From NCBI GenBank assembly GCA_900110635.1, contig FOEK01000011.1:1-64000 (forward strand): DNA of 64,000 nt, in the 5' to 3' direction. Made by a program: the position numbers and the translations under genes. Positions 1 through 64,000 of the stretch are shown piece by piece (position 1 is the first letter of the stretch; every line of letters begins with the position of its first letter). The notes below the pieces were generated by a model. The model searched no databases, was not told where the DNA came from, and worked only from the letters and a program-made list of their open reading frames with translations. Source of the stretch: Lachnospiraceae bacterium NE2001 (lineage in GTDB: Bacteria > Bacillota > Clostridia > Lachnospirales > Lachnospiraceae).

Positions 1-234
1 AAGAACTTCATGTCGTGTTTTATCAGGTATAGTTGATACAGGTTTTCTACCTTTATTGCCGTGTGAGAAAGCAGCTTTACCATTTTCCTTATAAGCGTTA
101 ATCAAGCGGTTAAGGTGTCTCCTGGTTATTCCAAGAGAGAGTGCAGCTCGATTCTTATTTCCTCCTTCGTCTACAAGTCGTTTTACTACTTCATACTTCT
201 TTTGTTCATCCATATTTAAGTCAATTCTCCTCAT
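1..234 (-). CDS. ISNCY-type transposase, N-terminal part (cut by window edge)
   Basis: The minus strand reads MRRIDLNMDEQKKYEVV..., with an N-terminal helix-turn-helix (GNKNRAALSLGITRRHLNRL) followed by a basic stretch, FSHGNKGRKP. This is the typical start of ISNCY-family transposases, which cut and join DNA at the element's ends. The gene runs off the left edge, so the catalytic DDE domain is not in view. Two ATG codons lie next to each other (235-237 and 232-234); the GAGGAGG ribosome-binding site is better spaced for the one at 234. Family assignment rests on the HTH and KGRKP signature and is fairly secure; whether the element is intact cannot be told. Confidence 0.75.
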   Translation of the reverse strand, partial: MRRIDLNMDEQKKYEVVKRLVDEGGNKNRAALSLGITRRHLNRLINAYKENGKAAFSHGNKGRKPVSTIPDKTRHEVL

Positions 235-312
235 CATGTCCTCCTCTCAAGTGAGAGGATATTATATCACATTGGGACATTTTCATTTGTGGTTTAATAG
301 GACATTATCAAA
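1..312 (-). mobile_element. Terminal part of an ISNCY-like insertion sequence
   Basis: Outside the transposase start lies an 18-bp hairpin (CTCTCA-AG-TGAGAG, about 244-257). It is followed by two copies of a GGACATT-T/A-TCA motif, at 274-285 and 300-310. Repeated GGACATTnTCA-like motifs fit a transposase-binding end, so the element boundary is probably near 310. The other end and any target duplication lie outside the window. Confidence 0.55.
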
Positions 313-349
313 AATGACTTATATTTTTAAGAATATTTGAATTTTTTTA

Positions 350-378
350 TTGACAAATATAACGTATAGTGATATCAT
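350..378 (+). promoter_or_regulatory. Sigma-A promoter for tRNA-Leu
   Basis: TTGACA at 350-355 and TATCAT at 373-378 are separated by 17 nt. The predicted start near 385 is about 36 nt upstream of the tRNA. The -35 box is a perfect consensus. Confidence 0.8.
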
Positions 379-420
379 ATCAAAGTCGCGTAGAGATACG
401 AAAGACAAACAAAATAACAA

Positions 421-504
421 GCGGGAGTGCTGGAATTGGCAGACAGGCTAGACTAAGGATCTAGTGGTGGCAACGCCGTGTGGGTTCAAGTCCCATCTCC
501 CGCA
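421..504 (+). tRNA. tRNA-Leu (anticodon AAG)
   Basis: The acceptor stem pairs GCGGGAG (421-427) with CTCCCGC (497-503). The T-arm contains GGTTCAAGTCC, and the D-arm and a long variable arm are present, as expected for a class II tRNA. The anticodon stem CTAGA/TCTAG encloses the loop CTAAGGA, giving anticodon AAG with G37, so it reads CUU and, if A34 is deaminated to inosine, other CUN codons. CCA is not encoded. The gene stands alone, with its own promoter and terminator. Confidence 0.92.
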
Positions 505-511
505 CACGAAA

Positions 512-538
512 AGCAGGTGTGAAGCACCTGCTTTTTTT
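512..538 (+). terminator. Rho-independent terminator after tRNA-Leu
   Basis: AGCAGGTG (512-519) pairs with CACCTGCT (525-532) around a 5-nt loop, followed by a run of seven T. Confidence 0.9.
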
Positions 539-693
539 GTGCGCGAGAGATGGAACTTGAACCCACGTGGGTCCAAGTCTCAGCGACTTCCTTGGGAAGT
601 CGCTTCGGTCAGGTCGCAATCATAGATTGCTCCCGATTTGACTAAAAAAGGTCCTCTGGACCTTTTTTTACGTCAAATCCCCATCTCCCGCAC
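539..693. repeat. Palindromic partial copies of the tRNA-Leu 3' end
   Basis: Positions 539-566 are a near copy of the reverse complement of the tRNA T-arm and acceptor strand (compare 478-505). Positions 567-580 repeat the T-arm in direct orientation, so 555-578 forms an imperfect palindrome. A third copy of the acceptor end, sharing CCATCTCCCGCAC, lies at 674-693. Between them are further hairpins: GCGACTTCC/GGGAAGTCGC near 583-603 and GCAATC/GATTGC near 615-630. I see no gene here. It could be a scar of repeated recombination at the tRNA, or a structured RNA. Confidence 0.7.
644..669 (+). terminator. Bidirectional intrinsic terminator
   Basis: AAAAAAGGTCC (644-654) pairs with GGACCTTTTTT (658-668) around TCT. 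The A-run on one side and the T-run on the other let it act on both strands. Confidence 0.8.
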
Positions 694-700
694 GCAAGAA

Positions 701-727
701 ACAGATGCGAATGTATCTGTTTTTTTT
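701..727 (+). terminator. Intrinsic terminator upstream of the thiamine operon
   Basis: ACAGAT (701-706) pairs with ATCTGT (715-720) and is followed by at least seven T. It insulates the next promoter. Confidence 0.7.
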
Positions 728-733
728 ATTTGA

Positions 734-762
734 TTGACAAGGGGGAGTAAAACTCCTATAAT
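734..762 (+). promoter_or_regulatory. Sigma-A promoter of the TPP-controlled operon
   Basis: TTGACA (734-739) and TATAAT (757-762), both perfect consensus, are spaced by 17 nt. Transcription should start near 769, exactly at the beginning of the riboswitch. Confidence 0.9.
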
Positions 763-768
763 ATGCAA

Positions 769-867
769 CGTCACTGGAGTGCTTAAGGAATTAGGCTGAG
801 AGGCAGTTAGAGCCAACTGCTAATCCTATTAACCTGATCCAGGTAATGCTGGCGTAGGGAAGATAAT
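769..867 (+). ncRNA. TPP riboswitch (THI element)
   Basis: The conserved TPP aptamer blocks are present in order: GGCTGAGA near 793, AACCTGATCC near 831, and AATGCTGGCGTAGGGAAG near 845. It folds in the 5' leader of the following thiamine-uptake operon and lies directly before an intrinsic terminator (878-912). Thiamine pyrophosphate binding should therefore favour termination and shut the operon off. Confidence 0.95.
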
Positions 868-877
868 GCGAAACCTA

Positions 878-912
878 GTCTCTTTCCGTGAACTTTCGGA
901 AAGAGACTTTTT
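878..912 (+). terminator. Riboswitch expression-platform terminator
   Basis: GTCTCTTTCCG (878-888) pairs perfectly with CGGAAAGAGAC (897-907), followed by five T. It sits between the TPP aptamer and the first gene, the classic attenuator arrangement. Confidence 0.9.
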
Positions 913-946
913 GTTTCCTGTGTAATATTTTTAAGGAGGAAGAAAA

Positions 947-1270
947 ATGAATGCAAATGTAGCTATTCAGGTTTTGCCAAAGGCAAAGGACGATGAGGAA
1001 CTCATCAAGATAGTTGATGCTGTAATCGACTATATCAAAAGTACTGGACTTAATTACTATGTAGGTCCATGTGAGACAGCTATCGAGGGAGACTACGATC
1101 AGCTGATGGAGATTGTAAAGAATTGTCAGCTTATAGCAGTTGAGGCTGGCGCTCCAAGTGTTATGAGCTATGTAAAGATTGACTTTAGACCAGAGGGTGA
1201 TGTACTGACAATTGAGCGTAAGACAGCAAAGCACCACAAGAATGACGCTGCTAAGAAATCTGTAGCGTAA
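947..1270 (+). CDS. Thiamine-binding protein, DUF77/MTH1187-YkoF family
   Basis: A 107-residue single-domain protein of the thiamine-binding DUF77 (MTH1187/YkoF-like) family. Family features are the N-terminal strand ANVAIQVLP, the YVGPCETAIEGDYDQLMEIV stretch and the closing acidic strand. Members bind thiamine or its pyrimidine moiety in the cytoplasm and are usually linked to ABC importers for thiamine precursors, as here. AGGAGG lies 7 nt before the ATG. It is the first gene behind the TPP riboswitch and is separated from the permease gene by 8 nt, so it is translated from the same mRNA. The fold assignment is firm; the exact ligand is inferred. Confidence 0.85.
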   Translation: MNANVAIQVLPKAKDDEELIKIVDAVIDYIKSTGLNYYVGPCETAIEGDYDQLMEIVKNCQLIAVEAGAPSVMSYVKIDFRPEGDVLTIERKTAKHHKNDAAKKSVA

Positions 1271-1278
1271 GGAAGATT

Positions 1279-2040
1279 ATGAGTAATAAGAAAAGATACA
1301 ATATAATACCGGTTGTTGTTATAGCAGTGCTGCTTGTTATCTGGCAGGGGGCATGCACATTTGGCCTGGTTCCAGGCTACATGCTTCCATCTCCTGTAAA
1401 AGTGGTGAAGGCATTTGTCTCGGATTTTCCGCTTCTGATGTCTCATGCGAGAGTAACGATCCTTGAGGCAGTTCTGGGACTGGTCATCGGAGTTCTGCTT
1501 GGCTTTGGATGCGCAGCGCTTATGGATAGTTTCCCAGTGGTAAAGAAGGGACTATATCCAATACTCGTGCTAACACAGACTATCCCACCTGTAGCAATAG
1601 CACCGCTGCTTATTCTGTGGTTTTCATATGGAATTGCACCAAAGGTCATACTCGTAGTTCTGGTTGCGTTTTTCCCAATGGCAGTTGGACTTTTGGAAGG
1701 ATTCCAGTCAGTGGATGAGGATATGATTCGACTTATGAAGTCTATGGATGCAAGTCGCTGGCAGATCTTCTGGAACGTAAAGTTCCCTGCGGCGCTGGGA
1801 GAGTTCTTTTCAGGACTTAAGATTGCTGTGGCATACTCTATAGTAGGTGCGGTAATAGCAGAGTGGCTGGGTGGCTTTAACGGCCTGGGCGTTTATATGA
1901 CCCGTGTAAAGAAGTCACTGTCCTATGACAAAATGTTTGCGGTTATATTTTTTGTATCTGCAATTAGTTTGATCCTTATGGCTTTAGTTAAGTACATACA
2001 GTATAAGGCTATGCCATGGGAACATACAGAGGATAAGTAA
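1279..2040 (+). CDS. thiX: ABC transporter permease for a thiamine precursor (ThiX-like)
   Basis: A 253-residue inner-membrane permease of the BPD_transp_1 (SsuC/TauC/ThiX) type with about six membrane segments, starting with one at residues 9-27. The cytoplasmic coupling helix is visible around residues 150-175 (DEDMIRLMKSMDASRWQIFW...KFPAAL), the EAA-loop equivalent that contacts the ATPase. With the downstream lipoprotein and ATPase it forms a ThiXYZ-type importer, known in other bacteria for formylaminopyrimidine salvage. Substrate is inferred from the riboswitch and from the NMT1-like binding protein next door. Confidence 0.85.
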   Translation: MSNKKRYNIIPVVVIAVLLVIWQGACTFGLVPGYMLPSPVKVVKAFVSDFPLLMSHARVTILEAVLGLVIGVLLGFGCAALMDSFPVVKKGLYPILVLTQTIPPVAIAPLLILWFSYGIAPKVILVVLVAFFPMAVGLLEGFQSVDEDMIRLMKSMDASRWQIFWNVKFPAALGEFFSGLKIAVAYSIVGAVIAEWLGGFNGLGVYMTRVKKSLSYDKMFAVIFFVSAISLILMALVKYIQYKAMPWEHTEDK

Positions 2041-2079
2041 GATTCTGAGAAAGAATCTTGAAATAAGGAAGGAAATATT

Positions 2080-3120
2080 ATGATAAAGTTTAATTTGAAA
2101 AAGACAGTCGCAGTTTTAATGTCTATTGCAATGCTTCTTGGTGCCGTAGTTGGTTGTGGCAAGCAGGACGCAACAGAGGTAGAGAGTGTGTCGAAAGGTG
2201 AAGAGCTGACAGAGATAACATTTGTCCTTGATTGGACCCCAAATACCAATCATACAGGTCTTTATGTAGCTCAGGCTAAGGGATACTTTGAGGATGCTGG
2301 TCTTAAAGTAAATATCGTTCAGCCACCAGAGGATGGAGCAACTAACATGGTTGCATCTGGCCAGGCACAGTTCGGTATTGATTTCCAGGATTACCTGCCA
2401 CCAGTTTTCACATCAGAAGAGAAGGTTCCTGTAGTAGCAGTTGCAGCTATTCTCCAGCATAATACTTCAGGTATCATTTCCCTTAAGGAAGATGGTATCG
2501 ATTCACCTAAGGGTCTTGAAGGAAAGAATTATGCGACATGGGATCTTCCTGTAGAGAAGGCTATGATGCAGAATATCGTTGAGGCTGATGGTGGTGACTT
2601 CTCTAAGGTAAATCTTATTCCTGAATACGTTGAGGATGAGCCAGCTGCTCTTCAGCAGGATATAGACGCCATCTGGGTATACTATGCTTGGGCTGGTATC
2701 TCATGTAAGCAGGCTGGACTTGATACAAATATGATCTACTTCAAGGATATAAATCCTGAGTTTGATTACTATAGTCCTGTTATCATTACAAATTCTGACT
2801 GGGCTGCTGAGAACCCTGACGTTGCAAAGGCTTTCCTTGAGGCTACAAAGAAGGGTTATGAGTTTGCTGTAGATAATCCAGATGAGGCAGCTGACATTCT
2901 TTGTGAGCAGGTTCCTGAGCTTGATAAGGATCTTGTTAAGGAGAGTCAGGAGTGGATTTCTGGTGAGTACAAGGCTGAGGTTGAGCAGTGGGGATATATT
3001 GATCAGACCAGATGGGATGCATTCTTTAAATGGTTATCAGACAATGAGCTTTCTGATGAGATCCCTGCTGGTTATGGATTTACTAATGAATATCTTCCAC
3101 AGGCAGAGAGTGAAGAGTAA
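2080..3120 (+). CDS. thiY: NMT1/THI5-like substrate-binding lipoprotein (ThiY-like)
   Basis: A 346-residue extracytoplasmic binding lipoprotein. Residues 1-25 are a signal peptide with lipobox VVGC and lipidated Cys26. The mature part opens with the NMT1/THI5 signature FVLDWTPNTNHTGLYVAQ, continuing AKGYFEDAGL. This domain recognises pyrimidine precursors of thiamine, such as formylaminopyrimidine. The gene lies 39 nt after the permease; that gap has a small GATTCT/AGAATC hairpin at 2041-2057 that may tune relative expression. The binding-protein assignment is firm. The exact pyrimidine cannot be read from the sequence. Confidence 0.88.
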   Translation: MIKFNLKKTVAVLMSIAMLLGAVVGCGKQDATEVESVSKGEELTEITFVLDWTPNTNHTGLYVAQAKGYFEDAGLKVNIVQPPEDGATNMVASGQAQFGIDFQDYLPPVFTSEEKVPVVAVAAILQHNTSGIISLKEDGIDSPKGLEGKNYATWDLPVEKAMMQNIVEADGGDFSKVNLIPEYVEDEPAALQQDIDAIWVYYAWAGISCKQAGLDTNMIYFKDINPEFDYYSPVIITNSDWAAENPDVAKAFLEATKKGYEFAVDNPDEAADILCEQVPELDKDLVKESQEWISGEYKAEVEQWGYIDQTRWDAFFKWLSDNELSDEIPAGYGFTNEYLPQAESEE

Positions 3121-3137
3121 TAATTTAAGGTACAGAT

Positions 3138-3875
3138 ATGAGAGAGATACTTCGTGCTGAAAATATAAAAAAGTCGTATGAAGATAAGGATGTCCTGGCT
3201 GATATCTCTATCACATTAAATGAGGGCGAGCTGGTCAGTATCCTAGGCGTCAGCGGTGTTGGTAAAACAACCCTCTTTAATGTGCTGTCTGGAATTATAG
3301 AGCCAGATGAGGGAACAGTCGTACTGGAAGATGAGGATATTACTGGAAAAAGAGGAAAGCTGAGCTACATGCTTCAGAAGGACCTTCTTCTGCCACATAA
3401 AACTGTGGTGGATAATGTGGCTCTGCCTCTGACTCTTTCTGGGGTTCCTAAGAAAGAAGCAAGAGAGAAGGCTGCGTCCCTTTTTGATCAATTTGGTCTT
3501 GAAGGAACTGAGAAAAAATATCCTTCCCAGTTATCAGGCGGAATGCGTCAAAGAGCGGCACTTCTTAGAACCTATCTATGTGATAAGAAGGTTGCGCTTC
3601 TGGATGAGCCTTTCAGTGCGCTGGATGCTATAACAAGAAGTTCAGTTCAGGACTGGTATCTCTCAGTTATGAGTGAGATTAAGTTGTCGACTCTCTTTAT
3701 CACTCATGATATTGATGAGGCTATACTTTTGTCAGATAGGATATATATTATGAAGGGGTCACCGGCTGTTATTGATGGTGAACTGGTCATAAATACTCCT
3801 AAGCCAAGGAATCATGATTTTATGATGACGGATGAATTCTTAGAGTTTAAGAAGAGTATAAGAGAGATGCTTTAA
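3138..3875 (+). CDS. thiZ: ABC transporter ATP-binding subunit (ThiZ-like)
   Basis: A 245-residue ATPase with Walker A GVSGVGKT near residue 37, Q-loop YMLQKD near 76, signature LSGGMRQR near 133, Walker B VALLDEP near 154 and the switch histidine in FITHD near 187. It is closest in type to the SsuB/TauB/ThiZ group that pairs with NMT1-like binding proteins. It ends the riboswitch operon, 17 nt after the lipoprotein gene. A short palindrome (AAATCTTATAAGATTT, 3874-3889) after the stop may serve as a weak terminator. Confidence 0.87.
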   Translation: MREILRAENIKKSYEDKDVLADISITLNEGELVSILGVSGVGKTTLFNVLSGIIEPDEGTVVLEDEDITGKRGKLSYMLQKDLLLPHKTVVDNVALPLTLSGVPKKEAREKAASLFDQFGLEGTEKKYPSQLSGGMRQRAALLRTYLCDKKVALLDEPFSALDAITRSSVQDWYLSVMSEIKLSTLFITHDIDEAILLSDRIYIMKGSPAVIDGELVINTPKPRNHDFMMTDEFLEFKKSIREML

Positions 3876-3970
3876 ATCTTATAAGATTTTTATATTTGCG
3901 TTGGTGTTTTTTAGATCCTTTTAAATTAAATGTCAAAGGACATATATTATGGGCTGTAGGGGGAGTTCAG

Positions 3971-4954
3971 ATGAGGGGTAAGAATCAGAAGTTAAAACTA
4001 TTATATCTTGCGAAGATTATGCAGGAGCAGACAGATGATACGCATGCGCTTACTATGCCGCAGATTATCGCAGAACTGGCGAAGTACGACATTGAGGCCC
4101 AGCGTAAGAGCGTTTATGACGATCTGGATGCTCTTGATTTTTTTGGGATTGAGATAATCAGGGAGCAGGAGGGCTTCAGGACTTATTATCACTGCGGTAA
4201 TAGGGATTTTGAGATTGCTGAGCTTAAGATACTGGTGGATGCCATCCAGTCCTCGAAGTTCATTTCAGAAAAAAAGACGAAGGAGCTTATTAAGAAGCTG
4301 GAGAAGAACGTTTCTACCTATGACAGCCAGATGCTTGATCGAGAGGTTAAGGTTTCTGGACGAGTCAAGAATATGAACGAAAGCATCTATTATGCTATAG
4401 ATGCAATCCATACTGCACTGGGAGAAAATAAAGCCATACAGTTTAAATATTTCAGCTGGAACGTAAAGGGGGAAGAGGAGTTCCGCCGTGATGGGGCTAA
4501 TTACCATGTCAGCCCCTGGGCGCTTCATTTTGATGATGAGAGATACTACCTCATAGGTTATGATCACGAAAAGAAAGAGATGCGACATTTCAGAGTGGAT
4601 AAAATGCGAAATGTGTCTGTTCTTGATGAGAAGAGAAAGGGAAAGACAGAGTTTAACAAACAGGATAGGGCAAAGTTCAATGAGCAGTATTTCCGTATGT
4701 ATGGCGGCGAGGTGGAGACTGTTGTTCTTAAGTGTACGAATGATATGGCAAATGTCATCATAGATCAGTTTGGACGAGATGTGAGACTGATTCCAGAGGG
4801 GGATGATCATTTTACAGTTAGAGTTCAGGTTGCTGTAAGCAGCCAGTTCCTGTCGTGGGTTATTGCGTTAGAGGGAAAGGTTAGAATCAGCGGGCCTGAA
4901 AGTGTTAAAGATAAGATGCAAAAGCTGTTACAGAATGTATATATCGAAACGTAA
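3971..4954 (+). CDS. HTH/WYL-domain transcriptional regulator
   Basis: About 327 residues. The N-terminal part is a helix-turn-helix of the DeoR/HTH_11 type (TMPQIIAELAKYDIEAQRKSVYDDL). The middle and C-terminal parts are a WYL domain with the conserved segments FKYFSWNVKGEEE, SPWALHFDDERYYLIGY and HFRVDKM, followed by a WCX-like tail. WYL domains bind ligands, often nucleic acids or nucleotides, and control the attached HTH. I chose the ATG at 3971, which follows GGGGGAG by 5 nt, over a start 75 nt upstream that has no ribosome-binding site. The target is unknown. Confidence 0.82.
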   Translation: MRGKNQKLKLLYLAKIMQEQTDDTHALTMPQIIAELAKYDIEAQRKSVYDDLDALDFFGIEIIREQEGFRTYYHCGNRDFEIAELKILVDAIQSSKFISEKKTKELIKKLEKNVSTYDSQMLDREVKVSGRVKNMNESIYYAIDAIHTALGENKAIQFKYFSWNVKGEEEFRRDGANYHVSPWALHFDDERYYLIGYDHEKKEMRHFRVDKMRNVSVLDEKRKGKTEFNKQDRAKFNEQYFRMYGGEVETVVLKCTNDMANVIIDQFGRDVRLIPEGDDHFTVRVQVAVSSQFLSWVIALEGKVRISGPESVKDKMQKLLQNVYIET

Positions 4955-5039
4955 CCACGCCTATTGATATTTGTATCATCGAGGAAGTATAATCAGGTTA
5001 ATCAGAGTCGACGCTGATCAAAGTAACCGGAGGATGCTT

Positions 5040-5522
5040 ATGGATATTGATGATACAAATAAGGATATACTCAGGCTGTTAAAGGATAATGGACGTATGA
5101 GCTTCACCAAGATTGGAGAAGAGCTGGGGATGTCCAGGGTTGCGGTTAAGAAGCGTGTTTCCAAGCTGGAGGAAGCTGGGGTAATACGCGGTTACAAGGC
5201 TGTTATATATCGAGAAGAGAATGTGAAGATGCTTATGGAAATCGTTATGGTAGATGATGATTACGAGGATCTTCTGGAATATCTCAATCGTACAGGATAT
5301 GTAACTGAGCTGTATGTAATGACAGGAGAGAACCGCATACATGCTACAGCAGTAGCTCCTGATGTATCAGAACTAAAGTATCTTGCCAGAATGGTAACCA
5401 AGAAGTTTGATGATAGGATCAAATCTATCGGCTGCCACGGAGTCAAAGAAATAGTTAAAGATACGTATGGAGGCGTCGACTATGATAAATCTGAACGAGA
5501 ACGTAACAAGAGAGATGAATAA
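5040..5522 (+). CDS. Lrp/AsnC-family transcriptional regulator
   Basis: About 160 residues. The N-terminal winged helix matches the AsnC-type HTH (DDTNKDILRLLKDNGRMSF, then GMSRVAVKKRVSKLEEAGVI). The C-terminal RAM-like ligand domain is shorter and more divergent than in typical Lrp. Start chosen at 5040 because GGAGG at 5029-5033 is 6 nt away; the ATG at 5034 touches the ribosome-binding site. Its last 41 nt overlap the start of the next gene, suggesting translational coupling with the alpha-CTD-like protein. The ligand cannot be inferred. Confidence 0.8.
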   Translation: MDIDDTNKDILRLLKDNGRMSFTKIGEELGMSRVAVKKRVSKLEEAGVIRGYKAVIYREENVKMLMEIVMVDDDYEDLLEYLNRTGYVTELYVMTGENRIHATAVAPDVSELKYLARMVTKKFDDRIKSIGCHGVKEIVKDTYGGVDYDKSERERNKRDE

Positions 5523-5892
5523 ATATCTGGATGGAATAACAATAGAAGATATCATTATTATATTGCATCAGAATAAGAAGACATTTCATTACCAGGTGAT
5601 GCTTACAAATGAACAATTAAAACAGGATATTGAAGTTCTGGATCTTTCCACAAGAGCTTATAACTGCCTCAAACGAGGAGGATATCATAATCTGGGAAGT
5701 CTGGTAAATGGTGTCTATACTAAGAACGGAGAATCCAGTAAGCGACAGCTCAAGAGAATCCATAATTTAGGCGCTAATTCAGCGGATGAGATTCTGATAA
5801 AGCTTATGAATTATCAGTTTATGAATCTGCCGAACAGCAGAAAAAAAGCATACATGGATAATATACTGAAAATGAACTTTGAGGTAATATAA
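5482..5892 (+). CDS. Free-standing RNA polymerase alpha-CTD-like protein
   Basis: A protein of about 136 residues. Its middle part matches the C-terminal domain of the RNA polymerase alpha subunit: LDLSTRAYNCLKRGGYHNLG corresponds to the UP-element-binding helix, and RIHNLGANSADEI to the NLGxxSxxEI helix-hairpin. The N-terminal assembly domain of RpoA is absent. Such proteins could bind promoter DNA or regulator surfaces in place of the real alpha-CTD. The ATG at 5482 is preceded by GGAGG (5469-5473) and lies inside the upstream Lrp-type gene, so the two are probably co-translated. The domain call is confident; the role is inference. Confidence 0.75.
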   Translation: MINLNENVTREMNKYLDGITIEDIIIILHQNKKTFHYQVMLTNEQLKQDIEVLDLSTRAYNCLKRGGYHNLGSLVNGVYTKNGESSKRQLKRIHNLGANSADEILIKLMNYQFMNLPNSRKKAYMDNILKMNFEVI

Positions 5893-5899
5893 GAATGAT

Positions 5900-5936
5900 C
5901 CCCGAGATATGATATTGGTATCTCGGGGCTTATTAT
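5900..5936 (+). terminator. Intrinsic terminator
   Basis: CCCCGAGATA (5900-5909) pairs perfectly with TATCTCGGGG (5919-5928), followed by a T-rich tail. It ends the Lrp/alpha-CTD transcription unit. Confidence 0.85.
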
Positions 5937-5953
5937 TTTAACCACTAGCACAT

Positions 5954-5981
5954 TTGAAAAATGTTTCAAGGGTGATATAAT
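5954..5981 (+). promoter_or_regulatory. Probable sigma-A promoter of the acetyltransferase gene
   Basis: TTGAAA (5954-5959) and TATAAT (5976-5981) are spaced by 16 nt. The implied start near 5988 rules out the earliest in-frame start codon (5984) and supports initiation at 6044. Confidence 0.6.
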
Positions 5982-6043
5982 AATTGGATATAAGGATGGA
6001 CAAATCGGTCCGGAATGGTAAATGGAGGCTTAATTGGGGGACT

Positions 6044-6682
6044 ATGGTTGAGTACAGGGAATATGATGCTTCTTATGAAGAGGAAGTGTTGAAGGTTTTT
6101 ACAAGTGCATTTTTTAAATACCCACTCTTTTATACGGTTTTTCAAGGGGTTGTTAAGGGTGAGAAGAATATTAATGAACTTTATGAGTTATTAATAAAAG
6201 GTATATTCAAGGCAACTATTCGTAAGGATGAATGCTATATAGGCTTTCTAAATGGAAGGGTTGCTAGTATAGTGATCATTGAAAGACCAACGAGTAAGCC
6301 TATTGGTTTTTGGGATTATGCGGTAAGTGGTTTTCCTAAAGTATTATTTAAACTTGGTATTATAAAGATTATGAAATATCTGACTATTGCAGATGATACG
6401 GAGATTGTTGTTAAAAGAATAAAAGAGCCTCGCTGGCATTTGTATTTTTTGGCTGTTGATCCTGCTCATCAGCATGAAGGCATCGGCTCAGATGCAATAC
6501 AAAACTTTCTTATTCCTTTAGTAAAAAAGAATGGTGGGAAGCTGCTTACTGTTACTACAAATGCCAAGAAGAATGTTAAGTTTTATCTTGATAATGGGTT
6601 TTCACTTGTCGAAGAGGAAAAACTTTCGTATTATGGGAATACAATTGGTAACTGGACATTTAGAATGGATTTGAATGATTAA
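6044..6682 (+). CDS. GNAT-family N-acetyltransferase
   Basis: About 212 residues. The acetyl-CoA-binding core is clear in the C-terminal third: YFLAVDPAHQHEGIGSDAI gives the beta4 strand and the Q/RxxGxG/A pyrophosphate loop, and NVKFYLDNGFSLVEE is the usual last helix and strand. The protein transfers an acetyl group from acetyl-CoA to an unknown amine. Start placed at the ATG at 6044 (MVEYREYD), behind GGGGG and downstream of the predicted promoter; an earlier ATG at 5996 remains possible. Codon use is more A+T-rich than that of its upstream neighbours. Confidence 0.8.
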   Translation: MVEYREYDASYEEEVLKVFTSAFFKYPLFYTVFQGVVKGEKNINELYELLIKGIFKATIRKDECYIGFLNGRVASIVIIERPTSKPIGFWDYAVSGFPKVLFKLGIIKIMKYLTIADDTEIVVKRIKEPRWHLYFLAVDPAHQHEGIGSDAIQNFLIPLVKKNGGKLLTVTTNAKKNVKFYLDNGFSLVEEEKLSYYGNTIGNWTFRMDLND

Positions 6683-6736
6683 TATAAAATGTATATAAAA
6701 TATATAGACGATGAAATGTGTGAGAGGTAGGTTGTT

Positions 6737-7417
6737 ATGGATAAATTGAAACTATCAGATTTATTAGCTGCAAAGTTCCAGGAGTGTCTGAAGTCTGGAG
6801 AAGGTTTTAAACCTGTGTATTATCCGCATATTCCTGATGCTAAAATATCGAAAGCAGAAAAGAACTTTGTAAAATATAAAGATAACAATGAAACTATGAT
6901 AATGCTGTACGATACATCTCTTTTTGAAAGAGGGAAGAATGGTATGGCATTTACGGATAAGGCGGTTTATTTCAAGGATATGATAGGAGACTCTAGGGTT
7001 TGCAGATATTCTGACTGGCGAAGGGATAAGGACGATCTAGGCAAGATATTTGAAATATCCGAGGGAAATGCTTTCTTCCTGATACCGTTCCTTAATAATC
7101 TGATGAACGAAATCAGTATAATGCTCGAGTATGAGGTGGAGACAGAGGGTGAGACTTCGGTTGAGACTGAGGCAGAGGCTGTGACAGAAGAATTGAAAGG
7201 GGCTTTAGAAGAATCCGAAGAAAAATCTAAAGAAGAGGACTCGGATGACGACGATGAAGAAGATGATTCCAACGAAGAGGAATCAGATGATGAAGAGTCA
7301 GATGATGAAGCAAAGGATAAATCTGGCAAAAGGAAGAAGGGCGGAAGCGGTTCTTCTCTAGAGGCTCTGTTGGGCGTTGCAGATATTTTAATGGATGTGT
7401 TTGAAGATCCTACGTAA
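6737..7417 (+). CDS. Hypothetical protein with a long acidic tail
   Basis: 226 residues, family not recognised. Residues 1-130 form a compact globular region (NNETMIMLYDTSLFERG, then MAFTDKAVYFKDM) resembling the small beta-rich 'is this stored value used' domains found in many Firmicute hypotheticals. Residues about 138-195 are almost pure Glu/Asp/Ser, a disordered acidic linker. They are followed by a basic cluster (GKRKKGG) and a short C-terminal helix ending DILMDVFEDP. No signal peptide or membrane segment is seen. It is a single-gene unit ending in the terminator at 7451. Confidence 0.6.
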   Translation: MDKLKLSDLLAAKFQECLKSGEGFKPVYYPHIPDAKISKAEKNFVKYKDNNETMIMLYDTSLFERGKNGMAFTDKAVYFKDMIGDSRVCRYSDWRRDKDDLGKIFEISEGNAFFLIPFLNNLMNEISIMLEYEVETEGETSVETEAEAVTEELKGALEESEEKSKEEDSDDDDEEDDSNEEESDDEESDDEAKDKSGKRKKGGSGSSLEALLGVADILMDVFEDPT

Positions 7418-7450
7418 GTTTTGGAGAAACATTTCACTTAAATGATAATA

Positions 7451-7475
7451 AGCAGTGATTATTCACTGCTTTTTT
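7451..7475 (+). terminator. Intrinsic terminator
   Basis: AGCAGTGA (7451-7458) pairs with TCACTGCT (7463-7470), followed by TTTTT. A TATAAT at 7478-7483, directly behind it, may be the -10 box of the next gene. Confidence 0.85.
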
Positions 7476-7576
7476 GTTATAATGAGAGTTGTGTGAGCTT
7501 GGCCTTAGTGGAAGCCGGGACGCTCGATTTAAGAGTATTGTTTTAGAAGTTGAAGTAAGATAAGGTGGGAAGTGTT

Positions 7577-7816
7577 ATGGTTGAAGGTACTGACAAATTA
7601 AGGAAGAAAAATCCTTGTGCCAAGTGTGGTTGTAAACTTATAGAGTTTAAATGTAAAACTGTTCAGATGTACGATAGCGGCCGATTCAAAATGGAGGCCT
7701 ACTGCTATTGCCATAACTGCGGTTTCAAAGGACCGGTTGTTACAGAACGCTTTAAGAATAAAGAAGAAGCAGCAGACAAAGCGTTTCTCCTCTGGAATCA
7801 ATATATGCAGAAATAA
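7577..7816 (+). CDS. Small zinc-ribbon protein, Lar/phage-like
   Basis: About 79 residues with two CxxC pairs (CAKCGC near residue 12, CHNC near 48) separated by about 35 residues, and a C-terminal AFLLWNQ motif. This pattern is typical of the Lar-like restriction-alleviation/phage zinc-ribbon family, but it is too short for a firm functional claim. The ATG at 7577 is preferred over the GTG at 7565 because a GGTGGGA stretch precedes it. It is separated from the ABC transporter gene by only 21 nt, so it may be cotranscribed with it. Confidence 0.6.
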   Translation: MVEGTDKLRKKNPCAKCGCKLIEFKCKTVQMYDSGRFKMEAYCYCHNCGFKGPVVTERFKNKEEAADKAFLLWNQYMQK

Positions 7817-7837
7817 TTTTCTGGAAGGATTGAATGT

Positions 7838-9379
7838 ATGAAGAACAAACGTAGGTTGATGGGTTTATTGATGGTGATTCTGTGTACCCTTCTGTTTGTA
7901 ATCCCGGCGTATGCTAAAGAGGCTGAGTCCGACGGTTCGGGTGAGCCAGAGTTTGCCAGCCCGGATGAGATGGGTGGTGCTACAGTTGGTTTGCTGACAG
8001 GAATGCCATTTGAGGATATGATCAGCCAGAGAATCCCTGATATTGGAGGGTTTGCGTACTTTGCGTCTATGCCGGATGAGGTGCTGGCACTGAAGGCGCG
8101 AAAGATTGATGCTATATTTATAAATAATGCGCTGATTGATTTCGCAGCTGCTCATAATCCGGATCTTGTGAAGATGGATGACCATTATCTGGACAGCAAC
8201 TTTGGTTTTGCATTTCCTAAGGGTGATCCTCAGAGGGATGTCTGGGGCGCTATCATCGACCGTATGAAGGAAGATGGCACCATCGATGAGCTGTGGGTGA
8301 AATGGATGGAGAGCGACGATCCCAACAAGAGTGTTCCGGAGCAGGATTGGCCGGGCAATGCCGGTACAGTCCGTGTAGCGTGTGCAGATTCATTTGAACC
8401 CATGTCTTATTATGGCGAGAATGGTGAAATGATGGGATTCGATGTAGAAATCCTGTTAAATGTAGCAAAGGAGCTTGACCTCAAGGTTGAGTTTACTCCA
8501 ATGGAGTTTGGTGCGCTGATGCCAACTATTCAGTCTGGCAAGGCGGACGTTGCGATAGGTGATATCGTCATAACAGATGAACGTGCTGAGATAGTTGATT
8601 TTGCTCCTTATGCTCCGGCATATTTCACTATGCTGATCAGAAACAGCGGAGCTGAAACAGTTGAAGATAAGAGCTTTTTGCAGAACTTTAAGGATAGCTT
8701 TGAACGTACTTTTATAACTGAAGATCGTTATAAAATGATTCTCCAGGGCCTTGGTATGACTGCACTCGTAGCCCTGTCATCTGCGGCTATCGGCCTGGCG
8801 CTTGCCTATGGTCTGATCTTCTTACGCAGAGCTAATAAACCATTTACAAATCGATTGATATCAGGCTATAACGCCCTGATTGCAGGCATACCTGCTGCGG
8901 TAATTCTTATGCTGTTATATTACATAGTTTTCGCATCCGCCAAGTTCTCTGCAGTTGTGGTAGCTATTGTTGGTTTCGCGCTGATCTATTGCTCCAGAGC
9001 CTATGGAATCATCTGGAATGCTGTCAGTGCTGTTGACGAAGGACAGAGAGAAGCAGCTCTGGCACTTGGTTACACAGAATCCCTTGCATTTAGAAAAGTT
9101 ATACTGCCACAGTCAGAGAGCTATTACACGCCGCTTCTTTTTTCTCAGTTCATCCTGCTGCTTAAGGAAACCAGTGTGGCTGGCTATATCACCGTACTAG
9201 ACCTTACAAGAGCTGGTGATCTGATCCGAAGCCGTACTATGGAAGCGTTTTTCCCACTTATTTCCGTTGCAGTCATATATTTCTTCCTGACATTTTTGAT
9301 GACGAGAATAGCACGAAAAATCGATGTATCATTTAAAGATAAATACTATAATCACAAGATCAAGGGAGTAGATGAATGA
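7838..9379 (+). CDS. Amino-acid ABC transporter: lobe-permuted binding domain fused to permease
   Basis: 513 residues. A signal peptide (1-26, ending PAYA) is followed by a segment matching the second lobe and closing helix of a PBP type-3 binding protein ([10 protein letters not shown]... [10 protein letters not shown]... FGFAFPKGD... [14 protein letters not shown]). Next comes the first lobe ([20 protein letters not shown]... GFDVEI... [15 protein letters not shown]). From about residue 290 it is a His/Glu/Arg-type permease with membrane segments and an EAA-like loop ([18 protein letters not shown]). The lobe order is thus reversed relative to ordinary GlnH-like proteins. It partners the ATPase that overlaps its stop codon. 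Substrate is probably a polar amino acid. Confidence 0.8.
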
Positions 9380-10467
9380 GTCTGATAGAGATAAAAAATC
9401 TGCATAAAGAATATGAAAATGCAGTTCCTCTGAAAGATGTTTCTGTTAATATAGAAGCCGGAGAGGTGATCAGCATCATCGGACCATCTGGAACAGGTAA
9501 ATCAACCTTTATGCGTTGTATCAACCGCTTGGAAACACCTACTTCTGGTGAGATATGGGTTGATGGTGTAAATGTATGTGATCCCCAGACCGATCTTCCT
9601 GAGGTAAGGAAGAAGATGGGAATGGTATTTCAGTCTTTCAATCTGTTTCCACATAAGACGGTGGCTGAAAATATAATGATGCCTCAGCAGCAGCTTCTGG
9701 GAGTTTCAACTAAAGAAGCCTATGAGGAGGCTATGGTTCAGCTTGCGAAAGTTGGAATGGAGGCAAAGGCCCGCAATTATCCTAAGGAGCTTTCTGGAGG
9801 TCAGAAGCAGCGTGTAGCTATCGCCCGCGCTCTGGCAATGCATCCGAAGATTGTTCTTTTCGATGAACCTACCAGTGCCCTTGATCCGTCTATGGTTTCT
9901 GAGGTACTGTCGGTTATCAGCAACCTGGCCAAAACTGGTCTTACCATGCTGATCGTTACCCACGAGATGCGACTCGCGAGAGATGTATCCTCCCGTATAT
10001 TCTTTATGGATGAGGGCGGTATCTATGAGGATGGAACACCTGAGCAGATATTTGAACATCCTGAGAAGGAAAGAACCAAGAACTTTATATATCGTATCCG
10101 CAGCTGGGAATATGTTGTCACGAAGGATGCCGATATGTTTGAAATGATGGCGAGCCTGGAAGCATTCTGTCAACAGCAGTTTATGGGAAGGAAGGCTTCA
10201 AACAACTGCCAGCTTGCTGTGGAAGAGATGGTGACCGGATTTATCCTGCCAGCTCTCAAGAAGAATCCGGAAAAGAGCGTAGAGCTCCGTGTTGATGCTG
10301 GTGAAGAGGGCAAGGAGGTTTCGCTTGTCGTCGATGCAAGAAGTCTGCTGGGAACTGGTTTCTCCATCGAAGAAAAGGAAGGGGATCTTTCCACGGTTCT
10401 GATTAACAAGTTACTTAAACGCCAGCCTGATAAAGAGCCGGGCGTGTTATATTTTACCTATACATAA
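9376..10467 (+). CDS. Amino-acid ABC transporter ATPase with extra C-terminal domain
   Basis: 363 residues. Residues 1-240 are a GlnQ-type ATPase: Walker [10 protein letters not shown] near 37, Q-loop VFQSFN near 84, signature LSGGQKQR near 140, Walker B IVLFDEP near 160, His in IVTHE near 195. Residues about 250-363 are an added domain whose helix [15 protein letters not shown] resembles the N-box helix of RsbW/HATPase_c_2-type kinases, followed by alternating strands ([15 protein letters not shown]); the glycine-rich ATP lid is not evident. The ATG overlaps the upstream TGA (ATGA), so the two are translationally coupled. The ATPase is certain; the identity of the tail is inference. Confidence 0.82.
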
Positions 10468-10476
10468 CATATCGAA

Positions 10477-10507
10477 GGAGCTTTCTTGTTTGGAAGCTCC
10501 TTTTTTG
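10477..10507 (+). terminator. Intrinsic terminator
   Basis: GGAGCTT (10477-10483) pairs with AAGCTCC (10494-10500), followed by six T. It overlaps the -35 region of the proC promoter. Confidence 0.8.
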
Positions 10508-10514
10508 ATATAAT
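10486..10514 (+). promoter_or_regulatory. Probable proC promoter
   Basis: TTGTTT (10486-10491) and TATAAT (10509-10514) are spaced by 17 nt. The promoter is embedded in the preceding terminator. Confidence 0.65.
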
Positions 10515-10546
10515 GAGCGATATATTTATTCTAAGGAGATGATCAA

Positions 10547-11341
10547 ATGAAACTAGGAATCATAGGTGCTGGAAATATGGCTAGTGCCATAATCGGAGGT
10601 ATTACAAAGAAGGGAATCATAGATGGTAAGGATATTATATGTTCTTCACCAGTTGAGGCTGAAAGGGATAAGGCTGCCAGTTCTTTCGGTATCAATGTGA
10701 CAGCAGATAACAAGGAGGTTGTTACAAGCTCGGAGATTCTTCTTCTTGCTGTTAAGCCACAGGTTATCCCTGTTGTTGCGGCTGAAATAAAGGATGTGCT
10801 GAAGGATGATCAGCTTATCATATCCATCGTTGCTGGTAAGTCTATCGCTTGGTACAACGAGGCATTTGGCCGTGAGCTTAAGATAATAAGAACTATGCCT
10901 AATACCCCTGCCCTTGTTGGTGAAGGTATGACAGGTGTCAGCCCAGCTCCAACTGTAACTGAGGAAGAGACTAATAAGGCTTTAGAGATTCTTTCTTCCT
11001 TTGGCGAGGCTGAGGTGGTTCCAGAGAATCTTATGGACAGCGTTGTTGCTGTATCAGGCAGCTCGCCTGCTTATGTATTTATGATGATTGAAGCTATGGC
11101 TGACGGTGCTGTAAAGCTTGGAATGCCAAGAGCTAAGGCCTACAAGTTTGCAGCACAGGCAGTTCTGGGAAGTGCTAAAATGGTTCTCGAAACTGGCAAG
11201 CATCCTGGAGAACTGAAGGATATGGTATGTTCACCAGCAGGAACAACTATTGAAGCTGTAAAGGTTCTCGAGAAGGAAGGCTTCAGAGCCAGCCTTATAG
11301 ATGCGATGGAAGCGTGCGCTGACATTTCAAAGAAACTGTAA
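10547..11341 (+). CDS. proC: Pyrroline-5-carboxylate reductase
   Basis: 264 residues, the usual length. ProC reduces pyrroline-5-carboxylate to proline with NAD(P)H in the cytoplasm, the last step of proline synthesis. The N-terminal Rossmann motif is GIIGAGNMASAIIGG. The family signatures AVKPQ (near 67), RTMPNTPA (near 116), the SGSSPAYVF stretch near 170 and CSPAGTTIEA near 228 are all present. AAGGAG precedes the ATG by 8 nt. It is monocistronic, between two intrinsic terminators. Confidence 0.95.
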   Translation: MKLGIIGAGNMASAIIGGITKKGIIDGKDIICSSPVEAERDKAASSFGINVTADNKEVVTSSEILLLAVKPQVIPVVAAEIKDVLKDDQLIISIVAGKSIAWYNEAFGRELKIIRTMPNTPALVGEGMTGVSPAPTVTEEETNKALEILSSFGEAEVVPENLMDSVVAVSGSSPAYVFMMIEAMADGAVKLGMPRAKAYKFAAQAVLGSAKMVLETGKHPGELKDMVCSPAGTTIEAVKVLEKEGFRASLIDAMEACADISKKL

Positions 11342-11363
11342 TAATAATATATAGATGATGTTG

Positions 11364-11407
11364 ATCGGCAGTGGTAAATCCAGAGGTTTATCGCTGTCGA
11401 TTTTTTT
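11364..11407 (+). terminator. Intrinsic terminator after proC
   Basis: ATCGGCAGTGGTAAA (11364-11378) pairs with TTTATCGCTGTCGAT (11387-11401), allowing G-U pairs, followed by T7. It marks the boundary between the core genes and the A+T-rich island. Confidence 0.8.
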
Positions 11408-11493
11408 AATATCATCAAATAGCGATGTGCTATTTTTTACCCATCGAAACATATAGTATTATCTTGAGAATAAAGAAAAATGGAGGTAATGCT

Positions 11494-13518
11494 ATGTTTT
11501 ATTGGAAATGTACTGGTGAGATAGAAGATGATGATACTATAAAGAGATTTAATGAAGAGGATTATAGGCTGAATAAAAAAATAGAACATAATATACAGAA
11601 AATTACTGAAAAACAGTTTTCATCTGGGGGAACTTTTATATTTTTGTCTGTTGTTGATTATAATAGAGTGATTTTTGGCGCGATTACAGAAAGTATTAAT
11701 AACTTTAAGAGTAAGTTTGATAGATATCTTGAATCTATAAAGATTAATCTTATAAATATTGAAATCGATGAAGTTACTCTTAAAGAGATTACTTATCTTT
11801 ATGAAGATTCAATTTGTGAAAATTATTCAAAAAGAGGTTGGAGATTATATGATTATTTTGGTATAGAAAGTTTTCAAAATAATTTTATGTGCAGAGATTA
11901 TAATGAAAGGTTAATAAAAGAGAACTGCAAATCAAAAATATATAGAAAAGCAGAAAGGTTGTATATATGTAATACTCTTGTACCAGAGCTAGATCGTATT
12001 TATGAAGGTAAAGTATTAAAGAACGCAAAAGGCCATCCAGTTCATTATTTGATTCAGGCTGATGATATGAAAATGCTGGATGGAAGTATTGATATATTAA
12101 CAGAAGCCTTATATGAGAATAATCGAATTAGTGGTAAAAGAGTCACTTATGCTGATTATTCATTCTCATCAAGATATAGATATAATCAAATAATAGATGA
12201 AATAGATGAACTCTATCTGAGTTGTATTGGGACAACTGTAGTAATTAAGTTTATTACTAAGGAAGAATATGAGGATTCATATTCAAGTTCTATAAGACAT
12301 TATATTGAGGTGATATCAAAGACGATAAACAAATATTGTAATGATGTTTTAACAATTCTTTGTTTTCCTAAAGAATGTTCAAAGTTAAAAGGATGGTTAT
12401 ATGAGTATCTGGGAAATATAAGTATAGTAGAACTTAAGGAGGAGTTGGTTTCTGCGTCAGAGGCTAGAAAAGTGCTGAATAGAAGAGCAAAAGAGCACAA
12501 TGTTAGAACTGACAAAAAGCTTCTTGCTAAGATTGATGATGACAAATCGTATTTATTAAAAGAACTAGATAATGATTTTGATGAATGGTATTGTGGAAAA
12601 CTTAAATCCTCCGTATATCCACAGTATCAATGTATTGAGACTGTAACCAATAAGAAAGCAAGGGAAAATCCTAAAGGAACATCTTATGAAGAATTAAACA
12701 AATTGATTGGTCTTAAAGAAGCTAAAAAGGTAATTGATCAGGCATTGGATTATTATAAGTTCCAAAAGCTTTTCAAGGATAAAGGAGTTGATCAGGGGAA
12801 TCTGTCTCGACATATGGTTTTTACTGGCAATCCAGGAACGGCAAAAACTACGGTTGCCAGAATGTTTGCAAATGTTATGAGGGACAATGGTGTATTGTCA
12901 ACTGGTGTTATGGTTGAGGTCGGTAGATCTGATCTTGTGGGCAAGTATGTTGGATGGACTGCACCAACGGTAAAGAGAAAGTTTGAAGACGCTAAAGGGG
13001 GCGTGCTTTTTATAGATGAAGCATATTCTCTGGTTGATGATCGGGATGGCCTGTATGGTGATGAGGCAATAAATACCATAGTACAGGAAATGGAAAATCA
13101 CAGGGATGAAGTGATCGTAATATTTGCCGGATATCCTGATAAAATGGAAGGCTTCTTAAAAAAGAATCCAGGACTACGTTCGAGAATAGCATTTCACGTA
13201 CCATTTGAAGATTATGATGTAGATGACCTATGTCAAATTGCTGAACTTATGGCTGAGAATAAAGGGCTTTCCTTTACAAGAGATGCAGTAGAAAAGCTTA
13301 GAGAAAACTTTGCAATTGCAAAAGAACAGCCTGATTTTGGAAATGGAAGATATGTGCGAAATGTCATCGAAAAAGCAAGAATGGCGCAGGCAAGCCGCCT
13401 CTTAAAAATGAATGTCGAAGAGTTAGCCAAGGACGATCTGATGACCTTCTGTGCAGAGGATATAGAACTTCCGAAAATCAAGAAAGATACCAGGGTGAAG
13501 TTTGGTTTTTGTACCTAA
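11494..13518 (+). CDS. CbbX/SpoVK-like AAA+ ATPase with large unknown N-terminal region
   Basis: About 674 residues. The C-terminal half is an AAA+ module of the CbbX/SpoVK/EccA group: Walker A TGNPGTAKTT near residue 443, Walker B GVLFIDEAYSL near 502, sensor 1 region VIVIFAGYPD near 538, arginine region NPGLRSRIAF near 555 and a helical lid. Such ATPases remodel partner proteins. The first about 390 residues match nothing I recognise and are far more A+T-rich than the AAA part, suggesting a mosaic gene. The ATG at 11494 follows GGAGG by 7 nt; an upstream ATG at 11425 lacks one. It opens the accessory island. Confidence 0.8.
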   Translation: MFYWKCTGEIEDDDTIKRFNEEDYRLNKKIEHNIQKITEKQFSSGGTFIFLSVVDYNRVIFGAITESINNFKSKFDRYLESIKINLINIEIDEVTLKEITYLYEDSICENYSKRGWRLYDYFGIESFQNNFMCRDYNERLIKENCKSKIYRKAERLYICNTLVPELDRIYEGKVLKNAKGHPVHYLIQADDMKMLDGSIDILTEALYENNRISGKRVTYADYSFSSRYRYNQIIDEIDELYLSCIGTTVVIKFITKEEYEDSYSSSIRHYIEVISKTINKYCNDVLTILCFPKECSKLKGWLYEYLGNISIVELKEELVSASEARKVLNRRAKEHNVRTDKKLLAKIDDDKSYLLKELDNDFDEWYCGKLKSSVYPQYQCIETVTNKKARENPKGTSYEELNKLIGLKEAKKVIDQALDYYKFQKLFKDKGVDQGNLSRHMVFTGNPGTAKTTVARMFANVMRDNGVLSTGVMVEVGRSDLVGKYVGWTAPTVKRKFEDAKGGVLFIDEAYSLVDDRDGLYGDEAINTIVQEMENHRDEVIVIFAGYPDKMEGFLKKNPGLRSRIAFHVPFEDYDVDDLCQIAELMAENKGLSFTRDAVEKLRENFAIAKEQPDFGNGRYVRNVIEKARMAQASRLLKMNVEELAKDDLMTFCAEDIELPKIKKDTRVKFGFCT

Positions 13519-13610
13519 TTTTTTGAAAAAAGTAGAATGTTTTTTTAAATCGAAATATATGATAAAATATTATGTCTAAACATATTTAGTGAAATTTGAA
13601 AGGGGAATAT

Positions 13611-14495
13611 ATGTCAAATCAAAAAAATAAGGATTATTTTAATGATATTAATAGATTTAATTCAGCTATCGATTTTATGCGATTTAGTCTTTTGGGACTT
13701 TCAATAAATGATTTACTTAAAGGAAATGAATTTATTATAAAAAAATCTATTATGCGTGGTTATCGTGATGCGGCAAGTCGAGTACTAAAAAAAGGTAAAA
13801 ATACTGAGACTGAATGGAAAGATAAAAAACAGAATGCAATAAAGAAAATATATGATTATATTATTATTCTTGAAGATTGTGATAATACAGATAAAATTGA
13901 ATATAAAGATGAATCTGATAATTTTTTTAAAAAATTAGATTTTTTCTTCGATAAATGGCACTATTCGCTTTATAAAGAACTTGATAGTATTTATTTAGGT
14001 AAAAATAATGAAAAAGGTACTTTTTCATTTGGAATTGCACAAAAATGGATTAATATGACTATAAAATATATTAGTATATTTTATATTAGTATATTATATG
14101 ATTTTGATATATCTGGTATTAAAGAAATAGATACTAGTAAGATTTATAGGTTGATTAATTATTCTGATTTTTTTCATATTCCTATAGATGGATATATACT
14201 AAATGCGTTAAAAATAAAGAAAGATAATTTTATTAATCCCAATGATACAATTCTTAAAGAATCGGAAATATTCAGGTTTCCCAAGGGACTAGATATACAG
14301 ATAGAAGTTTTAAATAATTCTTGGAGTGTTAATTTGGATGCTGAAAAGTACTATAATTTGCAAAAGGATATAAGGAGATATATAAACGGGAATGATTTTT
14401 GTAGTGTCAAACTGCAAGCTAATCCTTTAGATTGGGAGTTTGAGGCTTGGATTACAGAAGCACGGAAACAAAGAGATAAGAAAATAGATATATAA
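13611..14495 (+). CDS. Unrecognised island protein, paralogue of the one at 19072
   Basis: About 294 residues, very A+T-rich. I do not recognise the family. It shares three blocks, in the same order, with the product at 19072-19821: AQKWINMTIKYI (near residue 144), FFHIPIDGYI (near 188) and NPLDWEFEAWI (near 275). The conserved Trp/His/Asp suggest a folded domain with a functional site, mostly helical. No membrane segment. The ATG at 13611 follows AAGGGG; a TTG 15 nt upstream overlaps that site and is unlikely. It precedes the HAD phosphatase and RtcB genes. Confidence 0.7.
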   Translation: MSNQKNKDYFNDINRFNSAIDFMRFSLLGLSINDLLKGNEFIIKKSIMRGYRDAASRVLKKGKNTETEWKDKKQNAIKKIYDYIIILEDCDNTDKIEYKDESDNFFKKLDFFFDKWHYSLYKELDSIYLGKNNEKGTFSFGIAQKWINMTIKYISIFYISILYDFDISGIKEIDTSKIYRLINYSDFFHIPIDGYILNALKIKKDNFINPNDTILKESEIFRFPKGLDIQIEVLNNSWSVNLDAEKYYNLQKDIRRYINGNDFCSVKLQANPLDWEFEAWITEARKQRDKKIDI

Positions 14496-14532
14496 TATAT
14501 TACAAAGGCGCATAGAAGTTATTGGAAAAAGT

Positions 14533-15012
14533 ATGAAATTCATATTCTTAGATATAGATGGTGTTCTTAACAACGTTAATACTAAAGAAAAAGCTCCTAG
14601 TGGAAATACAGGCATCGAAGATTCCTTGATCAAAAAACTAGCTGATATTATAGCTTGTACTAATGCCAGGATAATCCTAACTAGTGATTGGAAAATTGGT
14701 TGGAATATTGATGATTCACTATGTTCTGAGGATGCCAGATATTTGAATACAAAACTTAAGAAGTATAATCTTGAAATATATGGAAAAACTTATGATACCC
14801 TTGTTTATGATCCGTATTATGAAGATAGAGGCAAGGGTATTCATAAGTATCTTAATGATGTTCGTGACGTAGAGTCTTATGTAGTACTTGACGACAATAC
14901 ATTTACAGATTTTGATGAAGAGATTAAAAAACATTTAGTTCTAATTGACTATAAACAAGGGCTTTCTGATGAAGATGTTGAGAGTGCTATAAGGTTATTA
15001 AATAACAAATAA
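14533..15012 (+). CDS. HAD phosphatase of the 'Swiss Army Knife' RNA-repair type
   Basis: 159 residues with the minimal HAD core: motif I FLDIDGVLN (nucleophile Asp and acid/base Asp near residues 6-8), motif II ILTSDWK near 53, and motif IV VVLDDN near 122. It belongs with the small cap-less HAD_SAK group, predicted to be the phosphatase part of multi-enzyme RNA-repair proteins. Here it is a separate gene directly upstream of an RtcB RNA ligase, which fits end-healing of RNA before ligation. The ribosome-binding site is weak. Enzyme class is confident; the RNA substrate is inferred from family and neighbour. Confidence 0.75.
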   Translation: MKFIFLDIDGVLNNVNTKEKAPSGNTGIEDSLIKKLADIIACTNARIILTSDWKIGWNIDDSLCSEDARYLNTKLKKYNLEIYGKTYDTLVYDPYYEDRGKGIHKYLNDVRDVESYVVLDDNTFTDFDEEIKKHLVLIDYKQGLSDEDVESAIRLLNNK

Positions 15013-15065
15013 GAGAATAGTATATAGAATAAATGGTTGGTGTATAAAAAGTATTATTCTTATAT

Positions 15066-15117
15066 GAGACATTATTTACTCATATATCCATCTATGATGG
15101 ATATATGAGTTTTTTTA
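15066..15117 (+). promoter_or_regulatory. Shared island promoter/dyad element, copy 1 (before rtcB)
   Basis: GAGACA (15066-15071), 21 nt, then TATGAT (15093-15098), inside a perfect 15-bp dyad whose arms ACTCATATATCCATC (15078-15092) and GATGGATATATGAGT (15096-15110) flank TAT. Seven T follow. The same arrangement recurs at 19870, 21871 and 23671. The dyad could be an operator overlapping the -10 box or an RNA hairpin at the 5' end of the transcript. Confidence 0.65.
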
Positions 15118-15132
15118 TTGGAGGAATGATAG

Positions 15133-16341
15133 ATGTTTGAGATAGTTGGAAAAAAATGTACCGCAATATGCTACGCAACGGTATATGAGGACGATGCGAT
15201 AGAACAAGTACGTCGTATGTGTGATTATGATTTTACTGAAGGCTCAAAGGTTCGTATCATGCCGGATGTTCATTATGGAAAAGGCTGCACTATAGGAACA
15301 ACTATGACAATAACGGATAAAGTGGTTCCCAATATCGTGGGGGTGGATATTGGCTGTGGAATGTACACTGTAAATCTAGGAAGTGTATCGATAGATTTAA
15401 ATATGTTCGATAAGGCAGCTCATTATATACCTTCTGGGAGAAATGTATGGGATGGCAGAAAAGAGAAGTTTGATCTGACTGAACTTAAATGCTTTAGAGA
15501 TTTGAAGGATTCTAGGAAGCTGGAAAGATCACTTGGTACTTTAGGTGGGGGGAATCATTTTATAGAGATAGATCAATCATCGGATGGTACATATTATCTG
15601 GTGATCCACTCTGGTAGCCGTAATCTTGGTAAACAGGTTGCTGAATACTATCAAAAACTTGCAATAGGATTACAGCACGGCAAAGCAACATTATTGCAAG
15701 ATCGAGAAGAAATAATACAAAAATATAAGTCTGAAGGGCGTGCATCTGAAATAGCGGAAGCAATAAAAGAATTAAATCGAAGTTTCCAATATAAGAAGTC
15801 AGATATTCCTGATGATCTTTGTTGGTTGTATGGCAGCTATTTAGACGATTATTTGCATGATGTAGAAATATGCCAACGTTTCGCTAGAAGAAATCGTGAG
15901 AAGATGGCCGAGATACTATTGGAAAAAACGGGATTAACTGCTGGAGAAGCATTTCATACGATTCATAATTATATAGATACTGATGAAATGATACTTCGAA
16001 AAGGAGCTATAGCGGCTCATGCTGGAGAGAAGGTATTGATTCCTATAAATATGAGAGATGGAAGTGTACTTGCTACTGGAAAAGGGAATCCTGAGTGGAA
16101 TTATTCTGCTCCTCACGGGGCAGGACGCGTTATGTCCAGAAAAGAAGCGAAGAATATGCTGACGTTAGAAGAATATAAGGAAACTATGAAAGGTATATAC
16201 ACAACTTCTATAAATCGAAAGACATTAGATGAAGCTCCTATGGCATATAAGTCTTTAGAGGCTATTATTGATTCGATTAATGAATCAGTCAATATAATTG
16301 AAGTATTAAAGCCGGTCTATAATTTTAAGGCATCTGAATGA
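15133..16341 (+). CDS. rtcB: RNA-splicing ligase RtcB
   Basis: 402 residues, close to the bacterial norm. RtcB joins RNA 2',3'-cyclic phosphate or 3'-phosphate ends to 5'-OH ends using GTP and Mn2+. Visible landmarks: PDVHYGKGCTIGTT near residue 42, the metal-binding Cys in VDIGCGMYT near 75, GGGNHFIEID near 138, HSGSRNLGKQ near 159, and APHGAGRVMSRKEA near 322 containing the histidine that carries GMP. GGAGG lies 8 nt before the ATG. It sits behind island promoter copy 1 and next to a HAD repair phosphatase; no archease gene is nearby. Very likely functional. Confidence 0.93.
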   Translation: MFEIVGKKCTAICYATVYEDDAIEQVRRMCDYDFTEGSKVRIMPDVHYGKGCTIGTTMTITDKVVPNIVGVDIGCGMYTVNLGSVSIDLNMFDKAAHYIPSGRNVWDGRKEKFDLTELKCFRDLKDSRKLERSLGTLGGGNHFIEIDQSSDGTYYLVIHSGSRNLGKQVAEYYQKLAIGLQHGKATLLQDREEIIQKYKSEGRASEIAEAIKELNRSFQYKKSDIPDDLCWLYGSYLDDYLHDVEICQRFARRNREKMAEILLEKTGLTAGEAFHTIHNYIDTDEMILRKGAIAAHAGEKVLIPINMRDGSVLATGKGNPEWNYSAPHGAGRVMSRKEAKNMLTLEEYKETMKGIYTTSINRKTLDEAPMAYKSLEAIIDSINESVNIIEVLKPVYNFKASE

Positions 16342-16348
16342 TGGGATG

Positions 16349-16405
16349 GTCGAGAAGCCGCTGCTAAATTATTGTGGATTAGATACATATGCAATGGTAA
16401 AATGA
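16349..16405 (+). pseudogene. Relic 1: C-terminal end of a DUF2779-like gene
   Basis: Just after rtcB the reading frame ends LLNYCGLDTYAMVK and stops at 16403. The wording is typical of the extreme C-terminus of DUF2779 proteins (Cas4-like nuclease relatives). Nothing upstream in this frame belongs to such a protein, so it is a fragment. Relic 2, at 16570-16671, carries the same end. Confidence 0.5.
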
Positions 16406-16462
16406 AAAAATAAGGAGTAGAGGTCTTATATTAGCTGGACTATATAATTGGAGGTGTGGGAT

Positions 16463-16576
16463 ATGTATGAGGTTCAACCTAAAAAACTACTAATTATGAA
16501 TATCCTGGATATTTTACAGAAATACACAGATGAAAATCATCGTCTGAGTCAGCAAGATATTATTGATATGAAATAG
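16463..16576 (+). pseudogene. Relic: first 37 codons of a duplicated WYL regulator gene
   Basis: Positions 16463-16572 are nearly identical to the start of the intact WYL gene at 17929, with one silent difference visible at codon 14, including a similar GGAGGTG ribosome-binding site. The copy breaks after QQDIIDM and reaches a stop at 16574, where it joins the DUF2779-like tail. It marks a duplication that has since lost most of one copy. Confidence 0.8.
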
Positions 16577-16671
16577 AAAAGACCAGACAAAACTTGCTTA
16601 AGTACTGTGGACTTGATACATATGCAATGGTAAAGGTATTAGAAAAAATAAGGGAAGTGACTTATGAATAA
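16570..16671 (+). pseudogene. Relic 2: C-terminal end of a DUF2779-like gene
   Basis: The frame reads EIEKTRQNLLKYCGLDTYAMV and then KVLEKIREVTYE to a TAA at 16669-16671. This is a longer version of the same C-terminus as relic 1. It is fused directly to the broken WYL start and overlaps the first codons of the nuclease gene at 16664. Confidence 0.55.
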
Positions 16672-17908
16672 AGCAATCATTCTGAACAAAATGTTTGAAG
16701 GATCCTGGAATGATCAAGAAGGCAATATATCTCATGAAATAATCGACTTTGCTTTGACGGATAACGGAAAATACTATGTATATAATATCCCTTATGGATA
16801 TTGTCCTGGGTGGATTCACATTAAGGGAGATACTTTTAAAGATGCTGAAACTCACGAAGTTGAATATCTGTATCTTACAAGTAAAAGTAGGAAAGGAACC
16901 TTCGATTTAAAATATAGGATTAAGCTTAAACGAAAACTACATAGTTTTTCGTATCATAAATCTCGAAATCAAAAAGATATTGTTTCTAGTAAAATGGAAC
17001 AGCTCTATGAAGAACTAAATGTTACATATGGTGGTAAAAAGATATCGGAAATTCTTGATACTGATACGCCACTAATTACTTTTGAAGCGGATTATATGGA
17101 AACAGCTGCAGAACCGATATCTATAAATCTTTCAGAATACAATTATCAGCGAAATAAAGGGTACATAAAAGAGGATGAATATAGAAATGATTATGCTTAT
17201 TTTCAAGAGACTGTAAAGAATTCTGATTGGATTCGAACCGGACTTAATCCAATTATTATAAATGGTGAAAATAAAAATCAGTATAACAGGAAAACATTTC
17301 TTGATTTAATTATTAAGACAGAAAGTGAAGAGTGTTATACAAATATGTTATTTTCCATTTTAATTCAGCCGGGCGTTTTTGAGGCTTTTTGTCGTTTTTT
17401 TGCCTCTAACAGAGATGTAAACTATAATCATCTTTTTCAAGTTGCAAGGGAATATGGAGTGGTTTCTGGACGTATGGATATTTGTGCGGATAATACTGTT
17501 CAAAGAGTGATTATAGAAAATAAATTATACAGTGGACTAAATGGTATTAAGAAAGATGACACCACACAGTTAAGCAGATATTATGAGTGGGGGATAAAGG
17601 CTAATATGGAACCTATTTGTTTTTTGTTAGTTCCTGATTTTCGTGCGTCAGTATCTCATTCAAATAGAAAAAGTGAGATTGAATCTGAAATAGAAAAGTA
17701 TGATCCTGAAATGTGTGGAAAGTATATTGTCATCTCATATGGTGATGTAGGTGATTTTATTGAAAATCATAAGGTGTTATTTGATAAAAACTATGAGTAC
17801 TACCAGTATTTGGACGATATAATAACCGCTTTTAGAAATTATGCTTATTCTTCAAAAAGTGAATATGTGCAAGCACTTTTTAGACAAAGAATAAAGGAAT
17901 TGGGTTAA
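16664..17908 (+). CDS. PD-(D/E)XK-like nuclease family protein
   Basis: 414 residues. A PD-(D/E)XK-type active site is visible: the Asp in SGRMDICA near residue 271, the E-x-K of IIENKLYSG near 285, then the QLSRYYEWG helix near 305 with its usual Gln. The N-terminal about 200 residues are an unrecognised domain, probably for target recognition. The protein resembles PD-(D/E)XK nuclease family proteins that accompany WYL regulators in defence-type loci. It is followed by the WYL gene after 20 nt and is flanked upstream by relics of that same gene, so it may have arrived with the duplication. Substrate unknown. Confidence 0.68.
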   Translation: MNKAIILNKMFEGSWNDQEGNISHEIIDFALTDNGKYYVYNIPYGYCPGWIHIKGDTFKDAETHEVEYLYLTSKSRKGTFDLKYRIKLKRKLHSFSYHKSRNQKDIVSSKMEQLYEELNVTYGGKKISEILDTDTPLITFEADYMETAAEPISINLSEYNYQRNKGYIKEDEYRNDYAYFQETVKNSDWIRTGLNPIIINGENKNQYNRKTFLDLIIKTESEECYTNMLFSILIQPGVFEAFCRFFASNRDVNYNHLFQVAREYGVVSGRMDICADNTVQRVIIENKLYSGLNGIKKDDTTQLSRYYEWGIKANMEPICFLLVPDFRASVSHSNRKSEIESEIEKYDPEMCGKYIVISYGDVGDFIENHKVLFDKNYEYYQYLDDIITAFRNYAYSSKSEYVQALFRQRIKELG

Positions 17909-17928
17909 AGAAATGGAGGTGATCGATT

Positions 17929-19026
17929 ATGTATGAGGTTCAACCTAAAAAACTACTAATTATGAATATTCTGGATATTTTACAGAAATACACAGATGAA
18001 AATCATCGTCTGAGTCAGCAAGATATTATTGATATACTAGAAAAAGAATATGAAATGACAGCAGGCAGGAAAAGCATTAAAAGAAATATCATGAATCTTA
18101 TGGATTTTGGGTATGAAATTGAATATAGCGAAAGCGTTCGTCAAATGCCTGTAAAAGATAAAGAAGGAAAAGCTGTTTATGATCCTGATACAGGGAAACG
18201 TGTTACAGAAGATAACTATATTTGGTCGGATTATTACCTTGTTCGTGATTTTGATGATAGTGAGCTTAGACTCTTAATAGATGGCCTGCTATTTTCCAGG
18301 CATATTCCATATAGTCAATGCAAGACTCTTGTTGAAAAGATTGAGAAGTTATCAAGTGAGAATTTCAAATCAAGAGTTAAGCATATCTCAACGCTTCCTG
18401 TCGATAAATCAGATAATAAGGCATTGTTCTATAATATTGACCTATTGGATGAAGCTATTAGTAAAAAGAGAAAGATTACATTTAAATATCTGGAATACGA
18501 TATAGATAAGAAAATGCATATTAAAAAGCATGAGGACGGTAGTGACCGTATATATCTGATTACTCCTTATCAGATGGTGGCTAGAGAAGGAAAGTATTAT
18601 CTTATTTGTAATTATGATAAGTATGATGATATATCAAATTACCGGGTTGATCGTATAACGGATATACAAATAACTAATCAGCCCGCTAAACCATTTAAAG
18701 AATTAAAGTGGGCCGGCAAGGCAGAGCTTAACCTTTCGGATTATATGAAGAAGCATCCGTATATGTATTCCAGTGAGGATGTGACGGTTACATTTAGAGT
18801 GGTTCTTCCGATGATTAGTGATGTGATTGATCTCTTTGGAACGGATGTTAGGTTCTCAGATAAAGATGAAACGGGGGTGACAGTAACTACAACTACAAAT
18901 GAAAGAGCAATGGAGCAATTTGCACTGAACTATGCGCCAGATGTAATGGTACTGAGACCGGAGAAACTGAGGAAGAAGATTGTGGAGAAGTTGAAGAGTG
19001 CCGTGGAGGCGTATGAGAAAGTGTAA
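17929..19026 (+). CDS. HTH/WYL-domain transcriptional regulator of the island
   Basis: 365 residues. An N-terminal winged helix (HRLSQQDIIDILEKEYEMTAGR) is followed by a WYL domain with RKITFKYLEY near 183, LITPYQMVAREGKYYLICNY near 205 and YRVDRITDIQ near 235, then a WCX-type C-terminal domain. WYL repressors of this layout control defence and nuclease genes by binding inverted repeats, so this protein is the best local candidate for reading the dyad elements at 15066, 19870, 21871 and 23671. That link is inference. GGAGGTG lies 8-9 nt before the ATG. The broken copy at 16463 shows it was once duplicated. Confidence 0.82.
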   Translation: MYEVQPKKLLIMNILDILQKYTDENHRLSQQDIIDILEKEYEMTAGRKSIKRNIMNLMDFGYEIEYSESVRQMPVKDKEGKAVYDPDTGKRVTEDNYIWSDYYLVRDFDDSELRLLIDGLLFSRHIPYSQCKTLVEKIEKLSSENFKSRVKHISTLPVDKSDNKALFYNIDLLDEAISKKRKITFKYLEYDIDKKMHIKKHEDGSDRIYLITPYQMVAREGKYYLICNYDKYDDISNYRVDRITDIQITNQPAKPFKELKWAGKAELNLSDYMKKHPYMYSSEDVTVTFRVVLPMISDVIDLFGTDVRFSDKDETGVTVTTTTNERAMEQFALNYAPDVMVLRPEKLRKKIVEKLKSAVEAYEKV

Positions 19027-19071
19027 ATATTTAAATGATGGCTGTTAATCATAATAAGGAGGTTTATTATT

Positions 19072-19821
19072 ATGGGAAATGAAATCAAGATAAAAAAGGA
19101 AACTCTAGATTCGTTGATTTTTTTCTATTTTGGATTTACTTTGGATGAGGATTACTGCGATATAATTACTAGAATAATTGAAAAGGCATATGTTGATGCA
19201 ACTAATCAGGGGGCATTTAATACAATAGCAGATCCAAGAAAAGCAAAACTATCTAAATATGGTAAAGACGGTAAAGGTGGTTCCTTTAAGATAGTGCTTG
19301 ATAGAATAGGAATTCTAGAGAAAGATGAGATGGTAAATTTTGATGGGTGGCACAATGAAACCTGTAATATGCTAATAAAACTATATGATAAAAATGGTTT
19401 AAAAGATATTTTCACATATGGTAATGCTCAGAAATGGATTAATATGACATTAAAATATATATTTTTATTAAATGGAATTTCAAATAATAACGCAGAATCA
19501 ATTTTGGAAAAATCATCTAAAATATGTAGATATTCTTCGGATTTTCATATACCAATAGATAGTTATATAATTGATGAACTATGGGATCCTAAAAAAAAGG
19601 TGAAGCTACCAGTCAAAGATAATGCGAAAAAAGGTAGAGATTATCTTTACAAAACTCCTAGTGAATATGTTAAGGGATGGAGTAACTGGGTTGAATGTGA
19701 TTATTTAGATGCATTAGGGACTTGGAGAGAGGTTACCGGTATAAATCCATTGGTATGGGAATCAGAACATTGGATCAATAGAGCTAAAAAACGAAAAAGA
19801 AAAAATATTACGAATAAATGA
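19072..19821 (+). CDS. Unrecognised island protein, paralogue of the one at 13611
   Basis: 249 residues. Family not recognised, but clearly related to the product at 13611-14495 through GNAQKWINMTLKYI (near 121), DFHIPIDSYI (near 162) and NPLVWESEHWI (near 225). The spacing between blocks is also similar, while the N-terminal parts differ. The conserved AQKWINM helix and the HIPID motif would be the first places to look for an active site. AAGGAGG precedes the ATG. It lies between the WYL gene and the DnaA paralogue and ends in its own terminator. Confidence 0.7.
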   Translation: MGNEIKIKKETLDSLIFFYFGFTLDEDYCDIITRIIEKAYVDATNQGAFNTIADPRKAKLSKYGKDGKGGSFKIVLDRIGILEKDEMVNFDGWHNETCNMLIKLYDKNGLKDIFTYGNAQKWINMTLKYIFLLNGISNNNAESILEKSSKICRYSSDFHIPIDSYIIDELWDPKKKVKLPVKDNAKKGRDYLYKTPSEYVKGWSNWVECDYLDALGTWREVTGINPLVWESEHWINRAKKRKRKNITNK

Positions 19822-19833
19822 TAATTCTTGTAT

Positions 19834-19867
19834 GACCAGATGATATTGATTGCCATCTGGTCTTTTT
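19834..19867 (+). terminator. Intrinsic terminator
   Basis: GACCAGATG (19834-19842) pairs with CATCTGGTC (19854-19862), followed by TTTTT. It lies directly before island promoter copy 2. Confidence 0.85.
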
Positions 19868-19869
19868 AT

Positions 19870-19914
19870 GTGACAAATTTTCCTCATATATCCGTTTATG
19901 ATGGATATATGGGG
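19870..19914 (+). promoter_or_regulatory. Shared island promoter/dyad element, copy 2 (before the dnaA paralogue)
   Basis: GTGACA (19870-19875), 21 nt, then TATGAT (19897-19902). The arms CCTCATATATCCGTT (19882-19896) and GATGGATATATGGGG (19900-19914) pair fully if G-U is allowed. The flank TTTTTATGTGACA is shared with copy 4. Confidence 0.65.
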
Positions 19915-19951
19915 ATTTTTGTTTAGTTACCTAGAAATGGAGAAGAGAAAA

Positions 19952-20998
19952 ATGTCTGATATAGTAAAACTAAATCCATTATATACATTTGATAATTTTA
20001 TGGTAGGTAATAACATACAGGCCTACGATACCTGTGTTGCGGTAGCAGAACAACCTGGGCGTAATGAATATAATCCACTTTTTATATATGGGGGATCTGG
20101 CGTTGGAAAGACTCATCTTATTCAAGCAATAACTCATCATATAATAAGTCATAATCAAGATATTATAGTTATTTATATATCTGCTGAAATGTTTGTTGAC
20201 CAGCTTATAGATGCAATATCCAAGAATAATACCGAGGAGTTTAAAGCTAACTATAAACAGATCAATATGCTAATAATTGAAGATATTCATGATATTATTG
20301 GAAAAGAAAGGATTGAAAAGGAATTATTAGAGATAGTTAAATATCTTAATGAAAATCAAGTACAGATGATTTTTTCTTCAGATAGACTGCCAAAAGAGTT
20401 TTTTGAATTAGGTGCAGGCCTAAAGCCGAAATCTGTGTGGGGGATTCTAAGTAGAATTCCGAGCCCTGATTATGAAACTCGCGTTAAGATAATTCGTAAA
20501 AAGGCTGAAATAAAAGGATTAAATGATATTCAAGATGATATTGTATCTTATATGGCTTGTAATGTTGCTTCCGATATTAGATTGATAGAAGGAATACTTA
20601 ATAAGATATGTATTTATCGTAAAGAAGAACATAGTACAGTGACGATTGAATATTTGAGAAAAATAATGAAGGATTTTGTTTTGGAACCACCACAAATACC
20701 TCTAGAAAAGATAATGTTGATAGTTGCGGAATACTATGAAATATCAGTTGAAGATATTTTATCAAATAAAAGAATGAAAAATATAAATCAAGCAAGGCGA
20801 ATATATATTTATTTTAGCCATATGTTTACTAATAAAACATTACAAGAGATAGGATGGTCTTTGGGCATAATTGATGAAGAATATATAATGAGGGCACTTT
20901 ACAGGATAAAAGAACAGAAAAGAAATGATGTTAAGCTTAATGATCAACTTGATGAGATTACAAGGATAATAAAAGATAGGTTTATGTACTGGAGATAA
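19952..20998 (+). CDS. DnaA paralogue (AAA+ and degenerate domain IV, no N-terminal domain)
   Basis: 348 residues. It begins like DnaA domain III (LNPLYTFDNFMVGNNIQAYDT) with Walker A YGGSGVGKTHL near 44, ISAEMFVDQLI near 80, Walker B MLIIEDIHDI near 106 and sensor 1 IFSSDR near 141. The C-terminus has a DnaA domain IV fold (ARRIYIYFSHMFTNKTLQEIG), but the DnaA-box-contacting GGRDHTTV signature is replaced by IIDEEYIM. DnaA domains I and II are missing. It is therefore not the chromosomal initiator; it probably loads something or binds other DNA. Start chosen at 19952 behind GGAG. It heads the transcription unit from promoter copy 2. Confidence 0.85.
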   Translation: MSDIVKLNPLYTFDNFMVGNNIQAYDTCVAVAEQPGRNEYNPLFIYGGSGVGKTHLIQAITHHIISHNQDIIVIYISAEMFVDQLIDAISKNNTEEFKANYKQINMLIIEDIHDIIGKERIEKELLEIVKYLNENQVQMIFSSDRLPKEFFELGAGLKPKSVWGILSRIPSPDYETRVKIIRKKAEIKGLNDIQDDIVSYMACNVASDIRLIEGILNKICIYRKEEHSTVTIEYLRKIMKDFVLEPPQIPLEKIMLIVAEYYEISVEDILSNKRMKNINQARRIYIYFSHMFTNKTLQEIGWSLGIIDEEYIMRALYRIKEQKRNDVKLNDQLDEITRIIKDRFMYWR

Positions 20999-21001
20999 AA
21001 A

Positions 21002-21445
21002 ATGAGTTCTTTTAGCGAGGCCTGGTTATTAGATAAAATGGGTAACTGCATAGAAGTATATGCTCATCCATCAGAATATTTTGAATTTGAAAGTATAGTA
21101 GATTTAGTTTCAAGATATGGGGATGAATCAGATAAAAACAATTGCGGAGAATGGAAATCTACCAAATCGGAAACTGCAAAAGCGGCAATATTATATTCAT
21201 ATTATCAAAATTGGTGCAGGGTAAGACTTTGGAAGGATGATAAACTGACATTTATAATCGGTTCAACGGATTATATTTGGTATAAAACAATTGTAGATTT
21301 TTTGCTTACTCATTCATATGTAAGCTATGCATCTATAACAGTTTCTGATTTATCAGGAAGGATATATTGGGATGATGTGTCATATAGTTATTGTATAGAT
21401 CTTTCAAATGAAGAAATCTTAAGTTCTGTTTTTAAGGATATTTAG
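21002..21445 (+). CDS. Hypothetical protein
   Basis: 147 residues, not recognised. Trp-, Tyr- and Ser-rich with alternating hydrophobic strands (KLTFIIGSTDYIWY, YASITVSDLSGRIYW), suggesting a small mixed alpha/beta domain without membrane segments. It starts 3 nt after the DnaA paralogue's stop, with the ribosome-binding site GGAG inside that gene's end, so the two are translationally coupled and likely work together. Confidence 0.6.
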   Translation: MSSFSEAWLLDKMGNCIEVYAHPSEYFEFESIVDLVSRYGDESDKNNCGEWKSTKSETAKAAILYSYYQNWCRVRLWKDDKLTFIIGSTDYIWYKTIVDFLLTHSYVSYASITVSDLSGRIYWDDVSYSYCIDLSNEEILSSVFKDI

Positions 21446-21508
21446 AATCTGGATAAGAGTTGTAATTTTTCTGAATGATGATTAATAGAATTATATTGGA
21501 GGAGTTAG

Positions 21509-21844
21509 ATGTCAAGAGGTGTTTTTTGGATTATTGGTCAGAAATTATATGCGTTTCCATTTGATGGGAGTTATGTGCAAGGAATTGCAAAGTCAGGAAA
21601 GACCTATAATCATGAGAAACTATGGGAATATGTAAGACCTAAAGGATGCAACAAGCTATTTGATTATTATCCAAGGGGAAGGGTTGATTATACAGGTAAA
21701 GGCAAACCTATAATTTATATGAGTCCACATATTGATAAGTCTTTTGTTTTAGAGATTATTAAGGAGTTTGAACTAGTAGATGATCCTATTATAAGATTTG
21801 ATTATAGTAAGCATTATCATTGCTATCTTGATAAGGATAAGTGA
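21509..21844 (+). CDS. Hypothetical protein
   Basis: 111 residues, not recognised. It opens RGVFWIIGQKLYAFPFDGS and contains YYPRGRVDYTGKGKPIIYMSP, a basic and aromatic stretch that could contact nucleic acid. The wording is reminiscent of small phage or immunity-type proteins, but nothing firm can be said. GGAGG lies 6 nt upstream of the ATG. Its stop codon overlaps the terminator at 21843. Confidence 0.6.
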   Translation: MSRGVFWIIGQKLYAFPFDGSYVQGIAKSGKTYNHEKLWEYVRPKGCNKLFDYYPRGRVDYTGKGKPIIYMSPHIDKSFVLEIIKEFELVDDPIIRFDYSKHYHCYLDKDK

Positions 21845-21868
21845 CGACTGTAGAAGGTCGTCCTTTTT
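21843..21868 (+). terminator. Intrinsic terminator
   Basis: GACGAC (21843-21848) pairs with GTCGTC (21857-21862), followed by CTTTTT. It separates the dnaA-like unit from promoter copy 3. Confidence 0.75.
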
Positions 21869-21870
21869 AT

Positions 21871-21915
21871 GGGACATTTTTTCCTCATATATCCGTTTAT
21901 GATGGGTATATGAGG
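21871..21915 (+). promoter_or_regulatory. Shared island promoter/dyad element, copy 3 (before the SLOG gene)
   Basis: GGGACA (21871-21876), 21 nt, then TATGAT (21898-21903). The arms CCTCATATATCCGTT (21883-21897) and GATGGGTATATGAGG (21901-21915) pair with G-U changes relative to copy 2. Confidence 0.65.
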
Positions 21916-21942
21916 ATTTTATATTGAAGGAGGGAATCGTTT

Positions 21943-22305
21943 GTGAAAGTGATAATTGCGGGATTAAGAGGTTTTAATGATTATGCTTTATTCAAAGGTA
22001 AGTTGGAGCAGATTATTCGTGACAATGATATTGAGGTGACTGAAATCGTATCTGGCGGAGCATCTGGTGTGGATTCAATGGCTGAAAGGTTTGCAAACGA
22101 AAAAGGGATTCCTGTAAAGGTATTTAATGCAGATTGGAAAAAATATGGAAGAGGAGCCGGTCCTGTCAGAAATAAAGAGATGGCTGTGTATGCAGGTGAT
22201 AAGGGCGCATTAATCGCCTTCTGGGATTATAAGTCAAAGGGAACTGGCTCTATGATTAAAATTGCAGAGAAAATGAATTTGAATGTATACATCTGCAGTG
22301 TCTAA
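21943..22305 (+). CDS. SLOG/DUF2493-like nucleotide-binding protein
   Basis: 120 residues. A single Rossmann-like SLOG domain of the DUF2493/YspA type: IIAGLRGFNDYALF at the N-terminus, the glycine-rich SGGASGVDSMAERFA near residue 37 and NKEMAVYAGDKGALIAFWD near 78. SLOG domains bind or process nucleotide-derived ligands, and many sit in stress or defence loci. Translation starts at GTG 21943, 7-8 nt behind GGAGG. It is the first gene after promoter copy 3. Domain call confident, function inferred. Confidence 0.82.
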   Translation: MKVIIAGLRGFNDYALFKGKLEQIIRDNDIEVTEIVSGGASGVDSMAERFANEKGIPVKVFNADWKKYGRGAGPVRNKEMAVYAGDKGALIAFWDYKSKGTGSMIKIAEKMNLNVYICSV

Positions 22306-22421
22306 TGGATTTTGAGTTATCTTCGAAGAAGATGAGTGATATTTGTAACTGAATGATAAATATAACCACTTATGATTTTTATCATTATTTCATGTTTGAT
22401 TGAAGAATATGGAGGAAATGT

Positions 22422-23597
22422 ATGAAAGTTTTTTGTAATGGAGCCCAGATGTCCTGTGGCAGAGAAAGTATAATAACTCATAAAATTAATGAATACATTT
22501 CTACTCAATCAGAAATTATAGTGTCTGATTATAATATCGGGGATTATGAGACGCAGAAGTATTTATCGGATAAAGAATATAAAAATGTGACTATCGTGTA
22601 TATGAGAGAACCTTATGAGTGGACAAGAAAAAATGTTGGTGACTGGCCATGTAAGATATTAATTCGTGATCAGTATGAATTTAATTTGAATCCGTTAATT
22701 GCCTTCGCGATGGCTGAGGAATGTGATGAAGGTTTTTTTGCCTGGGATGGAACGGATATTGAAGTGTTTGTTGGAATCCTTGCATTTCTTGGAAATGGTA
22801 AAAAGTGTTCAATATATAACACTAAAAGTGGAGATATTAGGGATATAAACAGGATTGAAGATTGGCAGATATATGTATGGGCCGAAAGAGATGACAGAAC
22901 CAAGAGTAACGTTAAATTGTTTTGTGATGATGTCGTTGATTTGAATGTGTTAAGAGGTTATAAGGATACTTTTGGTGAAATGATGGGCCTTATATTGGAT
23001 AAAAGTGCGGATATTCTTTATAAGAATGATTTAAAAAAATTGATTTGCAAGTCCAATGCCTCAATAAAGAAGAAAAAAGAACTGGTCGAGTTACTTTATG
23101 ATAAAGAAGATATTTTTTGTGAACTTATACAAAAAGTTATTGAATGGAAGTCTACTGGTGGAAATATAGAGAAATTAAGACGAGTACTCATGAATACATA
23201 TGAACATTCTTTTTGTAATGCTTATGGTGATTTTATTGTTGCAGATTCTTGGATAAGAGGATCAAACGGTAGTGATGATGATATTGTTATGTATCTATGG
23301 GAACGCGTTGAATATAACGGGGATTATAAATATAATCCGGTTGGTATGTATGCAGATATTGACGAAGCTTTATACTATCTGGAAACTATGGCTTCAAATG
23401 GTGGAAAGATTGAAGTGTGGGAAAGAAAGAGGGGGGTCGATACGATAGTTTATTTTGAGCATCGTGTAACATTTTACACGAACGACACTGAATTAAATGG
23501 TTTTCAATTTATGAGAGAGTGCCATATCAACGATCATGATCCTTTTGAACCGGAATCATATGTTGGTAAAAATAATAATTATATGTATGAAGATTAA
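22422..23597 (+). CDS. Large protein with N-terminal SLOG-like domain
   Basis: 391 residues. Residues 1-130 look SLOG-like (KVFCNGAQMSCGRES, then DYNIGDYETQKYLSD, and ECDEGFFAWDGTD near 103) and are related to the N-terminus of the product at 26734: both have KNVTIVY/RNVTVYV and a following R(K/H)N(V/I)G(D/N)W. Residues about 150-391 are an unrecognised region, mixed helical then beta-rich (YLWERVEYNGDYKYNP, HRVTFYTNDTE). GGAGG precedes the ATG. Inferred role: a sensor with an attached effector or partner-binding part. Confidence 0.62.
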   Translation: MKVFCNGAQMSCGRESIITHKINEYISTQSEIIVSDYNIGDYETQKYLSDKEYKNVTIVYMREPYEWTRKNVGDWPCKILIRDQYEFNLNPLIAFAMAEECDEGFFAWDGTDIEVFVGILAFLGNGKKCSIYNTKSGDIRDINRIEDWQIYVWAERDDRTKSNVKLFCDDVVDLNVLRGYKDTFGEMMGLILDKSADILYKNDLKKLICKSNASIKKKKELVELLYDKEDIFCELIQKVIEWKSTGGNIEKLRRVLMNTYEHSFCNAYGDFIVADSWIRGSNGSDDDIVMYLWERVEYNGDYKYNPVGMYADIDEALYYLETMASNGGKIEVWERKRGVDTIVYFEHRVTFYTNDTELNGFQFMRECHINDHDPFEPESYVGKNNNYMYED

Positions 23598-23638
23598 AAG
23601 AAACCATGATTTTTATATGTGGAATCATTAGCGTGGCA

Positions 23639-23668
23639 GGGAAAAGTAATAGATCTTTTCCCTTTTTT
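23639..23668 (+). terminator. Intrinsic terminator
   Basis: GGGAAAAG (23639-23646) pairs with CTTTTCCC (23655-23662), followed by six T. Promoter copy 4 begins just after it. Confidence 0.85.
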
Positions 23669-23670
23669 AT

Positions 23671-23712
23671 GTGACAAAAATAGAACATCTCCCCGTATAC
23701 AATATGTATATA
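23671..23712 (+). promoter_or_regulatory. Shared island promoter/dyad element, copy 4 (divergent)
   Basis: GTGACA (23671-23676), 21 nt, then TACAAT (23698-23703). The flank TTTTTATGTGACA matches copy 2 exactly. The dyad has changed to TATACA-ATA-TGTATA (23696-23710), but CAT...TCCCCGTA still aligns with CATATATCCGTT in copies 2 and 3. Confidence 0.55.
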
Positions 23713-23780
23713 AAGTGAGGAAGTTAAAAACTCAAAATGAAAGAAGAACGGGATGATTATATTGGGGAGGATAAAAGAAA

Positions 23781-25061
23781 ATGTCTGTTATAGATAGAAA
23801 AATGTATACAAGATTAAAAAACTGGTGTGATTGTCATGAAGGGGATAGGCCTAAAAATCAGAACATAATGTATGTAAACAGTCATGATCATGCACTTACT
23901 AAAGCAACAATTAAAAAAACGATGTTTGAAATGAAACAGGAAGATATCCATGGAGAGTTATATATATCGTTATATTCGGCCGAAAATCTATTTCAGAATA
24001 TGCGTAAATATTTTTCGCATATTTCCGAGCTTTATGGGAACATTCCAGATGATAAAGAATCGGTTATAGATATTGTTAATGGCCTTATTCCTACATGTGG
24101 TTGGATTGTTCTTATTGTAGAAGATATTGATAAAATTGCAGAAAATGACATACAAATACAGGAATTCATGAGAACTATTATTACGTTTGCTTCAAAACAC
24201 TCCAGTATAATTCTTGTTGGAAATGGTAATAAAACAGATGTTTTATCAAGATGCGAATATGTATCAGATGAGATGTTTGATGATGATAGGATTAATGGAG
24301 GAGAAAATCAGCATTTGATAGGCCTCTATAATCAGGAAGCGTCTCCAGATAGAGAAAACTTGATTTATGAAACATATGAGAAACATAGCAAAGAGTTAAA
24401 TTATTATTGGTCTATAATATATGATCAGCTTGAAAATGGTTTTTTTGATTATGAAGGGTTTAAAATTCTTTTCAAAGAAACGATGGAGTATATTGTTCCT
24501 CGTGTGACAAAACTGAAGATTTATCGTAGAGATATTTCTCTTATAGAGAATATAGGTGCTATGCGTGATAAAAGACCGAAGGTCATTGAAGGTTGTAAAC
24601 TTTGGGAGTTTGAAGCTGCTCGACAATTTGCTAATGGGCTACACTATTGTATCGAGAATAAAAGTGGCGAAAATGATGATATATCTAAAGAAAAAATTGA
24701 TATTAATGTAGTGATAGAACATCGTAAAGAACATCATGGAATACTTCATATCAGTGGAGCGACATATACTACCATTGTAGTTTCTGTTGATGATGTATGT
24801 GAGGAAATGGATTATCTTTCAAATGATATTTTTAGTACGGCTTATGATGGTGGCTCTGTATTTGAAATGTTAAAACGTGTTAGGGCAAAAAGGAATAAAA
24901 ATAACATTGTTGAGAATACTGTAGGAAAACTTGATCAGGTTGGAGAGTCTTTTAATGCCTTGATGGATGGTATTAAGGAAGCGGCTGATAAAACAATAAA
25001 TAAAGATTCGGGAAAAAAGGTTCGTAGGTACAAGGATAATCAGAAAGGAAAAAATGAGTAG
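23781..25061 (+). CDS. P-loop-less AAA/DnaA-like protein (tentative)
   Basis: 426 residues. Residues about 25-170 read like a DnaA-type AAA core that has lost the Walker A loop: NIMYVNSHDHALTKATI replaces it, then ELYISLYSAENLFQNM (compare VIYISAEMFVDQLI in the gene at 19952), a Walker B-like WIVLIVEDIDKI near 108 and a sensor-like SSIILVGNG near 145. The C-terminal half is unrecognised and ends in a Lys-rich tail. It may be a catalytically dead partner of the DnaA paralogue. It heads the unit behind promoter copy 4. The family link is inference from motif order. Confidence 0.5.
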   Translation: MSVIDRKMYTRLKNWCDCHEGDRPKNQNIMYVNSHDHALTKATIKKTMFEMKQEDIHGELYISLYSAENLFQNMRKYFSHISELYGNIPDDKESVIDIVNGLIPTCGWIVLIVEDIDKIAENDIQIQEFMRTIITFASKHSSIILVGNGNKTDVLSRCEYVSDEMFDDDRINGGENQHLIGLYNQEASPDRENLIYETYEKHSKELNYYWSIIYDQLENGFFDYEGFKILFKETMEYIVPRVTKLKIYRRDISLIENIGAMRDKRPKVIEGCKLWEFEAARQFANGLHYCIENKSGENDDISKEKIDINVVIEHRKEHHGILHISGATYTTIVVSVDDVCEEMDYLSNDIFSTAYDGGSVFEMLKRVRAKRNKNNIVENTVGKLDQVGESFNALMDGIKEAADKTINKDSGKKVRRYKDNQKGKNE

Positions 25062-25076
25062 GAGGATAATATCAGC

Positions 25077-25463
25077 ATGAAAATATTAAAACGAGAGTAT
25101 GATATTAGTGTAGAAAATATTAAAGGATATGAAAAGCTTGAATCGGATAAGATAAAAGAGATAAAAAAATGTAAATTGTATCGTTTTATAGTAGTGCTGG
25201 ATGAGTCACAATACATTATTAATAATGATGGCTATCCGGAGATGACCCGAACAGCGCAAGAAGAATATGATGATTTTGTAAATAATATTCGAGAGAGAAT
25301 AATTAAAGACAACATCAAGATTATTGAAGAAGGATATGGACTAGATGAAGATGAACTGGATTGGCATATAACAGTGTGTTATATAAATCCAGAGGATGAA
25401 CAGTGTATAGACCATATTATTGAATTTGATACATGTGTTAGAACGGAAGAGACTGATGAATAA
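25077..25463 (+). CDS. Hypothetical protein
   Basis: 128 residues, not recognised. Highly charged and acidic, with a central VVLDESQYIINNDGYPEMTR stretch and a C-terminal EDELDWHITVCYINPEDEQ. No membrane segment or known motif. AGGAGG stands 9 nt before the ATG. It follows the AAA-like gene by 15 nt and belongs to the same transcription unit. Confidence 0.6.
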   Translation: MKILKREYDISVENIKGYEKLESDKIKEIKKCKLYRFIVVLDESQYIINNDGYPEMTRTAQEEYDDFVNNIRERIIKDNIKIIEEGYGLDEDELDWHITVCYINPEDEQCIDHIIEFDTCVRTEETDE

Positions 25464-25508
25464 ATAGCTTTTTTACTATTGTATAAGAAGTTTCTGGAGG
25501 CAAATAAC

Positions 25509-25853
25509 ATGAGCTTATTTGGAAATTATGGGAAAATGCCCGGATTATTTCAAGAGGTTAAATGTTTTTTTCAGCGCGGAAAGAAAGGATACTGTGATAA
25601 AGATATTTGGGAATTAAATACTTGGATGACTACAACGTTTGCTCAAATGCTCAGAGAATTTAGAGAGAAGGCATATGATTATCCACCTGGTTTTTCTGAT
25701 AATGATGAACATGAAATACCAGCTGGAATAATAGCATCTCATGTTCTTGGAAACATTGTTTCAGAAGAAGATTATAAAGAATACTTAGATTGGAAAAATA
25801 CTGTATTAAAGATGAGTTATTATTTTGAAAATGCTGTATGTAATTGTGGATAA
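25509..25853 (+). CDS. Hypothetical protein, possibly cut short by an in-frame TAA
   Basis: 114 residues, not recognised. Contains DIWELNTWMTTTFAQMLREF and HVLGNIVSEEDYKEYLDWKNTV, mainly helical. GGAGG precedes the ATG at 25509 by 7-8 nt. Directly after the TAA (25851-25853) the same frame stays open for 26 codons of protein-like text (TPSIEAKNNRDNALELLRKH...) to a TGA at 25932. The gene may therefore have been longer and been interrupted by a nonsense change, or the stop may be read through. Confidence 0.58.
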   Translation: MSLFGNYGKMPGLFQEVKCFFQRGKKGYCDKDIWELNTWMTTTFAQMLREFREKAYDYPPGFSDNDEHEIPAGIIASHVLGNIVSEEDYKEYLDWKNTVLKMSYYFENAVCNCG

Positions 25854-25976
25854 ACACCATCGATAGAGGCAAAGAATAATAGAGATAATGCACTTGAATT
25901 ATTAAGAAAACACTTCTTTGATCTATGGTGTTGATTTTAAAGTTATTAATAGTAATGATGGAAAGGATAGAAAATT

Positions 25977-26156
25977 ATGAATAAAGATAAAAAGGCACCT
26001 GAAGTTCCAAGGAGTCTTACTGATATTCTTAATAATCTTAAAATTGAATCTGTTGTTGTAGTAGATGATGTAAGAAATATAACACCAGAAGAAATGAAAA
26101 TGATTCATGAGGAATTAAGGACGTCAGCTGGTACTGAAAATGGAAACAATACATAG
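25977..26156 (+). CDS. Small hypothetical protein
   Basis: 59 residues beginning MNKDKKAPEVPRSLTDILNN and continuing with a hydrophobic strand, IESVVVVDDV, and a helix, TPEEMKMIHEEL. The ATG at 25977 is preceded by GGAAAGG at a workable distance. It lies in the same direction as its neighbours and fills the gap between them. The evidence is its coding-like composition and position only. Confidence 0.45.
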   Translation: MNKDKKAPEVPRSLTDILNNLKIESVVVVDDVRNITPEEMKMIHEELRTSAGTENGNNT

Positions 26157-26189
26157 TAGATTTTTTACGTTATAAAAGAGGAATAAGAT

Positions 26190-26690
26190 TTGGATTATAA
26201 ATGGATATTATTCGAGGAAAATAATAATGGCCGTGCATATGATAATTATGTTTGGGTATGCGACAAAAGTATTAGAAAATATTATATCTATAATTCCGTT
26301 GAAGAGGCTATGAAGGAATTCTTTAATAAAATATATGAGATAGAAAAAAGCGGGATTGTTCATAAAATTAATGCCTTACTGGATTCATCAAAAGATAATA
26401 TTGATGAAGTGTGGCTTCAGATTGAGGATGAAATCATTAATGGTAAGGATGCTGATAGAGACACTGATGATGATTTTGGTGATGCAGAAGAGATGATATT
26501 TTCCGGTCATAATAATCGATACTGTTGGACACTATATGATGGTTTTGAAATATGGTACACAATAGACAGAAATTGTTTTGTTTTAAGTGATCAAATTGAA
26601 AAGTATCACTTTGACGCATGGAAGGAAACAGAAAAGGATAATGATTTTACATATTTCCATATTTTAGAGGTTGTAAGAGTAGCAATATAA
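26190..26690 (+). CDS. Hypothetical protein (TTG start)
   Basis: 166 residues, not recognised. The middle is strongly acidic (DADRDTDDDFGDAEEM). The ends are rich in Trp and Tyr (YVWVCDKSIRKYYIY; YCWTLYDGFEIWYTID). AGAGGAA lies about 7 nt before the TTG at 26190; no in-frame ATG lies nearby, so TTG is the likely start. Part of the run of small island genes before the third SLOG-like gene. Confidence 0.55.
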   Translation: MDYKWILFEENNNGRAYDNYVWVCDKSIRKYYIYNSVEEAMKEFFNKIYEIEKSGIVHKINALLDSSKDNIDEVWLQIEDEIINGKDADRDTDDDFGDAEEMIFSGHNNRYCWTLYDGFEIWYTIDRNCFVLSDQIEKYHFDAWKETEKDNDFTYFHILEVVRVAI

Positions 26691-26733
26691 TAAGCAGCCA
26701 TGATAAATGTACTTGATGTGAGGAAGGACAATA

Positions 26734-28383
26734 ATGAGGATTTTTATAAGTGGTTCGAAAAATATAAATAATCATTTTTCTGAGCAGGTTTTAAAGTTGA
26801 TAGATAATATTATAAAAGAAAGTGCTGATATTATTATTGGTGATTGCTTTGGAATTGATGAACTAGTTCAGGAGTACCTAAACTCTGCAGGTTATAGAAA
26901 TGTCACGGTTTATGTTTCAGGAGCTAAACAGAAAACACGCCATAATATTGGTAACTGGGAAGAAAAACACTTTCAGTTAGAAGGAAAAAGAAGAACTGCT
27001 TATAGTATGCGGCTTGAAAAAGACTTGCAGATGGCTCAGGATGCTGATGAAGGGCTAGCAATATGGGATGGAGAAAGCAAGGGAACCTTCATAAATCTGG
27101 TGAATCTTTCTGTTATGGGAAAGAAAAGCAGAGTATTTCTGATAAAAGAGAATAAATGGATAAATATTGAATCAATTGAGGATTTAAAACCGTATCTAGG
27201 AAAAAGGTCTGAGTGGACAAAAGAGGATATTAATTATGTTTTGGAAACATGTGGGTTTTCAGATGAAATGATAGAACATCTTGTTTCATTATATGATTAC
27301 GGAGATTATGATATGTCGGATTATGTAGAGGATAGACAAGATGTTTACTGCTATGGCATAACAGATATTATATGTCAGGCTCCGATTGCATTAAAAGAAA
27401 AAGAAGCGCTTCTTCATTTTCTAATGAAAAAGAGGAATATGAAATCGGATATATATAATCATGTATATAGAGCACTGAAAAGGGAAGCAAAATGGAAAAA
27501 GATTAAAAAAGATGTCCGAGATATGGCAGACTGGGCACATGATGATGGATGGTCATATATGTGGGAAGCCTGTGAAGATATAAATGAAGCTATAAAAATG
27601 TTAGATGACTATCTGACCGAATACGAAGGTGATGGTGAATTTTATCTTTTTTCTGAATGGTATGACACGGATTCTTTTGTAGAGAAATCCTTTGGTCAGG
27701 GTTTATTTTCATCAATGAAAGAAGTTATGGATTACATTGATAATGAAATAGAGGAAGATAATCTGAATGAAGAGTATTTTCGTGTTGAATCTTGGAAACC
27801 CAAAGATCCAAAACATTGCGATTATAAAAAGACTCATAAATATGATTACTATATTTTTGATGGAAATGTCTGCTGGTTTGAAAAAATGAGACCGGAAGTT
27901 CAGGACAATGGCAATACTTATTATATGCCTGTATCCAGAATGTATTCCAGTGGAAACATAGATCTGAATCGCAGCGTTCCGTATCGTACTGGTGATATTG
28001 TTAAAATAGATTGTCGCCCTTTCGGGCCACCATTTCATGCAATGGTTTTAGAATCAAGGGAATTATATGATTGCTGTTTTCCTACAATTATTTTTAATAT
28101 TCCTTTTACTGATAAATGGAGAGTGACATCTCTGAAGCATAGAAGGTTTTATAAACATACAGAAGTAGGTTCGTATGAAGCTATGCTTTCACCGCTGTAT
28201 AGATTACGAAGTGTCAGCCCTGAAGAAATTGACGAAGACGATGAACCATTAAAATATATGAGTAGTATTCTTGGAAAGGATGAAAATAGAGCTGAGATGG
28301 TCTGGAAGATGTGGTCGTATTATTCGGATTCTGATAGTGATATATCTTTTGAAGACTTAAAGGAATTATTTGAATGCATATAG
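26734..28383 (+). CDS. Large protein with N-terminal SLOG-like domain
   Basis: 549 residues. Residues 1-140 form a SLOG/DUF2493-like domain: RIFISGSKNIN, then IIIGDCFGIDELVQEYL near 34, and AQDADEGLAIWDGESKGT near 99. The N-terminal domain is related to that of the product at 22422. The remainder is unrecognised: a helical part (170-320) and a beta-rich C-terminal part with YRTGDIVKIDCRPFGPPFHA near 415 resembling a small SH3-like fold. GAGGAAGG lies upstream of the ATG. It is the last island gene; base composition changes sharply after it. Confidence 0.65.
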   Translation: MRIFISGSKNINNHFSEQVLKLIDNIIKESADIIIGDCFGIDELVQEYLNSAGYRNVTVYVSGAKQKTRHNIGNWEEKHFQLEGKRRTAYSMRLEKDLQMAQDADEGLAIWDGESKGTFINLVNLSVMGKKSRVFLIKENKWINIESIEDLKPYLGKRSEWTKEDINYVLETCGFSDEMIEHLVSLYDYGDYDMSDYVEDRQDVYCYGITDIICQAPIALKEKEALLHFLMKKRNMKSDIYNHVYRALKREAKWKKIKKDVRDMADWAHDDGWSYMWEACEDINEAIKMLDDYLTEYEGDGEFYLFSEWYDTDSFVEKSFGQGLFSSMKEVMDYIDNEIEEDNLNEEYFRVESWKPKDPKHCDYKKTHKYDYYIFDGNVCWFEKMRPEVQDNGNTYYMPVSRMYSSGNIDLNRSVPYRTGDIVKIDCRPFGPPFHAMVLESRELYDCCFPTIIFNIPFTDKWRVTSLKHRRFYKHTEVGSYEAMLSPLYRLRSVSPEEIDEDDEPLKYMSSILGKDENRAEMVWKMWSYYSDSDSDISFEDLKELFECI

Positions 28384-28561
28384 CTATTTTGGCATTGATT
28401 AAGAGTGATGAGCAGCGGGGAAATATGAATGCTGGCAGATACTCTGGTAAGGAATTTGTGGTTATATTTTTGTTTGCGTGTTATACTACGTATTGGTATG
28501 CCAAGGCAAAGTGTCCTTGTGTATTACTATATATTAGTGAAGCAGATAAAGGAGAATCACT

Positions 28562-29695
28562 ATGGGAGTTTTATCAACACTGTTTTCAAATGTCCAGAAC
28601 CTGGATTTTAAGCAGCTTATTATGTGGGTGATAGGGGGTATTCTGATATACCTTGCCATCAGGAAAAAGATGGAGCCTACGCTGCTTCTTCCGATAGGCT
28701 TTGGTGCTATACTTGTTAACCTTCCTATGTCGGGGGCCATCAATCAGGTGGTCGGCGATATGGTTCAGGAAGGTCCGATCTCTATACTTTTCGAAAGTGG
28801 TATTGCCAACGAATTGTTCCCACTTTTACTCTTTGTGGGTATTGGTGCGATGATCGATTTTGGACCACTTCTTTCAAATCCTAAGCTTATGATATTTGGC
28901 GCAGCGGCTCAGTTTGGCATATTTTTCACACTGAGTCTTGCTTCGCTGTTTGGCTTCGAGCTTCGCGATGCAGCGTCAATTGCCATAATCGGTGCAGCTG
29001 ACGGACCAACATCTATCTTTGTTGCTAACTATTTTGGAACCAAGTATATAGGTGCGATCATTGTGGCTGCTTATTCTTATATGGCGCTTGTTCCAATAGT
29101 TCAGCCGCCTATTATCAGGCTTCTGACTACCAAGAAGGAGCGTCAGATCAAGATGGAGTATAATGCTGGAAATGTTTCTAAGACTACCAGAATTATCTTC
29201 CCTATCTTTGTTACGATCCTTACAGGTATAGTTGCTCCAAATGCGGTAGCGCTTATTGGTTTCCTTATGTTTGGTAATCTGATAAGAGAGTGCGGAGTTC
29301 TTAATTCACTTTCAGGTACTGCTCAGTCAGAGCTTCCCAATCTTGTAACTCTGTTCCTTGGAATTACTATAGCAGAGAAGATGCAGGCGGATGCTTTCCT
29401 GAATCCGCAGACTCTGCTTATTCTTTGTCTTGGTCTTATAGCATTTATCTTTGATACTGCTGGCGGCGTTCTTTTTGCGAAGTTGGTCAATCTGTTTGCA
29501 AAGAAGAAGATTAATCCTATGATCGGTGCGGCAGGAATATCTGCTTTCCCTATGTCATCCAGAGTTGTTCACAAGATGGGACTTGAGGAGGATCCGACGA
29601 ACTTCCTTCTCACTCATACAATTGGTATAAATGTGTCAGGTCAGATTGCCTCCGTTATTGCCGGTGGTCTTATTCTTAACCTGATACCTAGATAG
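28562..29695 (+). CDS. Na+-translocating decarboxylase beta subunit (OadB/GcdB type)
   Basis: 377 residues, the usual length, with about ten membrane segments. Family landmarks: the conserved GAADGPTSIF segment near residue 141, ISAFPMSSRVVH near 323 and an NFLLTHTIGINVSGQI stretch near 348. The beta subunit releases CO2 from carboxybiotin while pumping Na+ out of the cell. It is followed by a gamma-like subunit; the carboxyltransferase (alpha) gene in this window is 34 kb away, at 62364. AAAGGAG precedes the ATG. Confidence 0.88.
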   Translation: MGVLSTLFSNVQNLDFKQLIMWVIGGILIYLAIRKKMEPTLLLPIGFGAILVNLPMSGAINQVVGDMVQEGPISILFESGIANELFPLLLFVGIGAMIDFGPLLSNPKLMIFGAAAQFGIFFTLSLASLFGFELRDAASIAIIGAADGPTSIFVANYFGTKYIGAIIVAAYSYMALVPIVQPPIIRLLTTKKERQIKMEYNAGNVSKTTRIIFPIFVTILTGIVAPNAVALIGFLMFGNLIRECGVLNSLSGTAQSELPNLVTLFLGITIAEKMQADAFLNPQTLLILCLGLIAFIFDTAGGVLFAKLVNLFAKKKINPMIGAAGISAFPMSSRVVHKMGLEEDPTNFLLTHTIGINVSGQIASVIAGGLILNLIPR

Positions 29696-29708
29696 GAGGA
29701 CTCTTTTG

Positions 29709-30044
29709 ATGATTGATATAAATGCATTTTTACAGTCTCTGCCTATTATGGGTGCAGGACTGCTGGGAATATTTGTTGTTACTATAGTTATAATTGTTGG
29801 AATATATATCCTTAAGGCTGTTACATCTAGGACTGCTGATCCTTCGGCTGAGGGCGGTGATGGTGCTGCGTCAGGTGCGTCAGACGGAAAATCAGCTGAC
29901 TCGGGAGCCGATGCTGGTTCGGGCGCTGGTGCTGGCACTTCTGCAAGTGGCAGCAAGGAATCAGCAATGGATCTGCTCAAGGAAAGAGAGATGAAGGACT
30001 TCCTTGAGACAGACGACAGTATCTACATATCACATGACTTGTAG
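29709..30044 (+). CDS. Small membrane protein, OadG-like gamma subunit
   Basis: About 111 residues. One membrane helix (residues about 11-37, MGAGLLGIFVVTIVIIVGIYIL) is followed by a Gly/Ala/Ser/Asp-rich linker and a charged C-terminal helix ending SIYISHDL. This layout and its position 13 nt after the beta-subunit gene fit the gamma subunit that anchors the Na+-pumping decarboxylase complex. The sequence itself is too low in complexity for a firm family match. AGGAGG precedes the ATG. Confidence 0.6.
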   Translation: MIDINAFLQSLPIMGAGLLGIFVVTIVIIVGIYILKAVTSRTADPSAEGGDGAASGASDGKSADSGADAGSGAGAGTSASGSKESAMDLLKEREMKDFLETDDSIYISHDL

Positions 30045-30067
30045 AAACAATTAATGATAGAAAAAAG

Positions 30068-30113
30068 TGCAAAAGGGGACAGACCTATGTGCAATGGGGT
30101 CAGTCCCCTTTGT
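30068..30113. repeat. GGGGAC/GTCCCC palindromic repeat, copy 1
   Basis: AAAGGGGACaGACC pairs with GGTCaGTCCCCTTT around TATGTGCAATG. The element lies between two convergent genes and would serve as a bidirectional terminator. It belongs to the same short repeat family as the copies at 40945, 43448, 57211 and 59010. Confidence 0.7.
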
Positions 30114-30117
30114 AACA

Positions 30118-31806
30118 TCATTCTAGTAAGGAGTAGTCGTAGTAGTAGATTCGCATTATGGTCCCGTCCATTGCGTTTACAGAAACCATGGCACCTTTGG
30201 AATTATCACCGTAGACGGACATTGTAAAGGTCCAGGCAGGAATAACTGGATATGTTACATCTGGTTCATAAACCAGGTCGGTATCGGTGGCTATATCGTC
30301 TGCGCTGTCTGAATATGAATCGTAGTTTAGTGTTATGTTGTCAATATTTAACTCCTTTGGATCTCCTAATTTACCTAAGTCTAGCTGATCATTCAGCTTA
30401 GCTGGTAAGTCTTTGGTGATCGTATCAAATGAAGCAAGCTCCACATTTTCAACCTTATCTACTAACTGGTTTGATAGACGGATATCTATGCCATATAAAC
30501 CGTTGCTGGTGTATTTGATAATGCCGCAGTTTGGCTCATATATCTTGATGGCATTTGAATCTTCCTGCTGTTCTTCATTTATTCCATCTAGGTAAAATGC
30601 ATATCCATCAGTGGTGATGGTGGTTTCATCAGTTAAATCTGATGCGTTGCCGCTATATATGAACTCATAGAAATCGGTTTCTTTTGATTTTTCTGAATCA
30701 TACTCCCTTTTTATATCCCTTTGTTCAGCAACCTTGAAGTAATTGATAGCAACACCCCTTACGGTGGTATTTTTTAGGGTGCTTATATAATCAGTATTTG
30801 AAAACATCAGGACAGAAGAGAAGCCTTCGTATGATGAGTATTCCGTTAAAAATGGTATCTCTGAGCATACTTCAACAGCGTAATCTCCAGATATGTTCTT
30901 ATAGGAGTAAGCATTTTCTGTTATTTTAAACTGATCACCAAACATCAGATCATTGCTGATCAATTCCTGGGCTTTTTCTTTTAAGGTGTTTACATCGTCA
31001 GTGCAGTTGTTCGCGAGTTCTATCTCAGTACCGTTCTGGGTTTTATCACCTGATATCAGCAGAGTTTTGAACTCATAATCGGGGAAATATTCCTTTATAC
31101 TTTTTGGCTCGAAGAAGATATATCTTGTATTTATCGTGTAGTCAAAGGCGAGAAGCAGAACAAACTGGTTGTTTTTGTATTCGCCTTCATACATATGTAA
31201 ATACATCTCGTCGCCGTCGCTCCATTTGTATTCTTCACTGAATGATGAGTCTATTACGATTCTGTCATCAAGGGCCATTGTTGGAGAGCTGTTAGGATCC
31301 GCCAGCGCCACCACGGCATAATCGTGGAAGCTCTTAATCTCGTAACACTTATAGAGAAGCGATATATAGTCATAACTGTTGGTGTATTTGACAGATTCAA
31401 GCTTTTTTGCCGTGTCACCAAAGAGAGCGTTAACTATGGCTTCTTCATCTTTTTTACCATCGTCGGCTGTCTGCATATTGTATACATTTAACCCTTTCTG
31501 GTCGGGTACCACATATGTTGCGTATCCGTGTACTAATGTGTCACCAATGGAAAACTCCTGCTTATATTCGATTTTATCACCGAAAACATCCTTGAGAGAG
31601 TCTGCATTTCCAGGGGTTATCTTTAAACTATCAGCAGATGCTGACGTGCTTGTTGCGGCGCTTTCACTGGAGGTTTCTGTTTGTGAACCGTAATCGTCCA
31701 CAATAGTTTCTTTTTTGCCACAGCCCACCAGTGACAGGCTGATAGAACTGACAAGTAACAGGCTGATGATTGTCTTCTTAAGTTTTGTATGTCTTTTTAG
31801 TGTCAT
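30118..31806 (-). CDS. Large surface lipoprotein of unknown function
   Basis: 562 residues. Residues 1-28 are a lipoprotein signal peptide with lipobox LVGC (Cys29), followed by a Ser/Thr-rich linker. The rest is an extracytoplasmic, acidic, beta-rich protein with no motif I recognise. It ends VNAMDGTIMRIYYYD, a phrase seen in PepSY-like or YycH-like domains. It is the only large minus-strand gene in the region, facing the decarboxylase genes and divergent from the KAP NTPase gene. The 247-nt divergent gap (31807-32053) is A+T-rich with several -10-like motifs. Confidence 0.7.
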   Translation of the reverse strand: MTLKRHTKLKKTIISLLLVSSISLSLVGCGKKETIVDDYGSQTETSSESAATSTSASADSLKITPGNADSLKDVFGDKIEYKQEFSIGDTLVHGYATYVVPDQKGLNVYNMQTADDGKKDEEAIVNALFGDTAKKLESVKYTNSYDYISLLYKCYEIKSFHDYAVVALADPNSSPTMALDDRIVIDSSFSEEYKWSDGDEMYLHMYEGEYKNNQFVLLLAFDYTINTRYIFFEPKSIKEYFPDYEFKTLLISGDKTQNGTEIELANNCTDDVNTLKEKAQELISNDLMFGDQFKITENAYSYKNISGDYAVEVCSEIPFLTEYSSYEGFSSVLMFSNTDYISTLKNTTVRGVAINYFKVAEQRDIKREYDSEKSKETDFYEFIYSGNASDLTDETTITTDGYAFYLDGINEEQQEDSNAIKIYEPNCGIIKYTSNGLYGIDIRLSNQLVDKVENVELASFDTITKDLPAKLNDQLDLGKLGDPKELNIDNITLNYDSYSDSADDIATDTDLVYEPDVTYPVIPAWTFTMSVYGDNSKGAMVSVNAMDGTIMRIYYYDYSLLE

Positions 31807-32053
31807 TTGTTCCCTCGCTTTATATAATATACTTCACTATTGGTCAATAGCGTGTTATGCAACACAGATTCTATAATTAGGAATTATATATATGATATGT
31901 ATCAATTTTGTATCATTTCATATTATTAGTCCTTTTTAATATTATTTTATATGCTTTGTTGCTCTTTTGTTATGTTTTAAATGTATAATAATCGTTAAAT
32001 GTGTGATAAAATGTTTTCTATGTGATTTTGGTTTATTTCAGGGGGATTTGTAA

Positions 32054-33808
32054 ATGAAGAACATAGGTTATCCGGACAGACCGGTGGCGAGTATCAACGA
32101 GGATTTGTTTAATGTTGAAGTCTACGTCAATGCGCTCTGTAGTTTTATAAAAAACTGTGAGACGCCCATGACGATCTCGATTCAGGGGGACTGGGGTAGT
32201 GGAAAAACCAGTATGATGAATATGATGAAGGCCAATATGCAGGGAACTGTATGGCCTATCTGGTTTAATACCTGGCAGTTTTCTCAGTTCAATATGGGTA
32301 ATTCCCTTGTTTTTTCTATGATGGATGTTATCCTCAAGAGTCTCGACTGTGAGGTGGATGTCCGAAAGAAGATCCTGAATGGACTTATCGGTTTTGGCAA
32401 GAGAACTGTTCGAAATATTTCTGACTATACACTTGGCGGTGAGCTTACAAGTGTTATTACTAATTCTCTTGATGGGGGACAGCCTGATTTTGATTTTGCT
32501 TCTGAGATAATTGATCTTAAGAATAAGTTCGTCGAGGCGGTAAGGTCAAAGCTTGAGAAGGAACATAAAGACAGGGTAGTAATATTTGTTGATGACCTGG
32601 ATCGACTTCAGCCATCTAAGGCAGTTGAACTTCTGGAGGTACTGAAGCTTTTTCTTGACTGCGACAACTGTGTGTTTGTCTTGGCTGTAGATTATGAGGT
32701 GGTCACATCCGGTATCAAGCAGAAGTTTGGAAATGATGTATCGGTCGAAAAGGGTCGAAGCTTCTTTGACAAGATAATACAGCTTCCATTTAAAATGCCA
32801 GTTGCCAGTTATGATATACATAAATACGTTAAGGAAATGATGGAATGTATGGAGGTTGATACCAATGAGAATGATGTTACGCTATTCTTCAATTTGATCC
32901 AGAACTCCATAGGTTTTAATCCAAGAAGCATGAAACGTCTTTTCAACACCTATGAGCTTTTGGATATCGTTACAGAGTCTACGGTGAAGAATATAGATGA
33001 TATCATTCGTAAGAGAGTGCTGTTTGCTATCATTTGTACTCAGATGAGCTATGAGAAGTTCTATCTATATCTAACCTCTATGAGAATAGATGAAGATACA
33101 TTTACGGTTCTTCAAAATGATAGTACTCTAGATACAGCCCTTAGAGAAATCTATGGTATGGCGGCTGATGAAAGCTTAACAGCTGAAATGGATAAGCTGC
33201 GCAAGTTTATTCCTTTCTTTATTAGTGCACTTCAGGTTGATGAAAATCGTGAGCTGTCTGAGCAGGAACTGTATTTTTTTATGGCCATTATCAGATCATC
33301 GCTAGTAACATCACTTAAGGCAAATTCACAGGAATCAGAACTGAACTCTGAGGAGTGGGAATATAGATATAAGAATAAGTCTTTGGTGAAGGCGACTGCT
33401 GAACAGCTTAAAGATATAGGCCAGTTCACTATGTGGATGCCTAGAAAAGCCAGAGAGGGTGTTAAGTTTTCAGACATTTCAGGTTCCTACACCTGGAATA
33501 CATCGGTTGGTTTTGATTGTTGTCTTGAGTTTTATCTGTCGAGAATTACAGAATATATCATCGGCGTTAATATAAATATATCCCTTAAACATGGTAAGGG
33601 CTATGAGAAGACATTTCTAAATGTACTGGGTGATAACCCGCTGAGACTCAGTATTGTTCCACAGATTGAGGATAAAGGGAAGTACACCTATACAAATGTA
33701 CTTCGTCTGAATGCTAATGATTCCAGTGCTGCAAAACAGATTGCGTCCATAGCCATAAGTGCCTACACCGCCATCAATGAAACTATTGATGAGGCGGCTT
33801 CAAGATAA
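32054..33808 (+). CDS. KAP-family P-loop NTPase
   Basis: 584 residues. Walker A is SIQGDWGSGKTSM near residue 40. The KAP-typical FNTWQFSQFNMGNSL follows near 73. Walker B is VVIFVDDLDRLQPSKAVELLE near 176, followed by CVFVLAVDYEVV near 208. KAP NTPases are often membrane-associated and occur in defence systems and toxin-type loci; here no obvious insertion in the P-loop domain forms a membrane pair. The C-terminal about 200 residues are an unrecognised beta-rich domain. Followed after 27 nt by the STAS-kinase gene. Confidence 0.82.
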   Translation: MKNIGYPDRPVASINEDLFNVEVYVNALCSFIKNCETPMTISIQGDWGSGKTSMMNMMKANMQGTVWPIWFNTWQFSQFNMGNSLVFSMMDVILKSLDCEVDVRKKILNGLIGFGKRTVRNISDYTLGGELTSVITNSLDGGQPDFDFASEIIDLKNKFVEAVRSKLEKEHKDRVVIFVDDLDRLQPSKAVELLEVLKLFLDCDNCVFVLAVDYEVVTSGIKQKFGNDVSVEKGRSFFDKIIQLPFKMPVASYDIHKYVKEMMECMEVDTNENDVTLFFNLIQNSIGFNPRSMKRLFNTYELLDIVTESTVKNIDDIIRKRVLFAIICTQMSYEKFYLYLTSMRIDEDTFTVLQNDSTLDTALREIYGMAADESLTAEMDKLRKFIPFFISALQVDENRELSEQELYFFMAIIRSSLVTSLKANSQESELNSEEWEYRYKNKSLVKATAEQLKDIGQFTMWMPRKAREGVKFSDISGSYTWNTSVGFDCCLEFYLSRITEYIIGVNINISLKHGKGYEKTFLNVLGDNPLRLSIVPQIEDKGKYTYTNVLRLNANDSSAAKQIASIAISAYTAINETIDEAASR

Positions 33809-33835
33809 TAAAGTATTTAGAAAGTGAGAAGTATT

Positions 33836-35014
33836 ATGAATACAGAAATAAAAGATGGAACACTGGTGATCTACCTCGGTGATCATATTGATACAAATAA
33901 TGCTCCTGAATGGGAGAAGGACATAATGGCTGCAATCGAAGCAAATGAGGGCAAGCACGTTAACTTCGATGCTGAGAAGCTGGAGTACATATCCAGTTCA
34001 GGTCTCAGAGTGCTGATGAAAGCTATCAAGAAACTGAAACAGGATGCGGAGATAACCAATGTTTCCCGCGATGTTTATGAGATATTTGACATCACTGGTT
34101 TCACCAATATGTTCGATATAAAGAAGGCTCTTCGTGAAATGAGCATAGAGGGACTTACGCTTATTGGCAGTGGCTTTACAGGAGACGTGTATCGCCTTGA
34201 TGATGAGACGGTTCTTAAGGTGTTTCATAAAAATGTTGACTATAATACTATGATCAGCAAAGAAAATGAGAAAGCACATAACGCTTTTCTTGCTGGGATT
34301 CCTACTGCAATCCCATATGATATAGTTAAGGTGGGGGACTGCTATGGTACAGTCTATGAACTTCTTAATGCAAAGGATATGGTAAATGTCATTGAGGATG
34401 ATAAGGAACACCTTGAGGATTATATCAGGAATTTTGCTGAAACTGTGCGAAAGATGCACGATATTAAGATTGAAGATGATAAGTTTGAATCTGTCAGAGG
34501 AAACTCAATGAAAGGCCTTCCTTGGCTTGCTTCTATTCTTTCTGAGGATGAGCTTAGTAAGGTAAAGGCTTTTTATGAAAATATACCGGAGCGAGACACG
34601 TTCATCCACGGTGACTGCCACCTTGGAAATGTTATGGTTCAGGACGGTGAGATGATGTTTATTGATCTGGCAACAGCTGGTAAGGGGCATCCGATATTTG
34701 ATCTTACAAGCATGTATTCTGTGTTTGTTGACAGACCTAAGGCTGCGGCATATATGCCTCCGAGCCCGCTTCTTGAGCCATTTACAAGTGAAGAGATAGA
34801 GAAGATATGGAAGCTGTTTCTTAGTTCTTATCTTGGAACTGATGATGAGGAACTGCTTAAGAAGGCTGAGCGTCAGATTGAAATGGTATCGTACGCAAGA
34901 CGTCTGTTTATGCCGATCGCGCTTCCTGGTGCTATGCCTATGGATGCATATAATGCTATGAAACAGAAGCTGATCGACTATATAGATGAAGGACTTGAGG
35001 AAATCTGCTTCTAG
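33836..35014 (+). CDS. STAS domain fused to an aminoglycoside-phosphotransferase-like kinase
   Basis: About 392 residues. Residues 1-100 are a STAS domain (TLVIYLGDHIDTNNAPEW, then EYISSSGLRVLMKA with the phosphorylatable Ser region), as in anti-sigma-factor antagonists. Residues 105-392 are an APH/choline-kinase-like fold: a short glycine-containing loop GSGFTGDVYRL, catalytic loop FIHGDCHLGNVM near 256 and metal-binding FIDLATAG near 277. It therefore couples a switch domain with a small-molecule kinase. Substrate unknown. Start set at the ATG at 33836; the GTG at 33824 overlaps the ribosome-binding site. Confidence 0.8.
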   Translation: MNTEIKDGTLVIYLGDHIDTNNAPEWEKDIMAAIEANEGKHVNFDAEKLEYISSSGLRVLMKAIKKLKQDAEITNVSRDVYEIFDITGFTNMFDIKKALREMSIEGLTLIGSGFTGDVYRLDDETVLKVFHKNVDYNTMISKENEKAHNAFLAGIPTAIPYDIVKVGDCYGTVYELLNAKDMVNVIEDDKEHLEDYIRNFAETVRKMHDIKIEDDKFESVRGNSMKGLPWLASILSEDELSKVKAFYENIPERDTFIHGDCHLGNVMVQDGEMMFIDLATAGKGHPIFDLTSMYSVFVDRPKAAAYMPPSPLLEPFTSEEIEKIWKLFLSSYLGTDDEELLKKAERQIEMVSYARRLFMPIALPGAMPMDAYNAMKQKLIDYIDEGLEEICF

Positions 35015-35061
35015 TCTATGATATTTTATATTATTGCTTGAAATATATGGAGGAAAGTTTA

Positions 35062-36282
35062 TTGAGAGTTGCTATAGAGACGGAAAGACAGGATATCTTC
35101 GATGTTGGCATTGTGATTGCTATGCGTGTGCATATATCTGGAAAAGTTACTGAAGATTCTTTACGTTCCGCGTTTGAAAAGGCTGTTAAGTCCCACGAGA
35201 TACTTAACACCCGTATTGTTATTGAGGATGATGGAAAAGCCTTCTATGTGAAGGATGAACAAGATAAAACTATGAATACCATCTCCTTCGAGGATTCACC
35301 CTGGATGGATGTGATCCATCGCGAGGAGAAGATAAGGATGAGGCTAGAGGATGGTCAGTATCTTAAAGCCTTTGTTTATGAGATGGATGGTGAGGGCTGC
35401 AGTATCCTCTTTTTGATGCATCATCTTGGTGGTGACGGCAAGTCTATGGTTTATTTCATTGAGACGTTTATGAGATGTCTTGCAGGTGAGTCAGTAGAGT
35501 ATCTTGAAATGCAGACTATTCCTGCAGGAGATATGAGTGACGATGCACTGAAGGACAAGGTGGGACCCCTTATGTTGCTTCCTAAACATTTCAACAAGAA
35601 GTGGCTTGAGGATGAAAAACATAAAGTATTTACATTTGATGATCTTGATAAGGCTTTTAATGAATACTGGGCTGATAAGTCTTCTGTGATAAATGAATAC
35701 GTTATCACGCCTGAAATGGTGTCAAAGATTCTTTCGAGATGCAAGGAATGGGAGATTGGTTTTACGGCCTATATCACCACTTCTTTTCTCAGGAGGTTTG
35801 GCCGTAAGCTGGAGATTGGCTATGCTGTAGATGCCCGGGAGGATGGCAACAGATGCATGGGCAATCAGGCCACAGGAATCTCCATTAAGTATGCTTATAA
35901 CTACGATAAGCCTTTTATGTGGAATGCAAAGAAAGTCCAGAAGCTTATGAACAACAAGCTTGAAGATGACGGCGCCCGAAACTTTGTTCTGTACTTTATG
36001 GCTATATTTGATCCAACCCTTGAGGATGCTATGAACCTTCAGCACGCAGGTGCATTTAACTCAAAAACCTCCAAAAGGATTGGAAATATCCTCGGTTATG
36101 GCAAAAAATGCAATGACCTGTCCATTACAAACCTTACAAAACTCGACATACCTGACACCTATGGCAACCTGAAACTGGATTATTTTTCCTTTATTCCACC
36201 AGTTATTTCCTATGGCCGCAATATAATCGGACTATCAACCCTAGGCGACTGCACCGTAATGACAGTCCACAGAATCAAATAA
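35062..36282 (+). CDS. Condensation-fold (CoA-dependent acyltransferase-like) protein
   Basis: About 406 residues. It has the condensation/alcohol-acetyltransferase fold, with the active-site motif HHLGGDG near residue 125 (pattern HHxxxDG) and a second conserved region VDAREDGNRCMGNQAT near 263 resembling the DFGWG-side segment. Such enzymes join an acyl group to an amine or alcohol. I place the start at TTG 35062, because GGAGG at 35049-35053 is 8 nt upstream; the ATG at 35047 lies on that site. It stands alone, with a strong terminator behind it. Natural substrate unknown. Confidence 0.7.
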   Translation: MRVAIETERQDIFDVGIVIAMRVHISGKVTEDSLRSAFEKAVKSHEILNTRIVIEDDGKAFYVKDEQDKTMNTISFEDSPWMDVIHREEKIRMRLEDGQYLKAFVYEMDGEGCSILFLMHHLGGDGKSMVYFIETFMRCLAGESVEYLEMQTIPAGDMSDDALKDKVGPLMLLPKHFNKKWLEDEKHKVFTFDDLDKAFNEYWADKSSVINEYVITPEMVSKILSRCKEWEIGFTAYITTSFLRRFGRKLEIGYAVDAREDGNRCMGNQATGISIKYAYNYDKPFMWNAKKVQKLMNNKLEDDGARNFVLYFMAIFDPTLEDAMNLQHAGAFNSKTSKRIGNILGYGKKCNDLSITNLTKLDIPDTYGNLKLDYFSFIPPVISYGRNIIGLSTLGDCTVMTVHRIK

Positions 36283-36288
36283 ATCACC

Positions 36289-36328
36289 AACAAAAGTTGT
36301 CACATCCCCGTGACAACTTTTGTTGTTA
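36289..36328 (+). terminator. Intrinsic terminator
   Basis: AACAAAAGTTGTCAC (36289-36303) pairs perfectly with GTGACAACTTTTGTT (36310-36324), followed by a T-rich tail. Confidence 0.85.
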
Positions 36329-36393
36329 TTGTGCATTTTTTATGATATATTCTATCATTGTGTTGGTTGGAATATTTTATATGTGGGATTAAA

Positions 36394-37809
36394 ATGAATA
36401 GGTCAAAAGATAAGTCAAAAGAAGATTTACAATTTTATAAGAAGGTCTTCGTTCTTGCTATGCCCATAGCAATCCAGAGCTTTATTACCATCGGTGTAAA
36501 TATGCTGGATACTATGATGGTGGGTACCCTTGGAGATAATGCACTGTCTGCAACCTCCCTGGCAAACTCATTTATCTCGGTTTTCCAGATATTCTGTATG
36601 GGTCTCGGAATGGGTGCATCAGTGCTTGTTTCCAGATACTGGGGCATGAAGCTGTCGGCAGGAAAAGAGGGGACAGATGGCGATGCCACCAGAGCACTTA
36701 AGCAGACAGTTTGCCTGATGCTTAGGTTAAATGTATCTCTGGCGGCTCTTTTTGCGCTTGCAACTCTTATAATGCCAGGACTTATCATGAGGATGTACAC
36801 TGAGAAACCTCATATTATTGAGCTTGGCGTGGTTTATTTCAGGTACTCAGTTCTGACATACTTTTTCGTCGGCATTTCACTGGTTGTCACCATAGTTCTG
36901 AGAAGCGTGGGGCAGGTCTTATATCCGCTTGTGGTGTCAATTGTTGCCTTTGCGGTTAATCTTTGCATGAATTATATCTTTATCTTTGGTAAGTTTGGTG
37001 CGCCTAAAATGGGTGTTGCAGGTGCTGCGCTCGGAACACTTATCGCTAGAATAGTGGAGTGCACACTGATCCTGACGTACCTCTTTATATTTGATAAGAA
37101 GATATGCTTCAGGGTGAAGGATCTCTTTATGAAGACCAGGTCCCTGCTTCGTGAGTATATCCGAGTTAGTATTCCGGTTCTTATCAGCGATGGCATACTG
37201 GCTATTGGCACAAACTCTGTTGCTATGGTCATAGGACATCTGGATGAGACGTTTATAGCTGCAAATGCCATCACAAGCGTTACCCAGCAGCTGAGTACAG
37301 TTGTTATATCTGGTGTATCCCAGGCCGGAGCCATTGTTACTGGCATAACTCTGGGAGAGGGCGATAAGGAGAAGACTATGAGACAGGGTTATCAGTTCTT
37401 TAGACTGGGACTATTCCTTGGACTTTTGTCTGCTGCATTTATATTCTTCTTTAGCGATATGATCATAGGATTTTATAAAAATGCCAGCCCTGAAACGGCT
37501 GAGACCGCAAAACACCTGATGGATGCCATCTGTCTTATTATTGTATTTCAGGGAACTAACAGTATTATGACAAAGGGCGTTATAAGAGGTGGCGGCGATA
37601 CAACAGTTCTTATGCTGGCAGATAACATATTTTTATGGGTGCTGGCAATACCTCTTGGCATATTGGCGGGCTTTTATCTTAAACTGCCGCCTTTCTGGGT
37701 ATATATCTGCCTCAAATCAGATCAGATAGTTAAGACATTCTGGGCATTTATAAGACTTAGAAGTGGCAAGTGGATCAAGAAGATTTCCACAGGTGATAAC
37801 AGCAAATAG
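36394..37809 (+). CDS. MATE-family efflux transporter
   Basis: About 471 residues with twelve predicted membrane segments in two related halves. The first half begins FVLAMPIAIQSFITIGVNMLD, then MVGTLGDNALSATSLAN. The second starts at SIPVLISDGILAIGTNSVAM. MATE proteins export organic cations or drugs in exchange for Na+ or H+. Start set at the ATG at 36394 (MNRSKDKSKED); the upstream in-frame starts give a hydrophobic, cysteine-containing leader unlike the family. Substrate not predictable. Confidence 0.88.
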   Translation: MNRSKDKSKEDLQFYKKVFVLAMPIAIQSFITIGVNMLDTMMVGTLGDNALSATSLANSFISVFQIFCMGLGMGASVLVSRYWGMKLSAGKEGTDGDATRALKQTVCLMLRLNVSLAALFALATLIMPGLIMRMYTEKPHIIELGVVYFRYSVLTYFFVGISLVVTIVLRSVGQVLYPLVVSIVAFAVNLCMNYIFIFGKFGAPKMGVAGAALGTLIARIVECTLILTYLFIFDKKICFRVKDLFMKTRSLLREYIRVSIPVLISDGILAIGTNSVAMVIGHLDETFIAANAITSVTQQLSTVVISGVSQAGAIVTGITLGEGDKEKTMRQGYQFFRLGLFLGLLSAAFIFFFSDMIIGFYKNASPETAETAKHLMDAICLIIVFQGTNSIMTKGVIRGGGDTTVLMLADNIFLWVLAIPLGILAGFYLKLPPFWVYICLKSDQIVKTFWAFIRLRSGKWIKKISTGDNSK

Positions 37810-37919
37810 CGGATATAAGATAGTATCTGGACATATATTAAATACTTTGCAGATTTATTGTAATCTCTACGTTTGTGTGATAAAATATCTAGGTTTTAAG
37901 ACACCGTAGGAGATATGTT

Positions 37920-39563
37920 ATGAGTAATAAAAAAACTGCTAATAAGAAGCAGAACTCGAATAGTAAATCAACTAATTCTAAAAGTGGTAGCAGCTTTGAC
38001 AGATTCCGTCAGAATCGTCCGGTTGATATCGTAAATACTTTATATCTCGTCTTTATGACGTCTATTTTTTCACTGTATATGCATAATAAATATTTTGATA
38101 TAACGGGAAGTCGCGGCAAGATTTTCTCTAGTGTTACTATTGTTTACGCGGTTCTTCTTATCATGAGCGTTATACTTGAGATATTTATGATCAGGTACTA
38201 TCAGCCAGAGCTGGAGATAAAAGACCTGTTCTATAAAGATTCTAAAGTTGTAGCTATGCCAGAGCTTTGGGCTGTTTTGTTTGTGGTGGCAAATGTCTTT
38301 GCTTGGTTTATGTCTCCAAACAAACAGGGCTCCTGGGATGGTTCCACAGGTCGATTTATGGGACTTGCTTTTATCATAGTTCTTGTGCTTGCATTTATCC
38401 TGCTGGCTCGTGAAACTCTGATTGCCTTCCCTGTTCTTATTTCTTTATTTGTTGTATCAAGTTTCGTTTATTTTATTGCAATACTTCAGCATTTTGGAAA
38501 TGATCCCTTTGCTCTTCGCGAGAAGGTGGTTGAGAAACAAAAACAGATGTTTATAACTACCTTTGGAAATATCAATACCTATGGTTCTTATATTGCGGTC
38601 GTACTTCCTGTTATGGTTGCGCTCTTTATCTTCAGCAAGAAGCTGTGGGTTAAGGTGCTTTCGGGAATATCTATCGTGATAGCGGGTATGGGTATTATTC
38701 CTGCAAAGAGTGATAATGTGTACCTGGGTGTTGGTGTTGCGTTTATCGTTTTGTTCTATATTGCTGTCTGGTATAAGCGTTTTACCGAATATGTGTTCTC
38801 AGTTCTGCTCATGGGAATCGGACTGCTGATCATGGCATTTCTTAATTCAGCACTAAAAGGTAGCCAGAAGCATATAAATGGTATAGCAGAGATAGTAGAG
38901 AATCCTAAAATTATGGGACTCTTTGTGTTTGCTATAATTGTAGTTCTGATAGTGGTCCTTGTTTTTAGAACGGTGAGCTACGAACAGTATAAGAATATTC
39001 AAGGCAAACCGCTGCTTATCTGTATCACAATAATTGGTGTACTTGCTTCGATTGTTGTTATAGTTCTTGGTGTAAGATCCGGAAATGAGCTCTTTGTCTT
39101 TAATGATGATTGGGGCACTTATCGAGGCTATATCTGGCGCAGAAGCTTTGATGTGTTTAAGAATGGTTCGTCTATGCAGAAGCTCTTTGGTCACGGAAAC
39201 GAGACCATTGCGCTTAATATGCAGCAGTACTATGACGAAATGGTAAGCATTACGGGCAAGAAATACGATAACAGCCACTGCGAGTTTCTCCAGTATCTTG
39301 TTACTACAGGAATCTTCGGTGTAATTACCTATTACGGTATGGCAGCGGCTTCATTTATATATATAGGAAAGAGGATGAAATGTGATGCAATAGCCATAGC
39401 TTGTCTTGCTGGTGCTATTGGCTATCTGACACAGGCGCTGGTTAATCTGAATCAGCCTATTACAACACCGTATTACTTTGTTATACTGGCTGCCGGTATC
39501 GGATATATACGGTATCGAGACCAGGGTTATGGCCGTTTTGCTGATGAGTCAGCAGAGGACTAA
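37920..39563 (+). CDS. O-antigen ligase/polymerase-like membrane protein
   Basis: 547 residues with about twelve membrane helices after a Lys/Asn/Ser-rich cytoplasmic start. The large external loop before the last helices carries the Wzy/WaaL-type signature: WGTYRGYIWRRSFDVF near 395 and KLFGHGNET, then NSHCEFLQYLVTTGIFGV near 455. In Gram-positive cells such proteins ligate or polymerise surface glycans. No glycosyltransferase genes lie nearby, so the substrate is unknown. GGAG precedes the ATG. Confidence 0.8.
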   Translation: MSNKKTANKKQNSNSKSTNSKSGSSFDRFRQNRPVDIVNTLYLVFMTSIFSLYMHNKYFDITGSRGKIFSSVTIVYAVLLIMSVILEIFMIRYYQPELEIKDLFYKDSKVVAMPELWAVLFVVANVFAWFMSPNKQGSWDGSTGRFMGLAFIIVLVLAFILLARETLIAFPVLISLFVVSSFVYFIAILQHFGNDPFALREKVVEKQKQMFITTFGNINTYGSYIAVVLPVMVALFIFSKKLWVKVLSGISIVIAGMGIIPAKSDNVYLGVGVAFIVLFYIAVWYKRFTEYVFSVLLMGIGLLIMAFLNSALKGSQKHINGIAEIVENPKIMGLFVFAIIVVLIVVLVFRTVSYEQYKNIQGKPLLICITIIGVLASIVVIVLGVRSGNELFVFNDDWGTYRGYIWRRSFDVFKNGSSMQKLFGHGNETIALNMQQYYDEMVSITGKKYDNSHCEFLQYLVTTGIFGVITYYGMAAASFIYIGKRMKCDAIAIACLAGAIGYLTQALVNLNQPITTPYYFVILAAGIGYIRYRDQGYGRFADESAED

Positions 39564-39603
39564 ATATCAAGTATAAAGAGTGCTATACCGCTAGTATATT
39601 GTG

Positions 39604-39632
39604 GTGACATCTGGCCGATTTCGTGCTATAAT
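39604..39632 (+). promoter_or_regulatory. tyrS promoter
   Basis: GTGACA (39604-39609) and TATAAT (39627-39632) are spaced by 17 nt, with an extended TGC before the -10 box. Confidence 0.75.
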
Positions 39633-39654
39633 ATCTATTCGTTGAAAGAAAAAG

Positions 39655-39687
39655 GTGACAAACTTTCGGCAGTGCTGAAATTGTCAC
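39655..39687 (+). promoter_or_regulatory. Leader hairpin upstream of tyrS
   Basis: GTGACAA...TTTC pairs with GAAA...TTGTCAC in the roughly 70-nt leader. It has no T-box AGGGTGGNACCGCG motif and no T-run, and it ends about 20 nt before the start codon, so it may affect translation rather than termination. Confidence 0.5.
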
Positions 39688-39706
39688 ATTTATGGAGGAA
39701 AAATAA

Positions 39707-40936
39707 ATGGGAATGTATGAAGAACTCATCGAGCGTGGACTTATCGCTCAGGTGACAGATGAAGATGGAGTTAGAGACCTTATCAATAACGGTAAGGCTA
39801 CATTTTATATAGGTTTTGACCCTACAGCTGATTCACTCCACGTAGGACATTTTATGGCGCTCTGCCTTATGAAGAGACTTCAGATGGCTGGTAACAGACC
39901 AATCGCTCTGGTTGGTGGTGGTACCGGTATGATCGGCGATCCTACAGGTAGAACTGATCTTCGTAAGATGATGACTACAGAGATGATCGATCATAACTGC
40001 GAGTGCTTTAAGAAGCAGATGAGCCGTTTCATTGAGTTCGGTGAGGGTAAGGCTATGATGGTTAATAACGCTGACTGGCTGAGAGACCTGAACTATATCG
40101 AGTTCATCCGTGATATTGGTTCTATGTTCAAGGTTAACAATATGCTTCGTGCCGAGTGCTACAAGCAGAGACTTGCCAGCGATGAAGGTCTTACCTTCCT
40201 TGAGTTTAACTATATGCTTATGCAGAGCTACGATTTCCTGAAGCTCTATGAGGATTATGGCTGTAATCTTCAGTTTGGTGGAGATGATCAGTGGTCCAAT
40301 ATGCTGGGTGGTCGTGAGCTTATTCGTAGAAAGCTTGGCAAGGAAGATGCACAGGCTATGACGATCACACTTCTTCTTAACTCAGAGGGTAAGAAGATGG
40401 GTAAGACAGCAGGCGGTGCTGTATGGCTTGATCCAGAGAAGACAACTCCATATGATTTCTATCAGTATTGGAGAAATGTTGATGATGCTGATGTCATCAA
40501 CTGTATAAAGATGCTTACATTTCTTCCTATGGAAGAGATTCGTGAAATGGAAAAGTGGGAAGGCGCTGAGCTTAACAAGGCTAAGGAAATCCTGGCTTAC
40601 CATCTTACAGAGCTCGTTCATGGTAAGGAAGAAGCTGATAAGGCTGATACAGCTGCTAAGTCAATCTTTGGCGGCGGCGGATCAGAGAATATGCCGGAGA
40701 CAGCTCTTGAAGACGGCGATTTTAAAGAGGATGGAACTATTGATCTTATAAGCATCCTTGTAAAGGCTGGTCTTGTAACATCTCGTGGCGAGGGACGCCG
40801 CGCAATCGAGCAGAATGGTGTTGCCGTAAATGGGGATAAGGTAACAGATGTTTTTGCCAGCTACAATAAAGAAGCATTTAATGATGAATTCGTTGTAAGA
40901 CGAGGAAAGAAAAACTTCCGTAAAATCATTTTATAG
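39707..40936 (+). CDS. tyrS: Tyrosyl-tRNA synthetase
   Basis: 409 residues. Class I synthetase that charges tRNA-Tyr. The HIGH-like motif is DSLHVGHFM near residue 45. Tyrosine-binding landmarks include YMLMQSYDF near 168 and QFGGDDQW near 185. The KMSKS loop is KKMGKT near 228. A C-terminal S4 RNA-binding domain follows (SRGEGRRAIEQNGVAVNGDKV near 365). GGAGG precedes the ATG by 8 nt. Unlike many Firmicute tyrS genes it has no T-box in its short leader. Confidence 0.96.
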   Translation: MGMYEELIERGLIAQVTDEDGVRDLINNGKATFYIGFDPTADSLHVGHFMALCLMKRLQMAGNRPIALVGGGTGMIGDPTGRTDLRKMMTTEMIDHNCECFKKQMSRFIEFGEGKAMMVNNADWLRDLNYIEFIRDIGSMFKVNNMLRAECYKQRLASDEGLTFLEFNYMLMQSYDFLKLYEDYGCNLQFGGDDQWSNMLGGRELIRRKLGKEDAQAMTITLLLNSEGKKMGKTAGGAVWLDPEKTTPYDFYQYWRNVDDADVINCIKMLTFLPMEEIREMEKWEGAELNKAKEILAYHLTELVHGKEEADKADTAAKSIFGGGGSENMPETALEDGDFKEDGTIDLISILVKAGLVTSRGEGRRAIEQNGVAVNGDKVTDVFASYNKEAFNDEFVVRRGKKNFRKIIL

Positions 40937-40944
40937 TTTACATA

Positions 40945-40982
40945 ATAATGTGCAAAGGGGACGGACCCCGTTGCACATTATA
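40945..40982. repeat. GGGGAC/GTCCCC palindromic repeat, copy 2
   Basis: TAATGTGCAA (from 40946) pairs with TTGCACATTA (to 40980), enclosing GGGGACGGACCCC. It lies between tyrS and the pseudo-receiver gene. Confidence 0.7.
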
Positions 40983-41001
40983 GTGTGTAGAAGGGGGTAA
41001 T

Positions 41002-42198
41002 ATGGGGAAAATAGTAGAAAAAGGCAAGGAGGTTGCTGAGAAGCAGCTGGAGAATCTGAGGAATCTTCGTAATAGAAGAAACAGTGATTATGAGTTCACT
41101 GGTCTTTCTGACAAGAATTCAAATGTTGAGAAAGAGCTCAGCCTTTACACTAGAGAGGGGCAGTTTTATGTTCTTCTGGTAGATGCTGACGCTGATGAGC
41201 GCATTACTATCGAGAGAATGATCGATCAGACTGGCTGTTTTGTTACGTCTGTATCAAGTGGTATAGAGTGCCTTGATCAGATCAGCCGTGACAAGTATGA
41301 TCTGATATTCTTGTCCAGAAATATGCCTAGAATGGACGGAATTCAGACACTTAACAATATGAAGAACAGTTCAGCTAACCGTTCCAAGGATGCTAAGGTT
41401 TATGTGATCCTTGAGGAAAAGGTAGATGAGCCTGATATATATTTTGAAAATGCTGGTTTTGATGGCATAGTTCGTAAACCAATTGACAGGACTATTCTTC
41501 AGAACATTATCATTTCACGTGTTCCTTCAAAGATGCTTCCTGATGATGAGGAGCTTTTGCAGGAAATCAGAACACATGCAGAGGACGCTGAGGCTCTTAA
41601 GAGCTGCGGAGTCAGATTCATTGAGGCTCTTAAGAGTTATAAGGGTAATCTTGATGAGTACAAAGAGGATGCCTCCAAGTTCTGCGATGATTACGAGGTT
41701 ATCAGCTCAGACATGATAGATGCTCTGTATTCTGGAAAGAGTGCAGAATATATGACCTTTGCGAGAACCGTTCGTGAGAGTGCTCGTAAGCTTGGTGCCA
41801 TCTACCTGTCGTACTGCTTTGATGACCATGTAAATATGGCTAAAGATGATAATATGGATATAGCTGAGAGCAATTGGAGAACTCTGGTTGCTGAATGGGA
41901 AAATGTTGTCTCTGGTCTTGCAGGCTGGCTGGGTAAGTCCAGCATTCAGCTTGGAGCCACCGAGATCCTTACTTCCAATACTAACGGAATAAGACTTCCT
42001 ATGTCAGATGTTAAAGTCCGTATCGATGAGATCCTTGGTAATCTGGAGGATAATGATCAGGAAACAGCCAGAAGAAATGCCAGCAAGCTTAGCCTTTATG
42101 AGCTTGATCCTGATATTCGTCTCAAGGTAGACAGAGTCATCAAAGCATTTGACAAGAATAAGGTTAATACGGCAGTAGATATTCTCAGAAGTATCTAG
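41002..42198 (+). CDS. Pseudo-receiver protein with Hpt-like helical region
   Basis: 398 residues. After a basic helical start, residues about 52-165 are a CheY-like receiver: YVLLVDADADERITIERM gives the acidic pair, and DLIFLSRNMPRMDGIQTL the beta3 loop. The phosphoacceptor Asp there is replaced by Ser105, and the later Thr/Ser is also lost (VYVILEEK), while the Lys of VRKPID is kept. Residues 180-398 are all helical with two repeats reminiscent of Hpt bundles, but without the HxxKG motif. It probably signals by protein contact, not phosphorylation. Its stop overlaps that of the convergent XRE gene in CTAG. Confidence 0.72.
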   Translation: MGKIVEKGKEVAEKQLENLRNLRNRRNSDYEFTGLSDKNSNVEKELSLYTREGQFYVLLVDADADERITIERMIDQTGCFVTSVSSGIECLDQISRDKYDLIFLSRNMPRMDGIQTLNNMKNSSANRSKDAKVYVILEEKVDEPDIYFENAGFDGIVRKPIDRTILQNIIISRVPSKMLPDDEELLQEIRTHAEDAEALKSCGVRFIEALKSYKGNLDEYKEDASKFCDDYEVISSDMIDALYSGKSAEYMTFARTVRESARKLGAIYLSYCFDDHVNMAKDDNMDIAESNWRTLVAEWENVVSGLAGWLGKSSIQLGATEILTSNTNGIRLPMSDVKVRIDEILGNLEDNDQETARRNASKLSLYELDPDIRLKVDRVIKAFDKNKVNTAVDILRSI

Positions 42199-42485
42199 TC
42201 CTTTTTCTTCTTTTTGGAAGCTTTCAGGGGTAATTGGGTTTTGAATCTGTATTGTTCAGCCACCATATCATCGGGCATATTTTGCAGTACATAGTTGTAG
42301 ATATCATAATCATATAACTCGCATAATATAGCCATAAGTTCTATAGTTGGCTGCGCTCTGCCAGTTTCAAGATTGCTGTAAGCCTGTCTGGATATATGCA
42401 GTACTTCAGCTACTTCTGATTGTGTCAGGTTGTTTTCGATTCTTAAATCGCGGAGAAGATTTCCCCAATATAATCTAATTGCCAT
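42195..42485 (-). CDS. XRE-family helix-turn-helix regulator
   Basis: About 96 residues. The N-terminal HTH_3 domain is clear (LRIENNLTQSEVAEVLHISRQAY, then SNLETGRAQPT). A short helical part and a Lys-rich tail ending KKKKKD follow. Start placed at 42485, with AAAGGAG about 6 nt upstream on the minus strand; an ATG further out overlaps that site. It is convergent with the pseudo-receiver gene and divergent from thyA. Target unknown. Confidence 0.82.
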   Translation of the reverse strand: MAIRLYWGNLLRDLRIENNLTQSEVAEVLHISRQAYSNLETGRAQPTIELMAILCELYDYDIYNYVLQNMPDDMVAEQYRFKTQLPLKASKKKKKD

Positions 42486-42612
42486 GTCGTCTCCTTTCAT
42501 ATAGCAGTGCTAGATTTTGTTGCACACTGATGCTAATACAGTTTTGAGAGATGTGGATAAAAATGAGTCTGAAATGCACGATTTTGTGCTTTTGTGAAAG
42601 AAGAGGTGTATA

Positions 42613-43443
42613 TTGAGTAAGGCTGACAGTATATTTATTAAAATGTGCGAGGATATAATTTCTAGCGGATATAGCACAGAAGGTGAGAAGGTTCGTCCGA
42701 AGTGGGAGGACGGAACCTTCGCTTATACTATAAAGAAGTTTGGCGTGATCAACAGATATGATCTGCAGGAGGAGTTTCCTGCCATAACACTTCGCAAGAC
42801 CTATATTAAGTCTGCGATTGATGAGATACTCTGGATATGGCAGAAAAAGTCCAACAATATCCATGAGCTTAAGAGCTCCATCTGGGATGAGTGGGCTGAT
42901 GAAGAGGGTTCCATCGGCAAGGCCTATGGTTATCAGCTGGGCGTTAAGCATATATATAAAGAGGGCGAGTTTGACCAGGTTGACAGAGTTCTCTATGACC
43001 TGAAGGAGAATCCTTATTCCCGCCGTATTATGACTAACATATACGTTCATCAGGATCTTCACGAGATGAATCTCTATCCTTGTGCGTACAGCATGACATT
43101 TAACGTTACAGGAGATAAGTTAAATGCTATCTTAAACCAGCGTTCTCAGGATGTACTTGCTGCTGGCAACTGGAACGTTGTTCAGTATGCAGCACTCCTT
43201 ATGATGATCGCACAGGTTACTGGCTTTAAGCCGGGAGAGCTGGTGCACGTTATAGCTGATGCGCATATCTATGACAGACATATTCCAATCATCAAGGAAC
43301 TTATAAAACGTGAAACATATCCTGCTCCAAAGGTTACACTCAATCCTGAAGTAAAGAACTTCTATGATTTTAAAGTCGATGACTTTACTATTGAGAACTA
43401 TGTGACAGGACCACAGGTTAAAGATATTCCAATAGCAATATAA
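42613..43443 (+). CDS. thyA: Thymidylate synthase (TTG start)
   Basis: 276 residues. ThyA methylates dUMP to dTMP with methylene-tetrahydrofolate. The catalytic Cys is in LYPCAYSMTFNV near residue 156. The family blocks YDLQEEFPAITLRKTY near 50, LNAILNQRSQDVLAAGNWNV near 172 and HVIADAHIYDRH near 214 are present. AGAGGTG precedes the TTG at 42613. It is followed after 41 nt by folA, which regenerates tetrahydrofolate from its dihydrofolate product, a classic pairing. Confidence 0.95.
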   Translation: MSKADSIFIKMCEDIISSGYSTEGEKVRPKWEDGTFAYTIKKFGVINRYDLQEEFPAITLRKTYIKSAIDEILWIWQKKSNNIHELKSSIWDEWADEEGSIGKAYGYQLGVKHIYKEGEFDQVDRVLYDLKENPYSRRIMTNIYVHQDLHEMNLYPCAYSMTFNVTGDKLNAILNQRSQDVLAAGNWNVVQYAALLMMIAQVTGFKPGELVHVIADAHIYDRHIPIIKELIKRETYPAPKVTLNPEVKNFYDFKVDDFTIENYVTGPQVKDIPIAI

Positions 43444-43447
43444 AAGG

Positions 43448-43468
43448 CAGAGAACCGTCCCCTGTCTT
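43448..43468. repeat. GGGGAC/GTCCCC repeat, partial copy 3
   Basis: A half element, AGAGAACCGTCCCCTGTCTT, lies between thyA and folA. It shares the GTCCCC core with the full palindromes but lacks the second arm. Confidence 0.5.
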
Positions 43469-43484
43469 ATGAGGGTATATAATT

Positions 43485-43997
43485 ATGATATTAATTGCAG
43501 CTGTAGATAGAAACTGGGCTATAGGTAACAAGGACAGCCTATTGGTTAGTATTCCGGAAGATCAGAAGAGATTTCGTCAGATAACCACAGGACATACCGT
43601 GGTTCTTGGGAGAAAGACTCTTGCTGGATTTCCAAACGGACTTCCGCTTAAGAACAGAACCAATATAATCCTTTCAGCTAATCCTGAGTTTTCTGTGAAT
43701 GGTGACAATGCGATAATTGTCAGAAGTGAGCAGGAACTTTTTGATACATTATCTGAACTTGATTCTGATGACATTTATATTATTGGCGGTGGTACTCTAT
43801 ACAAGATGATGGAGCCGTACTGTGATACAGCTATAATCACTTATCTTGATTATTCCTACGAAGCTGACACATATTTCCCAAATCTTGATGAAATGGATAA
43901 CTGGGAGATGGTTGAAGAGAGTGAGGAACAGACCTATTTCAGCCTTGAATATTATTACAGAACCTACAGGAATAAATCACCTAAGAAACTGAAATAA
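43485..43997 (+). CDS. folA: Dihydrofolate reductase
   Basis: 170 residues. Reduces dihydrofolate to tetrahydrofolate with NADPH. The N-terminus ILIAAVDRNWAIGNKDSLL matches the substrate-binding strand and Met20-type loop. GHTVVLGRKTLAGFP near 34 and DIYIIGGGTLYKMM near 95 are the NADPH-binding segments. Forms a small operon with thyA. Confidence 0.94.
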   Translation: MILIAAVDRNWAIGNKDSLLVSIPEDQKRFRQITTGHTVVLGRKTLAGFPNGLPLKNRTNIILSANPEFSVNGDNAIIVRSEQELFDTLSELDSDDIYIIGGGTLYKMMEPYCDTAIITYLDYSYEADTYFPNLDEMDNWEMVEESEEQTYFSLEYYYRTYRNKSPKKLK

Positions 43998-44066
43998 GTC
44001 TGATAAAAGACTTTGATAATAGTTTACAGAAAACCGCAATTAAAACTTTTTTTTATGGGGTAAAAA

Positions 44067-44075
44067 TGCTATAAT
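44067..44075 (+). promoter_or_regulatory. Extended -10 promoter of the 44116-52465 locus
   Basis: TGCTATAAT (44067-44075), a full extended -10 with a poor -35, lies 41 nt before the first start codon. Confidence 0.55.
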
Positions 44076-44115
44076 AAACTGTACTGTTTATTGTTACTTT
44101 AAGGAGGGGAAGATA

Positions 44116-45219
44116 TTGGCAGATAATATAATGATTACTACAGGGACAGGCTTTGAGGGGTACAGTGTGACTGAGTATCTGGGGTTCATTTCCAGTCAGG
44201 CAATTCTTGGTTCTAATTTCATTTCTGGAATAGCTGCAAATGTTGCCGATGTATCCAGAAAGGATACTGCAAAGCTTGAACAGTGTCGTGAGGATGCTGA
44301 ACAGCAGCTGATCAAAGCGGCTAAGAAGAAGGGTGCAAACGCTGTAGTTGGTATGAACATGTTCTATGCACCATTCGAAGCTGGTTCATTTGGTATCATA
44401 GTTTCTGGTACCGCAGTCAAGATTACTAAGCATATTACAGTAAGTGATGCTCTTCATAAGGAGCTCTTTGTCACTAACTATTATAATCGCCTTGTTCCTA
44501 GACCAGTTAAGGTCGTTCTTGATGGAGATTCAAGCACCATCAATTTGAAACTTGTTTGTTATAATTATAATCACGATGATATTCAGGCTCTTAGAGCAGA
44601 TGTGGAGTTTACCAATCTGTATGATGAGAGACTGGTTATAAAGAATATAGATTTTGTATTCAGTGAGAACATCAATCTTTCTGTTATTGAATCTGATTAT
44701 GTTCAGAGTAAGATTGCTCCAAATGATCTGCAGCTTCTTAAGGATGCAAAGATCATTCTTACAAAGTATGCTACTCCTAGAGGTATATATGCTTGTAATG
44801 ATCAGCCTATAAATGTTACTCTGAGTCCTAGACGTCTGGAGACACTTAAGGCTAAGCGTGGTATTGATGCAGTTGAGAAGTATAGAACAGATGGAATGAT
44901 CTGGACCTGTAACTGTGGTCACGTTAACGAAGCTGGTTCGGAAGAGTGTATCGTTTGCGGACGTAAGCAGAAGGATATTATGACAAAGGCTTCCTTCAAT
45001 TACGAGGAAATGATCGATCGTATGAAGGAGAAGGAATACGTTGTCGAGATCAAGGATGTTCTGATGCAGTACATCAAGGAAATCGATTCAAGTATGAGAC
45101 TTGAGCTTCTCGAGATTATGGAGTCTGGACTTCAGTATGAGAAGACAAGAGGAAATATGAAGGAAACAGTAATTGAGAAGGTCGAGAAGGTCTTCGAAGA
45201 TGCTTCCATCGATGAATAA
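44116..45219 (+). CDS. YbjQ-like (UPF0145) domain protein with zinc ribbon
   Basis: 367 residues. Residues 1-100 form the YbjQ/UPF0145 heavy-metal-binding fold (GYSVTEYLGFISSQAILG, then KKKGANAVVGMNMFYAPF). The middle is beta-rich, like an arrestin or bespoke Ig-type domain. Near residue 260 is a RanBP2-type zinc ribbon, WTCNCGHVNEAGSEECIVCGRKQ in outline (two CxC/CxxC pairs). The end is helical. Translation starts at TTG 44116 behind AGGAGG. It opens a run of four unusual proteins ending with an MreB-like actin. Confidence 0.72.
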   Translation: MADNIMITTGTGFEGYSVTEYLGFISSQAILGSNFISGIAANVADVSRKDTAKLEQCREDAEQQLIKAAKKKGANAVVGMNMFYAPFEAGSFGIIVSGTAVKITKHITVSDALHKELFVTNYYNRLVPRPVKVVLDGDSSTINLKLVCYNYNHDDIQALRADVEFTNLYDERLVIKNIDFVFSENINLSVIESDYVQSKIAPNDLQLLKDAKIILTKYATPRGIYACNDQPINVTLSPRRLETLKAKRGIDAVEKYRTDGMIWTCNCGHVNEAGSEECIVCGRKQKDIMTKASFNYEEMIDRMKEKEYVVEIKDVLMQYIKEIDSSMRLELLEIMESGLQYEKTRGNMKETVIEKVEKVFEDASIDE

Positions 45220-45262
45220 ATAATAGTCGTCTTTAGAGCGAAGAATTAAGAGGTACAAAGAT

Positions 45263-47728
45263 TTGAGTTCTGGACTTAGCATGGCCAGTATAAACAAAAT
45301 AAAAGAACTAGCAGAGTCTCACGAGTATAGTCTGGCTGCTCCTATTTTAGATTCACAGGATCTGGAAAAGTCCTACAATCCTCAGTTTCTGAGGTTGTGC
45401 GGTGAGATATATGAAAATGTTGGAAGGCTTTCAGAGGCAAGACATCTCTATGTTAAGGCACATATAATGGCACCTGAAGCAACAAGAATCATTTTCTCGC
45501 TGATGGATTATTACCTGAAGGTAGGACTATTTGATCTGGCTGAGAGATATTTTGAGGAATATGTATATTTCAGCAACGGTACAGGTCAGGAGCTTTCAAA
45601 TGTTCGTTACATTATGAAGAAGGCTAAGGCTCCGGATCTTATGGAGCTTTACGATATCCTGTTCCCGTATTATCGAGACAATATGGATGAGAAATGGAGC
45701 TTCGAGCTTCTTCTTCTCACAAAGCTGCTTGATAAGGGTGATATGGACATTATCGCCTCTGACTATAAAGCTACATTTAAGAGCAGTGCTTACAGACATC
45801 TCATAGACGATGTAGTAGAGAATAAGGCCACTGCCTGGGACAATTTCTTTATCTATGCTGAGAAACCTCGCAAGGATGATCTCCCTGAGGAGGAGGAAAC
45901 CAGAAAGATAGAGGAGAAACAGCTTGAGCTTGATTACAAGATAATCAATCCTCCAACTGAGGATGAGGCTGTTATCACCGCTATGGTTTCAGTTAAAGAG
46001 GATGAGCCAAATGCTATCAAGGGCGTTGACAGTGTCGAGAAGGGACTTAAAGCTCTTATAAAGAAACGTTTTAAGAAGATTAAAGAGGAAGATGAGAATC
46101 CTGAAACAGAAGAAGCTGAAAATGAGGCTGATGTTGAGGATGATGTAGAAACGGAAGAAGCTACAGAAACTGCTCAGACTTCCGAAGAAGAAACAACTGT
46201 TCTTACAGCAGAAGCTGGTGAAGAGGTATCGCTTGAAGATGCGGCTGAATCTGCTGAAGTTGTGACAGAGGAAGTTGAAGTAGATGCTGTATCTGAAGAG
46301 GCTGCTAAGCTTAGTGAGGCCTTGGATGATATAGATGTTTCAGACTTTGTTACATATGAGTTTGATGATGGATTTGCTCCAGAGTCAGATACTATAGCAG
46401 GTCTTAGTGAACTGGATTTAGAGTTTGATGATAGTTCAGAAGAAGTATTTAATGCATTTAAAGACTTCGCACTCTATCAGGATGATATGGAGAAGGGCGA
46501 GGAGTTCGTTCCGCTGGATGAAGTTCCTGTAGTTGATGACTACGAAGATACTTTTGCAGAACCTGAGCCGGAGCCAGAGCCAGAACCTGAGCCGGAACCG
46601 GAACCAGAGCCAGAGCCGGAACCGGAACCAGAGCCAGAGCCAGAACCAGAACCTGAGCCGGAACCGGAACCTGAGCCAGAACCTGAACCGGAACCTGAGC
46701 CTGAGCCAGAGCCAATTGTTGCTGAGGAAGAGTTTGTTCCAGAACCTGAAGAGAATATTCCTGAACTCGAGGAAGAGTTTATACCAGAACCTGAGGAAGA
46801 GTTCATACCAGAACCTGAGGAAGAGTTTATAGCAGAACCTGAAGAAGAGTTCGTACCTGAGGTTGAGGAGGATATTCCTGAATTAAATAATGAAGTAGAT
46901 GATTTCACTGAATATGTAGATGAACCTACTCAGGAGATACATATTCCAAGTGAAGCATATAACCCTGAGGAGTTTATTCCAGTGGTTGAGGAAGAATTCG
47001 TTCCTGTTGTTGAGGAAGAGTTCGTACCTGAGGTTGAGGAAGATATACCTGAATTAGACGAAGAACCATCCGAAGGATTTACTCAGATTGCAGAGCCAAT
47101 TCAGGAAACCTATGTTCCTGAACCAGAGCCGGTACAGGAAACTTATGTACCTGAACCAGAGCCAATTCAGGAAACCTATGTACCTGAACCAGACCCAGTA
47201 CAGGAAACTTATGTGCCTGAACCAGAACCGGTACAGGAAACTTATGTGCCTGGACCAGAGATAGTTGAGGAAGAATTTGTACCTGAGGTTGAGGAGGATA
47301 TTCCTGAGCTGAATGAAGAATCATCTGAGGCTTTTGCTCCGATTGAGGAACCAGTTCAGGAGGCATACGTACCTGAGCCAGAACCAATTCAGGAGACATA
47401 CGTACCTGAGCCAGAACCTGTAGTTGAACCAGTCGTAGATGTGGAACCTGAGCCTGTGGTTGAACCAGAACCAATTGTTGGGGATCCTGAACCAGAGCCG
47501 GTTCCTTCATATATGCTTCTGGATGCTCCATCGATTGACTTTAAGCAGTTTGGTTCAGACTTATTCCCAGGACTTAGCAAGGATGAATCTAATGTTGCTA
47601 AGGTTGAGAATAAGTTTAATGAAGTAATTAAGACAGAGAGCGAAAAGCTTGATGAAGGTCTTAAGGAAGAAGAAGCTAAACTTAAGGAAGCTGAAGCATT
47701 GCTCGCTTCCCTAGGTATTAAGTTATAA
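45263..47728 (+). CDS. TPR-type protein with long Glu-Pro repeat
   Basis: 821 residues. Residues 1-200 are helical and TPR-like ([19 protein letters not shown], then [17 protein letters not shown]). Residues 200-430 are acidic. Residues about 433-483 are a nearly pure Glu-Pro repeat. It is followed by degenerate repeats of the types [15 protein letters not shown] and [10 protein letters not shown] up to about residue 730, then a helical C-terminus ending in a conserved-looking LASLGIKL. Extended EP repeats act as stiff rods or spacers in surface and cell-wall proteins, but no signal peptide is seen. TTG start at 45263 behind AAGAGG; the ATG at 45281 is possible. Confidence 0.68.
46558..46712 (+). 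repeat. Glu-Pro-coding hexanucleotide-type tandem repeat
   Basis: About 25 tandem GA(A/G)CC(A/G/T) units encode (EP)n. Third positions vary, so the tract is ancient rather than freshly expanded. Length variation between strains is likely. Confidence 0.85.
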
Positions 47729-47783
47729 CATTTTAAATGTTACATAATGAGGTATAGTTTTAACGTAAGGAGGTAATAGCACC

Positions 47784-50700
47784 GTGGCTGTTGATCAGAG
47801 AGAGGCGCTAATCGCTGCTGTCCGTGCGCAGGTTGAGAAGGAGCGTGCAGAAAAGCAGAAGAAGCTCGAAAGAGAACAGGAGGCAATGGCATTTGCCAAG
47901 AAAAAGTCTGGTGACAAGAAGGACGAGGGACAGAAGAAGTATAAGACTCTTTCTCCTGAGGAGCTTGCCCGTATTGAAGAGAAGAAGAGAAAGAAGAGGG
48001 CTGAAGAGCTTGGTATTCCTTATGAGCCTGCTGAGTCATCAGTAGCTCCAGAGAAGAAGGATGAAGAAGAACTCAAAGCTAAGATTCAAGGAATTGGTGG
48101 GGGTCTTGGTCTTAATTCTGAGAAGAAGGAAGGTGGCTTAGGCGACATTCCTACAGGTGGTGGTCTTGGAAGTGCTGGTCTTGGCGGCGGCCTTGGAGCA
48201 GATATATCACCTGATAAAGATTCAGATAATGTTAAAGTTCTTAACGGAGCTGATGGAGATAAGTATTCATTTGGTGATGGAACAAAGACAGTTAGCGAAG
48301 ATAGCGGTTGGGTTCCTTCTGAAGATGGAGAAACTCCTATATTTGATGATCTTGATAGCATTATTCCTACTAATAGAACAACACCTACAGATGATGTTGA
48401 TTCAATGTATGATATGGATGATGATGATTCTCCATTTGCTGCTCAAGCATCTAAGATTGAAGGATTCCAGGATGCTTCTAAAGCTCAGGGTGAGGATGAG
48501 TTTGTTGGCGGTGAAGCCGAGACTCAGACTGAAGAAGATTCAAGTGATGATAAGAAGCGTAAGAAGAAGTCAAGTGGCATAGATGATCAGGAAAGACGTC
48601 TTGCTGAGGCTCGTAAGAAGGCTGCAGAAAAGAAGAAGGCTAAAGCTGAGAAGTCAGATGCTTCTAAGAAGTCAGATGAAGCTGAGAAGACTGATAAGAA
48701 GGCTAAGTCAGCAGAGGCTGAGAAGGAAGCTGCAGAGAAGGCTAAGAAGGAAGCAGCTGAAAAGGCAGCTAAGGAAGCTGCAGAGAAGGCTGAAGAAAGA
48801 CGTAAGGCTGAAGAAGAATATAGACGTAAGGCAGAAGAGCTTGCTGAGCGTGAGGCTGAAGAGGCTGCTAAGAAACAGGCAGAGATTCAGGAGAAGCGTA
48901 GAAAGCTTGAGGAGCAGAGACAGAAGGCTGCTGAGATAGCTCGTCAGGAAGCTGTTAAGGCACAGCGTCAGAAGTATAAAGAAGAAGCTGAAAATGAAGT
49001 TGAAGAAGCTAAGTTTGCTGTAAAGGCTGCTGAAGAAGCTCTTGAAGAGGCTAAGAAGTCAGCTGAGAAGTCTGAAAAGGTAGAGGTTGTTAAGTCTGAA
49101 GCTGAGACAGCTGCTGAGGCAAAGGTATCTGATGCAGAAGCTGCTAAGAAGGCTGCAGAAGCTGCTGTTGCAGAAGCTGATAAGGCTATTGAAGAAGCTA
49201 AGGCTCTTGTAAAGGCTAAGGAAGCTGATGTAGAAGCTGTTAAGGCTGAAATAGATGCTGCAATCGAGAAGGCTGCAGCTGATAAGGAAGCAGCGAAGGC
49301 TGAGGCTGGTACTGGTATTGAAGAAATCAAGAACAAGATCCTTGAAGAGGCTCTTGCTGCTGCTGAACTTGTAATCAGAAGTAGAGCTGATGAGGAAGCA
49401 AAGACCAGACAGGCTGATATGGAAGCAGCTATAGCTGAGGATGAGAAGAAGTTCCAGGCTGAAGTTGATGAAATAAATGCTAGAGTTCAGGCCGCTAAGT
49501 CTGAGGTTAAAGCTGCTGAAACTAAGGTTGCAGAATGTGAATTTAATATAGAAGCAGCTAAGGTAGAGATTGTATCCTCTGAAGATAAGGTTAAGCTTGC
49601 TGAGTCTGAGCTTGAGTCAGCTGAGACTGGAGTTAAGACTGCACAGGATAGCGTAGAAATTGTTAAGGGTGATATTGATTCTGCAAAGGCAGGTGTTGAA
49701 GCTGCAAAGGCTGAGGTTGCTGATGCTGATGCAAAGGTTGAAGAAGCTCGTCTGGCTGTAGAAGAAGCTGAGAAGGCTCTTCAGGCTGCAAAGGCTGTAG
49801 AGGAAGAGGCTGTTAAGGCTGCTGACGCGGCTAGAGCTAAGGTAACAGAGGCAGAAGCTAAGGTTACTGATGTAGAGAATCGTATCAGCGAAGCAGAGGA
49901 TAAGGTAACAGAGGCAGAAGCTAAGGTTGATGCTGCTAAGGAAGAGCTGAATATTACTCAGATATCTGTAGATGTAGCTAAGAAGGCTCAGGCAGAGGCT
50001 GAAGTAGCTCTTGAAAATGCTAAGGCTGTTGTAGATGAAAAGAAGGAAGCTGTTAAGGCTATCGAGCAGGAGTCTGGTGCTATAGATGAGAAGAAGGCTC
50101 AGGCTGTTGAGGAGCGTAAGGCTGCTCTTGAAGCTGCTAACAAGGAAGCTGAGGCTGGAATACTTGCTGCCATAGCTGATGCAAAGAGTCAGGCAGAGAC
50201 TGAAGCGGCTGCAAAGGCTGAGAGCGAGGTTGCTGCAAAGGCTGAAGATACTATCAAGGGTATTGATGATGCTCTTGAGAATACAAAGGCTGAAATTACT
50301 GCAAGAGTAAATGCAGCTAAGGATGAGGTTGCAAAGGCTGAGCTTGGCGTTCAGGCTGCTGAAGATAATAAGAAGAAGCTTGAGGCTGAGGTTGAAGCTA
50401 AGGCTAAGGATATTGAGGCTGCTAAGGCAGAGCTTGAGGCTGAACATAAGAAGTCAGTTGAAGCTGCAGAGGCAGAAGCATCCAAGTCAGTTGGAAATGT
50501 AGCTGAGCTTGAGAAGGCTCTCGAGGAAGCTAAGGCTGCTGTTACAGCTGCAGAGCAGAAGGTTAAAGATGTCGATAATATGGAAATCGACCTTACTCAT
50601 GTTGCTCCTGGCGGAAGACTTCCACTTGCTGCAAACTATCTGGAGAAGTACCTTGGTATCGAAGGATCAGCTGATGAGATAGTTGATACATTTACCGATA

Positions 50701-51317
50701 TTGCTGAGAATATGGAAGAGACTATCAGATCAAGAAATATCGTTATTCTTGGTCAGTATGGATTTGGTTCTGTATCAGTCGGTGAAGACTTTGCTCGTTC
50801 CTTCTATGATATGGGTATCTGTAGTGCAAGAGCTATTGCTAAGATCAAGGCTACTGCTCTTAACAAGATGTCTATGGATAAGATCAAGCCTAATATGGAG
50901 AAGCTTGCTGGTGGATGTCTCGTAATTGACAATGCCGGACTTCTTGCTCCAGAAAAGCTTGTTGAGATCGTTAAGCTGTCAGCTAAGGATGTAAATGACT
51001 TCGTTGTTATTATGACTGGTGAGATTGATAGTATATCTCGTCTCTTCACTAATTCTACAGAGGTTGTATCAGAGTTTGAGTATCTTATCGATATGACTAA
51101 GATAGAGAAGGCTGATATGGTCAAGGTTGCTATGGGCTACATCAAGCAGAGAGCTCACAAGGCTGGTGATGGTCTTGAGAAGAAGATAAATGATATCCTT
51201 ATGGGTATGGAACAGGGTAACCTGGATAGAATGATCGCTGCTATTGATGATGCTCTTGCTAAGTGTGAGAAGCGTGATGATAATATGAAGACACTTATTC
51301 CTGCGGATTTTGAGTAG
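47784..51317 (+). CDS. Giant Ala/Lys/Glu coiled-coil protein with P-loop-less AAA-like C-terminus
   Basis: 1177 residues. The first about 270 are charged and Gly-rich (GGGLGSAGLGGGLG near 125). Residues about 270-930 are a continuous Ala/Glu/Lys heptad-type coiled coil (repeats such as EAEAKVTDVENRISEAEDKV). Residues about 950-1177 resemble an AAA+ domain: NIVILGQYGFGSVSVGEDF sits at the Walker A position but lacks the Gly-Lys-Thr, and GGCLVIDNAGLLAPEKL is a Walker B with Asn after Asp; the closest pattern is CbbX-like. It is probably structural or regulatory. GTG start at 47784 behind AAGGAGG. Confidence 0.7.
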   Translation: MAVDQREALIAAVRAQVEKERAEKQKKLEREQEAMAFAKKKSGDKKDEGQKKYKTLSPEELARIEEKKRKKRAEELGIPYEPAESSVAPEKKDEEELKAKIQGIGGGLGLNSEKKEGGLGDIPTGGGLGSAGLGGGLGADISPDKDSDNVKVLNGADGDKYSFGDGTKTVSEDSGWVPSEDGETPIFDDLDSIIPTNRTTPTDDVDSMYDMDDDDSPFAAQASKIEGFQDASKAQGEDEFVGGEAETQTEEDSSDDKKRKKKSSGIDDQERRLAEARKKAAEKKKAKAEKSDASKKSDEAEKTDKKAKSAEAEKEAAEKAKKEAAEKAAKEAAEKAEERRKAEEEYRRKAEELAEREAEEAAKKQAEIQEKRRKLEEQRQKAAEIARQEAVKAQRQKYKEEAENEVEEAKFAVKAAEEALEEAKKSAEKSEKVEVVKSEAETAAEAKVSDAEAAKKAAEAAVAEADKAIEEAKALVKAKEADVEAVKAEIDAAIEKAAADKEAAKAEAGTGIEEIKNKILEEALAAAELVIRSRADEEAKTRQADMEAAIAEDEKKFQAEVDEINARVQAAKSEVKAAETKVAECEFNIEAAKVEIVSSEDKVKLAESELESAETGVKTAQDSVEIVKGDIDSAKAGVEAAKAEVADADAKVEEARLAVEEAEKALQAAKAVEEEAVKAADAARAKVTEAEAKVTDVENRISEAEDKVTEAEAKVDAAKEELNITQISVDVAKKAQAEAEVALENAKAVVDEKKEAVKAIEQESGAIDEKKAQAVEERKAALEAANKEAEAGILAAIADAKSQAETEAAAKAESEVAAKAEDTIKGIDDALENTKAEITARVNAAKDEVAKAELGVQAAEDNKKKLEAEVEAKAKDIEAAKAELEAEHKKSVEAAEAEASKSVGNVAELEKALEEAKAAVTAAEQKVKDVDNMEIDLTHVAPGGRLPLAANYLEKYLGIEGSADEIVDTFTDIAENMEETIRSRNIVILGQYGFGSVSVGEDFARSFYDMGICSARAIAKIKATALNKMSMDKIKPNMEKLAGGCLVIDNAGLLAPEKLVEIVKLSAKDVNDFVVIMTGEIDSISRLFTNSTEVVSEFEYLIDMTKIEKADMVKVAMGYIKQRAHKAGDGLEKKINDILMGMEQGNLDRMIAAIDDALAKCEKRDDNMKTLIPADFE

Positions 51318-51350
51318 TCTGATGATTATTTGATAAGATTATATGTTTAT

Positions 51351-51386
51351 ATAGTGCCAGTGCCTAACAAGTGCTGGCACTATTTG
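51351..51386 (+). terminator. Hairpin terminator
   Basis: ATAGTGCCAG (51351-51360) pairs with CTGGCACTAT (51374-51383), followed by a short T-run. Weak T-tract, so partial read-through into the MreB-like gene is possible. Confidence 0.6.
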
Positions 51387-51460
51387 TGAGTAATATCCTG
51401 TGATCTGGCAGGATGGTATATATTCTGACATACAACTAATGTCTTAATTATGGAGAGATT

Positions 51461-52465
51461 ATGTATAGAATTGATATTGGAATTGATCTCGGAACCTCTA
51501 AGGTCTGTGTATATATGCGTGACAAGGGTATCGTAATAAATCAGCCATCTGTTATTGCATTTGAAAAGAAAGAAAAGAAGATTATCGCGGTTGGAAAAAA
51601 AGCTAAGAAAATGCTGGGCAAGACAACTGATGATATCATAGTTGCGAGACCGATAAAGAACGGAGTTATATCTGAATATATGCTCGCTGAGAGGATGATC
51701 AAAGCCTTTGTTAAGAATGCTCTTCGAAAGAGACGTATACTTGGCAGGCCTAATATTTGTGTAGCTGTTCCACAGGGGATTACCGAGGTTGAGAGACGTG
51801 CGGTTGAGGATGCTATTGTAAAGACTGGTGCCAAGGAGGTGTTTCTTCTTGAGTCACCTATTGCTGCGGCTCTTGGCAGTGGCGTTGATATAATGGAAAC
51901 CAAGGGTCATATGGTTGTAGATATCGGTGGCGGAACTACTGATATTGCTGTTATTTCAGCAGGTGATATATCATATGGTGTCTCTCTCAAGGTTGGTGGA
52001 GATGATTTCACTGAGGCTCTTGCCAGATATGTAAGAAGAAAGTATAGCGTTGAGATGGGTGAACAGTCTGCTGAGGATGCAAAGATTGAGATAGCCAGTG
52101 TTTCTTACAGATCTGTAGATAGCTCTTATGAGATAAAAGGCAAGAATATGGTTAATGGTCTGCCTGTAAGACTTGATCTTGGTGCAAATGAAACTGTTGA
52201 AGCTCTGTCTGAGGTAACAGGTCAGATTCTTGACGGTATTGTTTCAGTGCTTGAAAAGGCTGAGCCGGAGATTGTTGCCGATGTTGGAAAAGAGGGAATC
52301 CTGTTATCTGGTGGTGGAAGTCTTATCTATGGAATGGATAGACTTATTGCTGATAAAGCAGGAATCAGAACAGTTCTATCTGATGAACCTGAAAATGTTG
52401 TGGCTGCTGGTGCTGGTATGGCAGGAGAATATATTATGGTTCAGGATGAGGATAGTAAAAGGTAA
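51461..52465 (+). CDS. MreB-like bacterial actin
   Basis: 334 residues, the standard MreB length. The actin-fold phosphate loops are clear: phosphate 1 GIDLGTSKVCVY near 7, connect 1, phosphate 2 VVDIGGGTTDIAVIS near 152, adenosine site LLSGGGSLIYGMDRL near 278 and connect 2 VVAAGAGMAGEY near 312. MreB polymers guide lateral cell-wall synthesis. It is not next to mreC/mreD, so it is probably a second MreB/Mbl-type filament. Its place at the end of the coiled-coil/TPR locus suggests those proteins may associate with it. Confidence 0.85.
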   Translation: MYRIDIGIDLGTSKVCVYMRDKGIVINQPSVIAFEKKEKKIIAVGKKAKKMLGKTTDDIIVARPIKNGVISEYMLAERMIKAFVKNALRKRRILGRPNICVAVPQGITEVERRAVEDAIVKTGAKEVFLLESPIAAALGSGVDIMETKGHMVVDIGGGTTDIAVISAGDISYGVSLKVGGDDFTEALARYVRRKYSVEMGEQSAEDAKIEIASVSYRSVDSSYEIKGKNMVNGLPVRLDLGANETVEALSEVTGQILDGIVSVLEKAEPEIVADVGKEGILLSGGGSLIYGMDRLIADKAGIRTVLSDEPENVVAAGAGMAGEYIMVQDEDSKR

Positions 52466-52507
52466 CAACAGTTAGACCTGCCAGCAAATATTAAGTAATA
52501 ATTACCA

Positions 52508-52546
52508 AAATGGGATACATTTTTTGATGTATCCCATTTCTTTTTT
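52508..52546 (+). terminator. Intrinsic terminator
   Basis: AAATGGGATACAT (52508-52520) pairs perfectly with ATGTATCCCATTT (52527-52539), followed by CTTTTTT. Confidence 0.9.
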
Positions 52547-52631
52547 CACAAACTACTATATAGTGTGCTAATATCGATTGACTTATACATTATATAGTAG
52601 TAGAGTTTGGACTATAAAAAAATGTGAAAAA

Positions 52632-52696
52632 GTGTTAAAAAATTATAACCCAAGTTTTAACGAATGTGATATAATTAACTATGGTTAGTTATGCTT
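52632..52696 (+). promoter_or_regulatory. pflB promoter region with inverted repeats
   Basis: An extended -10, TGATATAAT (52667-52675), is present with no good -35. Upstream, GTGTTAAAAAATTATAAC (52632-52649) loosely resembles a Rex site (TTGTTAAnnnnTTAACAA). Downstream, TAACTAtggTTAGTTA is an inverted repeat around 52676-52691. Redox control of pyruvate formate-lyase would make sense, but the sites are imperfect. Confidence 0.45.
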
Positions 52697-52718
52697 AATT
52701 ATATAGGGAGGATTAATT

Positions 52719-54986
52719 ATGCAAAAGGATCTGATGCTGAGCTTTGACGAGTGGGACGGTTTTACAGGTCGTCTTTGGAAAGAAGAATGTAATGTAAGAG
52801 AATTCATTACCTATAATTATACCCCATATACAGGTGATGAAAGCTTTCTTGAAGGACCAACTGAAGCAACATTAAAGCTTTGGGGAAGGCTTCAGGAGCT
52901 TCAGAAGGAAGAGCATGAGAAGGGCGGAGTCCTTGATGAGGAAACAGAGATTGTTTCAACACTTACATCCTATGGTCCTGGATATATTGATGAATCCATG
53001 AAGAATCTTGAGCAGATTGTCGGCCTTCAGACAGATAAACCTCTTAAGAGAGCGTTTATGCCATTTGGCGGTATCAAGATGGCAGAAGAATCCCTGACCA
53101 TGTATGGCTATGAGCCCAATAAAGACCTGCACAAGGTTTTCACAGAATATCACAAGACACACAATCAGGCAGTTTTTGATGCATATACAGATGAAATGAG
53201 AGCTGCCCGCAGAAGTCACATTATCACTGGACTCCCTGATACATACGGCCGTGGTCGTATTGTAGGTGATTATAGAAGAATTGCCCTCTATGGTATCGAC
53301 CAGCTTATTGAGTGGAAGAAGGAGGACAAGAAAAACTGCGGTCATGGCGTTATGACTGATGATATTATCCGCCAGCGCGAGGAGCTTGCTGAGCAGATCA
53401 AGGCTCTTGAAGGCATGAAGAAGATGGCAGAGATTTACGGATGTGACATCTCTCGTCCTGCAAAGAATGCCAAGGAGGCTGTCCAGTGGCTATACTTTGG
53501 TTATCTTGCTGCAGTCAAGACTCAGAATGGTGCAGCCATGTCTGTAGGTCGTGTATCTACATTCCTTGATATATATATAGAAAGAGATCTTAAGAAGGGC
53601 ATCTTAACAGAGAAAGAAGCGCAGGAGCTTATCGATCATTTTGTTATGAAGCTCAGGATGGTTAAGTTTGCCCGTATTCAGTCCTACAATGAACTGTTTT
53701 CCGGAGATCCTGTATGGGCAACTCTTGAGGTTGGCGGTATCGGTATGGATGGCCGTACTCACGTTACCAAGAACTGCTTTAGATTTCTTCATACTCTTGA
53801 AAATATGGGTCCTTCGCCGGAGCCTAATCTTACTGTGCTTTATTCATCACAGCTTCCAGAAGCATTTAAGAGATATGCTTCAAGAATTTCTGTTAAGACC
53901 AGCTCTATTCAGTATGAGAATGATGATGTGATGAAGCCTGTATGGGGCGATGATTATTCAATCTGCTGCTGTGTATCAGCAACTCAGACCGGTAAGGAGA
54001 TTCAGTTCTTCGGCGCTCGTGCTAATCTGGCCAAATGTCTTCTGTTCTCTATAAATGGAGGTGTGGACGCTAAGTCCCGCGTTCAGGTTGGTCCTGCTGC
54101 AAGACCTATCACCTCGGAGTATCTCGATTATGATGAGGTTATCGAAAGATTCGAGTTTATGCTGGACTGGCTTGCTGGCCTATATGTGAATACACTGAAC
54201 CTGATCCACTATATGCACGATAAGTATTACTATGAAGCTGCCGAAATGGCGCTGATAGATACAGATGTTCGTCGTACATTTGCAACCGGTATTGCTGGAT
54301 TCTCACACGTTATAGATTCGCTGTCAGCTATCAAGTATGCAAAGGTGAAGGTTATTCGTGACGAGGAAGGCTTTGCTGTAGATTATAAGGCTGAGGGTGA
54401 TTTCCCTAAATATGGAAATGATGACGACAGGGCTGATAATATAGGCGTATGGCTTCTTAAGACATTCCTTGATGATATTAAGAAGAGGCATACATATCGT
54501 AATTCTGAGCCGACAACATCTATTCTTACTATTACTTCAAATGTTGTATATGGCAAGTTTACTGGAAGCCTGCCAGATGGACGTAAAGCATGGACACCTC
54601 TTGCACCTGGTGCTAACCCAAGCTATGGTGCTGAAAAGTCAGGTCTTCTTGCATCGCTTAATTCAGTTGCTAAGATTCCTTATGTCTGGGCTCTTGATGG
54701 CATTTCAAATACTCAGTCAATGAATCCTTCGGCTCTTGGAAATACAGAGGATGAGAGAGTGGATAATCTGGTAAATGCTATGGATGGATATTTTGACCAG
54801 GGTGCTCATCATCTTAATGTAAATGTGTTCAGCCGTGAGGTTCTTGAGGATATTATGGAGCATCCAGACAAGCCTGAGTATGCTAATTTTACGATCCGTG
54901 TATCAGGCTATGCGGTTAAGTTTATCAATCTTACAAGGGAACAGCAGCTTGACGTTATCAATCGTACCTTCCACGAATCCTTATAA
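52719..54986 (+). CDS. pflB: Pyruvate formate-lyase (formate C-acetyltransferase)
   Basis: 755 residues. PFL cleaves pyruvate with CoA to acetyl-CoA and formate by a glycyl radical. The catalytic cysteine pair is in [12 protein letters not shown] near residue 415. The radical Gly lies in [10 protein letters not shown] near 729, and the C-terminus ends NRTFHESL as usual. The segment [18 protein letters not shown] is diagnostic of true PFL against glycerol dehydratase relatives. GGGAGG precedes the ATG. The activase gene follows 50 nt later. It supplies acetyl-CoA for the butyrate operon downstream. Confidence 0.96.
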
Positions 54987-55036
54987 GTATTTTGATTGTT
55001 AAAAAACTATAGTATATATAGATTGCTTAAGATGCT

Positions 55037-55816
55037 ATGAAAGAAACAGTAGGTTACATTCATTCAACAGAAAGCTTTGGTGCAGTTGACGGCCCTGGAA
55101 TAAGATTTATAGTCTTTCTCCAGGGCTGTTATATGCGCTGCCAATATTGCCATAATCCTGAAACCTGGAGTGTTGTAAAGTCCGAGTCAGATATTCCGGA
55201 ATTGATAAAGCAGGGTATAAGAGTTGAGGCGTGTACGCCAGAGGGTATATTATCCAAGGCTCTCAGATATAAGCCGTACTGGAAAAATGGCGGAGGCATA
55301 ACTGTAAGTGGCGGAGAGGCATTGCTTCAGATAGACTTTGTTACTGAGCTTTTCAGCCTTGCCAAGCAACAGGGAGTAAATACCTGTCTTGATACCTCCG
55401 GTAATCCTTTTACAAAGGAAGGGGAGTTTTTTGAAAAGTTCAAGAAACTTACGGAAGTGACAGATCTTTTTATGCTGGATATTAAGCATATCGATGATGA
55501 GAAGCATAGATCACTTACTGGTCATACTAATAAGAACATACTTGAAATGGCAGCATACCTGTCAGATGTTGGAAAGGGTATTTGGATCAGACATGTTCTT
55601 GTTCCTGGGATAACCACTGATGAGGAGGCGTTAAAAAAACTGGCGTCGTTTATTCAGACTTTAAAAACAGTTTCAAAGGTTGAGGTTTTACCATTTCATA
55701 GAATGGGTCTTCCTGAATATGAACGTCTTGGAATTGTCTGTCCACTTGCTGATACGAATCCGCCGACAGAAGCGGAGCTTAATATGGCAAGGTCTATATT
55801 ATGTAAACCTTTGTGA
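55037..55816 (+). CDS. pflA: Pyruvate formate-lyase activating enzyme (radical SAM)
   Basis: 259 residues. Radical SAM enzyme that abstracts hydrogen from the PFL glycine. The 4Fe-4S cysteines are in FLQGCYMRCQYCHNPETW near 30-37 (CxxxCxxC). The N-terminal SFGAVDGPGIRFIVFLQG and GGGITVSGGEALLQ near 87 are family hallmarks. The ribosome-binding site is weak, so expression may depend on coupling to pflB. Confidence 0.95.
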   Translation: MKETVGYIHSTESFGAVDGPGIRFIVFLQGCYMRCQYCHNPETWSVVKSESDIPELIKQGIRVEACTPEGILSKALRYKPYWKNGGGITVSGGEALLQIDFVTELFSLAKQQGVNTCLDTSGNPFTKEGEFFEKFKKLTEVTDLFMLDIKHIDDEKHRSLTGHTNKNILEMAAYLSDVGKGIWIRHVLVPGITTDEEALKKLASFIQTLKTVSKVEVLPFHRMGLPEYERLGIVCPLADTNPPTEAELNMARSILCKPL

Positions 55817-55950
55817 CATTTGACGGAAAATAGGTTTATTTTCATTAAATTTTATCTGTCGTATATGACAAAATAACGATTCTTGCTTATTGCGGTTGAA
55901 GATTGTTTATGCTATTATTTAAAAGCGTCTTTAGGTTTAATAGAGTTTAA

Positions 55951-55970
55951 CACTTTAACGTTTTAAAGTG
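55951..55970 (+). promoter_or_regulatory. Perfect inverted repeat in the butyrate-operon promoter region
   Basis: CACTTTAA-CGTT-TTAAAGTG lies just upstream of a TATAAT at 55980-55985. Its core TTAA-N4-TTAA matches the core of Rex operators, but the flanking G/C positions do not. It is a candidate redox operator for thl-crt-hbd-bcd-etf. Confidence 0.5.
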
Positions 55971-56007
55971 TTTCAATAATATAATAAAATATATGGAGGA
56001 ATTATCT

Positions 56008-57204
56008 ATGTCAAAGAAAGTCGTACTCGCTGGCGCTTGCCGTACAGCAATCGGAACAATGGGTGGATCACTCAGCACAACACCAGTAGCAGACCTTGGT
56101 TCTATCGTTATCAAGGAAGCACTCTCTAGAGCAGGAGTTCCAGCTGATCAGGTTGATCACGTATACATGGGTTGCGTTATCCAGGCTGGTCAGGGACAGA
56201 ATGTTGCACGTCAGGCAGCTATCAAGGCTGGCCTTCCTGTTGAGTGTCCTGCTGTAACAATCAATGTTGTATGCGGTTCCGGTCTTAATGCAGTAAATAT
56301 GGCAGCTCAGATGATTCAGGCTGGTGATGCTGATATCGTTGTTGCTGGTGGTATGGAGAATATGTCTATGGCTCCATTTGCACTTCCAAATGGTCGTTAT
56401 GGATATAGAATGACATGGCCATCAAACAGCCAGGGTGCTCTTGTTGATACTATGGTTAAGGATGCTCTTTGGGATGCATTTAATGATTATCATATGATCA
56501 AGACAGCTGATAACGTAGCTGAGCAGTGGGGACTTACAAGAGAAGAACTTGATGAGTTTGCTGCTAACTCACAGCAGAAGTGCCAGAAGGCTATGGAGAG
56601 CGGTGCTTTTAAGAGAGAGATAGTTCCTGTAGAGATAAAGAAGAAGAAGGAAACAGTTGTTTTCGATACAGATGAGAACCCACGTGCTGGTATCACAGCA
56701 GAAGGACTTGCAAAGATGAGAGCTATAAATCCTGATGGATATGTTACAGCTGGTAACGCTTCAGGTATCAACGATGGTGCTGCTGCAATCGTTGTTATGT
56801 CAGCTGAGAAGGCTGAGGAGCTTGGTGTTAAGCCTATGGCTAATTTCGTTGGTGGTGCTCTTGCAGGTGTTGCTCCTGAGATCATGGGTGTTGGTCCTGT
56901 AGCTGCTACAAAGAAGGTTATGGCTAAGACAGGTTATAAGATTGAGGACTTCGACGTAATCGAGGCTAATGAGGCATTTGCTGCACAGTCAGTTGCTGTT
57001 GGTAAGGATCTTGGTATCGATGTTGAGAAGCAGCTTAACCCACGTGGTGGTGCTATCGCTCTTGGTCACCCGGTTGGTGCATCAGGATGCCGTATCCTTG
57101 TAACACTTCTTCATGAGATGGAAGATATGGACCTTAAGAAGGGTCTTGCAACACTTTGTATCGGTGGAGGTATGGGTTGCGCTACAATCGTTGAGAGAGA
57201 TTAA
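56008..57204 (+). CDS. thl: Acetyl-CoA acetyltransferase (thiolase)
   Basis: About 398 residues. Condenses two acetyl-CoA to acetoacetyl-CoA, the first step to butyrate. The acyl-carrying Cys is in [16 protein letters not shown] near 88. The His and second Cys are in [13 protein letters not shown] near 350 and [14 protein letters not shown] at the end; [11 protein letters not shown] near 318 is also present. Start set at the ATG at 56008 ([10 protein letters not shown]), 8 nt behind GGAGG; the ATG at 55993 precedes that site. First gene of the butyryl-CoA operon. Confidence 0.94.
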
Positions 57205-57210
57205 TTGAAA

Positions 57211-57245
57211 ATAGTGCAGCGGGGTCTGTCCCCACTGCACCATTT
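57211..57245. repeat. GGGGAC/GTCCCC palindromic repeat, copy 4
   Basis: GTGCAG (57214-57219) pairs with CTGCAC (57235-57240), enclosing GGGG-TCTGT-CCCC, followed by CATTTTT. It sits between thl and crt and could cause partial termination inside the operon. Confidence 0.7.
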
Positions 57246-57280
57246 TTCGTGTCATTAATTATATTATTAGGAGAGAAACA

Positions 57281-58075
57281 ATGGCAGAATTCGTAACATA
57301 TGAGCAGGACGGCTTCGTTGGCGTTATCACTATCAACCGCCCACAGGCCCTTAACGCTCTTAATTCAAAAGTATTAGAGGACCTGGAGGAAGTATTTGGT
57401 GCAGTTGATTTAGAGACAACTCGTGCACTTATTCTTACAGGTGCTGGTGAGAAGTCATTTGTAGCTGGTGCTGATATCGGCGAAATGTCATCTCTTACAA
57501 AGGCTGAAGGTGAAGCTTTCGGTAAGAAGGGAAATGATATCTTCCGTATGATCGAGACATTTCCAATTCCTGTAATTGCTGCAGTTAACGGCTTTGCTCT
57601 TGGTGGTGGATGTGAGATCGCTATGAGCTGCGATATCAGAATTGCTTCTGAAAACGCAATCTTTGGTCAGCCAGAGGTTGGTCTTGGAATCACTCCTGGT
57701 TTCGGCGGTACACAGAGACTTGCACGTATCATCGGTGTTGGTATGGCTAAGCAGTTGATTTTCACAGCACGTAACATCAAGGCTGAGCAGGCTAAGGCAA
57801 TCGGTCTTGTAAATGACGTATATCCACAGGAAGAGTTACTTGATCAGGCTAAGAAGCTTGCTAGTATCATTTCAGCAAATGCACCTATAGCAGTTCGTAA
57901 TTGCAAGCAGGCTATCAACGATGGTCTTGATGCAACTATGGATGATGCAATAGTAATAGAAGAAAAGCTTTTCGGTGACTGCTTCGAGACAGAGGATCAG
58001 AAGGCTGCTATGGCAAACTTCCTCGAGAAGGATAAGGAAAAGAAACTTAAGGTTGTTCCATTCCAGAACAAATAA
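57281..58075 (+). CDS. crt: 3-hydroxybutyryl-CoA dehydratase (crotonase)
   Basis: 264 residues. Dehydrates 3-hydroxybutyryl-CoA to crotonyl-CoA. Crotonase landmarks: FVAGADIGEMS near 62 (oxyanion hole), NGFALGGGCEIAMSCDIRIAS near 103 with the first catalytic Glu, and FGQPEVGLGITPGFGGTQRL near 127 with the second. AGGAG precedes the ATG. Second step gene order is thl-crt-hbd, as in many Clostridia. Confidence 0.94.
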   Translation: MAEFVTYEQDGFVGVITINRPQALNALNSKVLEDLEEVFGAVDLETTRALILTGAGEKSFVAGADIGEMSSLTKAEGEAFGKKGNDIFRMIETFPIPVIAAVNGFALGGGCEIAMSCDIRIASENAIFGQPEVGLGITPGFGGTQRLARIIGVGMAKQLIFTARNIKAEQAKAIGLVNDVYPQEELLDQAKKLASIISANAPIAVRNCKQAINDGLDATMDDAIVIEEKLFGDCFETEDQKAAMANFLEKDKEKKLKVVPFQNK

Positions 58076-58131
58076 TGTGGAACAATTAATCGTAACAAAT
58101 AAACAGCGAATCTTTAATAGGAGGAACGAAT

Positions 58132-59004
58132 ATGAAAGTTGGCGTAATTGGCGCAGGAACAATGGGACAGGGCATTGCTAAGGCATTTGCTCAGGTTGAT
58201 GGATACGAAGTTGCACTTTGCGATATCAAGGCAGAGTGGGCTGAGGGCGGCAAGGATAAGATTGCAAAGGGTTATGCAAGACTTGTTGCTAAAGAGAAGA
58301 TGACACAGGAGCAGGTTGATACAATTCTTGCTAAGATCACTCCAGGACTTAAGGAAGACATCTGTGCAGACTGCGACCTTATTGTAGAAGCTGCATTCGA
58401 GAATATGGAAGTTAAGAAGACAACATTTGCTGAGCTTGACAAGATCTGTAAGCCAGAGTGTATCTTCGCTTCAAACACATCATCACTTTCAATCACAGAG
58501 ATTGGAAATGGTCTTTCAAGACCTATGGTTGGTATGCATTTCTTCAACCCAGCTGACAGAATGAAGCTTGTTGAGGTTATTGCCGGAGTTAACACACCAG
58601 ATGAGACAGTTAAGACAATCGTTGGTATAGCTGAAGCTATCGGTAAGACTCCTGTACAGGTAAATGAGGCTGCTGGTTTCGTTGTAAACAGAATCCTCAT
58701 CCCTATGATCAACGAAGCTGCATTTATCAAGATGGAAGGCGTTTCAGATATCGCTGGTATCGACGCTGCTATGAAGCTTGGTGCTAACCATCCAATGGGA
58801 CCACTTGAGCTTGGTGATTTCGTAGGTCTTGATATCTGCCTTGCAATCATGGATGTTCTTTACGCTGAGACAGGTGACAGCAAGTATCGTGCTTGCCCAC
58901 TTCTTCGTAAGATGGTTCGTGGCGGTAACCTTGGTGTTAAGTCAGGAATGGGCTTCTATAAGTACAACGAAGATCGTACAAAAACACCTGTAGACGCACT
59001 GTAA
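58132..59004 (+). CDS. hbd: 3-hydroxybutyryl-CoA dehydrogenase
   Basis: 290 residues. Reduces acetoacetyl-CoA to 3-hydroxybutyryl-CoA with NAD(P)H. The Rossmann motif GVIGAGTMGQGIAKAFA is at the N-terminus. The catalytic Ser/His/Glu/Asn set is in SNTSSLSITEI near 118 and GMHFFNPADRMKLVEVI near 137; the C-terminal domain carries NHPMGPLELGDFVGLD near 222. GGAGG precedes the ATG. Confidence 0.94.
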   Translation: MKVGVIGAGTMGQGIAKAFAQVDGYEVALCDIKAEWAEGGKDKIAKGYARLVAKEKMTQEQVDTILAKITPGLKEDICADCDLIVEAAFENMEVKKTTFAELDKICKPECIFASNTSSLSITEIGNGLSRPMVGMHFFNPADRMKLVEVIAGVNTPDETVKTIVGIAEAIGKTPVQVNEAAGFVVNRILIPMINEAAFIKMEGVSDIAGIDAAMKLGANHPMGPLELGDFVGLDICLAIMDVLYAETGDSKYRACPLLRKMVRGGNLGVKSGMGFYKYNEDRTKTPVDAL

Positions 59005-59009
59005 GTTTA

Positions 59010-59050
59010 CATAATAATGCGCAAAAGGGACGGACCCCATTGCACATAAT
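59010..59050. repeat. GGGGAC/GTCCCC palindromic repeat, copy 5
   Basis: AATGCGCAA and TTGCACAT(T) arms enclose AAGGGACGGACCCCA. It is closely similar to copy 2 after tyrS, including the flanking TTTACATAATAATG. It lies between hbd and bcd. Confidence 0.7.
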
Positions 59051-59068
59051 ATAAATGGAGGAAAAATC

Positions 59069-60235
59069 ATGGATTTCACACTTGATAAGAAGCATGAGAT
59101 GGCACGTGATCTTTTTAAAGAGTTTGCGGAAAATGAAGTTAAGCCACTTGCTATGGAAATCGACGAGGAGCATAGATTTCCAAGTGAAACAGTTGAGAAG
59201 ATGGCTAAGGCTGGCTTCCTTGGTATTCCTGTACCAAAGGAGTTTGGTGGTCAGGGTTGTGACGTTCTCACATACATTATGGCTGTAGAGGAGATGGCTA
59301 AGGTTTGTGCAACAACCTCAGTTATTCTTTCAGCTCACACATCACTTTGTATCGATCCAATACTTACCTATGGAACACCTGAGCAGAAGGAGAAGTATGT
59401 AGCTGATCTTGCAACAGGTAAGAAGCTTGGTGCATTTGCACTTACAGAGCCAGGTGCTGGTACAGATGCTCAAATGCAGCAGACAAAGGCGGTTCTTGAT
59501 GGAGAAGAGTGGGTTCTTAATGGATCAAAGTGCTTCATCACAAATGGTAAGGTAGCTGATGTATACATTGTAATTGCTGTTACAGGTATCATTGAGAAGC
59601 GTGGACGTAAGATGAAGGAAATCTCAGCGTTCATTGTTGATAAAGATACTCCAGGATTTACATTTGGTACAAAAGAGAACAAGATGGGAATCTGTGGTTC
59701 TTCTACATATGAGCTTATATTCCAGGATGCTCGTATCCCTAAGTCAGCACTTCTTGGTGCTCAGGGCAAGGGCTTTGGAATCGCTATGCATACTCTTGAT
59801 GGTGGTCGTATCGGTATCGCTGCTCAGGCGCTTGGTATCGCAGAAGGCGCTCTTGAGAGAACTATTGCATATACAAAAGAGAGAAAACAGTTCGGCCGTT
59901 CTATTTCAGCTTTCCAGAATACTCAGTTCCAGCTTGCTGATATGGCAACAAAGGTTGAGGCTGCAAAGATGCTTGTATATAAGGCTGCAATGAAGAAGCA
60001 GGAGTTTGCTGATGGCGCTAAGGTTTCATACAGCGTTGAAGCAGCTATGGCTAAGCTTTTCGCAGCTGAGACAGCTATGGAAGTAACAACTAAGGCTGTT
60101 CAGCTTCACGGTGGATACGGTTACATCAAGGAGTACGAGATTGAGCGTATGATGCGTGATGCAAAGATAACAGAAATCTATGAGGGAACCAGCGAAGTTC
60201 AGCGTATGGTTATCTCAGGAAATATATTAGCGTAA
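59069..60235 (+). CDS. bcd: Butyryl-CoA dehydrogenase
   Basis: 388 residues. FAD enzyme that reduces crotonyl-CoA to butyryl-CoA; in Clostridia it works with EtfAB to bifurcate electrons from NADH to crotonyl-CoA and ferredoxin. Acyl-CoA dehydrogenase landmarks: FALTEPGAGTDA near 131, KCFITNGKVADV near 155, QLHGGYGYIKEYEIERMMRDA near 345 and IYEGTSEVQRMVI with the catalytic Glu near 374. GGAGG precedes the ATG. Directly followed by etfB. Confidence 0.95.
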   Translation: MDFTLDKKHEMARDLFKEFAENEVKPLAMEIDEEHRFPSETVEKMAKAGFLGIPVPKEFGGQGCDVLTYIMAVEEMAKVCATTSVILSAHTSLCIDPILTYGTPEQKEKYVADLATGKKLGAFALTEPGAGTDAQMQQTKAVLDGEEWVLNGSKCFITNGKVADVYIVIAVTGIIEKRGRKMKEISAFIVDKDTPGFTFGTKENKMGICGSSTYELIFQDARIPKSALLGAQGKGFGIAMHTLDGGRIGIAAQALGIAEGALERTIAYTKERKQFGRSISAFQNTQFQLADMATKVEAAKMLVYKAAMKKQEFADGAKVSYSVEAAMAKLFAAETAMEVTTKAVQLHGGYGYIKEYEIERMMRDAKITEIYEGTSEVQRMVISGNILA

Positions 60236-60248
60236 GGAGGGTACAGGC

Positions 60249-61043
60249 GTGAAGATAGTTGTTTGTGTAAAACAGGTACCTGATACTAAGGCAGGAGTTA
60301 AGTTCAAGCCAGATGGTACTCTCGATAGAAATGCTATGGTATCCATTATGAATCCAGATGACAAGGCAGGTCTTGAAGCTGCTCTTCGTATTAAGGATGA
60401 AATGGGTGCTGAAAATGTAGAAATTACTGTTGTAACTATGGGTCTTCCTAAGGCAGAGGATGTTCTTCGTGAAGCTCTTGCGATGGGAGCTGATAAGGCT
60501 GTACTTGTTACAGATAGAAGACTTGCTGGTGCTGATACTTGGGCTACATCTCAGACAATCGCAGCAGCAATCAGAAAGCTTGAGTATGATCTTATAATCA
60601 CAGGTCGTCAGGCTATCGATGGTGATACAGCTCAGGTTGGTCCTCAGATATCAGAGCATCTGAATCTGCCACTCATTTCTTATGCTGAGGAGCTTAAGAT
60701 TGAGGGTGACTCTGTAATAGTAAAGAGACAGTATGATGACAGACATCATATCCTCAAGGCTAAGATGCCTTGTCTTATTACAGCTCTTTCAGAGTTAAAT
60801 GAGCCTAGATATATGACTCCAGGTGGAATCTTCGATGCATTTGAAGAGGAAATCACAGTGTGGGATAGAGATGCTCTTGACACACTTGAAGATAGTAACA
60901 TGGGACTTAAGGGTTCTCCTACACAGATTGCAAAGGCTTCCGATAAGGTTGCTAAGGGCGCTGGTGAAAAGGTTGCACCTGAGACTGCAAGTGAAGCAGC
61001 AGACTTTATTCTTGCTAAGCTTGCTGAGAAGTTTGTGATTTAA
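60249..61043 (+). CDS. etfB: Electron transfer flavoprotein beta subunit
   Basis: 264 residues. Small ETF subunit that binds the bifurcating FAD/AMP site and docks on Bcd. MKIVVCVKQVPDTKA opens the protein. GADKAVLVTDRRLAGADTWAT near 80 and LIITGRQAIDGDTAQVGPQ near 116 are family signatures. GTG start at 60249 behind AAGGAGG, 13 nt after bcd. Confidence 0.95.
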   Translation: MKIVVCVKQVPDTKAGVKFKPDGTLDRNAMVSIMNPDDKAGLEAALRIKDEMGAENVEITVVTMGLPKAEDVLREALAMGADKAVLVTDRRLAGADTWATSQTIAAAIRKLEYDLIITGRQAIDGDTAQVGPQISEHLNLPLISYAEELKIEGDSVIVKRQYDDRHHILKAKMPCLITALSELNEPRYMTPGGIFDAFEEEITVWDRDALDTLEDSNMGLKGSPTQIAKASDKVAKGAGEKVAPETASEAADFILAKLAEKFVI

Positions 61044-61056
61044 GGAGGTCCAGAAA

Positions 61057-62115
61057 ATGTCTTTAGAAGAATACAAGGGCGTGTATGTCTTTGCTCAGCA
61101 GATTGATAATCATATCACTGAGATTACATACGAGCTTATGGGTAAGGCTATAGAGCTTGCAAAGGATCTTGATACCGAGGTTGTTGCAGTACTCTGTGGC
61201 TCAGAGATTGAAAATAAGGTATTCCATTTAAAAGAGCATGGAGCAGATAAGGTAATCCTTATCGATGATCCAGAGCTTAAGGAGTACAGAACAGAGCCTT
61301 ATGCACATGCTCTGTCAGAAGTAATAAATAAGTTTAAACCAGATGTATTCCTGATCGGTGCTACAGCAATCGGTCGTGACCTTGCTCCTCGTGTATGTGC
61401 AAGAGTTCATACAGGACTTACAGCTGACTGTACATCACTTGAGATTGGTGACTTCCCACTTAACCCTATTCCTGGTAAGGAAGATGAGCAGAAGCATAAT
61501 CAGCTTCTTATGACAAGACCTGCATTTGGTGGTAACACTATTGCAACAATCGCTTGTCCTGATTTCAGACCTCAGATGGCAACAGTTAGACCTGGTGTTA
61601 TGAAGAGAAGTCCTAAGGAAGTTGGAAGAGAGTGCGAGGTTATAGAGTTTAACCCAGGCTTTACTCCTGACAATAAGTATGTTGAGATTCTTGATGTTAT
61701 CAAGAGTGTTCAGTCATCTGTTGATATACAGAAGGCTAAGATACTTGTAGCTGGTGGTAGAGGTGTTGGTTCAGCTGAGAACTTTAAGCTTCTTCAGGAT
61801 CTTGCGGATGTACTTGGCGGTGAAATTGCCTGCTCACGTGCAGTAGTAGATAATGGATGGCTTTCAAAGGATCGTCAGGTTGGCCAGACAGGTAAGACTG
61901 TTCGTCCACTTGTTTACTTTGCAATTGGTATCTCAGGTGCTATTCAGCATACAGCTGGTATGGAAGAGTCAGAGATCATCATCGCAATCAACAAGGATGA
62001 GTCTGCACCAATTTTTGACGTAGCTGATTACGGAATCGTTGGAGATCTTAACAAGATCGTTCCACTTATTACAGAAGGAATTAAGGCTCGTAAGTCAGAA
62101 GAAGAAGAGGATTAA
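61057..62115 (+). CDS. etfA: Electron transfer flavoprotein alpha subunit
   Basis: 352 residues. The C-terminal FAD-binding domain has the ETF-alpha signature VAGGRGVGSAENFKLLQDL near 229, SRAVVDNGWLSKDRQVGQTGKTV near 265 and AIGISGAIQHTAGM near 290. Partner of EtfB in the Bcd complex. AAGGAGG precedes the ATG. It is the last gene of the butyrate operon, closed by a strong terminator. No butyryl-CoA transferase or butyrate kinase gene lies in this window. Confidence 0.95.
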   Translation: MSLEEYKGVYVFAQQIDNHITEITYELMGKAIELAKDLDTEVVAVLCGSEIENKVFHLKEHGADKVILIDDPELKEYRTEPYAHALSEVINKFKPDVFLIGATAIGRDLAPRVCARVHTGLTADCTSLEIGDFPLNPIPGKEDEQKHNQLLMTRPAFGGNTIATIACPDFRPQMATVRPGVMKRSPKEVGRECEVIEFNPGFTPDNKYVEILDVIKSVQSSVDIQKAKILVAGGRGVGSAENFKLLQDLADVLGGEIACSRAVVDNGWLSKDRQVGQTGKTVRPLVYFAIGISGAIQHTAGMEESEIIIAINKDESAPIFDVADYGIVGDLNKIVPLITEGIKARKSEEEED

Positions 62116-62131
62116 GATAAAATGCTTTTAT

Positions 62132-62168
62132 TACCCCTCAGACCTTTTAAGGTTTGAGGGGTATTTTA
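62132..62168 (+). terminator. Intrinsic terminator of the butyrate operon
   Basis: TACCCCTCAGACC (62132-62144) pairs with GGTTTGAGGGGTA (62151-62163), followed by TTTT. Confidence 0.9.
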
Positions 62169-62240
62169 TTATCATAAAATGCTACTTGTTTGTTATTTTA
62201 TGCTATGTTTTAACATTTTTCGGATTTTCGGTTATTGTGC

Positions 62241-62269
62241 TTGATTTGAAGGGGGTAAATGCATATAAT
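62241..62269 (+). promoter_or_regulatory. Promoter of the carboxyltransferase operon
   Basis: TTGATT (62241-62246) and TATAAT (62264-62269) are spaced by 17 nt. The leader is about 90 nt long; I see no riboswitch in it. Confidence 0.75.
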
Positions 62270-62363
62270 ATAAAAGGCGAAAATTGGTCCTAATGCTATA
62301 TCTAGTGTTTTTTATGCTGGATGCTAAGGATTTTCACTAAATATATTTCAGGAGGAAAGTGTA

Positions 62364-63773
62364 ATGAGCGACAAGCTTAAACTGTCAGCAAGTGAGAGAA
62401 TTGCCAGCTTACTTGATGACGCAAGTTTTGTTGAAATCGGTTCAGAGGTAAGTGCGAGAGCTACTGATTTCAACGAAGGGTCTCTCGATACTCCTAAGGA
62501 CGGAGTGATCACTGGCTACGGACAGATCGGTGGAAGACTTGTATTTGTTTACAGTCAGGATTCAACTGTTCTTGGTGGTGCTATTGGAGAGATGCATGCC
62601 AAGAAGATATCTCATATCTATGGCATGGCAATGAAGGTAGGTGCTCCGGTAATCGGACTGATCGATTGTGCAGGTCTGAGACTCCAGGAGGCTACAGATT
62701 CACTTCACAGCTTTGGTGCACTTTATAAGAAGTTCACTATGGCGTCTGGTGTTATCCCACAGATCACAGCTATATTTGGAAATGCAGGAGGCGGAGCAGC
62801 AGTTCTTACTTCACTTTCTGATTTTACTATAATGGTTGATTCAGCAAAGTTGTTTGTAAACAGCCCTAACGCAGTTGAGGGTAACTATGAGGAGAAGCTT
62901 GATACCTCATCAGCTGAGTTTGTAAGCACTCATAGTAATATGATCGACAAGGTGTGCGACAGCGATGCATCTGCCCTTGCTGAGATTAGGAATCTTATCA
63001 CATTCCTCCCTTCAAATAATGACGATTTTGTAGACGGTGATACAGAGGATGATCTTAACAGAACAATTCCTGGTATCGATGGTTTTGCAGATGATGCTCG
63101 TAAGGTTATAGAGAGTATTGCAGATGATAATATCTTCTATGAGCTTAAGAAGGATTCAGGTGTTGATTTCGTTACTGGATTCATTAAGCTTGGTGGTTTC
63201 TCAGTTGCAGTTGTTGCAAACCAGGAAAAGAAGATGACAGCTATGGGTATCCGTAAGGCTGCTGGACTTGTAAGCTTTGCAGATGCATTTAACATTCCTG
63301 TACTTACTCTTACAAATGTAGATGGCTTCAACAATACACTTAACGACGAGCTTTATATATCAAAGGCTGGCGCTAAGCTTATCTCAGCTTTTGCTGTAGC
63401 TACAGTTCCTAAGGTAAATGTAGTTATCGGCAACGGCTTCGGAAGTGGATATCTTATGATGAATTCACGTTCCCTTGGAGCTGATGTTGTATATGCTTGG
63501 CCAAATGCTAAGATTGGTACTATGGATTCTAAGTATCTTGCAGAAATCCTTGCATCTGATGAGATTGCATCAAGCTCTGACAAGGTTGCTGCTATTAAGG
63601 AAACAGAGAAGAAGATTATTGATTCTCAGACTGGTGCTAAGGCTGCTGCAAGACGCGGCTATGTTGATGATGTTATCGAGCCTGATGCAACAAGAAAGAG
63701 AGTTATTGCAGCATTTGATATGCTTGCTACAAAGAGTGAAGATAGACCATATAAGAAGCACATTGCTTTCTAA
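62364..63773 (+). CDS. Acyl-CoA carboxyltransferase / decarboxylase alpha-type subunit
   Basis: 469 residues. Carboxyltransferase of the MmdA/PccB/GcdA superfamily, made of two crotonase-like halves. Landmarks: DGVITGYGQIGGRLVFVYSQD near 47, GAIGEMHAKKISHIYGMA near 71, GLIDCAGLRLQEA near 97 and IFGNAGGGAAVLTSLSDFTIM near 137; the second half has GNGFGSGYLMMNSR near 353. It moves CO2 between a CoA ester and biotin. With the OadB-like subunit at 28562 it could form a Na+-pumping decarboxylase; the exact CoA ester cannot be told. GGAGG precedes the ATG. Confidence 0.85.
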   Translation: MSDKLKLSASERIASLLDDASFVEIGSEVSARATDFNEGSLDTPKDGVITGYGQIGGRLVFVYSQDSTVLGGAIGEMHAKKISHIYGMAMKVGAPVIGLIDCAGLRLQEATDSLHSFGALYKKFTMASGVIPQITAIFGNAGGGAAVLTSLSDFTIMVDSAKLFVNSPNAVEGNYEEKLDTSSAEFVSTHSNMIDKVCDSDASALAEIRNLITFLPSNNDDFVDGDTEDDLNRTIPGIDGFADDARKVIESIADDNIFYELKKDSGVDFVTGFIKLGGFSVAVVANQEKKMTAMGIRKAAGLVSFADAFNIPVLTLTNVDGFNNTLNDELYISKAGAKLISAFAVATVPKVNVVIGNGFGSGYLMMNSRSLGADVVYAWPNAKIGTMDSKYLAEILASDEIASSSDKVAAIKETEKKIIDSQTGAKAAARRGYVDDVIEPDATRKRVIAAFDMLATKSEDRPYKKHIAF

Positions 63774-63786
63774 GGAGGAGTAATTA

Positions 63787-64000
63787 ATGAAGAAGATTAA
63801 GAAACTGCTCCTGCTTACTATGCTGTTGGCACTAGTTCTTTCTCTTACCGGATGTGGAAAAGAAGAGCCTGCTATTGCTGACAATCTCTACTATGAGGTT
63901 GATGCAAGATCTATGCAGAGTCTTACTCAGATGACCATCAATCAGTATAAATCTCTGGATGATGTTGCTAAGAAGTATTACCTTACTGATGGTAATAATC
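63787..64000 (+). CDS. Lipoprotein, start of gene (runs off window)
   Basis: The first 71 residues are visible. A lipoprotein signal peptide ends in lipobox LTGC (Cys23), followed by KEEPAIADNLYYEVDARSMQ. AAGGAGG lies 8 nt upstream of the ATG, and only 13 nt separate it from the carboxyltransferase gene, so it is in that operon. In related clostridial operons this place is held by a lipoprotein fused to an OadG-like anchor; that remains to be seen beyond the edge. Confidence 0.7.
   Translation, partial: MKKIKKLLLLTMLLALVLSLTGCGKEEPAIADNLYYEVDARSMQSLTQMTINQYKSLDDVAKKYYLTDGNN

Follow-up and report, generated by a model that had tools for sequence, protein, structure and literature searches.

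A palindromic promoter element shared by the units of an RtcB-containing gene island in Lachnospiraceae and its candidate WYL regulator

DriD of Caulobacter crescentus is described as a homodimeric WYL activator of wHTH-WYL-WCX architecture, whose operator, ATACGAC-N7-GTCGTAT, is an inverted repeat of ~20 bp with a GAC...GTC core that lies over the -35 region, in promoters with poor -35 boxes (1–2 of 6 positions) (PMC12340889). PafBC of mycobacteria is a WYL activator reported to reprogram the sigmaA polymerase at promoters that PafBC alone can use, so-called sigma adaptation, and is represented by a heterodimer of PafB and PafC associated with a -26 motif (PMC11804915). SiwR of Mycobacterium smegmatis is a further homodimeric WYL activator, with a 19-bp imperfect palindrome located between the -35 and -10 boxes; its reported targets are adjacent DinB-like genes, and the available text of the report describes no multi-operon operator (PMC10693628). 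BrxR, in contrast, is reported to be a WYL repressor, acting within a gene island on 11-bp inverted repeats that are separated by a 5-bp gap and positioned downstream of the predicted -10 box (PMC9122601).

The window analyzed here, i.e., a 64-kb stretch of Lachnospiraceae DNA, harbors an RtcB-containing gene island for which an initial annotation had reported four copies of a G(T/A/G)GACA box followed by 21 nt and TATGAT or TACAAT. All four were recovered: the pattern KDGACA-N21-TAYRAT matches exactly at 15066, 19870, 21871 and 23671, these being its only matches in the window, as compared to a mean of 0.35 and a maximum of 2 in 100 shuffled sequences, and the four elements are genuine and above chance level. 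The spacing had been judged too long for a normal sigmaA promoter, and the shared promoter is indeed non-standard; however, GTGACA does not represent a -35 box at an odd spacing. Instead, it is part of a 20-bp palindrome, ATGnGACA-WWWW-TGTCnCAT, which is followed exactly 9 nt downstream by a TATAAT-like -10 box, such that the previously noted GTGACA-N21-TATGAT corresponds to the left half-site plus the -10 box. The palindrome spans -41 to -22 and is centered at approximately -31.5, where a -35 box would be expected to sit. A -35 box is absent: across 45 sites the mean best match was 1.76 of 6 positions, as compared to 2.51 at random positions, and the element lacks the TTGACA-like -35 box at 16–18 nt that marks a normal sigmaA promoter, while a TG extended -10 is also missing from the sites. 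The element thus places a palindromic site over the -35 region at a fixed distance from the -10 box, as DriD promoters do and at an equal distance (PMC12340889), although the two operator sequences differ.

The sites of the window, the three overlapping hairpins and the island genes named below are all located on the forward strand. The palindrome-like operator of site 1 (ATGAGACATTATTTACTCAT, 15064–15083; 28.6 bits with a leave-one-genome-out matrix, and 0 mismatches to the relaxed pattern) and its -10 box TATGAT (15093–15098) head a unit that runs from the gene encoding an RtcB RNA ligase (15133–16341; Pfam RtcB, 199.6 bits) to that of a 365-residue WYL regulator (17929–19026). Site 2 (ATGTGACAAATTTTCCTCAT, 19868–19887; 38.3 bits; -10 TATGAT, 19897–19902) precedes the gene of a DnaA-like protein (19952–20998; Pfam Bac_DnaA and Bac_DnaA_C). 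Site 3 (ATGGGACATTTTTTCCTCAT, 21869–21888; 34.6 bits; -10 TATGAT, 21898–21903) is found 5' of a gene with a GTG start that belongs to the SLOG family (YAcAr in Pfam; 21943–22305), and site 4 (ATGTGACAAAAATAGAACAT, 23669–23688; 34.5 bits; -10 TACAAT, 23698–23703) 5' of an ORF for 426 residues without a Pfam family (23781–25061). The start codons, as read by eye, follow the last base of the -10 box after a gap of 34, 49, 39 and 77 nt for sites 1 to 4, respectively, which agrees with the reported proximity of each copy to a gene start.

A fifth, weaker copy, overlooked in the initial annotation, is located at 11425–11459 (operator ATGTGCTATTTTTTACCCAT, 11425–11444; 21.3 bits; -10 TAGTAT, 11454–11459) and precedes the gene of an AAA ATPase (11494–13518; Pfam AAA and AAA_lid_6). 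The start codon of this gene is probably at 11494 rather than 11425, because homologues in several loci align only from residue 20–23 onward. When the matrix was derived from other genomes alone, the five sites were the top five matches in the 64 kb, the fifth-ranked match scoring 21.3 bits and the next best 11.7 bits. The HAD_SAK_2 gene (14533–15012; Pfam) has no site directly 5' of it in this genome, while its homologues in three other loci (L008, L010 and L012) each possess their own; homologues of the 426-residue ORF in the same three loci are likewise situated 3' of a site.

Relatives with orthologues of the WYL gene at 17929 show this architecture 5' of the same set of genes (RtcB, HAD, AAA and DnaA-like). 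WYL matches were obtained in 11 other genomes of the family; regions of nine of them, all except G128 and G285, were covered. In five relative genomes (G397–G401), each of the 24 distinct matches of at least 20 bits lies within 220 nt of a same-strand ORF start; the matrix had been seeded with 18 sites chosen by eye, and one matrix scan was self-trained. The spacing between palindrome and -10 box is rigid: in 16 further WYL loci outside matrix training, picked by WYL alone, a spacing of 9 occurred 15 times, as compared to at most twice for any other spacing, in a test that was framed after matrix matches in those loci had been seen, to which only six loci (five genomes) contribute and in which two of the 15 counts derive from one palindrome with a -10 box on either side. 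The control set included the window loci L003 and L025, from which its only two spacing-9 matches came, while the discovery loci yielded only four cases at spacing 9 and at most two at others, because their palindromes are less perfect. When the operator columns alone were applied to held-out genomes, spacing 9 was found 36 times and other spacings at most seven times, this test being not wholly independent as four loci (L090, L091, L092 and L096) had been chosen through pattern matches.

Certain loci depart from this pattern. No clear site was found in L016, L019, L113, L120 and L121; those of L014, L015 and L114 are weak or diverged and were partly picked by eye. A match in genome G016 (L096:4819; 25.7 bits) was dismissed as a chance occurrence: a SpoIIE gene follows it, and a search for WYL orthologues at E 1e-60 found none in that genome. 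The three near-identical copies in the window might indicate a mobile or recombination repeat; this was rejected as the main reading, the sites of other genomes differing in sequence while retaining the architecture.

The WYL protein encoded at 17929, previously put forward as the nearest candidate regulator, is borne out as a likely one: the sites track its orthologues, in L118 and L119 sites are located 5' of the WYL gene itself, and operator and protein change jointly. Its WYL and WCX domains score above the Pfam cut-offs (46.4 and 26.2 bits, respectively), while its helix-turn-helix, comprising the N-terminal helices and wing, derives from a structure model of moderate quality only (pLDDT 68.7); the domain order is that of DriD. 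Foldseek searches with this model returned DriD (E 6.8e-12) and PafBC (3.7e-11), followed by BrxR (8.1e-6) and CapW (2.1e-5), with TM-scores of ~0.25. DriD belongs to another phylum, and sequence similarity to it is very weak (profile search against 8tp8, E 0.059). No tandem pair of different WYL subunits as in PafBC is present, as the island holds a single WYL gene, a second one in the window (3986–4936; 25% identity) being ~13 kb away. In one WYL clade (three genomes) both half-sites have changed symmetrically from GACA to GCAT alongside a replacement of Arg52, located in the predicted recognition helix (residues 47–59 of the structure model), by Ser; exact matches to the GCAT-type operator in these genomes occur only on the contig carrying the WYL gene. 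This co-change represents a single evolutionary event, and a simple R52 rule does not account for L122, which has Ala at this position yet one GACA-type candidate. Together with the palindrome itself, the symmetric operator change suggests a symmetric WYL dimer on the DNA, as in DriD and SiwR, and unlike the PafB-PafC heterodimer.

The loci were found via WYL and are thus linked to other island genes too, one of which, the DnaA-like gene, encodes a DnaA helix-turn-helix, so that another DNA-binding protein of the island might be the regulator and the WYL link one of neighborhood only. We regard this as quite improbable, given that operator and WYL helix change jointly and that DnaA-like homologues occur, among the loci compared, only in L012 (again in the overlapping L093), L017 and L124, while sites exist without such a gene.

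An alternative sigma factor had also been suggested. One of the ECF type would read GNGACA-N17-CGTATA as its -35 and -10 boxes, and the distance from GACA to CGTATA is indeed 17 nt in several sites. Such a factor now appears very improbable, because the site is palindromic, its conserved parts forming the palindrome, and is accompanied by a TATAAT-like -10 box; moreover, CCGTA is weak beyond the first clade, where TA---T at spacing 9 persists, and no sigma gene is among the Pfam results for window genes 10547–29692.

We therefore consider it likely, judging from sequence, that the elements serve as promoters for a dedicated WYL regulon. A dimer of the WYL protein would bind the palindrome at approximately -31.5, in place of a -35 box, and recruit sigmaA RNA polymerase to a promoter with a TATAAT-like -10 box, thereby activating transcription as DriD does and, with respect to sigmaA polymerase, as PafBC does. 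The five operators are its proposed targets; as site 1 heads the unit that includes the WYL gene, this gene would be autoregulated. An activator and a repressor are not told apart by position alone, and the same protein could block polymerase over -41 to -22 until a ligand frees it, as BrxR and CapW do; operator and core promoter overlap, BrxR is reported to repress through inverted-repeat binding (PMC9122601), and WYL factors in ADP-ribosylation systems have been predicted to be negative regulators (PMC9503650). Repression is nevertheless rather unlikely: the promoter alone looks weak because it has neither a -35 box nor a TG extended -10, an exact distance of 9 nt would be needless, and the BrxR and CapW folds rank after those of DriD and PafBC. 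Activation thus seems the better fit. Activation upon binding of ssDNA, a class trait by analogy with DriD, is here a candidate trait, and the signal may be nucleic-acid damage.

Three of the promoters are overlaid by a long dyad, CTCATATATCC-N9-GGATATATGAG, at 15079, 19883 and 21884 (shuffle mean 0.00). It does not recur elsewhere in the 3.72-Mb genome with up to three mismatches allowed; the exact hairpin was found in one of 397 family genomes, namely this one, and in no viral contigs, while plasmid and phage searches mostly returned RtcB, plus two WYL and some DnaA records. The terminator-like hairpins form 15 pairs at 15078–15110 (loop of 3, T-run; fold p 0.0 of 200) and 16 pairs with a loop of 3 at both 19881–19915 and 21882–21916; in the hairpin at 15078–15110 the loop and inner right arm overlap the -10 box. 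A 15-bp dyad had been ascribed to all four elements, which holds for these three but not for 23671, where no significant hairpin was detected (fold p 0.16). Each of the three copies has the stable G-C stem and T-run of an intrinsic terminator, and they are among 15 sites returned by a terminator scan (shuffle mean 5.0). The hairpin is thus probably an intrinsic terminator overlapping these promoters, which would stop read-through from upstream. As for the separate terminators said to precede three copies, those before 21871 and 23671 were listed by the scan, while that before 19870 is discernible by eye only.

An RNA hairpin switch had also been proposed; it, or an attenuator, would act from the 5' leader. 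Besides the three window copies, it is significant at L010:7929 and L090:5531 (p ≤0.01), and pairing is maintained through G-U-compatible changes; 67 of 70 cells pair, including one compensatory change, with slid controls far lower. Pairs with both sides changed were nevertheless equalled by 105 of 500 shuffles. Rfam matches were limited to a TPP riboswitch and one tRNA. We give a switch very little credence, because a transcript starting from the element's own -10 box would, by textbook spacing, begin within the right arm of the hairpin, and because the hairpin is missing at 30 of 35 inspected sites.

The available text of the literature on the WYL domain with Lachnospiraceae, Firmicutes or RtcB yielded no such regulon, and the genes preceded by the element (RtcB, AAA, DnaA-like and SLOG) set it apart from that of DriD. 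The element and its WYL protein probably resemble a recently described class of gene switch, by which RNA-repair and stress genes would be turned on jointly. More tentatively, the protein may belong to a previously undescribed Clostridia subfamily of WYL activators that senses damaged nucleic acid and drives an RNA-repair/AAA+ regulon from promoters without a -35 box, its units being reshuffled between species and some of its promoters placed inside terminator hairpins, such that units would be insulated yet co-regulated. The analysis equips an RtcB-containing island of Clostridia with an operator, a candidate for its regulator and a list of targets; specificity swaps can be tested directly on the R52/operator pair, and the signal that induces RNA repair in these organisms is now open to testing.

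The initial annotation had described, at 15066, 19870, 21871 and 23671, a G(T/A/G)GACA box followed after exactly 21 nt by a second box, and this pattern occurs at exactly these four positions and nowhere else in the window (shuffle mean 0.35). The WYL gene at 17929 (17929..19026, + strand) retrieved 11 loci, 10 of which hold most of the gene. Several carry an island of RtcB, HAD_SAK_2, AAA ATPase, SLOG, DnaA-like and unnamed families in shuffled order, and a rigid motif is visible in their intergenic gaps. An iterated matrix, self-trained and used descriptively only, reads ATGnGACA, an A/T run, nnC-nCAT, nine bases and TATnAT. As read from sequence, the element is a palindrome, ATGnGACA-WWWW-TGTCnCAT, plus a -10 box, the palindrome centring at about -31.5 if the box is placed at -12 to -7. 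GTGACA represents the left half of this palindrome rather than a -35 box.

With a leave-one-genome-out matrix, trained on the other genomes, the window sites score 38.3, 34.6, 34.5, 28.6 and 21.3 bits, the last being a fifth site at 11429, before an AAA gene; the next best score in the window is 11.7. By our own count this matrix gives 24 distinct matches of at least 20 bits in the relatives G397-G401; G405 and G016 have one match each, that in G016 probably arising by chance, while G402, G403, G404 and L. eligens yield none even at 9 bits. In a whole-genome motif search, a relaxed pattern at 2 mismatches gave 9 matches in this genome versus 4 for the control (in relatives 22 vs 8, 3 vs 1, 9 vs 4, 16 vs 0 and 6 vs 1). 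The four original sites show 0, 0, 0 and 1 mismatch to it and one further place, C25:147432, shows 1; the fifth site is unmatched at two. The strict pattern with one mismatch occurs in 28 of 397 family genomes and its reversed control in 38 (counted from the table), with 3 matches in this genome and 2 in each of two others.

Spacing was assessed in 16 WYL-anchored loci outside the training set (279 kb), where palindromes of the form TG...CA, symmetric in no fewer than 7 of their 10 pairs, were screened for a TATAAT-like hexamer 0 to 30 nt away. The hexamer was found 15 times at spacing 9, these matches coming from 6 loci in 5 genomes, and at most twice at every other spacing. Among 100 matches to the operator columns alone in held-out genomes, such a hexamer occurred 36 times at spacing 9, with no other spacing exceeding 7 (reached at spacing 14). 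For 45 of these promoters, the closest agreement with a -35 box averaged 1.76 of 6, versus 2.51 at random positions.

The long dyad originally reported holds for three of the four elements but not for the fourth, and is absent elsewhere in the genome. Across 35 inspected sites a hairpin was present in five (the three window copies, L010:7929 and L090:5531), all with T-rich sequence on the 3' side, and the window hairpins are listed as terminator-like. In the covariation analysis, 67 of 70 cells still pair, mostly through G-U, and one change is compensatory; slid controls lie far lower, but the count of both-side changes was reached by 105 of 500 shuffles. The -10 box spans the loop and inner right arm, and textbook promoter spacing places the start of the element's own transcript in the right arm, so that only RNA reading through from upstream would form the hairpin. 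The simplest interpretation is a terminator that overlaps the promoter. A long terminator-like hairpin (18 pairs, 11363-11402) also lies just ahead of the fifth site.

In a Foldseek comparison ranked by E-value, DriD and PafBC are the proteins of known structure closest to the WYL model, with BrxR and CapW lower; both of the former are activators (PMC12340889; PMC11804915). The model is moderate (pLDDT 68.7) and TM-scores are low, the domain arrangement thus being only predicted; profile similarity to DriD is weak. Because the present promoters share the promoter anatomy described for DriD, namely an inverted repeat over a poor -35 at fixed distance from the -10, we read the WYL protein as a putative activator.

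Of the 397 family genomes, 12 contain WYL orthologues (E 1e-60), among them the present one. Three of the 12, G330, G304 and G380, have palindromes of the type ATGTGCAT-NNNN-ATGCGCAT, altered on both sides and still 9 nt ahead of the -10; some precede AAA and other island genes. All ten exact matches in whole-genome searches of these three sit on the same contig as the WYL gene; eight other genomes gave 1-mismatch matches in two, G003 (one) and G022 (two). The WYL proteins of the three carry Ser at position 52, inside a predicted helix (47-59), where 18 of 23 aligned rows have Arg, one has Ala (L122) and one Asn (a second WYL of G330). As the three proteins form one clade (100/100), the joint change of operator and Arg52 counts as one event. 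Autoregulation would fit the inclusion of WYL in the unit headed by the 15066 site and the sites immediately upstream of WYL in L118 and L119; WYL loci L016, L019, L113, L120 and L121 show no clear site, and L014, L015 and L114 only weak or diverged candidates. A second WYL protein (3986-4936; 25% identity to that at 17929) is encoded in the window, and in L009 a paralogue (2394-3404; 31%) with a motif site directly upstream lies two genes ahead of the orthologue, an arrangement recalling the PafB/PafC pair.

Within the window, a truncated sequence almost identical to the start of the WYL gene at its 5' end (16463-16576) lies just upstream of a 414-aa ORF (16664-17908) that has no Pfam family and a weak PADLOC match (PDC-S26, 27.6 bits); together they resemble an insertion, one end of which has been duplicated. 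Two further ORFs without Pfam family, 13596-14495 and 19072-19821, look like distant homologues of one another, and further copies of this type occur in relatives' islands. A tRNA (421-504) and a TPP riboswitch (766-877) are also present.

Taking the window and its relatives together, the genes behind the sites encode RtcB, HAD, AAA, DnaA-like and SLOG proteins. In relatives, sites also precede genes for an AAA/M41 (FtsH-like) protease (L092:6057 and L091:610, the former lying in G400 at a distance of about 1.2 Mb from the island), a DnaB-like helicase and a YpsA-type SLOG protein, with a SNF2-type helicase as a weaker case; an ADP-ribosylglycohydrolase gene is present in one of the islands. 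Judged by gene content, the regulon suggests a response to nucleic-acid damage or conflict.
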